Source: Dioscorea cayenensis subsp. rotundata (Eukaryota; Streptophyta; Magnoliopsida; Dioscoreales; Dioscoreaceae). From it: 64,000 nucleotides of DNA. Position 1 is the first letter of the stretch. The number at the start of each line of letters is the position of its first letter. The notes under the pieces are model-generated. The model worked only from the letters and a program-made list of their open reading frames with translations, was not told the DNA's origin and searched no databases. The stretch covers positions 19,808,345-19,872,344 of the forward strand of contig NC_052482.1 in NCBI RefSeq assembly GCF_009730915.1, read 5' to 3'. This document shows, piece after piece, positions 1 to 64,000 of the stretch. Made by a program: the position numbers and the translations under genes.

Positions 1-1294
1 GTTCTATTATATAAAAAGCCTCATGCAAAAAGAATGCCACATCGAGTAGAACTATAACTTTATCAAAAGAAACTTGAGTAAATTCTAGTTTACATCTAGG
101 TCCATGCCACAAGGAAAACTAAAGCAAGAGAATGCACATTGAATTATAAATGCGTCTACAGAGTGTCAAAGTTGCCAAACTAGGCCAGGGACAAGGAATG
201 GAAAGAAGGCACATGGCCAAGCAACATAGAATATGCTAGAAACGAGAATGAAAAGTAAGTCAGTCCAAAAGCGACTTCTAATGATATTTAAAAGCTAGAA
301 AATTATAGAACACAGCTTTAAAGGTGAAATGCACGTAGATGAGAGTACTAAAAAAATATCAATCTCGATGGCCAAAAGAGCTCAATTACAACAAAACCCA
401 GTTTGTGAAAAACTAGTGGAAATCAAATGAACCATTCAAAGATATTCTCGAGAAGCATCCGTGTGTAACTCCTCCGATAACATAATGCCCTCTAAATCAA
501 ATCACTGAACTTTGCCGAGTGCGCTCAAATCCGTCCAAATACGACACACAAAGCAGCATGAAACTTTCGGACTTTTTGGTCCTTCGGATATCAACTACTA
601 ATGTTCAATATGCATCAATGTTAATTGAAGGTATAAACTTAAAATCTTATTGTAGGAGCAAGATGATAATGGCCTTAGATGATCTCTTATCAAACTTAGA
701 AAGGAGTCTGTCTTATTAAAATTAAAATTTGCAACTGATTTACTAGAACAATAAAATCGTGATCTTAGAAAACCATGCAAAGTGTGATTATAACAAAATC
801 TCGACCACTACAAGCATATGATGCCACAAAGCAAAAGAATTCGCAGATTATATTCTAATTAAATGTCAATTAGCTTCTAAAATTTAGACTCATTTCACTG
901 TTTTACTTAACTCCCAACAAACACACACACACACACCATGCATGACGCCATTGCCCACCTCGCCATTCCATCTTCCCCCAAGAAAAACCCAAACAGAGCA
1001 AGCACCAACCTTCCTCTCCGCGATCGGACCAACACCAACAATCAACAACCGAGCAAGAGAAAAGCACGAGAGGAGAACCACATACACCCATGAATATAGA
1101 GAAGAAGACAAGAGAACAAGAGAATAAAGAAGACATACTCCTCTTTCACGACTTCGCTTTGAGAAGACGAGCTATCATCCTCACCATCGGACTCGGCAAG
1201 AAGCAAAAAAACAAGAAACCGTAGACGACGTGAGCGATCGTGAAGGGGTTGATGGCCACCGGATCATCAATTGATGGCTTTGAAAAAAACAAGA

Positions 1295-1841
1295 TCACCA
1301 ATAATGTTTCAAAATGAGATGATTTACCGTGGAGATGAGTGAAAAGCCGAGATTGAATGTAACAAGTGGTTGATGGCCGGCGTGTTGGTTAACGATCAAG
1401 GCGACGAAACTCGGATGGATCGATGGATTGATGGCCGGGAAGAGGAGAAAGATGGCCGGGAAAAGGAGAGAGGAGAGAGATGGCCGGGAAGAGAAGAGAG
1501 AGGCAAAAGGGAAAGTGAAAAACCCTAACAAGCGGGCTGCCAGTCGGGTGGGCGAGAGAAAAGAAAGTAGTCGTTGTCGTCCCAACGGGAAAAATAATAA
1601 GTTCCCGCGGTTTGTTACACAACCGCCGCCTATTACATAGCATCCTCGGCTGCTCGATGTAATCGCCGCCAATACTATGGAATTAATGGCCGTTTTAACC
1701 AAAAAGCGCCACCAAATGAAAGAAAAACACCGCCGTTCATTTAACTCGCCGTCTAAACCGCCCTAATGTGCAACACAGGCGGCCATTTAGGTAAAACCGC
1801 CGGGAAATGAGTGCCGCGAAATCACTAATTTCTTGTAGTGA
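1295..1841 (-). mobile_element. CACTA-type transposon end with subterminal repeats
   Basis: Read on the minus strand, the sequence starting at 1841 is CACTACAAGAAATTAGTG, the canonical CACTA terminus, followed by GC-rich 'cggcggt' and 'gccgcc' subterminal motifs. At 1370-1500 a 'gatggccggga' motif recurs several times, as expected for subterminal transposase-binding repeats. The body lies to the left; no matching left end was found, so the element is truncated or runs off the window. No target-site duplication could be tested. A minus-strand stretch near 1145-1190 encodes an acidic Ser/Asp/Glu-rich peptide that might be a 5' exon of the element's gene, but this is weak. Confidence 0.6.
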
Positions 1842-1937
1842 ATGATTAAATTATATTTATATAGTTTAATATTTAAATGAGCATAAATCTTTCTTGCATA
1901 TTAAGATAAAATAAGGGCATCCAAATTAACAACTACC

Positions 1938-2213
1938 AGTGGGCTACCAATGGTTCTCTTAATTAACAACAATTATATTTAATTAACAACAATTAAAAAT
2001 ATAGTTTGAAAGTACATTTTGTTTTTTTTTTAATGAAAGCTACTTAATTTATTAATACAAAAATTACATTTTTATTTAATATATTTATTTTAATAAAATA
2101 GTTAGACCGGATGTTAATTTAGTAACCTAGTTTAAAAAATAAACTCAACAAATTGTTTTAGTTAAATTTTAGTTTGGATAGTTAGTGCTGTTAACTATAT
2201 CTCAAGGCACTCC

Positions 2214-2251
<38 letters not shown>

Positions 2252-2893
2252 AAGAGTTCTGTGAATGACTTGAAGAATACAAGAAGCAAGAAGCAAGAAG
2301 CGAAATCAAGAGACGTTGGGCTGGAGAGATCCTAATGGCGCCACGTTGGAATGAAGTGGAGGACGAACGATTGCTAAGGAAGAGAGCTTGGGGCCTCACC
2401 TTGGCTGAGATGAACGTATAATCGGTAGGAGTGCAGACGCATGCAGATGCAGATATGGGAGGATCCCATTAAGGAGGGCAACTATTCCCAGTTGCACTTA
2501 TGACCAAAATAAATTTACGGAGAATCAATCTGCAACAAGTCAAATATCCCAATCAGATGTTGTTAATGTAGAAGAAAGAACAGATGGTAAGGATAATTTG
2601 CGTCACATCATCATCATCATCATACATGTTTCTTGACAGGTTGTGCATCTGCAAACTGAAGGGCGTTATGAAGAATATTAAGCCAGGATGCTTTGAAGTT
2701 CTTTTAATTTTAGATTTGTTGTATTAAACATTTTAGAAAATGTAGGGTTCTTTGATGTTCTGCCACTATTAGAACATTTGCATTGGTGTTTGTGAAGACT
2801 ACTATGCCTCTTTGTGATTTCCTGTTCTAGCACTCACAGAACAGTTGTATTTGAAGAGCGCATGCTTTTTTTCATCTTTAATTGAGACAAAAA
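1938..2893 (+). repeat. Left arm of a ~950-bp long inverted repeat
   Basis: This segment is repeated in reverse complement at 15890-16835. The match runs from 'gtgggctaccaatggttctc' on the outside, through an AT run near 2220 and a conserved block around 2330-2420, to 'ctttaattgag' on the inside. The two copies are mostly identical by eye, with small indels. The arm contains a short frame (ATG at 2335, stop at 2419) for a peptide beginning MAPRWNEVEDERLL, which resembles the start of a Myb/SANT-like protein. The inner edge abuts a CACTA terminus at 2894. It could be one long terminal inverted repeat of a Mutator-like element, or one of two inverted copies of a smaller element. No target-site duplication was seen at the outer edges. 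Confidence 0.75.
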
Positions 2894-3260
2894 CACTACA
2901 AGAAAAATCCCAAATCGGCACGGTGATATCGGCACGGAAATGAGTTTAAAAACCGTGCCAAATTGATTTTGGCACCGTATTTGGCACCAAAAATTAACTA
3001 TGCCTATAGAATGGTCACAAATAAATTTTGGCACCGTCCTTTTATACCGTGCCAAATTTTGGCACTGTTTTTGGCACCTTTTCTTTACTATTGTGCCAAA
3101 TATTAACATTGATATTTGGCACGGACTTTGGTTCCATATTTGGCATAGTTTTGGCACGGTTTTATAGGTTCAGTATTTGGTACGGTTTTTTGGCACGATT
3201 TTATATATTATATTTTTTCACAATAATTGGCACAGTTTTTGGGAAAAAAAATTGTCACGG
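2894..3260 (+). mobile_element. CACTA transposon left terminus with 'ggcac' subterminal repeats
   Basis: The segment begins CACTACAAGAAAAATCCC, a CACTA terminus. It is followed by a dense array of short motifs containing 'ttggcac', 'ggcacggt' and 'gtgccaaa' in both orientations to about 3260, the usual subterminal repeat array of plant CACTA elements. The matching right end is uncertain. The nearest inward-facing CACTA end (15496) shares only the first seven bases and different subterminal motifs, so the two may belong to different elements. Confidence 0.7.
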
Positions 3261-3449
3261 CTTTTGGCACGCTTTTATTTATTTTATAAAAAATAATTTT
3301 TATTTAAATTTTCTTGAATTACACCCATCAAATTTTTTTTAATTGCTAAACAAAAATTATTTTATTGAATTAACAATACATACCATTCCTTTAATCAACT
3401 TCTTCAACATCTTCTGACTAACAGTAAATGAATTAATAATCAACCATAC

Positions 3450-3899
3450 TTGATCTTTCTCTAATAATGTGTTCCATTCCTTTTGTGCCACCAATGACCT
3501 TGTAGACTCTTCAGGCAATGAAATTCTATAATTCAAATCACCAAGCGAGACTACCCTACTGCATAAATAACAAACAAACAAGCAAAATGTTAATTAATTT
3601 CATATATGGTCCATACTTAATTGTTCTATAAAATGGAAACTAAAAGGCAAGTGGTGCAATTTATACTTTAATAAGACTTTTAGCGGTTCCAACTTGCAAA
3701 TAACTTAATGATTTTTATAAATAAATTATATTAATGAGTCACCATCTCCGTTGAGATCAGTACTCACTCATGATCAAGTATTTTCTTTGGTTGATCAAGA
3801 AAAGGTCCTCTTGCAAAACCAGTCCTTGAGAAGATCTCCACAAACGATCCCGAATTCTGAGCATTTTCATCTCCTTCTTTTCCTCTAAGCAATCCATAT
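3450..3899 (-). pseudogene. Captured two-exon fragment of an inositol polyphosphate 5-phosphatase gene
   Basis: Two minus-strand exon pieces match the plant inositol polyphosphate 5-phosphatase (5PTase) catalytic domain, which hydrolyses the 5-phosphate of inositol phosphates and phosphoinositides. The first (about 3899-3768) reads GKEGDEN...FLDQPKKILDHD and corresponds to the family's 'SGEKEGDE' segment. It ends at a GTGAGT donor. The second (3558-3450) begins RVVSLGDLNYRISLPEE, the family's 'GDLNYRI' motif, and ends at a GTATGG donor. Joining them keeps the frame and restores the Asp codon across the intron. The catalytic ends of the domain are absent, so this is a fragment. It sits just inside a CACTA terminus, as expected for a transposon-captured (transduplicated) gene piece. 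Confidence 0.7.
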
Positions 3900-4025
3900 A
3901 TCTAAATTCTTGACAATAATGTTAAGCAAAAATTAGAGGACTAGCAGCTCAGACAATGACATGGACCAACAATATAGTTTCGTTAATGGTTTTTTCAACT
4001 GAAATATTTAATTTTTAGTGATAAG

Positions 4026-5257
4026 AAGGCTAATTTATTAAAATATTGTTTTTTTTTTAATTATTTCTTTAAATGCGCATTTCCGTAATTATTTACTGAA
4101 AATGCATTTTATATTTTTATTATTTTTTTAAACAGATCGGTCCCACTCTAATTTTTCTAATATTTAAATTTAATTTTTTAAAAAAACAGAGGGGCCCGTT
4201 ATTTTTTTAATATTAAGTTTTTATTTTTTTAAGAACTGCGGGTCCCGATAGTTTTTAAATTAAAAACATTTTACATTCAAACCCTTATAATTTTCATTAA
4301 TTTTTCTTATAACTTATTTTTTCTCACTTCTACTATGTTATTTTTACTTCCACTAATTATAACCGGCTGTTAATAATTTAAATAAATAATTTTAATATTT
4401 TTTCATCATAAGGGGGTTGTTGGGATGAAAGTCAACTAGTTAACACGGATGAAAGCAAAAAAAACATACCTGAGTCCATTGATCAAAATTGAGTAACTAG
4501 CAACCGTAGTGGAAACTTATTCTTTCGTCAAGAGTTCCTACTGGCCTTGGTCGGTGTTCCTCTCGACCAAGGTTGTCTCCTTCGTTCAGTATAACAAGAA
4601 TATGAATTTTGCTAGATTTAATGTAAAAAAATAAAATAACATTGCAAGAAAATAAAAAAACTACAATGACAAAAATTTTAAAGAAGAGCTTCTCTATATT
4701 GATAATTTTTTCTTATAGAAATACTTTGTGTGTTTTTAGAAAAAGAATTTGGAGAGTTTATATACGCCTCCACCTAACAAATGGATGACTAAGATTAATT
4801 TCATCCAATGGCTCTCATGAATGTGGTAGGTACTAATTACACCAATAATTCATCCCAACAACCCCTTATGATGAAAAATATTAAAAATTATTTATTTAAA
4901 TTATTAACATTACGGTTATAATTAGTGGAAGTAAAAAAATAACATAGTAGAAGTGAGAAAAATAAGTTATAAGAAAAAATTAATGAAAATTATAAGGGTT
5001 TGAATGTAAAAATGTTTTTTAATTTAAAAACTATCTGGGACCCGCAGTTCTTAAAAAATAAAAAACTTAATATTAAAAATAACGGGCCCCTCTGCTTTTT
5101 AAAAAAATTAAATTTAAATATTAAAAATTAGAGTGGGACCCGAGTGCTTTAAAAAAATAATAAAAATATAAAATGCGATTTCGTAGAATAATTACGGAAA
5201 TGCGCATTTAAGGAAAATAATTAAAAAACAATATTTTTAATAAATTAGCCTATCAAT
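4026..5257. mobile_element. Foldback element with ~400-bp inverted arms
   Basis: Positions 4026-4430 are repeated in reverse complement at 4849-5257. The arms begin 'ggctaatttatt' outside and end with 'ttgttgggatga' inside, and they include the shared block 'ggcccgtt' and 'tgcgggtcccg'. The arms flank about 420 bp of unique AT-rich sequence with no convincing frame. Long arms and a G/C-type outer end fit a non-autonomous Mutator-like foldback element. No clean 9-bp target duplication was found, possibly because the outer edges have drifted. Confidence 0.7.
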
Positions 5258-5543
5258 GTTGAATGATTAATTTAATAAATCACTATATTTTGATATAACA
5301 AATAGAAAAAAACAATTAGTTATACATAAAAAAATAAGTAATTAAAATGTTTTGGACTCACACTGAGGTGGATGATAAAACTTAAGTTCCTTCCATTCAT
5401 TAAAGTCCTCCTAGTTTTTGCATTCTTAAAGCGTGTCTTCATTCCCTACTTTGAAGCAAAAGTTTAGGATAGGAGTCAACTAGAGAGATGGCTTCCAAAT
5501 TATGCCAGTTTCGCGTGAAATGCTTGAAATCATCTACTTCTAA

Positions 5544-6074
5544 ATGTTGAAAAAAAGATGTCCAAAATGCGAGGCAACTTATCGAGGTTAGCAAATAATA
5601 TCAATGACCTCAATCATTTGAACTTGTTCTCAGAAATACGAAATATGAATACAAATACGAAAAACTCTCTTAGTGTCAATGTGCTTATAATTTTGCAGTA
5701 ACACAAGGTCTTACACAGTGAACACAGTGCTTTGGAACACAATTCAACTTCTATTTCCTGATGAAATCAAGGCAAGAACAAAGTGCATCAATACATCATC
5801 ACCTAAAACAAGCCTGGAAAGACTAACAAGGACCACCATTAGCCAAGCTCCGAGAGCAATAGCAAGAGATGATAATAATGGCAGTAATCGACGAAGAAGA
5901 GCAATGCCGAGCCAATCGGAGGATGCAGCATTGGCCTTGAGGTTACAAAGAGAAGAATTTATGGAAGCATTCAGAGAGAATGACAATGAACAACAACAAC
6001 AGCTTAGAAATGCATCTGTGTACACTGCTAGAAACAATTTGAGAGCAATGACGTTACATGGACAACCTATTTAA
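5544..6074 (+). pseudogene. Captured 3' fragment of a RING-type E3 ubiquitin ligase gene
   Basis: The first exon piece (to 5586) encodes KKRCPKCEATYR, the last CPxC pair of a RING finger, and ends at a GTTAGC donor. The second (5719-6074, after a CAG acceptor) encodes VNTVLWNTIQLLFPDEIKAR and then a basic stretch. After that comes EDAALALRLQREEFMEAFR, which resembles a ubiquitin-interacting motif, and the frame stops at 6074. The order of RING end, 'NTVLWNTIQLLFP' helix and UIM-like tail is that of a plant RING E3 family. The splice junction is in frame. The N-terminal part, including most of the RING, is missing, so this is a fragment, probably carried by the surrounding transposon. Confidence 0.65.
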
Positions 6075-7935
6075 GAGAATTCAGAACTTGATAAAAGACA
6101 TGCCGTCACACTCAAAATGCAAATGCCATTTTTTTTATAAATTATAAAATAAATTAGAAACTCAATCCCAACCATTAAACCGTAGGCTTCTTCAGTACAT
6201 TAATCAATCAGTCATGAGGCACATTCAAATCTCTTAATTAATATTAATAATAATTATGTTTGCTACAATTATTGTTTTCCTTGTTATTAATACTACTATT
6301 CTTGCTACGATTATTGTTTACCTTGTTATTTGATGCTCATACATTCTTGTGGCAATCATGTTGTAGATAGATGCTCATATATTTGCTTGGAAACTCCACC
6401 ACTTAAATTATTATTATGCAAGCATAAAACAAAAATTTGGGCCTTGTGTTGGACCAGGTATGCACTCCCAAGACTTACCTTTATATAATTTTGTGGGTCT
6501 CTATGCCTAGTACACCACATCAGGACAAACTTTTGACTTTTTGACCCAGTAAGCCCTCTAAATTTAAACTGGTTTAGTCAATTCAATCCACAAAATAAAA
6601 CTACATCAATTTGTCACTTCAATGGTTTCTCAGAAATTTCTCTAAAGCTAACTACCCCAGTTTGCTAATTGAACAGTTGAGTAGTTGAACTTTCACTATT
6701 TCTTTTGAATAAAGCTCATGCATGTGAACTCACATAGTCAACCTCACATGTTTGGTTTTGATGGTTGTTCATGCAGTTTGATTTACAATTGAGAATAGTC
6801 AATAAAGAGAAGAGAATATCATAAGGAGCATTGACAACCAAATGAGAGGGAACAAACATTAATATGGCATTTCTAATTTAATCTTATCAGAATGAATAAT
6901 TAACATCTTGAAGTTCACGTTTGATTTTTTTGTGAAAAAAAGATGAACTATCATACGAGTGGTGGAGATAGTTCCACATCAACTCCCGGGGAGCTATGGA
7001 AAACTCAAGACTTCCGGGGAGCTATGGAAAACTTCAAGGCTTTTTCCTCCTCATCAACTCCCACAACATATAGAAACCAAAAATTTACACAAATGAATAT
7101 ACTTCATACCAAAACAAGGAAAGGAAATGGTTTGGCAACTTAAACATGATCAAGGAAATCGAGTAGCATTTGAATGCATATGCACTAATAGTGAAAAAAA
7201 GAATATAATGCCTTTATGAGAATTGTGCATAAGTATAGCAAAGGAAAGGAATGATACAAGTAAATAAATAAATAATACCTCATGTATTCTTACGAAGTGA
7301 CAATTGAGGAAATGATAAAAGTATTGGAACATAATCATCTCTTTGCCATTGTAGGATCGGAAGAATTGTCATAAAACCAATATCACGATATCCAAATGAT
7401 TGTCCACCTATAACTGAAGAAGACATAACAATGTTACGTCATATGATTTTATCCTATTTAAGCATACAAGATGATTTCGTTCTCGGAGTTTAAGCATACA
7501 TTACTTTTTAAGGTAGGCACAAATGCACCATCCAATCATCTGCATCATTTCACTTTGCTTTCCTATCCAAGACCCCACGCAAGCACACGAATCCTTGATA
7601 CATAATGTCTAAAAGGATTTCTAACACTAACAATATAAATTAATATATAAATAAACATGCATATAAAAAATGGAATGAATTGGTAATTAGAGAACATACC
7701 AAGCCCTTATAGTCATGTGCACAAGGGAAAGTTTTGCAACCTGGAAAACAGAAAATCATGCTAAAAGAAAATTCATGACCTTTACCTCAAACAAAAAATT
7801 TTGAAAACATTAGAATGAATTGTTGCTGAATAAACTGAAGTGAACTTGAATAGTTGCTTCATCTTCCTTATCATCCAGTTGAAGAGATACTAACTTCTAC
7901 ACCAACAACTTTAAGAAGACAAAACTCAAAGTAAA
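6075..7935. other. Transposon-interior spacer, no gene recognised
   Basis: This is AT-rich sequence between the captured RING fragment and the TNP1-like gene. A 66-codon plus-strand frame at 6943-7143 contains a short direct repeat ('ggggagctatggaaaact' twice) but matches no family I know. No terminal repeats or RNA genes were seen. Confidence 0.4.
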
Positions 7936-9836
7936 CTATATATCCTCTTCTTCATCATTTGGGCCATCAAGAGTGTTGTTGGGGACGAGTGTGGTGCGAG
8001 GTCTCTTTCTCGTCGGAGAGTGCTCATCAACATGCGATTGTGCCTCCACTGTTGGTGCTCTAGGGATAGATCTTGTGAGAGTAGCGACATGCATATCAGA
8101 GAGGTCAATGCCCTTAACCCTAAGTGCTGCAAGCAGTGACATTTCAAATGACTCGCGACGAGTCCACTCAATCCGCATCGCATCATGTTCGGCTCGCATC
8201 TTATCATGCTCGGCAAGCATTGCATTATGCTCGGCTTGGGTTTTTGCTAGCTCTGCCTGCAACTCATTAATTTGGGCATATAGTTGCCCACTTGAATGAG
8301 AAGGCCCTGAACGTGGCTTGTAATTAATTGAAGACATTTGCCTAACTATATTGCCCTTTCCCAACACTCTATTACGACTTCCAACAGCAATGCGGTCCCA
8401 CAATTCATTTTGGTTGATAGAATTCTCATCTTCTCCTTGATCACGCTTATCTGCAATGGCTTTATCAAATTGTTCCTGCATCCATCAAAAATTAGATCCA
8501 ATTAATAAACAATAATATATAAATGTCTAAAGTATCCTATAAAGGAATATATATATATACACATTTAATAAAGTAAATAAATTTATTCATTGAAACTATT
8601 ACTTGGAAATAAATTGATGAAACTATTACTAGAAAGACAATAATTTATTCAAATAAATTAACTTCTTAAGGCAATTATAGTATACTTACAACAATTTGTG
8701 TAGCACGCTCACCCTCGAGAGTGTCATCCTTCTTCCCGTGAGTGCGAATGAAACATTCTTTCGGTGTTCCCTACCCAATTCTTCAATCTAAAATAAGAGC
8801 ATAATAAAAAATTTAAAGAATTAAATAAATCATAAATAATAATAATTATTATTATTAAATAGAATATGGCCATTACAAGCCTGAGGCGGTGCAGCGATGC
8901 TTGACGAGATCCACCACGATAAATAACAAACGAAGAAGCTCCATTTACTGCCCTATTCTTTTTGTTTTGCTCACTTATTTTCTTGAACTCTTCCGACCCC
9001 CAATATTTCTGCAAACTTTCCCAAACTGAAGGGGTCATCCACTCAAGAGGAGCCTTGTAAAGTGTACGTGCAAAGTACAAATGCTTTTTCAACCATTCAC
9101 TCGCCTCATGATTGAAATGACATAATATCATAGACTCATGTCTGCGACTCCCATGTGTAAATACCCTAAAGAAAGAAAGATTAACTACATTAATATATTT
9201 TTAATAGTAAAGCAATATATTTAATTAAATAATATTTACCCTAAAAAGTCTGTGAACATTCTCCGTCAGTACATCTCTAGGCACTTTTTCCCCATCCAGT
9301 CCATGCTTCTTTGTAGTGGCCTTGGACCAAATCATGTATTGCTCTTTTAACTTCGTAATCTCTGAAAAAAGTGAAATTAATACATTTTAATTATAAAATT
9401 TAGGAATTTTCTTAAGGAATTTATATATATAATTGTCAAATGTTTAGAAAATAAAATTTACTTACATAACTACACTATCAGGAGTAATAAGCCATGGGAG
9501 TCCAGTGCTATTAGATTCATTGGGTTGATCCTCTGTTGCCTCATGTTGCTCCTCAGAGGCATGGGTAGATGCCTCGGCATGTGGAGTTAGTGGAGGCTGT
9601 GAAGCTGAAGGAGATTGTGTAGTCGATGGGCTCACTTCTGGTGCCTGAATATTTGGATGTATACATGGAGGCATTCCCAATTCTGGTGAGGTATTGGAGA
9701 CTAATTTCGAGCTAACAGACTTCTGACGAATACTTGAGGTGGATCGACCTCGGCCTGATACAGATCGACCACCATGTCTCAATGTCGATCGACCCCGACC
9801 TATAAGTTGTAAAACATGGAAACAAATTTCACTCAA
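7936..9836 (-). pseudogene. TNP1-like (Ptta/En/Spm, Transposase_24 type) CACTA gene, probably decayed
   Basis: Five coding blocks on the minus strand fit plant CACTA TNP1-type proteins. Block 1 (about 9799-9466) is Gly/Arg/Ser-rich then Pro/Ser-rich (RGRSTLRHGGRSVSGRGRST). Block 2 (9361-9240) encodes KEQYMIWSKATTKKHGLDG. Block 3 (9165-8877) encodes the conserved 'WLKKHLYFARTLYKAPLEW' region. Block 4 (8770-8690) encodes GTPKECFIRTHGKKD. Block 5 (8475-7936) is a charged coiled coil with EHxxMxAEHD repeats, ending at the stop. Junctions 3-4 and 4-5 have good splice sites and keep frame. Junctions 1-2 and 2-3 do not with the best sites, so the gene is probably inactive. TNP1 proteins bind the subterminal repeats and assist TNP2, which is not seen here. 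An ATG at 9836 could start block 1, or an upstream exon is missing. Confidence 0.75.
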
Positions 9837-9991
9837 ATTAAAGGATACATGAAAAGCAAGGATGTTTCATGCGATAAATATATTATACAAATAATTCCTC
9901 CTCAGGTTATACTTGTGAGCATTCAACATTCAGCATTCACCTACCATTCAGGTTAAGGACAAGATAGGCCAGGAAATTGCACCATCATGGT

Positions 9992-10821
9992 GTTGTGAAG
10001 ACCTGATAACTGATAATCACTATATAGATAGTTTAGACCTATAAGATCAAGTTTCTTATAGACAGCAACTTGAAAAACTCAAACACTTGATCAGGAAAAT
10101 TCACACAAGCTCAAGAAACCAGGAAAACAGTGAAACAGAAGTCAATGTTACAAAAATAATGATAACAGATTGTATATAACTCTGATTCTTCTCAAACTCA
10201 ATACACAAGGAGTTAAGATCAAGAACAACAACTTTATTATATAAAGTTTGAATGAAAACTCACTCAGTTAAGCATGAAAATTCATACATCAAGAAGCTTT
10301 CTTAAAAAAACATGAAACATTCTTATATGAGAACACACAATATATCTTTGTAAAAGTTTAGTGACTAAAATGAAATGAACCAGCTTAGTCACACCACACG
10401 CGTCATATTCTCCTCAGCTGCACCGCTTGACCTGTTTCCATGCCTCGAACTTAATACAAATCCCTTGATCAACAAATCTCAGCCATTCAGAACAAACACA
10501 ATCCAAGTCTCTTCTAATGCCTCGAACTTAAACCCTTGTCTTGATGGATGAAATCTTGACCACACGATCACTGGTCTAACCCTGTTGCTGAGATTGTTTT
10601 CCCAGCCTCAACCTATGTATTCTCTTGATCTTCAAATCCTGACCATCAATCACACTCCCTCTGATTCTTCAACTAACTTAACAAACTTTCAAACACAGGA
10701 AATGACTGACATACCCTATACTTCTTAACAATTGACACCAGGACAACTGAGCTGCTGCTTCATTGCTTCTTCTCTGCAATTGACTTCTGAAATTCACTTG
10801 ATCTTCAATCAATTCCAACAA
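9992..10821 (-). mobile_element. Possible solo LTR of a Copia-like element
   Basis: Read on the minus strand, the segment starts near 'tgttggaattgattgaa', carries an AATAAA-type signal in the 'tatataataaag' region near 10240, and ends in 'cttcacaaca'. This resembles a Copia LTR of about 830 bp. No target-site duplication, primer site or internal region was found, so this is a tentative fossil. It may have split the CACTA element's upstream region. Confidence 0.3.
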
Positions 10822-11639
10822 TAACAGGCACACGCCAAGTAACACTGCATGTTTCGTTGAGACGAGCAACTTGAACCATCACCTGATAGGCCTTCTACAA
10901 AATTTGGTTAAAAAAAAGTTTCAGTTTACAGCAAAGTCAAACAATGTATTTTCATCAACCTGAGTTAAGTTCAATAGAAAATTAAATCCAACATAATTTT
11001 CAATCAGAATTGAACTCAGGAAATAGTCGAAATTCTCACCCTGTAAACCATTTAATTTAACTATTTCAATGCATACTGATGATGTTTGGTTATGGTTGTG
11101 TCCTCCAATAATTCAATATCAATGAAATTAGTAATTATGAATCAGTCTCTCATCCTCATGCAATCAGTTAGACCTCCCAGTGCAATAACAAATTGGTTTT
11201 TTTTTTCTTTTTCAAATATAGGTTAAATTTTCTTTATACTAATCTTGCTACAACATATTTAGTCTAAGTAAACGCATGAAAAAAAAAGTTATCAGTTAGT
11301 TTCACAAAATTATAATAATCACTATGAAACTTAATTTGACATGTTAAATACTACAAAAATGCCCCAGGAATAGAATCAACCCAAAGCACTGCCTTACATC
11401 ACAGATCCTTTAAACTAAACTAGTAGACTAAGAATTTGCAAACTACTAAAGGAATTCTACTTTCTTTAGCATGTTGCTAAAGTGAGCAGGAATGTTAGAA
11501 ATTAAAGAAATCGAAAAACAAAAAGAAAGCAACAGAAGGCAATCAACATGTAAGATGCTAGTTGCTTGAACTAAATTATCAGCCATTGTAAATTTGTAAA
11601 TTTCAACAATACTGTAGATGATGGATTTATAACACCAAC
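10822..11639. other. AT-rich spacer, nothing recognised
   Basis: No conserved frame, terminal repeat or RNA gene was recognised between the LTR-like segment and the LINE ORF1 fragment. Confidence 0.4.
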
Positions 11640-12632
11640 GGGTCTTTGTAGTCGTCCTTTACGAGCGTTTGCCCACGTTTTGCTATTCTTGTGGGGTAGT
11701 TGGGCATGGGTCCAACGCGTGCTCTCGTTCCCCAGCAACCAGGAACCCCAGACTTTCTCCACCCTCTTGTGTCCCACAAGGGTTGGCGGTCAGGTCTGAG
11801 CGGCCTCCAGCGGCTGCTGGAAATGAAGCAGGTTTTGTTGACCCATCCCTCCCACCTCCAGACTCAGGCCCCAAATCAGACCCTCCTCCTCAGAAGGTGG
11901 AACAGGACTTCGGCCCGTGGTTGGTTGTTTCTCGCCGGCGTGGTCGACCCCGCGACCGTGGAGGCAGTGCACTCACTGATACCACATCCCAGGAGGTGGC
12001 AACCGCCTCGAGGGACGACGACAGGGCGGTCCGCGGCTCTACTGGTCATAGCATATGTGGCGGTCTGCGAGGGGGTTCCAGTGGGTGGCCCCTCGTATCC
12101 TACGTCACTCTTCCCACTTCTGACCCCATTGACTTGACGGCCCCACCTCATGTTCCTGTTCACTTTGATCCACCCGTCACACTGCCCAGTGTACCTAGGG
12201 ACCCTGCGTCCTCCCTTCCCAATGTGCCTCGGAAATTACCACCTATCACTGACACGCTTTTCCACTCCTCACCCACCACTCCCACAGAGACTTCTACACT
12301 CAACACTCCACAGCCTCCCAGACCCCCATCTCCTTGGGATTGACCATTTGAATCAACGGTCACGATCTCCACCACCAATATTTATCTCCTCCGCCACTCA
12401 AAACCCCATTTCCTCTTCAGGAAACCCTAATCTCTCTCATTCTCTGGTTGTCGATCAAGTCTCTGCTGCCTTGGATGATGGTTCCATGGACGAAGATAGT
12501 GACCAGGAGGATGAAGCTTCTGATGACTCAGAAGAGCTTATGTCTGACGATGTTGAGTCTGACGACATGATGACATTAGACCAGTTCCAGGAGGGAGCCC
12601 AGTGTTCAAATAGAATTTGTAAGAAGAATTAA
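11640..12632 (+). mobile_element. LINE ORF1 (gag-like) C-terminal fragment
   Basis: The plus strand encodes YSCGVVGHGSNAC, a CCHC zinc knuckle (CX2CX4HX4C). It is followed by FGPWLVVSRRRGR, the pair of motifs typical of plant L1-type LINE ORF1 proteins. A Pro/Ser/Thr-rich stretch follows to the stop at 12343. A second frame (to 12632) continues with an acidic tail (DEDSDQEDEASDD) and the 'MTLDQFQ' motif also seen in these proteins. The frame change shows the copy is inactive. The N-terminal RNA-binding domain and ORF2 are absent. The base composition is much more GC-rich than the surroundings. The fragment lies inside the CACTA/inverted-repeat region and was either inserted there or captured. 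Confidence 0.7.
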
Positions 12633-12639
12633 TTTTTTA

Positions 12640-14470
12640 CCATGAGCAACCTAATTATCACAAGAAAATAAAGCGTATCAAAAATAAATTTCAATTCTTT
12701 CTGAGACCTTTGTCGTTGTTCAATCTGTTTTCAACTTGACTTTCCATAAATAAATCAATAACGCTAAATATAATATATCTTGGACAAATTATCAAGCTTT
12801 GATCACATCACATTTATATACATATCCAGTTAGACAACACCGAACTAACATCATATTTCTGTAGTTTACACCCTATGATATGTTTCTCGGATGATTATTT
12901 CGGGGGTGGCTAATATTCAAACAATTGCAAAGCTTCCAACAACTTCATTGTTAGTCTATATTTTCAAACCTTGACTAGGCAAACCTTTATTCCACACTAG
13001 TATTGATTGCCAAAACAATTTTCTACACAGTAAAAAAGGAGAATAGTCCAAAAAGTTTTTAAACAAATGCACTGATAGTTTCACATAAAATGGACAGATT
13101 TTTAAAGAATGATCTGTAAAATAAAATCATAATGTCCATTTCAACATTGAGAAAAAGAAAACATCTGCCCCATTGTGAGTAGCACAAATAGCATAAACAC
13201 ACGGATGCAACAATCAAATACTAAACTAATTAGTGACAAAAAATCTAAACCACAAATGCTACTACTACGGGGAGAAAACAGAGCATTCTAGAGGATCTTG
13301 TACTCCATGAATTTCTCTCACATAAAAGAACGAGATAAAACATAAAGTACAAAATATAATAGCCTACTTATCATTTTATTTTGGCAACTGATCCTCATTT
13401 CATTCTATTCCTGTTCCAATTTTCAAACTTTCACTGGTAATTCTTCTTTGACGGCCAGATGTGGTCCAAAATATAATTCAAGCAGTACCTGTTCATGCTT
13501 TATAATGTCAATGGTCTAGCACTAAATTAGCTCTTTTTCCTTTTGGCTAAGTAATGGTAAAGCCACTTATTAGACAGAAAATGAGGGCCTTGATGTGTCA
13601 CTTGCAACTCTTTAGTCTATGTGTAGCTTCTTCTTTGCATAAACTCAGAATGCACAAAATCACATAAAATTACCCTTTTCTTTTGACTTTGCTAGAGAAC
13701 AACAACATCAATAACTTTGGAAAAGATACATTGACCTTAAACAACTAAAATATTATATTTAAACAGCAATTCTCTGACTAGTTCTTAAAATTATTTCTTA
13801 ATAATCTGACACAAAATCTTGCAGAAATTTCCTAGACCAGAAAATCACAGACTGATAAAATAGCTCTAAAATAAAGAAAAACACCATTTGGGAATTTAGC
13901 TGTTGATTATGCACTTCCAAATATACAAATCAGAATATGAAATAACTTACTTTTCCACAATAACTAAACAATTAAGCGAGATGCTCTTCAGTGACCTGAA
14001 ATTCAGTGATCAAGAGATTCAGATCAGCAAAACACCCAAAGGATTGAGCTCTTATCAATTACAAGCAATATGATCAAGAGAAATTTGATGGACAGAAATG
14101 ACAAAAAAAAAAACTACAAAAGAATTACGAAAGAGAGAACTCATATTTCTTATTCAATAGTCTCACATGCTGATCAATGTCAGATACATATATAGTCCTC
14201 CTAATACTCTCCTCCTTCTGAGCTCTCTGAGCTCTCTCTCTCTCATCCTCCTCCTCGCTTGATTATACTCATTACTCCTCTGCAAAAGTCCAGATCAAAA
14301 TTTCAATACGCCAACAATAAAATTCCAAATAAATCACAATCCTTTGACCTGAAAAAGAAAAACCTTCAACATAAAATTCCAAATTAATATAAAAAACTAA
14401 ATCTTTGACTTAGAATTGACACAAAAAAAAAACATCAAATCACAATTCCAAACACACAGGAAATAAAAAG
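12640..14470. other. AT-rich spacer, nothing recognised
   Basis: This is long AT-rich sequence with no convincing frame on either strand and no terminal repeats. It may be intronic or filler sequence of the large composite element. Confidence 0.4.
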
Positions 14471-14479
14471 ATGAGAGTT

Positions 14480-14827
14480 TTACTCGACGTTGCTGTTGAT
14501 TATTCTGATTACCAGAAGACCAATCGCTGCTAGCCTGCTAGAATCCTTTATACTACCATCACTGCCGCTACCACCATTACCGTAATACTCCGCCAACGAA
14601 ACGAAGACAGGAGCGTCAGCCGACAGCCGGTGACTGCCGGCCTGCCGCCCATCTGCTGCTAAGACACCAGCACGCGACGATGGCACAAACTCCTTCGCCG
14701 ATTGATTCAACTTAGACAGTGAGTGAACCAACTTCTTCACAACACTCTAAAACTCTTGATCCCGTCTGGCGCCGGTGCCGGAAAGCTGATCAACGGACCT
14801 GATCACACACTCCGCAACCACGGCCAT
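14480..14827 (-). pseudogene. Captured fragment of a PAM2 (CID8-13 type) PABP-interacting protein gene
   Basis: From an ATG at 14827 the minus strand encodes MAVVAECVIRSVDQLSG, then KKLVHSLSKLNQSAKEFVPS. The last part is a PAM2 motif (SKLNxxAxEFVP), which binds the MLLE domain of poly(A)-binding protein. The start 'MAVVAE' and the helix before PAM2 also match the plant CID8-13 RNA-binding protein family. A TAG stop interrupts the frame between the start and the PAM2 motif. After about 110 codons the frame leaves the family, and the RRM domains are missing. This is a truncated captured copy, in the same orientation as the neighbouring TPR fragment and the TNP1-like gene. Confidence 0.55.
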
Positions 14828-14949
14828 TCCCTAGAAAAAGATCCGTAGAAAAAAAAAAGAATCCAACCATCGAAAAACAAATTCATACTATTAAACCCCT
14901 ATCTCATATCAAAACCAAAATAATCACAACAAAAAAGAGGAGGGGAAGG

Positions 14950-15190
14950 TCCTTGCCGTCAGGTTCCAGAGCAATGAGGCGTTCGATGATGGCGATAGCG
15001 TCGGGGAGTATATCGGTTTCCCTTTGAGCTCAAGTAGAGATTAGAGCGCCTTAATGCTGTCTGGATCAGAGGTGAGGTGGTCTTCGAGAGTGCAAACTTT
15101 CTCATCATCGGTGAGGGATTCTGGGAGGGTCTCGGACTGAGAGATGGGGCTGCGGCGAGGGCTGGCTTGAGAGGGCGAGAGCAACTGCTG
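14950..15190 (-). pseudogene. Captured fragment of a SLOW GREEN 1-like chloroplast TPR gene
   Basis: The minus strand encodes LTDDEKVCTLEDHLTSDPDS and a leucine-rich 'SLLELK' stretch. After a frame change comes DAIAIIERLIALEPDGKD. This is the first TPR-like helix pair of plant SLOW GREEN 1-type proteins (chloroplast TPR proteins needed for thylakoid development). An in-frame stop and at least one frame change show that it is not functional. Upstream (15190-15290) is a Ser/Pro-rich stretch that could be the remains of a transit peptide. The assignment rests on a short match. Confidence 0.45.
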
Positions 15191-15399
15191 CGGCAGTGGA
15201 GGGGATGAGGGTTCTCAGAGAGTTGTCATGGACTGAGGGTGACCCGGAGAGGGTTTGGGGAGGCGGGCATGAAGAGGAGAAGGCGGACGAACTATAAAGG
15301 GAGAGAGAGAGAGAGAGAGAGGGGGGGAGAGGAGGGGGATTAATTATTTTTAAAATAACATTAACGAAGAGGGGTTTAACTAAACCTGTTCTTAAAACA

Positions 15400-15496
15400 T
15401 GAAAAAAATATTCTATTTTCTTATAGAGGTGGTTCTTTAGAACCCCTCTGTTTAACTGCCGTCTGTCTACCTCTAAAGCTCAAAAATAGTGTAGTG
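15400..15496 (-). mobile_element. CACTA-like terminus facing left
   Basis: Read on the minus strand from 15496 the sequence is CACTACACTATTTTTGAGC, followed by subterminal 'agaggtggttct' and 'aggggttct' motifs to about 15400. It is the likely 5' end of the element that carries the minus-strand TNP1-like gene and the captured fragments at 14.5-15.2 kb. It shares only CACTACA with the terminus at 2894, and the flanking triplets differ, so pairing of the two is not established. Confidence 0.5.
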
Positions 15497-15540
15497 TGTA
15501 TCTCAATCTCTAGATATATGGAGAAGTAAAACAAGTGAAC

Positions 15541-15730
15541 TGAAAGAGAGAGGAGGAGGAGCTCAAGAACTCAGAACCAGAAATGCAAAAGATAACCCTA
15601 GTTGTGGAGGAGGAGGATATCAAGAACTAGGGACCAGAAATAAGAATGATCATCTTGGAAGACGAGAAGGAGGACCTCAACAATTAGGAGCCGGTGATGG
15701 AAATGATAATCTCAGAGAAGGATTAAGATG
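15541..15730 (+). repeat. Three imperfect ~63-bp tandem repeats in an open frame
   Basis: The motif 'ggaggaggagctcaagaact' and its variants recur about every 63 bp (near 15550, 15613 and 15675). In one plus-strand frame they read as GGxQELGTRNxND-type units, three times, before a stop near 15730. It lies between the CACTA end and the right inverted arm and has no counterpart at the left arm. No protein family was recognised. Confidence 0.6.
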
Positions 15731-15889
15731 ATCATGGAGAATAATTATGACTTTGATACGACACTGAATGCTGCTTTTCTTTAGTGCTTTTAAATTGAGA
15801 TGGAGTTCTTTGACTTAGAAGAGTGCATCGATATGGCTTTGACCTTTTTTCAATTAATGGCTGTCTTAATCCATTGAATATTCAAGAAT

Positions 15890-16835
15890 TTGTGGTTCTT
15901 TTTTTCTCAATTAAAGATGAAAAAAAAAAGCATGCGCTCTTCAAATAGAACTGTTCTGAACAAGAAATCACAAAGAGGCCATATAGTCTTCATAAACACC
16001 AATACAAATGTTCTAAAAGTGGCAGAACATCAAAGAACCATAGGTTTTCTAAAATGTTTAATATAACAAATCTAGAAGTAAAAGAACTTCAAAGGATCCT
16101 GGCTTAATATTCTTCATAACATCCTTCAATTTGAAAATGCACAACCCGTCAAGAAACATGTATGATGATGAGGATGATGATGATAATGATGATGATGAGG
16201 ATGATGTGACACAAATTATCCTTACCATCGGTTCTTTCTTCTACATTAACATCTGATTGGGATATTTGACTTGTTGCAGATTGATTCTTCGTAGCTTTAT
16301 TTTGGTCATAAGTGCGACTGGGAATAGTGGCCCTCCTTGATGTGATCCTGACATATCTGCACCTGCATGCGTCTGCACTCCTACTGCTGATACGTTCACT
16401 GATCTCAGCCCCAGGTGAGGCCCCTAGCTCTCTTCCTCAACAACCGTTCGTCCTCCACTTCATTCCAACATGGCGCCATTAGGATCTCTCCAGCCGAACG
16501 TCTCTTGATTTCGCTTCTTGCTTCTTGAGTTCTTCTTCAACTCATTTACAGAACTCTTATTATAATATATATATATAGTGATGGAGTGCCTTAAGATATA
16601 ATTAACAGCACTAACTTTCCTAACTAAAATTTAACTAAAACAATTTGTTGTGTCCATTTTTTTAAACTAGGTAACTAACTTAATGTCCAGTATAACTATT
16701 TTATTAAAATAAATATATTTAAAAAAATTAATTTTTATATTAATAAATTAAGCAATTTTCATTAAAAAACCAAAATGTAATTTCAAATTATATTTTTAAT
16801 TGTTGTTGATTAAGAGAACCATTGATAGCCCAGTG
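15890..16835 (-). repeat. Right arm of the ~950-bp long inverted repeat
   Basis: This is the reverse complement of 1938-2893. Small differences include a longer 'gat' triplet run near 16166-16205 and a shorter AT run near 16565. The MAP..WNEVEDERLL frame is present on the minus strand but shifted later. The match extends inward to about 15890, beyond which the right side has sequence with no left counterpart. Confidence 0.75.
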
Positions 16836-17045
16836 ATATTCATTAGAATCACGCACGATTGGGCAAAGAAATGATTGTAAGCAGTCTATGGCCTCGGAAC
16901 TATGCAACACTATGCAAACATTTTATAATATTTGTAGAAATATTGTACAATACCCAGTCCATTCATTATTCACAACATCTTTTATGGGTAGAATTGAATT
17001 CTCCATCTCTCTTTGATTACCTAGAAGGCTAGAAGTTAGAATTTA

Positions 17046-18029
17046 GGGTCCGTTTGGATCACGGAATAAGAATAGTAATAATAATAGTAATGGAAATAGA
17101 AATGATAATGGAAATGAAAAAGTTGTTTGATTAGAAAGAATAAAATATTGAAAATAAGAAAAGTGTATGTAAATTACTTTAATGCCCTCGATATAAGTAA
17201 TGAAAACTTCTATATAAAAGTACATATAAATAAATATTTATATTTTATAATTTTTATAATTAATTATTTAAAATAAATAAATTATTTTTATCATTATTCA
17301 CTTTAATATAATTATTTAAAATAAATAATTATTAGAATTAATTATTTTACAATTTTATTATTGTTAAAATTATGTTTAATATTGTCTATCAATAGTTAAA
17401 ATTAATATTTTATATTAACCAAGTTTATTTTCACAACTCGCATACTTCACTCCACGCTTTCTCTTTGCAACCACACTTGTGGGGAGCTAGACCACACCAC
17501 GCACCGATGGTGGTAACCGACTGAGAAGCCTCGGTCTAACTATCTCGAATCCGGCTGGCTCGCATTCCATTCTTTCCGAAAGCAAGACTTGAGGTAGGAT
17601 CTTGCATTTTCGCAAGTGCAATAGGTATGTCTTCTCCTACTAGCAAGGGCTAATCGTAGGGTCAACGGTGCCTGTCTATTCCATCCCTTCGTGGAGTTAG
17701 GGTGTGTGATGGGTCCTTTCCGATGGAATGCCCTCGGCCGCATTTCAGAATCAAAGAGTCAACTATTGCTCATATGAAATTATTATTATAATTAATATTT
17801 CATTTTAACCAAGTTGGATGATAAAGCAAGAAGGCCAAAAATGTCAATTCTCACCTCATTTCAAACATTACCCCCAATTTTTGGGGTAATGACAAAAGCT
17901 AGTTGACCCTCATCACATATTGTTCTCCTTGGAATTCTAAACATGCAGAAGTACCCAAACATGGGTATAATTGGATTGGGGTAATGTTTCCCATACCTAG
18001 GGCTTCATTACCCCCATCCAAACGGGTCC
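17046..18029. mobile_element. PIF/Harbinger (Tourist-like) MITE with TTA target duplication
   Basis: The ends are GGGTCCGTTTGGAT (left) and ATCCAAACGGGTCC (right), flanked on both sides by TTA (17043-17045 and 18030-18032). This is the standard target duplication of PIF/Harbinger elements. The interior is AT-rich apart from a GC-balanced insert at about 17425-17765. The insert is flanked by two related 'attaatatttt...taaccaagtt' blocks. Confidence 0.65.
17425..17765. other. Organelle-like (possible NUMT) insert inside the MITE
   Basis: Base composition jumps to near-balanced GC within an AT-rich MITE. Phrases such as 'catcccttcgtggagttagg' and 'gcctcggtctaactatctcg' have the texture of plant mitochondrial intergenic DNA. 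No mitochondrial gene is recognisable. The call rests on composition and style, not on an identified gene. Confidence 0.35.
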
Positions 18030-18706
18030 TTACTTATATGAAATTATGGTACATTATATATCATATTTTGTTCCAATAAAAATAAAAAATAAAAACAAAT
18101 AAAAATAGCTGCACACTGAAGAAACAACACAACACAAACAACAGCAGACTTTGTTAATCTGCATTTCATCAGCTTATTTGCTGGCTCAACAACTTTATTT
18201 TTATTTTTATTTTTTAGCAATAAAGCTGCTCCATCCTATTGGCCACTGGTCAACTTAAAAGAGAGAGAAAGAAAGACTGCATTGCAGCGTTCTTCATTCA
18301 GGGGCACCAGCTCTCATAATCTGACTTTAATATACACGCACAAGGCCAACAAGCATTGGACTTTAATAAGGGCCCACAGTGAGCATCTAAATTATAAATT
18401 ACTTCTAAATAAGAAAGACTCCAAAATCACAAGCATATCTTTGTGCACAGTGTTTATCCTTTAGGGAATTAAAAAATTAAAAACAAAAATTCCAACATAA
18501 ACATATACTGAAAATTTTGTGGAAATTTTAAAGGCAATGCCCATGTGGGGACACTTGCCAACTCTAGTAATTGTATTTCGAGTATTAATCATCATTTGAA
18601 CATGAAAGTGCAAGTATGTGACTAATACACTTTTGTATGAAATAATATTCTAGTTGATCTTGAATGGTAAATAAACTTACAACCTCAGAATTAGAAAAAA
18701 TTCTGT

Positions 18707-18787
18707 TCACTTATAACTGAAGTCGACTTCAGTTACTATCACCCTTCTTCCTTTCCTCAGTACTCGTCCCTCAACCTCGACCTCATC
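18707..18787 (-). pseudogene. Possible last exon of an acyl-CoA thioesterase (hotdog) gene
   Basis: After a CAG at 18788-18790 the minus strand encodes DEVEVEGRVLRKGRRVIVTE and then VDFSYK-stop. This resembles the strand segment 'DEIEVEARVLRxGRxxxVxxVE' of hotdog-fold thioesterases. No other exon of such a gene was found nearby and the match is only 26 residues, so it may be chance or an isolated remnant. Confidence 0.25.
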
Positions 18788-18799
18788 CTGCTTACAGAA

Positions 18800-20700
18800 A
18801 GCTTTTCAATAAAAACTAAAAGAGTTGAACAGGATATCACAAAACATCTACCTTAGTCTATATAGAAAATTACAATTTTTTTTTGTGAATCGATAATTGA
18901 AACATCGGTATATGTAAAATGTTGTTTGAAGATAAATGAGGGACAAAAAGAGTTACAACCCCAGAGGTAGGTTTTGAGGAATAGAACTTGAAGATAATTG
19001 TATTACAATCCCTTTTAGTGAAGTTAATACAGATCACAAGATCACAATAAAAACTAAGGTGCAATTTTAACATTACACAGACATGAATACACACACTGCA
19101 TACCGAGACTAATGGTTCAATTGTTGTTAAAAGGTGTAAACTAGCTAACTAGGATTGGGAGCCTCCCAATAAATTCAGGGATTAGGCCATATGCTATAAG
19201 ATCACCACTCTCAACCTCAATCAAGAAGCAGAATTTTGTAACATCTCAGATAAAGCTCAGATCAATTTCGAGAATACAGACTCATCAAGAAGAAATATGA
19301 AAATATAACACAGCATGGCACTTACAGTTTCCAATAATGATGATGTGAGTCCCTTCGCCACCATACAAAGCAATACCATTTGAATGACTTAATATTTGAG
19401 GTTTTTGAGCACACACCCCTAACTTTCATTGTTACACATCATCCTCACATCATTCACCTTGTCATCAATATAGATAGCACAGTGAGAAAGAGAGTTAATC
19501 AAAGAAGCCATGAAGAAGAGACGAACAACTAGTGGGAAACAAATTAAAGCTAAGAAAAGAGTTGTTCAACATGATGTAGACCAATCCTTCTAGCTTTCTT
19601 TACCAATAAATAACAAAACATATATATATATATATATATATAATAAAGGATTACATGTAAACTAATAAGAAACTTATTAACCTGCATGAGATTTTTGTAA
19701 ACAATGCATGCATGAGCTCGTGAGATTCCTTTAGTTTTACTTTATCGATATATTTGTTTGTCCAAAGTTTGGTATCATGTGTCACCAAATTACTGCTATT
19801 GAAGTATTTCCCACTCATCCCTTTGACTTAAGGATGCAAAGCTACATAGCAAGTAGTCGCCGCACCCTGCCATGCCGAAGAAGTTATTATCAATTCATCA
19901 AATTGCTTGAGAAGCACAATTGTTGAAAATCCATGAATCATAAGAAATTCATGCAACAGGGCAATTCAAAAAGAATACTTTCATATGAATAAAAGATTGT
20001 TATCAGATTGAGTTTCAGAATGACTTGCAAATAAGTGACAAGGCTTTTATATAAAACGAAGAAACAGAGATCCAAATGGATTATTTATTATGCATTATTT
20101 ATGTGCTTTGACAAACTATCAATATGCTAAAAAAACTTATGTGATTTATTAACTAGACATCAAAAGCAAATAAAATACCCAAATGGAAGGTGAAACTCAC
20201 TTGCTGAGCATTTTTCAATACCAATCTCCCAAGCGTAAGAGAAATAACTGCAAAAATGTGCAAGCACACATGTTAGCTATCAGCCAATATCTTTAGGAGA
20301 TTAAGTTTACATGATTCATGTTAGTTATCAGCCAATATCTTTAGAGAATATCTACACTTTTTGACGGCCCTAAAAAGCAAAGCATAAATGTCAAGATACA
20401 TTTTTGACGGGTTATCTGAAGATTAAAATGAAAACCTAACCCTAATGCTCTCACTGAAGCTTATAAATCCGATGTTGAACTTGCAATGCCAATTATCAAC
20501 CAGAACTAGGTATTGGCACACATTAACTAACTAAAATCGATGAAAACAAAGCTAACTCGTAAAAAATAGGCATCATCACCGTCAAAAGAACATCCAAAAC
20601 CCTAGAATTTCATTAGACAATAGATCATAGCAATTAATAGCATCAATTGTCAAGGAAAAAAGTGTTTAAAAAAAAAACCAGAAGGACTGTTCTCCAGAAC
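18800..20700. other. AT-rich DNA, possibly containing decayed downstream exons
   Basis: Most of this is AT-rich with no clear frames. Near 20190-20250 a minus-strand piece with acceptor and GTGAGT donor encodes ISLTLGRLVLKNAQQ. Near 19870-19890 another encodes ITSSAWQGAATTC. Both loosely resemble late DUF3537 segments. A short direct repeat ('atcagccaatatctttag') occurs at about 20280 and 20328, and a TA microsatellite is at 19620-19643. Confidence 0.3.
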
Positions 20701-20756
20701 CAAAGGGCACGACATATGCACGCATCAAAGGAAATAGGGAAATCAAACTAGGGTAC

Positions 20757-21199
20757 CTCGGCGGAGTGGTCGACGGCCACGGAGCTGCCGATGATGGGGA
20801 TTCGACCGGTGCTAGTGCAGTACCACTAGATCTTGTAGATCGACTCGAGGAGGAAGCAAGGGGCGACGAAGAGGGAGAGGAGACGGAAGGATCGGTTGAG
20901 CTGGGTTGTGTAGCAGAGACGGATGTGATCGCCCTCGCTGTGGACTTTGTCGAGTGCTAGGAAGCGGCGGAGGCCGTACCAGCGGATGAAACGGGAGAGG
21001 ATGAGGTAGGAGAGGGTGGAGGCGGCGGTGAGAGAAAGCTCGACGATGGTGTCGAAGGAGCGGCGGGTTGGGGAGTAGGAGAAGAGGAAGTGGGCAATCG
21101 CGGGGACGATGATGGAGAGGAGGTGGATTGAGAGTGGGATTGGGATCGGCCTGGCTTTCTTCTCGGCAGAAGCGGTGCCGATTGAAGGTGGTCCGCCAT
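20757..21199 (-). pseudogene. DUF3537 membrane-protein gene, first exon, broken
   Basis: The minus strand encodes a long match to the N-terminal half of plant DUF3537 proteins, multi-pass membrane proteins distantly related to insect chemoreceptors and of unclear function. Recognisable parts are SFDTIVELSLTAASTLSYLI, RWYGLRRFLALDKV and QLNRSFRLLSLFVAPCFLLE. A plausible ATG (21199, MADHLQSAPLLP) is one frame off from this reading. A TAG stop replaces the first Trp of the family's 'YKIWWY' motif. The exon then runs to a GTACCC donor at 20756. Two disruptions in one exon suggest a pseudogene; sequence error is less likely but possible. Downstream exons are not clearly recovered. Confidence 0.65.
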
Positions 21200-21269
21200 T
21201 GTTGGGGTTTCTAGGGTTTGGAGTGGGAGAGAGGTTTGATGGCGAAGAGGCGGGGGAATAAAATATGAA

Positions 21270-21946
21270 TTTTATTCATATTTTATAATTAAATAAAATT
21301 TAAAATTTTTAAATCCGCTATTAGTTCCGATATAAATTTTTAAATCCGTTTCAAATCGTTCCTAATAGAACAGGACTAGAAACAAATATTTTATAAATCT
21401 GTTTCCAATTCCTTTGTATTTGAAACGAACTAAAAACAAATATTTTATAATATTAAAATAAAATATATTTGCAGACAGCTTGGACTAGAAACGGATATTT
21501 TATAATATTTAATAATACTTAAATATTTAATAATATTTAAATAAAATATAAATTTTTAAATCCGTTTCTAATCTATTTCTGATATTTTATAATATTTAAT
21601 AATATTTAAATAAATTATGAATTTTGAAATCCTTTTCTAGTCCCTTGTATTTGAAACGGACTAGAAACAGATATTTTATAATATTTAATAATATTTAAAT
21701 AAAATATAAATTTTTAAATCCGTTTATAGTCTTTTTCCGGATTAGAAATTGATAATTAGTAATATTTTAATAAATTATATTTTGAAATTGTCGTTTCTAA
21801 TCCGTTGTTATTTTTAACACATTTAAAACAACTTAGTGTTACGTTTTTAAATTAGAAAGGGAGATTTATTCCGTTTCTAAGCGGTTGCAATTAAAAACAG
21901 AAGAAATTCAGTTTCTAATATTGTGTTTCTAAATATGCATATAGTG
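21270..21946 (-). mobile_element. CACTA terminus with 'gaaacggac' subterminal repeats
   Basis: Read on the minus strand from 21946 the sequence is CACTATATGCATATTTAGAAAC. It is followed by a long array of 'ttagaaacgg', 'ccgtttctagtc' and 'atattttataatatttaata' units back to about 21270, a typical CACTA subterminal array. No matching second end was found; it seems to be a solo or truncated end inserted just upstream of the DUF3537 exon. Confidence 0.5.
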
Positions 21947-22512
21947 AATTGTCATTAAGGAAAATTTATTAGCTGAATGAGATCTTGACTTAAAATTGAC
22001 TTAGTCAAGCGACTATCAAGAAAAAATTAATTTTCTTCTTATTATTGATTGATCATAAGAAAGATCAATATTAGTATTCCATAACTCCAACTCCAAGAGA
22101 GTTTAAAATAAGATTTACATCTTTGTATTACTTAATTAGTCCATCACTTCAGAACTCCAATATGAACTTTGGTCACAGTTATTATTACCATAGGAGCAAG
22201 AAAGCAGCACAAACAGACGTTGTGAATCTGATACGAACTCTACATCTCCCTCGAATGATGAAATATATATTGAAATACAAATGAAAATTGAGGGTCCAGT
22301 TGTGGGTGGCTTGTCACATTGTAAAATGAGCATTTAACAAATGATGAAATATTTAAAAATTTAGGTATTTTCATGCATATCATTAAAAAAATGTATTGTT
22401 ACAAAAATCACATGGTATATCTTAACAAATATTTAAAAATAAAAATTATTTTTTGAGAGCTCAACTTAAAAGAATTTTTTATGAGATACTCTGCGAAAAT
22501 GGGGTGTTACAA

Positions 22513-24304
22513 ATTGTTAGGTTGACAATGCAGTGTAGACTGACTAATAGTTCGGACTGACTCATATGACTGATTTATTTTTCACAATATAATTCAGTCT
22601 TACTCAAAGTAACTTGGTTTTGGGCAACTTATATAGTTTTGGTTTTATCGAATCAATTAAATTCTCTTGTTTCATTCTCTTATTTCTATTTATTTTATTT
22701 TAACCGCTTTAACTAACACGCTATATACCATTTACTAATATATCGTTTCTCAATCATTTAAAATTAAAAAATATTTTGAGGTTTGAATTTTATAACTAAT
22801 TTAATATAGATAAATTTATTATAATTTATCTTAAATGAAACTAAAATATTCAAAATTAAATTAAGAGATGAAAAACAAAGAAAGAGGAGATGAAAGAAAA
22901 GAACACATACTAAAGGTTTCCTATTCAACTATACCATCTTTATATATTTATATATATTTCTTTTAAAACCCCTAAAACTATCAATTAGCGCATACAATCC
23001 TCACTTCCAAGTCATGAGATTCTCTTGGCCGTTAGTGTGTTCAAATTATTCAATTTCCTAAGTTATATAAATAAAGAAAGTAATATTTATAATTAAAAAT
23101 ACATGATTTTTAATTATTAAGGTGACAATGCGATTGTGAGCGACTCATATGCTGATTTATTTTTCACAATATAATTCAGTCTTACTCAAAGTAACTTGGT
23201 TTTAGGCAACTTATATAGTTTTGGCTTTATCGAATCAATTAAATTCTCTTGTTTCATTCTCTTATTTCTATTTATTTTATTTTAACCGCTTTAACTAACA
23301 CGCTATATACCATTTACTAATATACCGTTTCTCAATCATTTAAAATTAAAAAATATTTTGAGGTTTGAATTTTATAACTAATTTAATATAGATAAATTTA
23401 TTATAATTTATCTTAAATGAAACTAAAATATTCAAAATTAAATTAAGAGATGAAAAACAAAGAAAGAGGAGATGAAAAAAAAGAACACATACTAAAGCTT
23501 TCCTATTCAACTATACCATCTTTATATATTTATATATATTTCTTTTAAAACCCCTAAAACTATCAATTAGCGCATACAATCCTCACTTCCAAGTCATGAG
23601 ATTCTCTTGGCCGTTAGTGTGTTCAAATTATTCAATTTCCTAAGTTACATAAATGAAGAAAATAATATTTATAGTTCCAAAAAAAAATACATGATTTTAA
23701 TTATTAGGCTGACAATGCAGTGTAGACTGACTAATAGTTCAAACTGACTCATATGACTGATTTATTTTTCACAATATAATTCAGTCTTACTCAAAGTAAC
23801 TTGGTTTTGGGCAACTTATATAGTTTTAGTTTTATCGAATCAATTAAATTCTCTTGTTTCATTCTCTTATTTCTATTTATTTTATTTTAACCGCTTTAAC
23901 TAACACGCTATATACCATTTACTAATATACCGTTTCTCAATCATTTAAAATTAAAAAATATTTTGAGGTTTGAATTTTATAACTAATTTAATATAGATAA
24001 ATTTATTATAATTTATCTTAAATGAAACTAAAATATTCAAAATTAAATTAAGAGATGAAAAACAAAGAAAGAGGAGATGAAAGAAAAGAACACATACTAA
24101 AGCTTTCCTATTGAACTATACCATCTTTATATATTTATATATATTTCTTTTAAAAACCCTAAAACTATCAATTAGTGCATACAATCCTCACTTCCAAGTC
24201 ATGAGATTCTCTTGGCCGTTAGTGTGTTCAAATTATTCAATTTCCTAAATTATATAAATGAAGAAAGTAATATTTATAGTCCCAAAAAAAAATACAGGAT
24301 TTTA
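22513..24304. repeat. Three tandem copies of a ~600-bp AT-rich repeat
   Basis: The landmark 'gatttatttttcacaatata' occurs at 22572, 23154 and 23759, giving spacings of 582 and 605 bp. Almost everything between matches from copy to copy, including 'taaccgctttaactaacacg' and 'gattctcttggccgttagtg'. Copy 2 lacks about 20 bp near its start ('tagactgactaatagttc'). The high similarity points to recent tandem duplication. No coding frame or known element was recognised in the unit. Confidence 0.85.
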
Positions 24305-24396
24305 AGAGAAAAATAGTTTAATTTGGTTGTTTTTTATGTTAAAATTTAGATAATTTAATGTTATCTTTAATCATTGTACAACATCCTTAAACAATA

Positions 24397-24714
24397 CTCT
24401 CTCCGGTCCTTTTTAATTGTCATATTTAACTAATTCACATCAATTAAGAAAAATTGATTAAAATTAGTTGATTATCTATATTTTATAAAAACATTTATTA
24501 CTCTCCAAAATTACCCCTATTTAAAACTTCACTAGCAGAGAATATAATTGAATGGTTAATTAATTTTGATTTATTGAAAACTATACAAATACATTAAATT
24601 AAAGGATAAATTTAAAAAAAAAAATATTTAATATTGCACAAAGTCTCTAATGTGACAAGTAAAAAAAAGAGAAGAGCTCCAAAACATAACAACTAAAAAA
24701 ACAAGAAAAAAAAG
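24397..24714. mobile_element. Stowaway/mariner-like MITE (degenerate)
   Basis: It starts TA|CTCTCTCCGGTCC, close to the Stowaway consensus start. It ends in a degenerate inverted copy before 'gta' near 24714. The size (~320 bp), AT-rich interior and TA flanks fit a Stowaway-type MITE. The right end is poorly conserved. Confidence 0.45.
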
Positions 24715-24719
24715 TATGT

Positions 24720-25385
24720 ATTTAAGAATGAAAAGAGTATCACTCTCTCATTTTCTCTCACTAGCACTCACTCTAACTATGCACTTACTCTCACTAGCTT
24801 GCTTGGCTTGGTATGCTAGTGTAAGCCTTCAACCCTTATTTATACCCATCATGAGGCATCATGAGGCGGTTAATGAAAACTCTAGACATTAAGTCGGTTG
24901 ATGAACACATCCTTCAAGAAGCTTCAAGAAAGGTGGTGCTTTCTAAAAGCCAGAGTCGGTGGCTTCAATGCTCGTATGATTTGTTCTTTTCAATTTGAAT
25001 ATTATTTCTTTCCCTTTTAATTAAGCCATCATGGGAAAATATATAGCAGCACTTTCACCATTTAAACTTTCAATTTTCTATACATATACAAAATGCAAAT
25101 ATATAATCTTGAGCATCGAAAATGTATTGATGAGAGCTATGGTATATTTACCAAGAAAAATGCGTTGTATTTTGCATGAATTTGAAAACATGCTTTTTTT
25201 TAATGAATTTGAAAACATGTTAAATATATAAAAAATAAAAGACATTGCAAAAATCACAATACTCTTGGTTTTAATACTTACATAAATCATTGATCTAACA
25301 ATGAATGCAAACACAAAATAAAAAATAAAAATAACAATGAATGAATGAAACTAAAGACTAAAAAAAAAGAATCATTGATTAATTA
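24720..25385. other. AT-rich flank downstream of the calmodulin-like locus
   Basis: There is a CT-rich 'ctctcactagcactcactct' stretch at about 24750-24800 and then AT-rich sequence. No gene was recognised. Confidence 0.4.
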
Positions 25386-25806
25386 TTAAAGCATCATAAC
25401 CCTAAACTCCTCAAAACTAAGAACTCCATCTCCATCAAGATCAAACCTACTAATCATAGCACAACACTCCTCCAAATCTCTAGAAGTACCAAGCTTACTA
25501 AGCATTCTCTTCAAACTCTTCACTGTAATGCACCCTTGTCCCTCCATCTCAAACAAAGAGAAAGCCTCTCTCAACTCTTTCTCATCATCAATATCTTGAT
25601 GATCACCATTAACACTCACCAACTCAATAAACTCTTCTAAACCTAAAAGGTACACCACCCACAGCATCACTAACATCCTCAATGCTCAGTTCTTCTCAAT
25701 ACTTCTCATTTTTATTCTTCAGCTCCTCTGCAGAGATTTTTCCATCTCCATCCTCATCAAAACAGTTGAATACCTTCTTCATCTCAGCCTTTGAGAATGA
25801 AGCCAT
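25386..25806 (-). pseudogene. Calmodulin-like (CML) EF-hand gene with a damaged second EF-hand
   Basis: Intronless minus-strand gene for a CML-type calcium sensor. From the ATG (25806) it reads MASFSKAEMKKVFNCFDEDG with an intact first EF-hand loop (DEDGDGKISAEE). The frame then hits a stop, re-enters as EELSIEDVSDAV, and finally continues one frame over from LGLEEFIELV to the stop at 25386. The second loop is largely deleted. The third is degenerate ([12 protein letters not shown]), which many CMLs tolerate. The fourth is intact ([12 protein letters not shown]). The span of 421 bp is not a multiple of three. The damage lies in one short stretch (about 25630-25700), so the gene is either a young pseudogene or affected by an assembly error. 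A TA-rich stretch precedes the ATG. Confidence 0.75.
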
Positions 25807-25999
25807 TGGAAAACAAATATATATATATATATATATATTTCCAATACTTGTGCTTTTGATATGCATGTCTATATGAATGTATATATATATATATAGAGGG
25901 AAGGAATAAAAAGGAGGTGGTGAATGGGAGGGATGTGCATGGAAAGCAGGAAGAAACTCATGCAAAGATGAACGTGTTTTCAAAGCAGTTGGGAACATG

Positions 26000-27060
26000 T
26001 GGGAATGAAATAATTAAGGTTGATCATGAGAACAATTCAATTGGTGCAAGCATTAAGAAAAGTGTTGCATATTACTTTACAAATAAGTTTTTTCAAGGTT
26101 TTGAATAATGTTTCTAGTCAATTTGTGGATAAATGGGGTTGTTTCTTTAAATGTTATTTGGAAGATAATATCACTTTTATTGTCTGTTTACTAAGAAATA
26201 ATTGATGTTTTATTATGCTGACGTTTTGATGAAACATCAAGTATCCTTCATGAATAGTTAATACCCTTTTCACATTCAATGTTACATAAAATATTCCGTG
26301 AGAAAGAAAAATGAATGCATATCCTCATGACTCGTTTTAATACAGTTTTTTAAATTTTTAGAACCAGGTTTTTAAAAAATAAAAAAAGTAGAGACCCACC
26401 AGTCAACCGCGGAATATCATATTAAGAGGTTATTTTAGATGAATTTACCCTGATTTATTATGACTTGCATATGAAAAGAAACAAATCTACATAATTTTTT
26501 CAAGTTGAAGCTAAAATTAAGTCATATACGAAAACAAAACCTAACTCTTGAAGCAAGCAAACTCAATCTTGAAGCAAACAAACTCATTATATACCCATGC
26601 AATACTACTAATAATAGCCTGGTTTGAATTGGCTTTTTTAAAAAAATGTTTATCTTTAGTTTTAGTTTAATAAAAGGAAAAAAAATGTTTTTTCAGAATA
26701 AATAAAACATTTTTTATTTATTTGTGTTTGGATTAACTTTTTATAAAAACAGAAAATAATCAGTTTTTTTTTTACAGCTTCAAACAAATTTTTTTAAACC
26801 AGAAATACTTAATTTATAAAAAACCACTTCTTGGTTTTATAAAAACTAACACCAACAAAACCAATATTAACCTTTCTGATATCAAAATTCAACTAAATTG
26901 AGACTCCTATAACTTACCAATGGAAGAAAAACAGCAGGTTATGTCATACTGGTCAAAGGGCATTGCTCATTCTCAATACACAACTTTTCGCATAACAAAA
27001 AAAATATAAAAATATTAACTGTGTCATTTCGCAACAAATTAAGCAAAAGACAAGCAAATT
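26000..27060. other. AT-rich intergenic DNA, possible MITE at 26610-26880
   Basis: No gene seen. From 'agcctggtttgaattggctt' (26614) to 'ttataaaaactaacacc' (about 26850) the sequence has the 'GCCTGTTTGGATTGGCTTTTT' look of plant MITEs with poly-A/T interiors. Matching ends and a target duplication could not be defined. Confidence 0.3.
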
Positions 27061-27090
27061 GATCAAGCATTCACAGATCACAAAATTTCA

Positions 27091-30000
27091 TCATGCTTCA
27101 TCCATTGGAACTGCCTCAACTTGATCCTCTTGTGCATCAGCTTTCTTACCTGTGTAACAAAACATTATTGAAGACAATTAAGTGAGCAAAGTAGAGCATG
27201 CCATGGAAAGGATCATCTTGAAGGTATTGAGAAAAAATAACCCACCCTTTTTCTTCTTTCCTCCCCCTTTCTTCTTTGTCTTGGTTCCCAAAGCTAACCA
27301 TGCCTTTATTTCAGCATCATCATCGACGGTCTTAGTAGACTGCAACTGTTGTAAAGAATGAGAAGTAATCCTGTCTGATCCATTTGGCATCAACAAAACA
27401 GTGAACTTAATGTGGGCAACGAGGTCCCCTGCAACGCAATATCACCACATTACGATAACTAATAGAAAGCGGGTCCAACAATGGTGTACTTATTTGTATG
27501 CTATAAGCTGCGCCACTTAATCGAAACATATGGGATGATGTAGTGGTACTGATACCTGGCTTTTCATGTAAAACTGGATATGGCTGTAATAGATCATGAT
27601 TCACACACTCCACTAGCCCGAGACGGGCTCGCTTCTCTTCCAATGCCCTGTTGAAAAGAACAAAAATACAATACATTTACAGATATACCAACTGTGGACA
27701 TTAACACTCAAAACAGACAGAAAACATACCTTGCGGTAAATGGCATGATTGGAAATTTCTGGCTTATTTCACTAAAGATAAATCTTGAGGACTTCATTTT
27801 CAGGTGATAATTTTTATCCACTGCTCTTTTATATATAGTAGTTTGGCGCTCATCCAAAAGCCTTGGCTGCAAGTTGAAATCCCGTGTCATATAGAAGGAC
27901 TTGACAAATAGGGGCTACCAAAACAAATCTCATGTGATAATGGCATGACTACCTTTCCTTCACCAGTGCTGGTGACTATATCAATTGCATAAACTTCATT
28001 TTCCTCGAATTCTGCTTCATCAACTCTAGTCTCTGGACTGGCTACACTAAGTACGACTTTATTACCATCAATAACAAACTGCTTGAGTTGGTGGCTGAGC
28101 ACCCCCTCAACAATTTTACAGTCATAAGCAGCAGCAACCTTCTGAATAGCTTCAGTGACATCCTTGTTCTGCCAAATAATAATAGTATAATGAGCACCGC
28201 AGTATGTACATAATGTAAAATAAAAAGTTAAAATAAATGACGAAAGGCAATATTCGCTGGAAATGTAGGCTAGATGGATAATAATAATTGAATGGATGAC
28301 CAGCTCCACTCAAATTGAACATTAACCACTTATATGTCGGCAACAGGGAAAAGAGGAAACCATTAAATATATGATCACCTCGGCAAAGTTGCCAGTATCA
28401 AGCTAATATTTTAGGCTATAACTAAGCATGCTTCAACTTTTAAATTTTATCATCCAAAAAAATCTACTAATTTCTAGAGATGTTGGCTAGAAGGATCGTA
28501 CAACTTGACTGGGTCATCAGTTCTACTAAAATTAGCAGCTAGTCAAGTATAATATAGGCAACAGGGAAAAGAGGAAACCAGCAAAAACATAATCACCTCG
28601 GCAAAGTTGCCAAAAGATCAAACTAATGTTTTATGTTATAACCAAACATGCTTCCATATCTTAAATTTTTAGACATCATCCAGACAAAATTGTGGTTGGA
28701 AGTCAAATTTCAAGAAATTTCGACTAGAGAAGAATGGCAGCAATTGACAGGATGATCAACCCCACTCAAATTGTAAACTAGCCAAATATAATGTAGGCAA
28801 CAGGGAAAAGAGGAAACCAGCAAATTCATAGTCACCTCGGCAAAGTTGCCAGCTATCAAACCACTATATCAAGTTATAACCAAGATGCTCCGAAACAGAC
28901 TAACTATGACAAGCTTCAAATGGATGTAATCTACAGCTTAAATCTATAACTTCATCATCTAATTTCAGGAAATTTTAAAATAGAAGGATGGTAGAATTGA
29001 TTGCACAAATTGGAAACTAGCTAGACATAATGCAGACAACAGCACAAAGAGGAAACCGCCAAATACGTAGTCACCTCGGCAAAGTAAGGAACTATCAAAA
29101 CCACACTTTAGAAATTTCTTACAATTGTCAAAGCCAGACATAGTCACCTCTGCAGACAATTCAAGACATTGTCTCAGATATTTGCATAAAAGTAAACAAA
29201 AACCCTCATTGATTTCATAACAATCACAATTCAAGACTGACTTAGAGCTAACAATAAAAAACAAATTATGCAGCAAAGAAGATGTTATTTTGTCAGAGTA
29301 ACTATGACATGAGCTTCATATGGATTTTATCCATAGCTTCCAATCATAGATATCATCATATAAAAGAGGAATCAACGACAAGCACACATCCAGAGTAACG
29401 ACTAAAAATGAGATCACAAACCTTGTCAGGTAGCAGGAAAACGTTTTTAAGGGGGAAAAAAGATTCTTTGGTTCAACAAGAATACTTGATTCAGACACAA
29501 CATAATCAAGAATGGTGACAATCACAAGTATTAAGACAACAGTAATTGAAAAATATACCATGTGGAGCAAAGGAATGTTATAGAAGCCATGTCCTGTATG
29601 CTTCAACAATCCCACCACCAGTCTCACCAAAAATTACAACACAAATGCATCACGTCTTAACAAGACAGAAGGCATATAGAATTCAGCACTAAAGTAGTAG
29701 CACCTTATAATTTACAACAACCCTATCAGAGTAACTATGACAAAAGCATCACATGGATTTTAAATCCATAGCTTTCAAAAGGCATTCATCATTTAGGGTC
29801 ATTCCCCCTCAAAATATCAAGACCGAACAGATCTACTATAGCATCCACCAACAAGTAAAGTCAGATGTGCTACCATACCCAGTGCAATTGCTTAAAGAAT
29901 GAGAAGACACTTACATGCTTTCCAGGCCTGACAAGCCTCAATGCGACTTCCGCTGCAGTGTTTGCAGCTGCAATCACATCCGCAGCCCTCCCAGTAACCG

Positions 30001-30665
30001 GCCCTTCATGGATGGCATGAGTGTGAGCCACCACAGCGATGAACCCATCAATATGACACCCCATGTCACTGCAATAAAAGAAACATCATAAATTCATTTT
30101 GCCAAAAGAAAGTCGCTAGTAAATTAACACATAAACGTAGAATTAACAAAAACAAAACCCCACATCTTCACAATATCATTCTCCACCAAGACCGTCTCAT
30201 CAGTAGCAAGCGGCGAGAAGTGGCAGACGACATTGTTAACAGAGATGCATGTCGGGAAGGCAACGCCCCTCTCAATCTTCTTCTTCACATTCTTGTACAC
30301 ACTTCCAGCTTGGCTATCAAAAGGTCATCCCCGGATTAACTCAAACAGTACAAATTCAAACAAAAAAGAAGGAAAAACCAAAATGAAAACTTTGGCTCAC
30401 TCTCGGATGAAGACATCGCCTTTCTCGCAGAGGTCGACGACCTTGACTCCAGTCTTGCACTGTGACACTACAAACTGAAGAGCCTCTGCAATTTAAGAAA
30501 AGCTAGCAACTTTACATATTGAAACAAACATGATTCACTGAATAATCCAAAAAAACCCAAAAAATTACTGTTAACGATATCTGCAGCGCTCTTGTATTTG
30601 GTGACGACATCAGGGGAAGAAAGATCAAGCTCCTTCTCCTCCTTATTGGCTTCATCATCCGACAT
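27091..30665 (-). CDS. EBP1: ERBB3-binding protein 1 homologue (EBP1/PA2G4), nine exons
   Basis: Complete gene. Exons: 30665-30569, 30485-30401, 30313-30164, 30068-29915, 28168-27953, 27866-27730, 27647-27556, 27428-27246, 27149-27091. They join to 1173 bp (390 residues), all with GT-AG sites in frame. The protein starts [20 protein letters not shown] and has the peptidase M24 (methionine aminopeptidase-like) fold without activity: [53 protein letters not shown]. It ends with the Lys-rich tail [16 protein letters not shown] and an acidic end (VPMDEA). EBP1 is a nuclear/nucleolar and cytosolic protein that binds ribosomes and RNA and promotes cell growth and organ size in plants. Length and domains are normal for the family. 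Intron 4 is large (1.7 kb) and holds a four-copy repeat. Confidence 0.97.
28270..29110. repeat. Four-copy ~220-240-bp repeat in EBP1 intron 4
   Basis: The phrase 'ggcaacagggaaaagaggaa' recurs at 28339, 28557 and 28796, with a diverged copy at 29033. Each is followed 25-35 bp later by 'tcacctcggcaaagttgcc' (partly lost in copy 4). Spacings are 218, 239 and about 237 bp. The core 'ggcaaagttgcc' can pair with itself (GGCAA/TTGCC). Flanking parts of the unit are less conserved. Confidence 0.8.
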
Positions 30666-30825
30666 CTCTCAAACCTACAAGAAAATCAAGAAAAAATAAT
30701 TACATCTATATGAAAGTGAAAGGGAAACAGAAAAGCAGCCACAGATGAGATTGATGCCTTGAAAAGGGAATGCAACAAGAATCGAGGGCGAGAGATTGGA
30801 AGAGATTTGAAGAAGGATGCAAGTC

Positions 30826-30833
30826 TAGGGTTT
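30826..30833 (-). promoter_or_regulatory. Telo-box (AAACCCTA) upstream of EBP1
   Basis: On the minus strand AAACCCTA lies about 160 bp upstream of the EBP1 start. This motif is frequent in promoters of plant ribosomal-protein and translation genes, matching EBP1's role. The match is exact; its function is inferred. Confidence 0.45.
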
Positions 30834-30902
30834 TGGTCTTAGAACGCAGAGAAGTGGGAGGCAATGGAGGCTGGCGAAAGTGGTTTTAGGGCATCTTGTT
30901 CG

Positions 30903-30935
30903 CTTATATAGATAGAGAACAAGTGAACTCACGTG
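30903..30935 (-). promoter_or_regulatory. EBP1 promoter elements: TATA-like run and G-box
   Basis: Reading toward EBP1 there is CACGTG (30930-30935), a G-box, then a 'tatataagc' TATA-like sequence at about 30902-30910, roughly 240 bp from the ATG. The transcription start is not known. Confidence 0.35.
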
Positions 30936-31233
30936 CTTATCACATGAGAGATATGATGGTTATTTTGTAATTTTCATTTTATTTAAAGGGAATGATGTTA
31001 TTAGGGGAACTTTTATATATTTGATTTCAAAATGGCTGATATTATTGGGAAAATTTTTATATTTGATTCAACTTTGGCTTTTGTTTATGTTAATCAAAAT
31101 TAATTATTTAAACCCAAAATTGTTTAGTTAATGATGTTTGTTAATAATGTTTTCAAATTAATTTTTAAAAATATTTATTTATTTATTTAAAGTAAGATTA
31201 TATTATGTGTATTTAAGAAAACAACATTTTTTC

Positions 31234-32201
31234 TAGAGATGGCAATATATACCCTACCAACAGGTATACCCGTATCTCTATCTGGTCAAAAAAAGGTACA
31301 GATACATATACATATATATATATATATAATTTTTTATTAAGCAAAATATTTACGGATTTACCCACAATTTACCAAGATCCATTTTCAAAATTTAGATTTT
31401 AAATTTTATCGAATGTTTATATTAATATTTGATAGAGCATAATATAATCAAAATTGAATTTTTGATGTATATTAAGAATTATAATTAAATTAAAAAAATA
31501 AATATTATAAAACAAATATCAAAAAATAATGCCATAAAAATATATTCTATAAATTATAACAACATCCTGAAAAATAAGATGCTAATAAAAAATTAATTAG
31601 AGATATAAATTAATCAATTAATTTACAAAATATAAGAATTACTTAATTTACAATTACACTTTTATTCAAAATCTCACCAAACATTTATGAAATTTGAAAC
31701 TACATAAAATATAAATAACAGATATATGAAAAAATTTAAAACAAAAATAACTAAGATGGCATAACTTAAATAAAAAAAGTAGAGTTATCGCTGAGTTTTA
31801 AATAGATGACAATGAAAATCAATTAACTTGTTTTTTATAAAAATTAATTTGTTACACATAATTTTAATGTGAGTATATAATTTAAGATGAATAATTATAT
31901 ATTAAAATAAATTTTTTAAAACATTAATATTGACTATTAACATTATAAAAAAATGAACTAATAAATATTTGATTTTAGTTATTTTTAAAATATTTTTGAT
32001 TAAATATGTGTTTTTCTTTTTGGCCAGTGAATTTTATTATTATTATTTTTATTATTTTATATTTAAATTTAATTCGGTAATTTGAACAATGAGTAAGCAC
32101 GTATCATACGGAAAAGGGTAAAAATGTAATTTTTTCCCCTTAGAGGGTACAAATAAGGATTTTGACCTACCCTATTCATACCCTACCTATTATCATCTCT
32201 T
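31234..32201. mobile_element. Non-autonomous hAT element, ~970 bp
   Basis: The left end is TAGAGATGGCAATA and the right end, read inward, is AAGAGATGATAATAGG. Near-terminal inverted 'taccctacc'/'ggtaggg' motifs follow. The flanking 8-mers are ATTTTTTC and ATTCTTTC (7 of 8 identical), an hAT-type target duplication. The interior is AT-rich with no transposase frame. Confidence 0.65.
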
Positions 32202-32705
32202 ATTCTTTCCATCTAATTTTGAAATTAGCTTGCTTTTTAAGATATTATATTAATTATTAAAAAAAACCAATGACTTTATTTTTATAATTTTTATTATTAT
32301 TAAAATTTTAAAAGTAGGTAACTTCACATAATTAGAGCAGCATCAGCATGCAATATATTATATGAACATTCATTTAAAAAAAACTAAAAAAAAAAAATGC
32401 AGGCAAATGTTATTTATCCATTTTTAAAAGGCCATTTAAAGAAAAAAAAAATTTCATAACTATGCTCTTCATGCCTTTTTGTTTACAATTAAATTATATT
32501 CTCCATATTTATATATTTTCTATGTATATTACCTTTTTGTTCCCAGCGGATATTTGGTTATTTTATTCCTTTATTATATTATACAAATTTTAATTATTTT
32601 ATCCATTTATTAAGCTCCATGTCTTAATTTTTTTAAGATTTATAATTTATACAAATTCAAGTCATTTATTAAAAAAAACTATAATTCCACTCATGTTTAC
32701 AATTA

Positions 32706-33589
32706 GGTTGTGTTTGATTGCCCTTTTTTTCCCTGGAAAAATTTTTTACGGGTCATTTTCATCAATTTAAGCTGTTTGTTTGCCAAAATTTTCCACAAAC
32801 CCTGTCACGTGACCTTATTTTCTCTCAAATTAGTGAAAAATTTTTCCTGTCTCCACCATGGGAAAAGTTTTCCAAGAAAACATAAGGGCCTATGTGAAAA
32901 AATAACGTAAGGGGCTATGTGAAAAATAACGTGTGATTGAAATATTTAAAATAACTTTTTTTTAAAAAAAATTAAAAGAAAAGTTCTTTCTTTTCTTTCA
33001 ATTTTTTTTTAAAAATAGATAAATTATATAATTTGATAATATTTTAAATAAATTTATTCAAATTAGTGAACAGATCCCGCGATGTTTTGATGGTAAGATT
33101 CAATTCTACTTAAAATAATTTTTTTAAAAAAATTTAAAAGAAAAGTTTTTTATTTTCTTTTACTTTTTTTTAAAAAAAAGATAAATTATATAACTTGATA
33201 ATATTTTAAATAAATTTATCTAGATTAGTGAACAAATCCCGCGGCATGTTGATGGTAAGATTCAATTCCACGTAACGCTGTTTATAATTTTAATAATTTT
33301 TCAAAAAATTTCCATGGAAGCCCGTGACTTTTTCCAGGAAAATTGATCGCAATCAAACAACAAAATGAAGTTTTTGCAGTGAAAAATGTTTCGTTTTCCG
33401 TGAAAAAAATAAGATCAATCAAACAACAAAAATCTGAATTTTCTATGAATTTTTGATTTTTTAGCTAGAAAATAATGCCAATCAAACGACTATTTTTTTA
33501 TTTTCCATGTAAAATTTTTTCATGGAAAAATATTCCATGGAAAAATTTTCTTTTCCAGCCATTTTCCATGTTGGCAATCAAACACAACC
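32706..33589. mobile_element. Tourist-like (PIF/Harbinger) MITE with internal duplication
   Basis: The terminal inverted repeats GGTTGTGTTTGATTGCC and GGCAATCAAACACAACC are perfect over 17 bp, and TTA flanks both sides (32703-32705, 33590-33592). Inside, a ~175-bp segment is duplicated in tandem (about 32940-33115 and 33115-33290; landmark 'ttgatggtaagattcaattc'). No transposase is encoded. Confidence 0.85.
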
Positions 33590-33664
33590 TTAGAGATAAA
33601 CCATGCCAATAATTATTATGTTTATTTATAATAGCTAGCTATATATTTTGATATTTTGACATTA

Positions 33665-34540
33665 CTCTTTTTTTTAATAAAGTGAATAAACCACGAATTT
33701 ATTAAAAGAACATGAAGAACGAATAATGAACAAACAACACAAGCAGGAAACCAAAAAAAAGGGAAAAAACCAAAACCACAAAACAACAGAGACAACACAT
33801 GTTAATATGAGTGCATCATCAGCGGTATAACAATCCTATAACCACAATAGAAGAAAAAAGGTATAATCACCAAAATAGTCCATGTACTTTTCTCTCTCTT
33901 CCCTTTTGGTCTCTCTACTCAAAAATGCTCCCGACTAGTCCCTCTACTTTTGAAAATGTGCCCACTTAGTTAAAAATTAACCAGTCCCTCTACTTTTAAA
34001 AATGTGCCCACTTAGAGGGACTTAACAGGCACATTTCTAAAAGTAGAGGCACTGGTTGGGAGCATTTTTAACTAAGTGGGCACATTTTCAAAAGTAGAGG
34101 GACTAGTCGGAAGCATTTTTGAGTAGATGGACTAAAAGGAAAGAGAGAGAAAAGTACAAACACCAACTAGGGTATTATACCAAGAAAAAAAAACACTGGC
34201 GAAGACCACCGGGCGGTGACTGAGAAAACGAAATCTACCAAGAGTCGACAAATTAAGGTTGTTTCAGTTGAGCAAAAGAGGATCACTCTTGTGGCTGAGC
34301 GGGAGTCAAGCTACTGGCAAGATTAGTTGATCTGGCGCTCAGGAATTCAAAAGAGTGCTTGATGGACTAAATAAAATCACTGGATATTTGCTTAATCGAG
34401 TCTCTAGTTATAGAAAACCAGGCAAAAAAGTGAAAAACATATAAGAGATTTTAAATAAAATCGAGACTGTTGAGAGGTAGATATGATTGAAAATACAATT
34501 TGTTTCTTACCAGCCAAATATTCCAGAAAATTAGTCACTG
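33665..34540 (-). mobile_element. LINE 3' fragment (ORF2 end plus 3' UTR), interrupted by a MITE
   Basis: Read on the minus strand, the segment near 34540 encodes a peptide like the plant LINE ORF2 C-terminus. The 3' UTR runs to 'aataaattcgtggtttattc' and an A-tail (T-run at 33668-33676). The same tail motif closes the LINE copies at 36690, 48490, 51605 and 62440. A Mutator-type MITE (33860-34182) sits inside it. Confidence 0.5.
33860..34182. mobile_element. Palindromic Mutator-type MITE with perfect 9-bp target duplication
   Basis: The arms starting GGTATAATCACC and ending GGGTATTATACC are inverted copies over more than 110 bp ('ccctctacttttgaaaatgt' and its complement). Both sides are flanked by AAGAAAAAA (33851-33859 and 34183-34191), a perfect 9-bp duplication as made by Mutator-like transposases. 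It is non-coding. Confidence 0.85.
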
Positions 34541-35190
34541 TAAAAAGATAAAACATTACTCACCTCAATGTAAAAAGATAAAATAATATTGAAGTTATAA
34601 CAATTTTTTGCCTGACTGGAAAAACCATTTATAATTTTTTAGTTAAAAAACATCATATGTACACATTAAATCATATTGCTATGGATCCTTAAAGTGAGAG
34701 TTTTTTTAAAATAAAAAAAATAGATAAACTATTTTAAAGCTGTACATAAACTAAATTAAAATACTTATAATAATTTTTTTTTAATTTTGAATGCGCTGAA
34801 ATTTAAAGATACTTATTTATTTTATAAAAATATAAACACAATATGAAAACCCAACTATTAATAGAACAAAGAGTCATGCCTTTCAACATCATCACAAACC
34901 GAAAAACTTTTACCAATTATAAATATCACTTCCACTGTAGTGTAAGGATAAACTAAAAACCATCAAGTCATGATATCATCTTCAAAGATTTATTCCATAA
35001 AAATAATAATATTTAAATAATATTCTACACTTTAACATTAAATTTTTAAAAAAGTAAAAAAATAAATTATTATCACTCACGTCTTTATAACAAACCAAAA
35101 TGTATAATTGAAACAATATACAGTTAATCCTCAGTCGCTAGCGAACCTTAAGCTGCTAGACAAACATTCCAAATGGTGTCATGAAATCCA
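34541..35190. other. AT-rich intergenic DNA
   Basis: No gene or bounded repeat was recognised between the LINE fragment and the Em promoter. Confidence 0.4.
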
Positions 35191-35194
35191 AACC

Positions 35195-35370
35195 CATGCA
35201 TCCAATTGCTTGGTTAATTTAATAAGTTGAACACATTGAAAGATTGACACATGTCCATATCATCCTGCAACAATGTCAATGTGTCACAAAACCAGCAACC
35301 ACTTCCTTCTACCTCAGCCTCATACGTGTCACCACCTCCTTGCCTTCTCGCCGCTTCTTCTCCTTATAAA
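35195..35370 (+). promoter_or_regulatory. Em promoter: RY motif, ABRE-like motif, TATA box
   Basis: Upstream of the Em start are CATGCA within CCATGCATCC (35195-35200, the RY element bound by B3 factors such as ABI3 and FUS3) and ACGTGTC (35324-35330, an ABRE core bound by bZIP factors). A TATAAA follows at 35365-35370, about 90 bp before the ATG. This combination is typical of seed-maturation, ABA-induced LEA genes. Confidence 0.6.
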
Positions 35371-35458
35371 TTAAACAACTTACAGAGCTACCACCCTTCA
35401 ACTTACCCTATTAAGAGAATTGCTAGTTGAAAAACAAAAAAAAACAAAAAAAAATAAG

Positions 35459-35845
35459 ATGTCTTCAGAGCAGGAGAGGCGTGAGCTTGATGAGAGAGCT
35501 AAAAAAGGTGAAACTGTTGTTCCTGGAGGCACTGGTGGGAAGAGTCTTGAAGCTCAGGAACATCTCGCTGAAGGTTTAGTTGCATGCATGCATGGATTAT
35601 GTTTTCTTTGTTTATTTTATACGTAGATGATTATATATGTGTAAGTACTGATGCATGGAATTAATTTGCATGGGATGAATGAAGGACGTAGTAGAGGAGG
35701 GCAGACAAGAAGGGAGCAGCTGGGGAAGGAGGGGTACCAGGAGATGGGGAAGAAGGGAGGGCTAAGCACCACTGAGGAGTCTGGAAAGGAGAGAGCTGAA
35801 AGGGAGGGAATAGAGATTGATGAATCTAAGTTTAGGACTACTTAG
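35459..35845 (+). CDS. Em: Em-like group 1 LEA protein (LEA_5), two exons
   Basis: Exons 35459-35573 and 35685-35845 join in frame to encode 91 residues. The protein is very hydrophilic and Gly/Glu/Lys/Arg-rich. It starts [20 protein letters not shown], followed by [19 protein letters not shown] across the intron. One copy of the group 1 signature repeat ([18 protein letters not shown]) follows, then [11 protein letters not shown], and the end is IDESKFRTT. Length, intron position and the single repeat match typical plant Em proteins. These accumulate in maturing embryos, hold water and protect other macromolecules during desiccation. The promoter carries RY and ABRE-like motifs, fitting ABA and seed-stage control. 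No oddities seen. Confidence 0.95.
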
Positions 35846-36689
35846 TCCTGTGTGGACTTGCATGTGTCATGGGACTATGTTTTTGTGTTATAGATGTGTG
35901 AATAGTATGTAGTAGTAATAATAATAATAAGCGTATGTGTCTTGTAGACTGTAACTGGTGAACCTAACTAGTCTGTGTTTACTGAAGTCATGATGTATAT
36001 ATCTTTATGTTAATTTCCTTGATCTACCTGTAAAGTTTGTTTCTTTTGCGGTGCATATACGTCTGTGCTTGTTGTTGTTATGAAATGATGTGGTTTGAAT
36101 TTATCCCTCTTTGTATGTTGTCTGTTTTTTTTTAGTGTGTAGCTGTTTTCTTGCTCTGATTGGTGCTGCTCAACTGACGCCCAAGGATGCTGTATGGTAA
36201 TTTTGGATCCACTATTTTAGTTAATCAATTAAAATAAAAAAAATTACAATCTATTAATTTTTTTTTAAATAAAAGTATAAATCACAAATTTATTAAAAAA
36301 AAATATCAATAGAGATTAATTACTGATTTAATATATATATTCTCCATGTCATGCACTGGTTTTCTTCCTGGCTCTATCGTACCAAGTTTTCATTAAGTGT
36401 GATTTATAATTAATTTTATAAAGAAATAATTTTAGTTTGAGTTAAACGTAGAATTTGTCAATATATATCTATATAGTGTGTTGGGTATGTATGCATATTA
36501 GTAATACAGAATAAAAAACGTATGAAAATAAAATAAATCAGAATGAATTAGATAGAGCATTGATTGTCAAGTATCTCTGGTAATATACAGAACTACATGG
36601 TGAGGACCAACTCATCATATAATTATAACTAAATAACAAGTATTAGAACAGCCACATGATAACCATCATGACAACTCCTTTCATGAGTA
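35846..36689. other. Em 3' flank and AT-rich DNA
   Basis: This includes the likely Em 3' UTR. At about 36260-36300 a 'tttttttttaaataaaagta' stretch followed by 'aaatcacaaatttatta' resembles the LINE tail seen elsewhere in the window. No further gene was seen. Confidence 0.4.
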
Positions 36690-38650
36690 AGAAATGAATA
36701 AATCATAAATTTATTAAAAACTAAACACAACATACAAGCACAATACAAATAGATTGAAAAGAACAACAACAAAAACTCTCACCAGAGATGACACACAAGT
36801 GTTTCTAGAAACATAACAAGGAGAAAAAACAACGAGAAGATAAAGCAGCTCTGTAGACAAAAGCTACCAACAGGAGACACAGGTCAACAAAGCTGAGAGT
36901 GAAGAACTCTACTCCAGATCAGCTAGATTAGGATCTAATTCGCCAGAATTGTTGGATATCCTAGCATTGATGAAATTGATTGAGCGTTTGATTTTCTGAG
37001 TAGCCTCCGCAAAAGACTATTGTTGATTAACATCGGCTGCTGAAAACCATGAGAGTAGCATTAAAGAGTGAGTAGGTAATGCAGAAAATTGAAAAATGCG
37101 ATTATTACGCTCATGCCAAATATTTCAAATAATAGCAATAATGCAGAGATCCCAAAGGGGTTGGCTTTGAGGTTGGATGGAAGTAATCCAAGTGGTCCAA
37201 ATCTTCGAAAAAAAAGAAGGGGTGGAGTGTATTTCCAAAAGTTGTGTGAAGAAGGACCGGATACGTGTAGTGTATAAGTAGTCGATGAATAGATGATCTA
37301 ACAATCTCAGAAGCCCTATGGTAAAGCACGCAAGTATCAGTTGTATTTATTAAGTTACAGTTTTTTTTGAAGAGGTTTGTAAGAGTAAGAATTTTATCTT
37401 CCCAAGTAAGCCAACATAATAAGGTGATTTTTGTTGGGCATCTAATTTTCCAAAACTGCTTATAAAGTGGACAGCGAATTCTTCCATCGATAAGAAACTT
37501 GTAAAAAGATTTACCGAGAAGGTTCCACTTTTATTCAAAGGGCAAGTGTAAAAGTCTTCTAGTCCACTTGAACAATCAGGGATCATTTCCAAAAGAGAAG
37601 ATAATGCTTCTGTGTTATAGTTGATAAAGTGATTTTTAGGGAGTTAATTTGTTCGGAAAACTGACGAACAGTGATCCAAGGAAGATACAGTCATTAAATA
37701 GAAGAGGCCAATGGTCTTTCAGAGATATCCCCGAATACCATCTATCATACCAAAAATAGGTATTGGCCCCATTTTTAACTGTTTTTGGGACGCATGAGCG
37801 ATAAGAATTCAGGGAAGAAAGTACCCCTGCCCAGAAAAAGGATTTATTTATTGGAGATGTTTGAAAAAGAGGGCATGCAGGGTTTCTGGAGAAGTAGTTA
37901 TTATAACTTTAATAATTTTAACCCAATAGCCGTTAGGATTAGTATTAATTTTCCACCACCATTTTCCAAGAAAAGCACAATTGAAATCCTGGAGACTAAG
38001 AATTCCGCAACCACCCATGTTCTGTGGTCTGCAAATTATTTTCCAGGCAACCAGCCTGATGCCTTTGGGACCCAAATCAGATTCTTTCCAAAGGAAGTCC
38101 CTACGAATCTTGTCAATTTCTTTAATCACCCAAGCATGAAGTTTAAACACTGACATCCAATAGATTGGAACAGTCGAACGAACAGAGTTGAGAAGAGTTA
38201 ATAGACCACCAAGAGAGAGATAAATGGCTTTTCAAGGCGATAGTCTAGCACGAATAGTTTCAATGAGATGAAACCAGTCATGTCTTTTTGGTCGTTGACC
38301 AGATAAAGGGACCCCCAAATAGGTAAGCGGAAGACAGTCTCTAGAACAGTTAAGAATCATAGCATATGTGAAGTGGGGTTGGAAGTCATAATCACTGGAG
38401 TATAAACAGTTTTTTGAGTAATTAATGGTAAGTCCAGAAGATCCTTCAAAAAGATAAAGAATTAACTTAATGATGTTAAGATCCTCCTGTCCTCCAGCAG
38501 AGAATATGATCAGATCATCCGTATATTGAAAGTGGCAGATGCTATCTGAATGGTCTAGGGGCACACCCACTAGGATTTTGGATCTAAGGGCATTAGTAAA
38601 CATAGCACTTAGAACATCACCAGCTAAAGCAAAGAGAAGAGGGACATGGG
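36690..38650 (-). mobile_element. 5'-truncated LINE with reverse transcriptase and zf-RVT remains
   Basis: On the minus strand the copy begins (about 38650) inside the reverse transcriptase domain, with FALAGDVLSAMFTNAL and then FQYTDDLIIFSAG (the catalytic F-x-DD box, YTDD here) and LPLTYLGVPLSGQRPKRHDW. Next come IRRDFLWKESDLGPKGIRLV and an NMGGCGI segment (38156-37848). After these are zf-RVT-like remains (37592-37111) and an 'IWHERNNRIFQF' motif near 37105. It ends at the common tail near 36690. The reading frame is broken in several places. Truncation at the 5' side is typical of LINE insertion. Plant L1-type. Confidence 0.85.
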
Positions 38651-38855
38651 GTGTCTTCTTTCTTTAAGATGAAGAATAAAACTCCTCATTTGGTAATCAA
38701 GATTTATAATTACAGATAACAATATTCTTGCAATTACCCAAAAAGAGGAAAATTAACCGGTCATAATTACATGCCATATAATTCGGGATCATTTATGGAA
38801 AATAAATTAAGACGTGCATTAACAGGTCATTACTGCTAATTATCTCCTTACCTCT

Positions 38856-38861
38856 TATAAA
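38856..38861 (+). promoter_or_regulatory. TATA box of the first GH9 gene
   Basis: TATAAA about 84 bp before the ATG, inside a block ('cctcttata') also present before the second copy (TATAAG at 45065-45070). The shared upstream sequence reaches back to about 38800 and 45000. Confidence 0.5.
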
Positions 38862-38944
38862 TATATATATACAACCTTTCCCCCCAGGGTCTCTCACACC
38901 ACAGTGAAAAAGTGACAACAAACTCCATTGATTCACCACCATCC

Positions 38945-40678
38945 ATGGCTCTTCCAAACCTCCTTCTCCTCCTCTGCTTTCACTGCTTCTTTCTCTTCTT
39001 CATCCAAAGCCATTCTTCAATAGATTACTCTCAAGCTCTCACCAAATCCTTGCTCTTCTTTGAGGGCCAAAGGTCAGGGAAACTCCCTTCTTCTCAAAGA
39101 ATCCAATGGCGTGGTGATTCTGCTCTCAAAGATGGCAGTGATAATGGGGTAATTAATTAATTAATCACCATTTGTTTATATAATAAATATATATATGTAA
39201 GTCTTTAAGTATTATTTTGTTGATATGTAGGTTAATCTCACCGGAGGATATTATGATGCCGGAGACAACGTGAAGTTTGGATTTCCACTTGCATTTACTA
39301 TGACAACACTTGCATGGGGGATCATTGAATTTGAGCAAAACTTAGTTTCCAAGAATGAGTTTGATCATGCCCAAGAAGCATTGAGATGGGGGTGTGATTA
39401 TCTTCTTAACGCTCACGTTGCTCCAGACGTGCTTTATGTGGAAGTCGGAGATGGATTTTCCGATCATGAGTGTTGGATGAGACCAGAGGACATGACAACT
39501 CCAAGAACTTCTTACAGCGTCGATGCTGCACATCCCGGCTCCGATGTCGCCGGAGAAACCTCAGCCGCCTTTGCCGCTGCTTCCATTGCCTTTAGAAAGT
39601 CTGATCCTCATTATGCTGATGTGCTTCTTGACCATGCAAAACAAGTAATCACTTCAACTTGCATTTTCTTTTTTTTTTATTTATATGTTTCATTATTATT
39701 AATATATGCATGCCTGATTATTATGTATTAGTTGTTTCAATTCGCTAATGATTACCCGGGGAGTTATCAAGACAGTGTTACGGCGGCCACAAAGTTCTAC
39801 GCCAGCAGTGGATTTGAGGATGAATATCAATGGGCTGCCGTCTGGCTCTTCCATGCAACCGACGATCAAACATACAGTGATTACCTTGCCAACAAGGGCA
39901 GCACCAGCACCGGTGGTGTTCGGTCTCTTTTCTCTTGGGATGATAAATGGGTCGGTGTTCAAACCATCATCTCTAAAGTAAGTACGAAAATTCAATTATA
40001 AGATGAGAGATCCAAGCTTATACATAAAGTCACATATCTAATAATAATGATAATTTAATAATGAAACAGTTAAAGATCGAACAAAGACTCGATGACAACC
40101 AAAATCCTTTATGGGACAAGTATGAGTCGGAAATGGTTCAATTTATATGTCCGACGATACAAAGAGGGAACAACAATGTGCAGATGAGTCCGGGTGGGAT
40201 GTTGTGGTGGCAGCCATGGAACAACTTCCAGTACACAGCGGCGGCGATGTTAGTGATTGCGGCTCATGCGGACCACCTTAACTCGGTGGGAGCCAACTTA
40301 CAGTGTGACTCGGTCACTGTCACGCCCGGAGAGCTAATTGAGTTTGTTCAATCACAGGTGGACTACATCTTGGGTGTGAACCCAAAGGGGATGAGTTACA
40401 TGGTTGGGTTTGGGTCAACGTATCCGGTTAAGTTCCATCATAGAGGAGCGTCGATGCCTTCGATCAAGTCGGACCCGGCTCTAATTGGGTGCAAGGATGG
40501 GTTCGAGAAGTACTTTTATAGTGATGGACCGAACCCGAATGTATTAGATGGTGCGGTCGTGGGTGGACCTGATGCGAACGATCAATTTGAAGATCAACGG
40601 TATAATTTTCAGCAGTCAGAGGGACCAACTGTTAATAATGGGCCACTAGTTGGGGTGCTAGCTAGACTTGCATCTTAG
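38945..40678 (+). CDS. GH9 endo-1,4-beta-glucanase (subclass B cellulase), copy 1
   Basis: Four exons (38945-39148, 39231-39644, 39732-39977, 40070-40678) join in frame to 490 residues. A signal peptide ([19 protein letters not shown]) indicates secretion to the cell wall. GH9 hallmarks are [25 protein letters not shown] (DAGD carries the catalytic Asp), [44 protein letters not shown] and [10 protein letters not shown] (catalytic-site His). The last is [13 protein letters not shown], followed by QQSEG with the acid Glu. There is no transmembrane anchor and no C-terminal CBM49, so it is subclass B. These enzymes hydrolyse amorphous beta-1,4-glucan during growth, abscission or organ separation. 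It is paired with a close tandem copy 4.5 kb downstream. Length is normal. Confidence 0.96.
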
Positions 40679-41174
40679 ATTTGGTCCAATTGGTATTTAT
40701 TTTAGGTTTTTAATAATTAAAAGTTGGGGGCTAAATATTTCGAAGTTGTATTAAGGATTTTCATTTTCCTATTCCTGTGAAAGAGATAATGAATTTTAAG
40801 TTTCAAAATTTCATATATTGTTTTTTTTTTACTTAACATTATTTATTCATGATATCAGTAAAATTGTATAACTAAAATTAATAAAACTTAAATATATAAA
40901 TAAAAAAAATGAAAAAGTACATAACAATATTGGTCTCTGTTGGTCTATATCACACAACTAATCATAATTTTAATTTGAAGATTGTTAATTTAAGTACTGC
41001 TTAGAGACATGAATTATTGCCAAACTGTCTGGTTCGTTAGGGTCACCATCATGTGTCCACTCTAACCCTAGTTAACTATTAATTCACCCCTCTCCAGATC
41101 TCTCCACGTGTCCACTTTCAATGGTCAAGATTCAATTACCCCTCATCTTCTCTCTTATTTCCTCGAAGTCCTAA

Positions 41175-41976
41175 GAGCATCTCCAACCATGATCCCAAAT
41201 TCCAAATTTGGGGTAATGAATGACTCCAAGCTAACCTCTTTTCCAACCCCAAATTGAGATTCCACATATTTTATATTTTTTTATTCAATATTTTTATTTT
41301 ATTATTATAACTAATAATTTTTTTTAACTTATTAATTTATATAATTAATACTTTAATTAAAGTAATATTTTAATATAATTATAAGTAATATTTTAATATA
41401 ATTTTAAATTTTATGTGTAATTAATTATTTAATAACAAAATTCTTAATTAAATTAATTTATGATAAATTTATTAAACTAAAATAGTTAAAATATACTAAA
41501 AACAATGAAAAAGACATGCACTATGAATTTATAACAAAATACATTCATAACAAAATAGATTATAATAAATTAAATCATAAAATTGTAATTAAATCATAGA
41601 TAATTAAGTATTTTTTTGTTATTAAAATTATAATCAACAATGTGTTTATTAATTATTTATCAAACTAATTAATATATATATATATATATATATTAAATTT
41701 TAAATAAATTAAATCATAAATTAAAAAATATTTTAAATAATTTTTATTAGTAATGTATTATTACATTGTAAATAATATTTAATTAAATCATTGTTGAAAA
41801 TAATTAATTTAAAGTATATTGTGGTTGAATAGTAATAATAATAAAAAAAGAGATGTGTAAAAAAATATTCTTTTTTGGTGTTAGATTTTAGGTTTCTGGT
41901 TGGAGTATAATTTACTGTAGTGGAACAAAATTTGGGATTTGGGGTTGAAATTTGAGGTTGTGGGTTGGAGATGGAC
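41175..41976. mobile_element. MITE with GAGCATCTCCAACC ends
   Basis: The left end GAGCATCTCCAACC and the right end (inward) GTCCATCTCCAACC are flanked by TAA on both sides (41172-41174, 41977-41979). Near-terminal 'ccaaattccaaatttgggg' and 'aaaatttgggatttggggtt' also pair. The size and TAA duplication suggest a PIF/Harbinger-type MITE. The interior is very AT-rich. Confidence 0.65.
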
Positions 41977-42030
41977 TAACCAGCATACATCCACCGAGAA
42001 ACAGCGAAAACCTCAAGAGAGCTTGGGATC

Positions 42031-42990
42031 CATGGCGTCCAACCCTAAGGTCTTCTCCCCAACACGGAAGAGAACTTCCATGCTCTTTGCACCAACGAGA
42101 AGGCACTCCACTGCAAGGGATCTACCTATCACAGCATAATCCCCGATTTAATGTGCCAAGGCAGCGATTTCACCGCCGGGAACGGCACTGACATAGAGTC
42201 GATCTACGGATTTAAGTTCAAGGTCAAGAACTTCAGCCGCAAGATGTCAACGGGGCGGAGATTCACCGAGTGATACATTTTTCGGTGCTACCCCGAAATT
42301 ATATTCCTATGCCCGAGCTCGAGCTCAGTTCCGAACTCGAATATGGGGATTTTTTTCCCATCCCCGTCCCTCACGGGGATTTTTTGGATTCAGGATTCCC
42401 CAGCCTTGATTAATAAATTAAAATAATATTATAATTTTAAATAAAATTTATAAAAATTTTGCTAAAAATACCATAAAAATTTTTAATAATTGAGAAACTC
42501 ATTTATAAATACAACTTAACACAAAATACCAACATACATAATCATCAATAAATTATTTGTAAATTTTAAAAAATACAATATATTTAATATAAGTTTAGAA
42601 TTTTATTTTATTTTTATACCAATGTTCATTTAATTATTACTAATTTGCTAATTAAATAAATATATAAATATAGTTTTTTTCAATTTTTATTTAGACATTT
42701 ATAACATAAAATATTATATATATAATATTTAAATTAAATATTTAATATTTTGGGGCTGGGGCTGGGGCTGGGGCTGGGGCGGGGAGGATGGCCCCAACCC
42801 CAGAAAAAATTTTCCGAACTCAGCCCTAACAAGGTAAGGAATCGGGTTCCCTGTTGGGGCCGAGGCCAATTGACATCTCTAGCCGCAAGCACACCGGTCC
42901 CCGACTTCTTTCCATGGCCAGTGCCAGTCCCAACAACAACGGATCCCAGTTCTTCATATGTACACCCAGTGAGATGAATTTTTCTTTAAA
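42031..42990 (+). pseudogene. Cyclophilin (peptidyl-prolyl isomerase) retropseudogene, split by a hAT insertion
   Basis: The left part (42031-42243) starts MASNPKVF and, after a deletion and frame changes, reads [14 protein letters not shown]-like and then [19 protein letters not shown] and SIYGFKF. These match cyclophilin's 'ENFRALCTGEKG' and 'CQGGDFTRGNGTGGESIYG'. The right part (42881-42990) continues [17 protein letters not shown] and [11 protein letters not shown], matching 'KKHTGPGxLSMANAGP' and 'NGSQFFICT'. Lack of introns suggests a retrocopy of a cytosolic cyclophilin, though most plant cytosolic cyclophilin genes are intronless, so a decayed DNA duplicate is also possible. It stops abruptly after FICT. 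Confidence 0.75.
42244..42880. mobile_element. hAT element inserted in the cyclophilin pseudogene
   Basis: The 9-mer AGCCGCAAG occurs immediately before 42244 and again at 42881-42889. The inserted DNA begins ATGTCAACGGGG and ends CCAATTGACATCTCT, so the ends form a short inverted repeat (GATGTCAA/TTGACATC). The duplication may be 8 or 9 bp depending on where the end is placed, which fits hAT. The interior is AT-rich with GC-rich 'ggggctggggctgggg' and 'cccgtccctcacggggat' near the ends. No transposase frame. Confidence 0.8.
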
Positions 42991-43524
42991 ACCCGGTCGG
43001 TCCGGTTGAACCAGTTAACAGGTTTCCAGTCCAAAGCCGGTTCATGACCGATTCAATCATCACCAGGTTCAAGCTATATGAATGAACCAGGCTGACGACC
43101 AATTATAATTCCACTTGGGTTAAATCTATTGAACTGACCGGTCCAGTAAGGTCCGATTTTTAAAACCTTGGAAATATAACAAAAGTTCAAATTCAACATA
43201 AAAAAAAGTTAATTCCACTAGGGTTAAGACTCCCTATACAGATCTAATAGTCTAATAAGCTAAAACGAGGGAGCTATGAGGTATTACCTCCACACACACC
43301 CTTTTAAGAGCATACTTGTCCCCTCCTTAAAATAAAAAGGAATTATTAGTAGCATCATGAATTTAAGGGATATGGATGTATATATAATGAGCTTTCTTTG
43401 TTCCCTAGGAGATTGGATTTAGCTAAATAAATCTTGGATGTTAATTATTTCTAGCATTAAGCTTTTTGAGTATACTCTCCTGAGTAACTTCTATAGTAAA
43501 TAGATAAATAAATTTTTTATTAAA

Positions 43525-44440
43525 TGCAAACTAAACTTTTTATTTATATATATATTTTCTTCGTAATTTAGAGAATTAAAAATTTAAATTGTCTGTTTGA
43601 CTCTTTAATCTCTGGAACCTCTTACATCGGATTTTGACTACCAATGTTTTCCCCTTGTCTAATATTGCATTCAGAAGAAAAATATATATATATTATGTAG
43701 ACTTTTATCATCTTGACCTCTAAATTATAGGCGCCAATCCCTTTTTTTTTACTAGTTTCTTACATCTAAATTTTACAAATGTATTAGAGCATCTAAATTT
43801 TACAAATGTATTAGAGCATACCACATAGTTTGGAGGAGTCTTGTCTTCATAAGAAAAATAAGGCGGTAGTTCAGCATATGCAAGAGAACAAGATCCTAAA
43901 TTCATTACTTTTTTAACATTATTTTTTTTATTTTTTTTTATTTTTTTTAAAAAGCAACAAACGTTTGTTTTTATGGCACATGAGTGTGGGCTGCGATATC
44001 ACCCGTTAGTTCATTTTTTCAACGAGAATTCAAACAACCACTATTCTACATGTCACACGAGTTTACAATGAGGATTCGAACACTCACGATTCTATATGTC
44101 ACACGAGAGATTTATTTTTAGGGTTGCTAACCATTTAAAGCAAGTGGTTTTGTCTTACTCTATTATTATGTGTCAGCTAATAATTAGGAGCAAGTTTAAT
44201 ATTACTTTCTCAATATGGACCTCTCATTTATATCACAAATTTCACAAGATTAAGGCAAAAGGGAACCGGGTATGAAGGACTCATTTACTTCATGAGTTTA
44301 CATTGGCCTCTCTTCGAGTAAAAATAATTTAAATATTAATAATCACCATTTATTTTTCCTCTCATTGACAAGTGGTTAAAAACAGATTTATTTTTATTTT
44401 TTTAATGACAATGTGAATAAGCAACACCAAACACACATAT
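43525..44440. repeat. Duplicated 3' flank, copy 1 (pairs with 47075-47770)
   Basis: Long stretches match between the flanks of the two GH9 genes, for example 'agaattaaaaatttaaattg', 'catcggattttgactaccaa', 'tatggacctctcatttatat' and 'ttttcctctcattgacaagt'. Copy 1 has an extra segment near 43920-44150. The gene duplication therefore included about 1 kb of downstream DNA. Confidence 0.75.
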
Positions 44441-45000
44441 TTTTTATTAGGAGAAATTTTGCTAAACTACCATATGATTTACCTTCTTATCAATACGAAA
44501 ATTGTAGTTTGAATTGTTACATTTTAGTACTCTGTAGTTTAAACCATTTGTAAAAAGGTGCTAAAACACTTACCTCCATTTATTCTTACTCACATGGCTT
44601 AAAAAAAGACTTAAATTTACTTTTTGCCCTTATTTAGGTTACTAAAATATATATTAATAAAAATCATTCATGTCTATTTGCATAGTATTTAAAAACCATT
44701 CGAATTGGAGGTTTTTTTTTTCTTTTTTTTTGGTTGAAAAGGTGGATGAACCACTTAGATTATATATTTGAATGGTTCTTAATTAGTACATGTTTTAGTA
44801 ACTTCCACTAGTTTTTACACTATTGTATTGAGAAAATAAAATTAACTAGTACTAGTAACTACCATTCAGTTTAATTAGAGATATATTTGAATGATTCTTA
44901 ATTAGTACATAGTTTATAATATCGAGAACAATAGCATTGCTATAGTAACTTTCTCTAGTTTTTACACTGTTGCATTGACGGAAACCTCGACACCATTTAA
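44441..45000. other. AT-rich DNA between the GH9 copies
   Basis: There is a MITE-like stretch at about 44455-44600 ('ttgctaaactaccatatga...'), a short 'ttttttttggttgaaaaggtg' LINE-tail-like run at 44710-44760 and a small direct repeat ('tgaatggttcttaattagta' near 44770 and 44890). No gene was seen. Confidence 0.4.
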
Positions 45001-45154
45001 TTAGGGAGCATTTATAGAAATAAATTAATACGTGCATTAACAGGCTAATTCTCTCTTTGCCTCTTATAAGTACAACCATGCATTCCCCCAAGACTCTCTC
45101 GCACCACAGTGAGAAAGTGAAAAGCAAACCCAAGCCATTCATTCACCAGCATCC

Positions 45155-46924
45155 ATGGCTCTTCCAAGCCTCCTCCTCCTCCTCCTCCTCGGCTTTGAGT
45201 GCTTCTCTCTCTTCTTCATCCAAAGCCATGCTTCAATTGATTACTCTCAAGCTCTTACCAAATCCTTGCTCTTCTTTGAGGGCCAAAGGTCCGGGAAACT
45301 CCCCCCTTCTCAAAGACTCCAATGGCGTGGTGATTCTGCTCTCAAAGATGGCAGTGATAATGGGGTAATTAATCAATCACTATATGCTTATACTATATAT
45401 ATATACATAAATATATAACTCTTTAAGTATTATTTTGTTAATATAATTTGATATATAGATTGATCTCACTGGAGGATACTATGACGCCGGAGACAACGTG
45501 AAGTTTGGATTTCCACATGCATTTACTATAACAACACTGGCATGGGGAATCATTGAATTTGAGAAAAACTTAGTTTCCAAGAATGAGTTTGGTCATGCCA
45601 TGGAAGCATTGAAATGGGGGTGTGATTATTTTCTTAAAGCTCACATTGCTCCGGACGTGCTCTACGTGGAGGTCGGAGATGGAGATTCCGATCATGAGTG
45701 TTGGATGAGGCCAGAGGACATGACAACTCCAAGAACTTCTTACCGTGTCGATGCTGCACATCCCGGCTCCGATGTCGCCGGAGAAACCTCAGCCGCCCTT
45801 GCCGCTGCTTCCATTGCCTTTAGAAAGGCTGATCCTCATTATGCTGATGTGCTTCTTGCACATGCAAAACAAGTAATCACTTTAACTTGCATTTTTTTTT
45901 AAAAAAAAATTTATATTTGTCATGTCATTATTGTTAATAACTTAATTATATATGCATGCATGATTATTATATATGTATTAGTTGTTTCAATTCGCTAATG
46001 AGCACCGGGGGCTTTATCAACAAAGTGTTCCGGTGGCCGGGAAGTACTACTCCAGCAGTGGATTTGATGATGAATATCAATGGGCTGCAGTCTGGCTCTT
46101 CCATGCAACGGATGATAAAACTTACAGTGATTACCTTGCCAACTGCGGCAGCACAGGTGGTGTTCGGTCTCTTTTCTCTTGGGATGATAAATGGGTCGGC
46201 GTCCAAACTATCGTCACTAAAGTAAGTACGAGAATTCGATGATAATAAGATAAAAGACCCAAGCTTATATATATCTATTCACATATTTAATGACAACGAT
46301 AATTTAATAATGATACAGTTAAAGATCGAACAAAGACTTGACAACAATAATCCTTTATGGAACAAGTACGAGTCGGAAATGGTTCAATTCATATGTCCGA
46401 CGATACAAAAAGGGAACAACAATGTGAAGATGAGTCCCGGAGGGATGTTGTGGTGGCAGCCATGGAACAACTTCCAGTACACAACGTCGGCCATGTTGGT
46501 GATTGCGGCTCATGCGGACCACCTTGCCTCGGTGGGAGCCAACTTAATGTGTGGCTCGGTCACTGTAACGCCTAGAGAGCTAATTGAGTTTGTTAAATCA
46601 CAGGTGGACTACATCTTGGGTGCAAACCCAAAGGGGATGAGTTACATGGTTGGTTTTGGGTCGAAGTATCCGATTAAGTTCCATCATAGAGGAGCGTCGA
46701 TGCCTTCGATCAAGTCGGACCCCAATTTGATTGGGTGTAAGGATGGATTCGAGAAGTACTTCAATAGTGATGGACCGAACCCAAATGTGTTAGAGGGTGC
46801 TGTTGTGGGTGGGCCTGATGCAAACGATCAATTTGAAGATCAACGGTCTAATTATCAGCAATCGGAGGGACCAACTGTCAATAATGCGCCACTAGTTGGG
46901 GTGCTAGCTAGACTTGCAGCTTAG
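45155..46924 (+). CDS. GH9 endo-1,4-beta-glucanase (subclass B cellulase), copy 2
   Basis: Four exons (45155-45364, 45459-45872, 45982-46221, 46319-46924) join in frame to 489 residues. Intron positions are identical to copy 1. The signal peptide is Leu-rich ([16 protein letters not shown]). All GH9 signatures are present: [75 protein letters not shown] and QQSEG. It differs from copy 1 by scattered substitutions, a two-residue longer leader and a two-residue shorter loop (GSTGGV against GSTSTGGV). Both copies look functional. Role: secreted cellulase acting on wall glucan. The start is supported by the shared upstream block and TATAAG at 45065. Confidence 0.96.
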
Positions 46925-47074
46925 ATTTGGTCCAATTGATGTTGTTTTAGGTTTTTGATAATCAGAGGTTGGGGGCTAATTATTTTAAGTTGTGTTAGGG
47001 ATTTTCCTTTTCACTATCTTGGTCAAAGAGATAATGAATTTTAATTTTCAAATTTCATATATCTTACTTTGTTG

Positions 47075-47770
47075 CAAACAAAACTTTTTCTTTGTATATA
47101 TATATATATTCTATTCATAATTTGGAGAATTAAAAATTTAAATTGTCTCTTTGACTCCGTAATCTTTGAGACCTCTAACATCGGATTTTGACTACCAATG
47201 TTTTTCCCCTTGTCTAACATTTCATCTAGCAAATATAAATGTATATATTATGTAGACTTTTTTTTTATCTTGACCGCTAAATTATAGGCAACAAATATAT
47301 ATATATTTTTTTGTCTAGTTTATTACATCTAAATATTACGAGTGTGTTAGAGCATGCCACATATTTTGGAGTCTTGTCTTCATAAGAAAAAAAAAAAAAG
47401 CGGTAGTTCAGCATATTCAAGAGAACAAGATCCTAACTTCTTTACTTTATTGTTACATGTCAGCTAATTAGGAGCAAGCTTAATCTTTCTCAGTATGGAC
47501 CTCTCATTTATATGACAAATTTCACAAGATTGAGGCAAAAGCAGACCGGGTACAAAGGACTCATTGAGTGCACAAATGGCCTATCTTTTAGTAAAAAATA
47601 ATTTCATATATAATCACCACTCTTTTAGTATAAATAATTTAAGTAGAGATAATCACCATCCATTTTTCCTCTCATTGACAAGTGGTCAAAAAGACTTATT
47701 TTTATGTTTTTTTTAATTACGATGTGAATAAGCAACCACAAACACACACTTTTTCCAAACACACATATTT
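47075..47770. repeat. Duplicated 3' flank, copy 2 (pairs with 43525-44440)
   Basis: This flank matches 43525-44440 with small indels. It lacks both the 2.7-kb block and the 43920-44150 segment found in copy 1. A degenerate tRNA-like stretch follows at about 47810-47885. Confidence 0.75.
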
Positions 47771-47944
47771 TTATTATTACACTTTAAATATATTGACAAA
47801 GAGTTAAATTTTCGATTCCCCTCCTAAGAGTCAAATGCTTTAACCGTTGGCTATTACGGTTGTGCCACACTATATTACTATATTATTTTGTGTAATTACC
47901 ATATATTATGTCATTTTTCTATAAAATCACAATTTAATATGGAG

Positions 47945-48128
47945 GCCAACGACCATTCTGATTACATGGCGTCAGTGCACTCTGCATAGAGGGTGTTCGC
48001 CTCGAGTGTCGAGCGTGGTTCCCCGAATTCGATCCCCATCTCGCGCAAGGTGAGGGCACGGTTCAGTGCTGAGCACGGCTCCCTCACGTGTTCGTCTCTG
48101 GGTTCCGGCGCTTGTCGTCTTTCTCAAA
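47945..48128 (+). mobile_element. tRNA-derived SINE, 184 bp, with 14-bp target duplication
   Basis: Flanked by AATTTAATATGGAG on both sides (47931-47944 and 48129-48142), a perfect 14-bp duplication typical of LINE-driven retroposition. The body is GC-rich. It contains an A-box-like 'tggcgtcagtgcac' and a B-box-like 'gaattcgatcccca', and it ends in a short 'tctcaaa' tail. There is no coding frame. The polymerase III promoter assignment is by motif only. Confidence 0.65.
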
Positions 48129-48197
48129 AATTTAATATGGAGCGAACATCCTCATCCTCCTCTCTGTATAACCTTTGAACAAGTGAGAGAATAATAT

Positions 48198-48297
48198 GAT
48201 ACCAAAGAGTATAAACCAGCGATATTGGCCTCACTGTATAAGACGTTGATACCAAAGAGTATAAACCAGCGATATCGGCCTCACTATATAAGGCGTT
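48198..48297 (+). repeat. Two-copy 50-bp tandem repeat
   Basis: 'gataccaaagagtataaacc' starts at 48198 and 48248, and the 50-bp units are nearly identical ('ttggcctcactgtataagac' against 'tcggcctcactatataaggc'). Function unknown. Confidence 0.7.
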
Positions 48298-48488
48298 TGT
48301 GTGGGATTTAAGATCCTAGAGTTCATTTGGACGTGGAGGTGATCACGAATCCCCAATTGTGAGTGTGAGCTGATAACCCGAATCCCGTGTTATTTGATAA
48401 AGATGTACAGATTAGACAATCAAATTCTCGGTATGTATATATGCCTTGACTATCTATCTATATCTTATTAGATTATTAGTTTATATAA

Positions 48489-48725
48489 TTTTTTTTTTTT
48501 ATAAGGTGGATAAACCACAAATACATTAAAAACGAAATATATAAAATAAAGAAGATTCAAAATAAAGAGTACAAATACAGTTACACAAAAAAAACAACAA
48601 ATTCACTAGAAGTGGAATAGAAGAAAAAAAAGAACAAGGTTTCTAGGAGAAGAGAGCGTTTCCTCCGAGAATATTAACCCATGATGATGCTGAAACTAGC
48701 TAATGACATCCTCGTCGTAAGGTTG
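48489..48725 (-). mobile_element. LINE 3' tail (truncated copy)
   Basis: A T-run followed by 'ggtggataaaccacaaatac' and a purine-rich 3' UTR-like stretch has the same tail design as the LINE copies at 33665 and 36690. It is read on the minus strand. No coding part remains. Confidence 0.5.
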
Positions 48726-48903
48726 TTTTTAAAATTAAGTTAGTAACGTTTATATATATATATATATATATATATCAATACAGAGAACTACCATAATATC
48801 CTCATATGCAGATGCACAAGCGCAGAAAGAATTGCAAGCTACCAAAAAATTAATTAACATTGGAATTGATTGATTACATGAAACTCCAACGCCAAAGAAA
48901 CTC

Positions 48904-51900
48904 TCACAAATATGCATAAAGAACTTGATTCCAAGTGTCTGGAACTCCAGGCAAACACCAATGTATGCAATCAGCATAACGTTTGGGGTTAGCTTTTTGT
49001 TTTCTAGTCAACTTTTGTCCCCCTGTTTCAGTATACACAGATACATGACCATCAATTCTATATTCTGAGAGTTGTGTTATGTTTACTATTGTTACTGGAA
49101 CTCTCATTTTCTCTATAATGTTTGACACTACTTCCATCAACTGTTTATTAGAACCACTTCCCCAATGTCCCCTTTTCATCACCGGTTTTGTTTCATTATA
49201 GCATTTGATTCCCTTCTCATTGCCCCAATCTGCACTCCTGCATTATCATTGCAGGAAAGCAAGATCTATTAGTCAATATATATATATGAATTAAAAATAT
49301 GGATAAATCATATTTTATTTTTAAAAAAAAACGTCAAGTATATATGTGGATACAAATTTTTTTAACATACCCATAAACCACTTATATTAAAAACATAAGA
49401 TAAAATGTAATAAATATAAAAGATTAGTGAAAAAAAACAAAAGTGTGGGACAAACAAGAAAAAATCTTTAAGGAGTTAAGGACATCGGTGAGCATTCTAA
49501 AGGAGGAAACGCGACCTTGTAGAATGAGCAAATGAAATTTTTAATTTCTTTTTTAATTATAACAAAGGATAAATTTAATTTAACTTAAAAATTAAAGTAA
49601 TTTTTTTTAATAAATTAGTGATTTATTTATTTTTTTTAAAAAAATTAAAGTAAAAAAAAATTGCATATAATATATTTAGACAACAACATTTCATTTGAGT
49701 TTTCTTTCATAAATTAATTTAAAAATCAAATCACATGAATGCAAGGAACACTTGAAGAAACAGAGACATACCTCATGTGAGCAGGGGACATGGTAATGAA
49801 GAAAACTCTTGTGAGGTTTGGGTCTATATTTGAGTCAACCCAATTGGCCCATGTCTTCATGCCAAGTCTATAGGCAAATACAATATCAAGTTCTTCATTC
49901 CCTTCATCACCATTTGAAAATGATCCCCACCTACATTTAGTTTTATTTTAACAATTCAACAAAGTTCCTTAAATAAATAAATAAATTCTAAGTTATATAT
50001 ATATGAAGAATTGATAACTTACACAGATTTGAGCTTATGTCCAGTCATCCACCAAACATAAGTGTTAAAGACCAAGATATCAACTCCAACCCAATTCTTT
50101 GCATGCTTTGCTATTGAATCCACATGAAGGATTCTTTTAGTTGTGTCTGTGATTATAGGAAGATCAGAGTTTGATTCAATGAGGAATGGTGCCCAATAGA
50201 ACTCCACTGTTGCATTGAACTCCTATATATCCATTAAAACAACATAAATAATAATATTATTATAAACCAGTAAAATTAAGTTGGTCCTTTATTTTAACAT
50301 ACCCCACATAAATTATAAAAGAGAAAATAAAATTCATTAATTAGTTATCCTTTATAGAATTTTATAGTGTTTTCAATAAGAATAGATGTATTTAAATTAG
50401 TGGTGTCAAACCAGCCGGTCCGGGCCCACACGGCCCATGCACTATGCGTGCTCAGGCCGGCACGGCCCGTTTAGAAATCATGCCGGGCCGGCACAACCCG
50501 CCAACCACCAAGGTCGGCCCAGCACGTGGTCCGACCCAGTTATATTATATTTATATTTTTTATTTTAAAACCCCAAAAATATAAAAAAATACTCTAAAAT
50601 TGCTAAAAAAATATAAAAAAAATATACTAAAATTCAAAAACATAGAACTAAAAACCTTATTGATTAAAAAACAAAAAATATACAAAAGAAAAAGAAAAAA
50701 CTTACATTTGGCATGCCGGGCCATGTTGGCCCGAAACAGGCTGCGGGCCGTGCCGGCCCGTGGGCCGCAAACCCCTAGCCCAACACGGCCCGGGGTATGG
50801 GCCGTGCCTGGCCCGAGCACGGTACTGTAGCACCGTGCTTGGGCTAAGCAAGACCCAACTCGTGCCGGGCCATGCAGGGCCCGGGCCGGCACGACCCATT
50901 TGACACCACTAATTTAAATACATAACATTATTTTAAAGAAAAGGGTATTAATTTATCAAGCTCTCTGCAAGTAGCTTGAGCTCGATTTTAAAGTTACAAA
51001 TTAATTTTGAGCTTGCTTGAGCCTAGACTGGTTTAATCGCTCCAAATATATTAATATAATATTGTACAATTAAGACACATGCAATGCTTATTATACAAAC
51101 CCAAGAGAAAAATGTAAATAATAGTTATTTAAAATATTATATAAAACTTGTATTGTTACTTACATTGAACATATTTCAATTTTGAGATGTACTTTACCAG
51201 GTTTGAATTGTCAAAATTATAATCAAGTTCAATTCAAACAAATATCTTCAAGCTAGTTTCAAGCTCATACAATGCTTAAGAGTTCATGAAATGAACCAAA
51301 TTCAAGCGAGGCTCAAGTCAAGCCTAACCTGATTTAGCCTAGCTTGTCTACTACTCTGTTTTGTTATGTTTTCATGATGTAATTATTTTTTTTTTAATAA
51401 TAGATGACAAGTGTTCTTTTTATATGAATATAAACAGTATCGAACAGTACTAGAATCCGAATATACAATATATGTATAGTATGATAATAGTATAAAATCC
51501 ATAGTGAACAATATATGAACAGTACGGTCGGGGAGGGATTTGAACCCATGGCCTCCCCCTTATACTTTGGTGTAATTATTTGTTTTTGATTTTTAGTTGT
51601 CTTTTATTGTGTTTTGTTTTTTAAATGAATAAATCATAACTTCATTGAAATAAAAGACAGGAAACACAAATAGAACAGAACCAGAGAAAAAAAAAATAAA
51701 AATATCTCTCACCAAAAGTGAAGCGTTGAGAAAATAAAAGAAAACAGAATGTGTAAGTCTAACCGGCGAAGTCCACTGTTTTATTTTGTACTTTCTCACA
51801 TTCAGAGTGTTCCAATGTTGATTTTTATTTTACTAAACTGTTGTATTTTTTTTTAATCTAAGCAATTTATCCTTTTTTTTTAAAAAAAAAAAATTACCTT

Positions 51901-52606
51901 AGCTCCGAAAACAGCTAAAGAGCGGGTTGATCTATTCATAAACTTTTGATCTTCTGGTATTCCAGCTTGCAACATGCAAACAAATGAGAGCCATTGTCCT
52001 CTCTGAAGTGAATCCCCTACAAACATCATCCTCTTTCCTCTCAACTTCTCAAGAACAACTCTTGCATTAAACCTGTCATTCATTTTTTTTTTTACCCATT
52101 ATAATTAATCATTCAATTCATCAAAGTTTTAACTAATGAAATCTAGAATCAAGCACAAAACCTTGGTAAAGTACAGTCATCAAGTTGCCATTCCCAGTGT
52201 AAGAAATCTTTATCTTTCCTTCCATGGCTTTGGCATGCTACTTGTTTTTCAATGTAAGGACATGTCTGTTCAGTGTAGGGTGGTTCCATTGAACTATTGA
52301 ACACCCATTGCCCATCCATTACTTGACACTCACTTGGATTGAATCCAATCTTATCTTCATCTATCAACTCATCTTTCCTCATGGATTTCTCTTTCTCCTC
52401 TGATCATAAACAAGAACACAATGCATGCATGCATGAATGCTTAGAAAATAAATTAAAATAAAATAAAGGTTTGAGGATCAAAGTTTAGTGATGAAAGTAC
52501 CGGTAAGAAACCGAAGATCCTCCGTAAAGATCACCCCGGAAAATGCCACGGCACTGATGATGATGGCCATAAGGGATAGAGGGAGCTTCCCCTTTGAAAG
52601 CTTCAT
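48904..52606 (-). CDS. TBL33-like xylan O-acetyltransferase (TRICHOME BIREFRINGENCE-LIKE), six exons
   Basis: Exons 52606-52501, 52399-52162, 52072-51898, 50222-50023, 49930-49772 and 49237-48904 join in frame to 403 residues. Residues about 8-27 (LPLSLMAIIISAVAFSGVIF) form a signal anchor for a type II Golgi protein. The TBL domain follows, with ECQVMDGQWVFN and ACQSHGRKDKDFLHWEW. Next is MMFVGDSLQRGQW (GDS motif with the catalytic Ser, residue about 136). FYWAPFLIESNSD and FNTYVWWMTG come after, and ADCIHWCLPGVPDTWN supplies the DxxH motif (residue about 382). The wording is closest to the TBL31-35 clade, which adds O-acetyl groups to xylan from acetyl-CoA in the Golgi. Intron 3 (1.7 kb) contains a hAT element, a SINE and a LINE tail. 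The gene looks intact. Confidence 0.95.
50398..50911. mobile_element. hAT MITE with perfect 8-bp target duplication, in a TBL intron
   Basis: The ends TAGTGGTGTCAAA and TTTGACACCACTA are perfect inverted repeats, flanked on both sides by ATTTAAAT (50390-50397, 50912-50919). Subterminal GC-rich blocks ('cgggccggcac') contrast with an AT-rich middle. About 514 bp, non-coding. Confidence 0.9.
51388..51567 (-). mobile_element. SINE in a TBL intron, with A-tail and 13-bp target duplication
   Basis: On the minus strand the body starts near a B-box match (GGGTTCAAATCCC) within 'ggccatgggttcaaatccct' and ends in an A-run. The flanks TGATGTAATTATT and TGGTGTAATTATT (51375-51387, 51568-51580) match at 12 of 13 bases. 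The head is short, with no clear A-box, so the copy is probably 5'-truncated or from a different family than the one at 47945. Confidence 0.65.
51605..51785 (-). mobile_element. LINE 3' tail in a TBL intron
   Basis: 'ttgttttttaaatgaataaa' followed by 'tcataacttcattgaaataa' and purine-rich sequence matches the LINE tail motif found at 36690, in the same orientation. No coding part. Confidence 0.45.
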
Positions 52607-53119
52607 CGAAAAACCGATGTTTAATTTTTTTTCGTACTAAGTATCTAGGTTTTTTTATTAAGTTTTCTTGTTGAGATATAGATTGAGGAGTGGAAAAAGG
52701 TTTGCCTTAATTTTGTGGAGTAAGAGTGAAGGCAAAGCCATGTATGTGGTGATGAATTATATGATAATCTCTCTCAACAACTTCTTATTCCTTTTTCCTT
52801 TTCTTTTAAATGCTCCTGTTGATCATACCTTAAATTAAGTAATAAAATTCCTGTTTGTTGGTAGTGTTTCTTGATTTCTAAGGTTAACATCTCACCAATC
52901 ATCTGGTTATGCATTCTTTTCAAGAACTATATCTATATGTTGCCAATTAAATATAAGCTTTTTAGATTCAAATATATTCTTAGATACTTCAACATTAACT
53001 ATAACTAGCTAAATGCACAGAATAAAAATGAAAGTTACATTAAGAACACACACTTATATAAATTTATCTACTTTTAAATACAGTTATCGACGAAATTGCA
53101 CAACAAGAAAGAAAAAAAT

Positions 53120-54186
53120 TCAGAAAAACAATGCATTATAAAACAATTGATTCCAGGTATCAGGCAAGCCAGGCAAACACCAGTGGCTACAATCTGCAGA
53201 CCGGTCCGGGTTCGCCCGTTGGTGGGGGCTGAGTACGCCGCTGTAAACCGATGGATGAGCATCTTTTCGGAGCTCGGAGAGCCTGGTAATGTCTAGGAAG
53301 TAAGCTGAATGTTTCATTGCTTTTATCACTCCATTGAGAACTTTCATTTGATCAGGATAGATGCCAGAGTAGTTAAAACCCAGCACTGGTAATTTTTCTC
53401 CATAGCAGTTCTTTGACACTGGATCATTCCACTCTGCAGCACTATTCAACAGCAAATATATATTTGAATTAATTCTTTTTTTTATAATATAGACATGTCA
53501 CCCAAAACACATACTACATTAGAAGAGAGTCGAACTCTCAATTTCCCGCATGAGAATTAAATGGTTTAACATCTCGGCTATTGCTGCAATGGCATTTCGA
53601 TCAATTGATTCTATGATCCTGACTATCAAATTTAAAGGGTAATAATTTCACATAAAAGGGCTGTGATCAGTAAATAAGACCTCTTTTTTCTTAAAGGAAA
53701 AGTCCACTTTATGTGCCTTTGCATTTGATGAGTGGAAAGCAGAGGATGAGAGCAAAATCATTGATTGGTGGCCCAGATGGCAGATGAGAAATTTAGTATT
53801 CCCAAATTGGTCCCCTTGTGAAAGAAATGTATGAAAATTTGACAAACATAAGTTGAAGCCAGACACAATTAGGTTAAAAAATTCAATTAGTTGTAAAAAA
53901 TAATCACTTTTAATCTTCACTTTAAAAACATCTCTTAGGCCCAACGGAATTATATATATATACATATATACACAGAGAGAGAGGTGGTACTTGTAATGAG
54001 TTGGAGAGGTGGACTGGAAGAAGACTTTGGTTGTATTCATGTTGATATTAAGGTCAACCCAGTTAGCCCAAGTGCTCATCCCTCTTTGGAAGGCAACCAA
54101 CCTGTCCATGTCTACGTAGTATGCTCCTCCATCTCCCATGTAATCCCACCTACAACCATGACAACTCAAAAACCCTAATAGTCACA

Positions 54187-54223
<37 letters not shown>

Positions 54224-55066
54224 GCCGATGTAAGATATATACCCTTGAAGAGATCCTTTGTGACTCCACCAATGGCCGGAGTTAAAAGAGAGAACATCAA
54301 CTCCTTTCCAAGCTTCCCCATTTACCGACATTCGGTCAAGCCTGAGAATCCTCCTCCCTTTGATGACATCAATGTCTACAAGATAAGGTGCTCTATAGAA
54401 AGCTATTGCCACTCCATACTCCTGTTGTTTAATTTGTCAAAATTCACATATATATATTAAGTTTGGATCTCTCATTCTCTCATTTTATGAGCTTAAGTTT
54501 AAGATTGGGTACCAAGAAGTTGAAGGTGGAAAGAGGGTCTCCTGTGATTAGTTGTGTTGGAGATTGGTTTGGCAAGTCTGCATGTATCATGCACAGTAAG
54601 GACTGCCATTGATTCCGGCCAAGTGAATCTCCCACAAACATCACCTTCTTGTTCCTCATCCTCTCAAGAAAATCAATTCCATTGAATCTATACAAACATT
54701 TATCAAAGTTATTAAATTATTAATAATATATAAACTTATATATATATATATATAAATTCCTACCTTGGAAGGTCACAGGCAGAAGGCTTCCACCGGAAAA
54801 TGAAGGTAGTCGGAGTCCGGGCGACCGAATAACTTGCAGTTGAACTGAGGATCAATGAAGGGGCAACTAGATTTGTAGAGGGGATAGGACTCATCATGGA
54901 GCCAACTTCCAGTGAAGACATTGCAGACTTTTCGGTTAAGGATGAGGCCCGGTCCTCGTCTTCGAGGTTCATCGTGCCGCCTTCTTAGCATTGCGGTGGC
55001 TACCGGAGGTCCGGTGAGGTCTTGAATGAAAAATAAAGAGAGTAAAAGCACTGAAACAGGTCCCAT
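53120..55066 (-). CDS. PMR5/TBL38-45-like acetyltransferase gene, five exons, one frameshift in exon 1
   Basis: Exons 55066-54764, 54687-54513, 54421-54243, 54149-53991 and 53441-53120 share their splice design with the TBL gene next door (exon 175 bp with the GDS motif in both). The protein starts [17 protein letters not shown] (signal peptide). It has [32 protein letters not shown] and [17 protein letters not shown] (GDS). [15 protein letters not shown] and [11 protein letters not shown] follow, and [18 protein letters not shown] supplies the DxxH. After DYLHF the frame is lost: the A-run at 54797-54800 (TTTT on the coding strand) has one base too many. Without it [11 protein letters not shown] follows and the total is 378 residues, normal for the family. 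All other exons are clean, so a sequence error or a very recent mutation is likely. These proteins O-acetylate wall polysaccharides. Confidence 0.85.
53515..53595 (-). mobile_element. tRNA-like SINE head in a TBL intron
   Basis: On the minus strand 'atagccgagatgttaaacca' resembles an A-box region. 'gagagttcgactctcttc', about 35 bp later, resembles a B-box and T-arm. The spacing is that of a tRNA-derived SINE head. No target duplication was defined. Confidence 0.4.
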
Positions 55067-55099
55067 ATTGGTAAGGAATGAAGTAGTACTGAAATGAGG

Positions 55100-57960
55100 A
55101 TCTTTGGTTTGTGTAAGTTAGGGAGATTCTATGATATATAATATCATGTAGCTCAAGAAGAAACAGAGAGTTATGTGGATAATATGGAAGTTGTGAAGGT
55201 GGTGTGCATGTGAGGTTAGATAGGAATTCACGTGAGATGGAAGTCTAGTTAGGGACCTTAGGGTGGTGAAAAAAAAAACCAAAAGGTTTAGTTTTCATTG
55301 GCTTTAATGGTGTCCTTGGGTCGGTGGGGATCTTCATTGAGAGATGTGACTCTTCTGGATGGATTCCGTGGTGATTGGTGGAGTTAACTGGTTTAATCTC
55401 CGGTTTGATAAAGTTTTACTTTTGGTATATTTGGAGTTTTATTGTGTTGAATTCTGAGTTCATTTGATTTGATATCTAAGTCACCTAAAAGTGGAAGTGC
55501 CTTTGGTCCGTCCAATAGCATGATTTTATTAAAAAAAAAAAAAAAACTTGTTTGCGGAATTGGGATGTTGATTGCTCAAATTCAAAACGTACTGAATACA
55601 ATGATACCACAAGTCCTAACTTTGAATGTGGGCTTGCAGAGCAATCACCGTATTAACTGAGTGCCACAGATTTTGATTTTGAGTGTGAGCTTACAATGCT
55701 TGCTTACTAATCTCCGTATTGGCAGAGTGAGAATATAAAGATGAACCATTATTAATTGTCTCATGTGTACACGTCCTTGAATGTATTTGTGCTCGTCACA
55801 TTCCAGGTAAAAAAAAAAGGAAAGTTTGTTAGTTATTGAGAGCAAAATATTCTCTTTATTAAAAATTCTCTTTTTAAAATTAATACTATCATATACTATA
55901 CATGGATTACATGAGTTATTATCACCGATCGATCATTAAACAAACCGGCAGGTTAACCAATGGCATTCAATTTTTTTGAGGCAATAAATATGTCAATCCA
56001 AGTAGACCAAAACTCATTTATATCAGATATGAGCCTGCCTAACACAAATCAAGCCAAACATCAAAGACCTCTAATTAGTAAAATCAAGTTCATCCTACAA
56101 CATATTGGCTTTGATTCAAGGCCTCAAAATGCACATATAACACCAAACATTGAAACTTCAAAGTGGAGTACTGTTTAGATACATGCAATATATAGTGTGA
56201 CTGTGTGACAATTTGGCTTCCTTATCTCAAAAGTTTAAAACCTTCATGTGACCTTTGTGGCATTGCTCTCTGTGGGGCTATCATGTCCTTTATGTAGGAG
56301 CACCAAGTGATGGCACAATAGTTGTTTCACTCCCTTGCATTGAATACACAGTCCAATTGTTCTTTGTTCATTAGTGCTTTAATAAACCCACCAGTTTTGG
56401 GAGCTCATCAATCCTATCTTCATGTTTTTGATTCTTTTTTTCAGTCCCTGCATAAAGAACAAAAACACATATAACATCAGGTTACCCTTGATACATAATA
56501 ACAGAAGCTTGAAAGTAGCTTGCCATCAAACATTTCCTGGAATTCAATGGAAGAGACTGTAGATCAGTTCACAAATATTGCAGTTTAGCTGCATTTCTTT
56601 TTTTCTTTTTATTAGCATTATCATCTCAATGCGAACATCTCATTACTATCAAAGAAGCACTGAAAAAAAAAAACATATGTAAACAAGAACAAAAGAGTTA
56701 AAGACATTCCTCTGTACTGACCTGCAGACTGCTGGTTGATGAAGTTATAAGACATTCCTTTTTTCCAGTAATCATATCAAAACTCTGAAATTTCAACAAT
56801 GTTGTAAGTATATGGATAAATACATTGAACAAAATGAGAAAATGTAAATTTGATAACACAATGGAGTATAATAGCTTAAAATCAAGTCTTGAGTAATCAA
56901 TGCATATTGAGCTCCCCTGCTTTACCTTTAAATTCTTGGAAATCAAGATTAGAAAGATGATTCACCTTTTACCGACATGATTAATGCTTCCATTAGTGAT
57001 CACTGCACGCTACAATTAATGCTTCCAATTGTGATCCAAATTGGCACATGGTTTGTTCTATAGTCTCTTCAAAACAGCCCACCAACTTTCCAAGGCTAAT
57101 TGGGGGTTGTAAATCAGTCCACAAACACTGCAGCTTAGCATTAACATCTCAGGAGACAAATACAATATCAAGCAAACACTGAAACACAAAGCACTAGCTT
57201 GAGACTAAAATCGGTAGACAAGATTACCATATTTAAGAAACTCATCAGTGCTGACCTGCAGGTACACCAAGGTACAAAGCTTTTACAACATTCTTCTTTT
57301 TGCTAGTTATCATATCGAAAGCCTGAATTCTTGCATCAATTGACCAATACAGACACAGCATCCATTTTGATTGCAACAATGGTGCAAGTATACAGGTAAA
57401 TATGTTATGGCATTATGAAAGAAACGTAAATAGGATAGCTTGAAAAAGCATGGAGTAATAAGAGAATGTCGTCTATGTGCATGCAACAACTCTGGATTCT
57501 TGCTAGTTCAGAATAGGTGATTTACCTGATACTGGAATCAGCAGACACAACAAACGAGACCAATTTGACCCTTATAATAGTGATCAAAGTAAGCTAAGGC
57601 AAAGCAAGCTGTTAAAAATGAACTAAGTCAACAATAAAAACAGCGCCCACAGCCTGCAATTCATGAGGCTAAACACGGCCACTAGAAGCCTATCTAAATT
57701 TGGAATATTGAGATTACCATGGGAAGGCTAATCGAAAAAAAAACAAATTAAAACCTCCTGAAATTGAGAAAGAGCAAGTAGCACATGAATAGAAATAACC
57801 AAAACAATCTCAGCACATGGTGATACGTCCAGGCTCAGTCCAGAGCATCTGAATGGCCTCATGGCTTGTTTTATATTCTTTCCAAAGGCCAAATACAACT
57901 ACCGTCTTATAGAGACAGCACATTAAACACCAAAGTCCATCTATCTCAGTAAATGCATAT
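55100..57960. other. Intergenic DNA between the TBL and MTP1 genes
   Basis: No conserved coding frame. Two related stretches, near 56720-56785 and 57255-57320 ('ctgacctgca...catatc'), suggest an old local duplication. Two similar 'gatccaaattggc'/'gtgatcactgcacgc' phrases lie at about 57000. The part adjoining 57964 should contain the MTP1 3' UTR. Confidence 0.4.
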
Positions 57961-57963
57961 AGC

Positions 57964-59229
57964 CTACGCACGTTCAATCTGAATGGTAACATGACTAATA
58001 TTATACTCCCTCCTAATATATCCTATCACCTTATCAAGGACATGTTCAGCATCAGCCTCAGGTGTGATCGTCACATGGCATGCAAGCAGCACTTTCCCCA
58101 CAGTTATAGCCCAGATGTGCAGTTCATGAATGGCCACAACATCGTCCATCTCACAGAGTCCGTTCTCAAGTCTGGTCGCATCAATCTCCCTAGGAGTGCT
58201 CTCCATGAGCACCTCAAGTATGTTCCTCAGCATTTTGATGGTAGTTGTAAGTACGATCACTGAGAAGACAAGAGTGCATATCAAATCAATGATCGTCCAT
58301 TTGGGATAAGCCCAAATGATTGCACCTCCAATCATCACTCCAATGCTCTGGAAACAGTCACCAAGGACATGAAGATAAGCGCTGTGAACATTGATGTTAC
58401 GCTGATTAGCTTTCTTTCCATCTGAACTGCCCTTCTCAGAATCAGAATGCTTCAAAAGAGGTTCATGAACATCCTTTTTGTCCTCCCTTGAGTGATGGTG
58501 ATGAGTTGAGAAGCTAACTGAATGGCCATGCTCCCCAACATGGTCATGGTCATGGTCATCATGATGGTGAGAGTGATAATCACCAGATTTCTCATGTCCA
58601 TGGCTGTGTTTGTCATGGCCATGCCCACCGTGACCATGGCTATGTCCAGCATGGCCATGCCCATGCCCACCATGGCCATGATCATGACCCAGCAAAACAG
58701 CCATGATGATGTTTACAACCAAGCCGAAGGTTGAGACAGCAAACATCAAGAAACCCTGGACCTCACCACTCGGATTTATCATTCTGGAAATGGCCTCGAA
58801 AACCAAAATACCAGTCAAGAGCCATATCAGCTGAATAGAAACCAAAGCTCCAAGAATTTCAATCCGGAAGAAACCATATGACTGACGTGGAGTTGCCTCC
58901 CAGCCCGATGCCCAGAGAGAGAACAACGAGATGGCAAAGGCAGCAACATCCGAGAGAAGATGGGCAGCATCAGTCAAGATTGCAAGACTGTTCGCTTTGA
59001 TGCCACCAATGACTTCTACACTCATAAATATGATGCACAGAATGACGGCAATGATAAGCTTTCTCATGGATGCTGATCTTTCTTTTGAATCTTTTAAGGT
59101 GGACTTGGAATCAGAGAAATCACATGCAGCACCTCCACAAATCCTCCGACCACCCAAACTAGACACTCCAGCAGGCATATCCACAGTTACTTCAATTATC
59201 TGAGAAGATTGGGAAGTCTGTCCTTCCAT
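57964..59229 (-). CDS. MTP1: MTP1-type vacuolar zinc transporter (Zn-CDF family)
   Basis: Uninterrupted coding exon, 421 residues. Cation diffusion facilitator: six membrane spans with the paired zinc-site motifs TDAAHLLSD (His90, Asp94, second span) and HVLGD (His287, Asp291, fifth span). Between spans IV and V is a long cytosolic His-rich loop (about residues 182-246, repeated HGHG, HSHGHG and HDHDH units), which distinguishes MTP1/ZAT from other CDFs and tunes zinc selectivity. The C-terminal domain has [19 protein letters not shown] and ends [10 protein letters not shown]. Role: Zn2+/H+ antiport into the vacuole for zinc storage and tolerance. A splice acceptor (AG at 59230-59231) directly precedes the ATG, and the 5' UTR continues after a 1.4-kb intron. 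Intact. Confidence 0.97.
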
Positions 59230-60632
59230 CTAAAAAATCAAAATAAAAAAAAATGCAAGCTCTTAACTTTGACATTGCAAAGGAACTGAGACTTTTAAAT
59301 TTTTCTGGCTTAGATAGTAAACAATGTTGATGGTGCATGCTCAAAAACAACATCTAGTCATATACAAGCCGCCTGAGTCATGGCAACATTTAAACTATTC
59401 CCATAATTTAATCAAGCAAGCAGCACACAAAGTTACCCGAACAAATCAGTTTGCCTTAAGGTATCCCAATTAAGTGGTTGATAGAGATAGACAGCAACCT
59501 AAATTCCATCTAAAACAAGAAAAGCAAATTTCAAAGAACCTCACTACCGAGTTCTCTTGGAAAGGAATGAGTTTTAAACTAAGTCCAAAATAAACTTCTT
59601 AGCGAATAGGAAAAACAGAGAAAGAACCCATCAATATTGTCAATTTCATTTCTATAATTAGAGAACTACTTCTCTCATATGATAGGGCAGAGTATGACAA
59701 ACTACTTAAACTGTTAACAATGTCAAGAAGTTTATCAAAACTTACTAAAACCAGAGGACAATATACACAACTAGAGATTCACATATCGTAAACGCCAAAA
59801 CACTTCAAGATCTGGCCCCAAACACGACAGGCGCCAAACACGACAAACAGAACGAAGAATGTACAACAAAATTTTAGAAAAGTCAAATGAAGATTTATGG
59901 AAGATCGCCCACATTTTAATTCAATTGTCAGAAACGAACATAAGAAATCAAAGAAGTAAAACTTAAATTCGAAGCTTTAAATTTGTGAGCCTGCAGTACT
60001 AGACAGTGACCAGGACATCTAAACACATATAGAATTACAACCCCCCATGACTGAATTCAAGTAACATGACACTGAAACGTATTATTTTTTCATGACATCC
60101 ATGGTCACAAACTCACAGCCATCAAACTTCCAACGCATAATAACATCAGGAAAAAAAAAAAAGAAAAGAAAAGAAAGATTCACTAGAGAGGCACAAGAAT
60201 AAACTCAGATAACAAGGCACAATACAAAATTGACACAAATCCAAATGTTCCAATAGTTCCAACCAAGCAACAACTCACATAATTCTAATTTTCTCAAATA
60301 AACACAAAAAAAAACTCAAGTCCATGGCTAAAAATCCCAACTTGCTTATATACTTTGGCTTCTTATCATCATCATTATTGTTATTTTCTTGCCGTAAAAA
60401 ACAAGATTAATAATCAACCAAACCTAAAACACAAAACTGAGAAATCTCAGCATTACAACACAAAATAATTTTTTTTTTTTTAAAAAAAAAACAACAACAA
60501 CATGTAGACGAGATATGCTGAAACGAAGTCAAAGAACAATACAAATCAAACACGCAATCTGTTCAACAAACAAAGTTATAGAAAAGCATGATAAAAAAGA
60601 AATCAAAGAAGCTTGAAACGAAGGAGAAGTAC
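59230..60632 (-). other. 5'-UTR intron of MTP1
   Basis: The likely donor is GAG|GTACTTCTCC at 60632, after a CT-rich leader (about 60633-60720). The acceptor TTTTTTAG is at 59230, right before the ATG. Intron-containing 5' UTRs are common in plant MTP1 genes and can raise expression. No coding sequence was seen inside. The leader exon boundaries are inferred from sequence only. Confidence 0.6.
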
Positions 60633-61203
60633 CTCGTGGAGGCGCTGGAGAGGGAGAGAGAGAGCAAGAGAGCGAAGAGGAGGAGGAGGAGGAGGAGGCG
60701 AGAAGAAGAACGAAGGGAATTGGATTTATAGCGGAAGAGGGTGAGATTCAATGTGGGCCCCGGTGGGCTTTCTAAGTTCGATTGGGCCGTAATGTATACC
60801 TACTAATTTACGAGACTGGGACTTTGAACCTAAATTTGTGACCAGATACGTGGATGTGGGCCCGGATCTAGCTGTCTTAACAGGACTGGGACAATAATTT
60901 ATTTTTTTAATATCTGTTTTTATAATTGTTTTTGCTTGCCCTGTGGATTATGTATTATGGAGTTTGGTAAGATGACTTGTCTGCCCTTTGAAAAGAAGGA
61001 AAGAAAGGTATTTTTTTTTAAAAAAAAATATATATTTAAAATATACCTCAAATTTTTAAAATAAATTAATTTAAAAAAATTACCATTTTAGAACGCCAAT
61101 TTTTTTAATGAAAACGACAACAGTTGGGTGCACCTCCGTAGCTATAAATACAATATCTTAAATAAAGGAGTTTGCTTGTCACATAAAAAAAAAAATACAA
61201 ATG

Positions 61204-61270
<67 letters not shown>
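61204..61270. repeat. (TA)n microsatellite, ~66 bp
   Basis: Uninterrupted TA dinucleotides, the longest in the window. Shorter TA runs occur at 2219, 19620, 48751 and 54189. Confidence 0.95.
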
Positions 61271-61272
<2 letters not shown>

Positions 61273-63780
61273 GGGCGTAATTATAAGTTTATTGTTAGAT
61301 TTCATTAAATTTTAATTACAACATCTATATCGTATATCATATATGAAAACAGGATTATTTACCTCCAGCTATAGCAAATTATTGAAAAGATAACGAGAAT
61401 CTTTAAGTATATGCTTGAATTAACCAAAAATTCTTCTAATCTATCACGTCATCATCCACCGATAGAGTTAGATATTTCTAAGAACTTGACAACTCTTAGT
61501 GTTGTCATATATATAATTCTTACCATCAAATGATTAATTCTACTTAAAATTTAAGTTAATAATTATCCAACGTGCCAATTAGAATTAATTTAGAATTCCA
61601 TTATATAAAGTCATGGACCACTTTATATAAGTTGGATTAATATCATCACGAAGTTAATTCAGAAATGAATTCAAACTAACAATGTTACCCATAACCAGAT
61701 TAATACCACTGGGCTATGGTCTTTTAGTTTTTTTTAATAAAATAATAAATTATATTTATTATATAAAAGATATGCTTGAGATTATATGTTTGGATGACAT
61801 TGGTGTGTATTAGAGTTTAAAAGTTTATTTTTATAACTTTTATTTTTTAATATTATATTTGTTTTTCAAATTTATCCCAAAAAGTGTATTATTTGAACAG
61901 AAAAAATAAAAAAGAAAGGGATTTTATTTTTTATTTTTCGTTGAAATATAAATGTTATATCTTATATTAAAAAAAATACAACTGCATATAATTTTCCTTT
62001 TGAGGGTGTTAAAAAAAACTTTATTTTAAAAAATATTATTTTATACACAAATAAATACTTTTTCCAAGGAATGCTTCAAAAATTGTTCGATTTTAAACCG
62101 ATATGTTCATATCTAACTTTAAAAATAGGTTCTAAATTCAAGTTTATGGACAAATCAGATATAATTTCGAATTCTCTAGAAATTAATTTTAAATCTAAAA
62201 TATTTATAACAATAATAACAATTCTTGAAATATCTAATATTTATAGGTACACACCTAAATATATAAAAATAATGTCATAAATATTTATAATATTATCATT
62301 ACATAATATTTTACATCTATATATATTTTTAAGGCAAAAATATAATCAAATTATAGATGGGAATCATGGGATTATATTGAATCATGTTTAGATCATATTA
62401 TAAAACAGTGTTTTTTTTATTAATTAGATTTTTTTCTATTTAAAAAATAGATAAATCATAAACTTTAATTTAGCAAAAAAAAAAAACAGAGTCCAGAAGT
62501 ACAACAAAAAGATGAGAATAAAAATAAAATAAAAAAAAATAAAAAGTGGAATAACCAAAAGTACAGAAAAAAAAAATTATATGGAATAAAATTATATTGG
62601 ATAAATGTAAATTTTATAGGGGGCCTATTTTTTCATTTATGCTGGCATGTTTTGTGCCTAGACAAGCTGTGCTAGAATGATAGTTACAGAGATCCAACTT
62701 TTATAATCAATATTAAATCTCTCTATGCTGTCAAATGTCAAGCATGCATATTGTAATATTTATTTACATTAAATCAAAGTAAATGTGTAAATAGGTTTAA
62801 AATTTTATTTAATCTTTGTTAATATAATAAATTTGCTTTGGTGGGAGAGGAAAACTAAAATTTTGTAATTAACAAAAATATATTATTATTTTATAAATTT
62901 TAATACTATTTTAGGACCTATTTTAAATTTTTATTTTGTTATCATCAGGATCAAAATTATACCAAAAAAAAAAAAAAGAATCGAGTCATTTATACTAAAA
63001 TTAAATGTGCTTCAAAATTATAAATTTATAACTGCAACAAATCTTGGCTTATTTCTTATTTTGTGTGTTTTTAGAAATTTAATATGTGTATTTTAATAAA
63101 ACAAAGGACTGACCAAAATAGTTTATTAATTATATTATTTCCACAATAGGAGAGCGACAATTAATTCTTTTAAGTGAATAATTGAAAGTTCAGAGGCTGT
63201 CAATTTTATTGAAAGTAATAATAATAATTATCATTATTGAAATTTTTTTTTTAAAAAAAAACATAACGGTGCCAACGTTGAGCTGAGTTGGACGAATTGC
63301 TTCATGGCCTTGCTCTTATTAATTCAGGAAACAATTATAAAAATAAAGAAGAAAAAACATAGGGCTGATAATGACTTGGATGCAGACTTGAAGTGACTTG
63401 GACAACTCCATTAATGCAGAATTTGTCAGCATGATATAATATATTATATAAAAATATATATAAAAATATTTATACCATACCTTTAATTTTCTCCCTTAAT
63501 AAAAAAAATCTCTTAACTATTTTATATCCCCATAAAATCTATTTTTTTCTGAAACCATCTAATAGCCTATTTTTCAAATTTTTCCAAGTGATTTTAAACA
63601 AAAATACAAAATAGAAAACAAAAAACTAAAATTTTAAATATCAAAAATAAATAAAATAAAAATATTATATTTTAAATAAAAACTAATGTAGTTACTCGTA
63701 AACACACAATGTTTTATAAAAAAAATATATTTAATAAATGAGAAGTATATTTTGTAAGCATGACACAATGTAGAAGGTTG
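61271..63780. other. AT-rich terminal intergenic DNA with a LINE tail
   Basis: No gene recognised. At 62435-62580 a T-rich run followed by 'aatagataaatcataaactt' and an A/G-rich stretch resembles the LINE 3' tails elsewhere, in the same orientation. A 69-codon frame at 62071-62280 is Ile/Lys-rich, as expected by chance in AT-rich DNA. Confidence 0.4.
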
Positions 63781-64000
63781 NNNNNNNNNNNNNNNNNNNN
63801 NNNNNNNNNNNNNNNNNNNNNNNNNNNNNNNNNNNNNNNNNNNNNNNNNNNNNNNNNNNNNNNNNNNNNNNNNNNNNNNNNNNNNNNNNNNNNNNNNNNN
63901 NNNNNNNNNNNNNNNNNNNNNNNNNNNNNNNNNNNNNNNNNNNNNNNNNNNNNNNNNNNNNNNNNNNNNNNNNNNNNNNNNNNNNNNNNNNNNNNNNNNN
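63781..64000. other. Assembly gap (N run)
   Basis: 220 undetermined bases at the window end; the true gap may be longer. Confidence 1.

What the first reader, a model, noticed from the sequence alone, without database searches (positions are those of the whole stretch)
1938..16835. 15-kb composite transposon that has collected parts of at least four host genes
A ~950-bp inverted repeat bounds a segment with inward-facing CACTA ends, a TNP1-like gene and pieces of a 5-phosphatase, a RING/UIM E3, a SLOW GREEN 1-like TPR protein and a PAM2 (CID-type) protein, plus a LINE ORF1 fragment. CACTA and Mutator-like (Pack-MULE) elements are known to capture gene pieces, but this many in one nested structure is notable. 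Which element did the capturing is unresolved: the two CACTA ends share only seven bases and no target duplication was found.
Basis: partly seen in the sequence, partly recalled or inferred. Interest (0 to 1): 0.8.

Follow-up and report, generated by a model that had tools for sequence, protein, structure and literature searches.

The report
Nested transposon wreckage with gene fragments
A 15-kb stretch of plant DNA is a pile-up of decayed mobile elements holding broken pieces of host genes; this is an ordinary kind of plant transposon mosaic, and the idea that it is one single composite transposon is not supported.

Summary
The window is plant nuclear DNA. The inverted repeat is real: 1934-2893 against 16838-15899, 92% identical, K2P 0.08. 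The left CACTA end at 2894 is real too: 13 of the window's 18 TTGGCAC copies lie in its first 427 bp, against at most 2 in 100 simulations. The right "CACTA end" at 15496 has no support beyond a common 7-mer; TTGGCAC does not occur there. No target duplication was found for the arms, and the 3-bp flanks of the two CACTA motifs differ.

Supported pieces: a 5-phosphatase fragment with an intron in place, a PAM2/CID-type first exon, a Transposase_24 (TNP1-type) remnant, a LINE-type zinc knuckle. RING/UIM and SLOW GREEN 1 got no tool support.

Best reading: a nested mosaic of several elements, not one mobile unit. Multi-gene capture by one CACTA element is already in print (soybean Tgm-Express1: five host genes in 5.7 kb). 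New member of a known kind. Copies and empty sites could not be sought; no genome is held.

The parts
1934..2893 (+). left arm of the outer inverted repeat; carries a decayed Myb-like exon starting at 2335
   Evidence: Myb match made on the right-arm copy
15899..16838 (-). right arm of the outer inverted repeat; Myb-like exon reads leftward from 16479, with a frame break different from that of the left arm
2894..3293 (+). CACTA terminus (CACTACAAGAAAAATCCC) and TTGGCAC subterminal repeat cluster; abuts the inner edge of the left arm exactly
3450..3900 (-). fragment of an inositol-polyphosphate 5-phosphatase-type gene: two partial exons with a 209-bp GT-AG intron (3767-3559); outer limits approximate
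4027..5251 (.). second, less diverged inverted-repeat element (arms 4027-4429 and 4849-5251; K2P about 0.04), superfamily not determined
5691..6074 (+).
7936..9866 (-). remnant of a CACTA accessory gene (Transposase_24, TNP1-type) in several pieces
11633..12632 (+). fragment with a zinc knuckle of LINE ORF1 type, GC-rich, in two overlapping open frames
14484..14827 (-). first exon of a PAM2 (CID-type) gene with an internal stop and a frame break; followed by a GT
14935..15290 (-).
15490..15496 (-). CACTACA 7-mer proposed as right CACTA end; not distinguishable from chance

Best explanation
A nested mosaic of several decayed elements, not one mobile unit. An inverted pair of about 950-bp segments, each holding the same piece of a Myb-like gene, arose once, most simply as the long terminal repeats of a Mutator-like element or as an inverted duplication. 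A CACTA element landed at or in the inner edge of the left copy, and its far end is no longer at this place. The space between holds pieces of host genes, mostly 5' or middle exons (5-phosphatase, CID-type, possibly others), a TNP1-type remnant, a LINE piece, and a small element with 403-bp inverted repeats that came later. Shown: the arms, the left CACTA end, the retained intron, the frame breaks, the lower divergence of the inner repeat. Inferred: the order of events, the Mutator-like nature of the arms, and capture by a transposon rather than some other ectopic duplication.
For: The two proposed CACTA ends have different subterminal sequence: 13 of 18 TTGGCAC copies at the left, none at the right; the other five lie beyond 20000. 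Folding z is -5.3 at the left and -0.9 at the right. Within 12 bp of the arm edges no 8-11 bp target duplication beats random site pairs: 46-85% of 500 random pairs did as well, depending on length. Divergence differs: K2P 0.081 for the outer arms, 0.041 for the inner repeat, same settings. Myb-like pieces in the arms diverge as much as the non-coding parts (20 of 251 in the ORF; 28 of 358 and 20 of 293 on either side). The 5-phosphatase piece keeps its intron. Pfam finds no further detectable exons of the parents in six frames of 1934-16900.
Against: The left CACTA end abuts the inner edge of the left arm to the base, and the gene pieces plus the TNP1 remnant lie between two inward-facing CACTACA motifs; one 12.6-kb CACTA element with worn ends would explain that with fewer events. 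CACTACA is somewhat commoner in the window than simulations give (10 against 5.3), so some of the ten may be real ends. No second copy or empty site could be examined.
Confidence: 0.6

Rival explanations
1. One large Pack-CACTA element, 2894-15496 (12.6 kb), with a TNP1-type gene and captured gene pieces, inserted between or inside an older inverted pair. Its two ends look unlike each other because it is a hybrid of two neighbouring CACTA elements, as proposed for Arabidopsis Pack-CACTAs.
For: Inward-facing CACTACA motifs, a Transposase_24 remnant inside, gene pieces with intron. Hybrid formation by complementary terminal deletions of neighbouring elements is described in a review (PMC13317346, passages seen). 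A CACTA end sharing 12 bases with the left one lies 1 kb outside, at 1840.
Against: The right motif is at chance level, there are no shared subterminal repeats, and the 3-bp flanks are AAA and TGT, not a duplication.
Confidence: 0.2
2. One large Pack-MULE, 1934-16838, with terminal repeats of about 950 bp, that captured all the gene pieces and was later invaded by CACTA, LINE and a small inverted-repeat element.
For: Long arms with clear outer limits; long terminal repeats and gene pieces are typical of Mutator-like elements (PMC3310237, abstract start and passages). Three rows of a tomato table seen there, the top of a longer table that was cut off, give 12.5, 27.3 and 30.8% of members with a target duplication, so its absence here is not fatal.
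Against: No target duplication, no Mutator transposase family among the Pfam matches of the region, and 14.9 kb would be very large (recalled, not tested).
Confidence: 0.15
3. Remains of genes that decayed where they stood.
For: Exons with introns lie in one region.
Against: Only single exons or pairs of exons of each parent were detected (Pfam, max E 1; exons without a known domain would be missed), and they are interleaved with transposon parts.
Confidence: 0.05

Closest known systems
Tgm-Express1 (soybean CACTA with five host gene fragments; PMC1947982, abstract and passages seen)
   Same: CACTA superfamily, several unrelated gene pieces, introns kept
   Different: Tgm-Express1 is one 5.7-kb element with inverted-repeat ends sitting in a gene; here the ends do not match and the capturing element is not identified
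Pack-CACTA and other Pack-TYPE elements (PMC8903248 and review PMC13317346, passages seen)
   Same: host exons from more than one locus near CACTA-like ends; two CACTA ends close to each other
   Different: no compatible pair of ends and no target duplication here
Pack-MULEs with long terminal repeats (PMC3310237, passages seen)
   Same: long inverted arms, gene pieces
   Different: no target duplication; a gene piece lies inside the arms themselves
Chenopodium CACTA elements with captured gene fragments (PMC8978399, passages seen)
   Same: Transposase_24 domain and captured gene fragments reported in CACTA-like elements
   Different: the passages describe elements with nearly complete 5' ends and fragments upstream of the coding sequence; here only one end is supported

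Membership tests
CACTA (En/Spm) element, as the unit 2894-15496 | terminal inverted repeats of about 10-28 bp beginning CACTA (lengths recalled) | tested here: not met
   only CACTACA (7 bp) is shared between the ends
CACTA (En/Spm) element, as the unit 2894-15496 | 3-bp target duplication (recalled) | tested here: not met
   AAA before 2894, TGT after 15496, read from the sequence
CACTA (En/Spm) element, as the unit 2894-15496 | subterminal repeats at both ends (recalled) | tested here: not met
   13 of 18 TTGGCAC copies at the left end, none at the right
CACTA terminus at 2894 alone | CACTA start followed by a subterminal repeat cluster | tested here: met
   cluster of 13 against at most 2 in 100 simulations; folding z -5.3
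CACTA-derived content | TNP-type protein domain | tested here: met
   Transposase_24, 1.6e-6 exactly at the curated cut-off; 2.1e-7 with exons joined; about 30 of 138 positions only
Mutator-like element, as the unit 1934-16838 | 8-11 bp target duplication (length recalled) | tested here: not met
   best matches no better than random site pairs
Mutator-like element, as the unit 1934-16838 | long terminal inverted repeats | tested here: met
   about 950 bp, 92% identical
Pack-TYPE element | multiple genomic copies and a parent gene elsewhere | not testable with these tools
   no genome is held; scans with two TNP1-type pieces and one arm pattern in viral contigs and prokaryote genomes found no relative

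The most novel reading that the evidence does not exclude
The outer arms are the ends of a transposon that captured a Myb-like gene piece inside its own terminal repeats, so that every copy carries the gene piece twice in inverted orientation. Read-through transcripts would then fold into a long hairpin and feed small RNAs against the parent Myb-like gene.
Probability: 0.1. Interest if true: 0.5.

Novelty: new member of a known kind. Interest (0 to 1): 0.25.

Why it matters
It is one more case of host exons stacked among plant DNA transposons. The only point beyond the usual is that the long inverted arms themselves carry a gene piece. That would matter for gene silencing if other copies exist and are transcribed.

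Tried and rejected
Single CACTA unit 2894-15496: rejected as main reading because the ends, subterminal repeats and flanks do not match. A right partner for the 2894 end: sought as CACTACA on either strand over the window; the only other end sharing CACTACAAGAAA is at 1840, facing the wrong way. A continuation of the left arm beyond the CACTA end, homologous to 15497-15898: no significant match in the window beyond that stretch's own internal repeat. Target duplications for the inner 403-bp repeat: none convincing; the best is 11 bp with 2 mismatches at the edge of the scan, which 5.8% of random pairs equal. Selection on the Myb-like piece: no sign, since it diverges like its surroundings. The right arm read with X at stops against the PDB gave only weak matches up to E 5 (best 0.01, a stretch of histidines). 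A Pfam identity for the 78-residue frame at 15495-15728: none. Relatives in other collections: one TNP1-type piece and one arm pattern in viral contigs and another TNP1-type piece in bacterial and archaeal genomes gave none, as expected for plant DNA.

Full report
Setting. The window is 64 kb (GC 34%) with genes of plant type further right: GH9, PC-Esterase and cation efflux families among the ORFs scanned. No genome is held for it, so copies and empty sites, which would be decisive, could not be sought. Three collection scans, with two TNP1-type pieces and one arm pattern, found no relative in viral contigs or in bacterial and archaeal genomes.

Outer inverted repeat. The arms are 1934-2893 and 16838-15899: 998 columns, 832 identical, 96 gap columns, 38 transitions and 32 transversions. 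No 8-11 bp target duplication within 12 bp of the edges exceeds what random pairs of sites give. With the frame break of the right copy bridged, it matches Myb_DNA-bind_6 at 2e-5 (25.1 bits, cut-off 22.9) and Myb_DNA-binding at 1.4e-4 (22.3 bits, below its cut-off of 24.4) and, weakly, Myb repeats of solved structures (best E 0.0058). Unbridged frames gave no Myb match. The two copies are broken at different bases. Divergence is even across the arm: 28 of 358, 20 of 251 and 20 of 293 compared positions, which speaks for one duplication followed by neutral decay.

CACTA ends. At 2894 the sequence CACTACAAGAAAAATCCC starts exactly where arm homology stops. TTGGCAC occurs 18 times in the window on both strands, 13 of them within the next 427 bp; the largest cluster of that width in 100 first-order simulations was 2. 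The stretch folds far better than shuffles (z -5.3, 0 of 100 as good). At 15496 only CACTACA is shared. The 7-mer occurs 10 times in the window, with 9.1 expected from base composition or 5.3 from simulation (4 of 100 simulations reached 10). None of the four left-end motifs tested (TTGGCAC, GGCACGG, GGCACCG, GGCACNGT) occurs in 15200-15496, and folding is ordinary (z -0.9, 40 of 200 shuffles as good). The three bases outside are AAA and TGT. I therefore accept the left end and not the right one. A third end, CACTACAAGAAATTAG, lies at 1840 facing left. It shares 12 bases with the 2894 end; that 12-mer occurs twice here and 3 times in all in 100 simulated windows.

Gene pieces. 5-phosphatase: Exo_endo_phos2, 2.9e-7 for one frame with X at stops; 2.2e-10 with a GT-AG intron of 209 bp left out; synaptojanin-1 in the PDB at 1.2e-5 unspliced and 1.6e-6 spliced. 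PAM2: 7.2e-4 in the long frame, just below the curated cut-off (19.5 against 20 bits); 9.5e-7, above it, in the reassembled exon. TNP1 type: Transposase_24 at the cut-off (28.7 bits) and 31.6 bits with exons joined, about 30 of 138 positions. LINE type: zf-CCHC_4, 1.8e-7. No support: RING/UIM. Not settled: SLOW GREEN 1, a name that rests on recall alone. All six frames of 1934-16900 were passed through Pfam in pieces (max E 1 or more), and no further exon of the 5-phosphatase or CID-type parent appeared; exons without a known domain would not show.

Inner repeat. 4027-4429 against 5251-4849, K2P 0.041 against 0.081 for the outer arms under the same settings, so probably younger; superfamily undetermined.

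Reading. Several unrelated elements are stacked, each incomplete. The capture of host exons is likely, since an intron is kept and only partial genes are seen, but the capturing element cannot be named. Precedents are close: Tgm-Express1 with five host gene fragments in 5.7 kb (PMC1947982, abstract and passages); [quoted passage not shown] captured fragments in Chenopodium CACTA-like elements (PMC8978399, passages); and a review of capture mechanisms (PMC13317346, passages). The number of pieces here is therefore not exceptional.

Noticed in passing
1400-1840: Another CACTA terminus (CACTACAAGAAATTAGTG, facing left) ends at 1840, 93 bp before the left arm begins, with GCCGCC/GGCGGT copies in its flank; the rest of that element runs toward the window start.
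   Followed up: partly
10140-10830: Stretch on the minus strand that looks by eye like a copia-type solo LTR (TG...CA); no target duplication seen by eye; no tool test.
   Followed up: no
15550-15709: Degenerate tandem repeat (46 bp at 74% identity) within a short plus-strand reading frame with no Pfam match.
   Followed up: partly
38774-40818 and 44993-47062: Direct duplicate at 86% identity around a GH9-type gene; the first copy's ORF matches Glyco_hydro_9, the second was not scanned but reads alike.
   Followed up: no
22512-24305: Direct repeats with a spacing of about 0.6 kb at 95-97% identity.
   Followed up: no
38235-38663: Reverse transcriptase remnant, RVT_1 1.8e-5, below the curated cut-off.
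   Followed up: no
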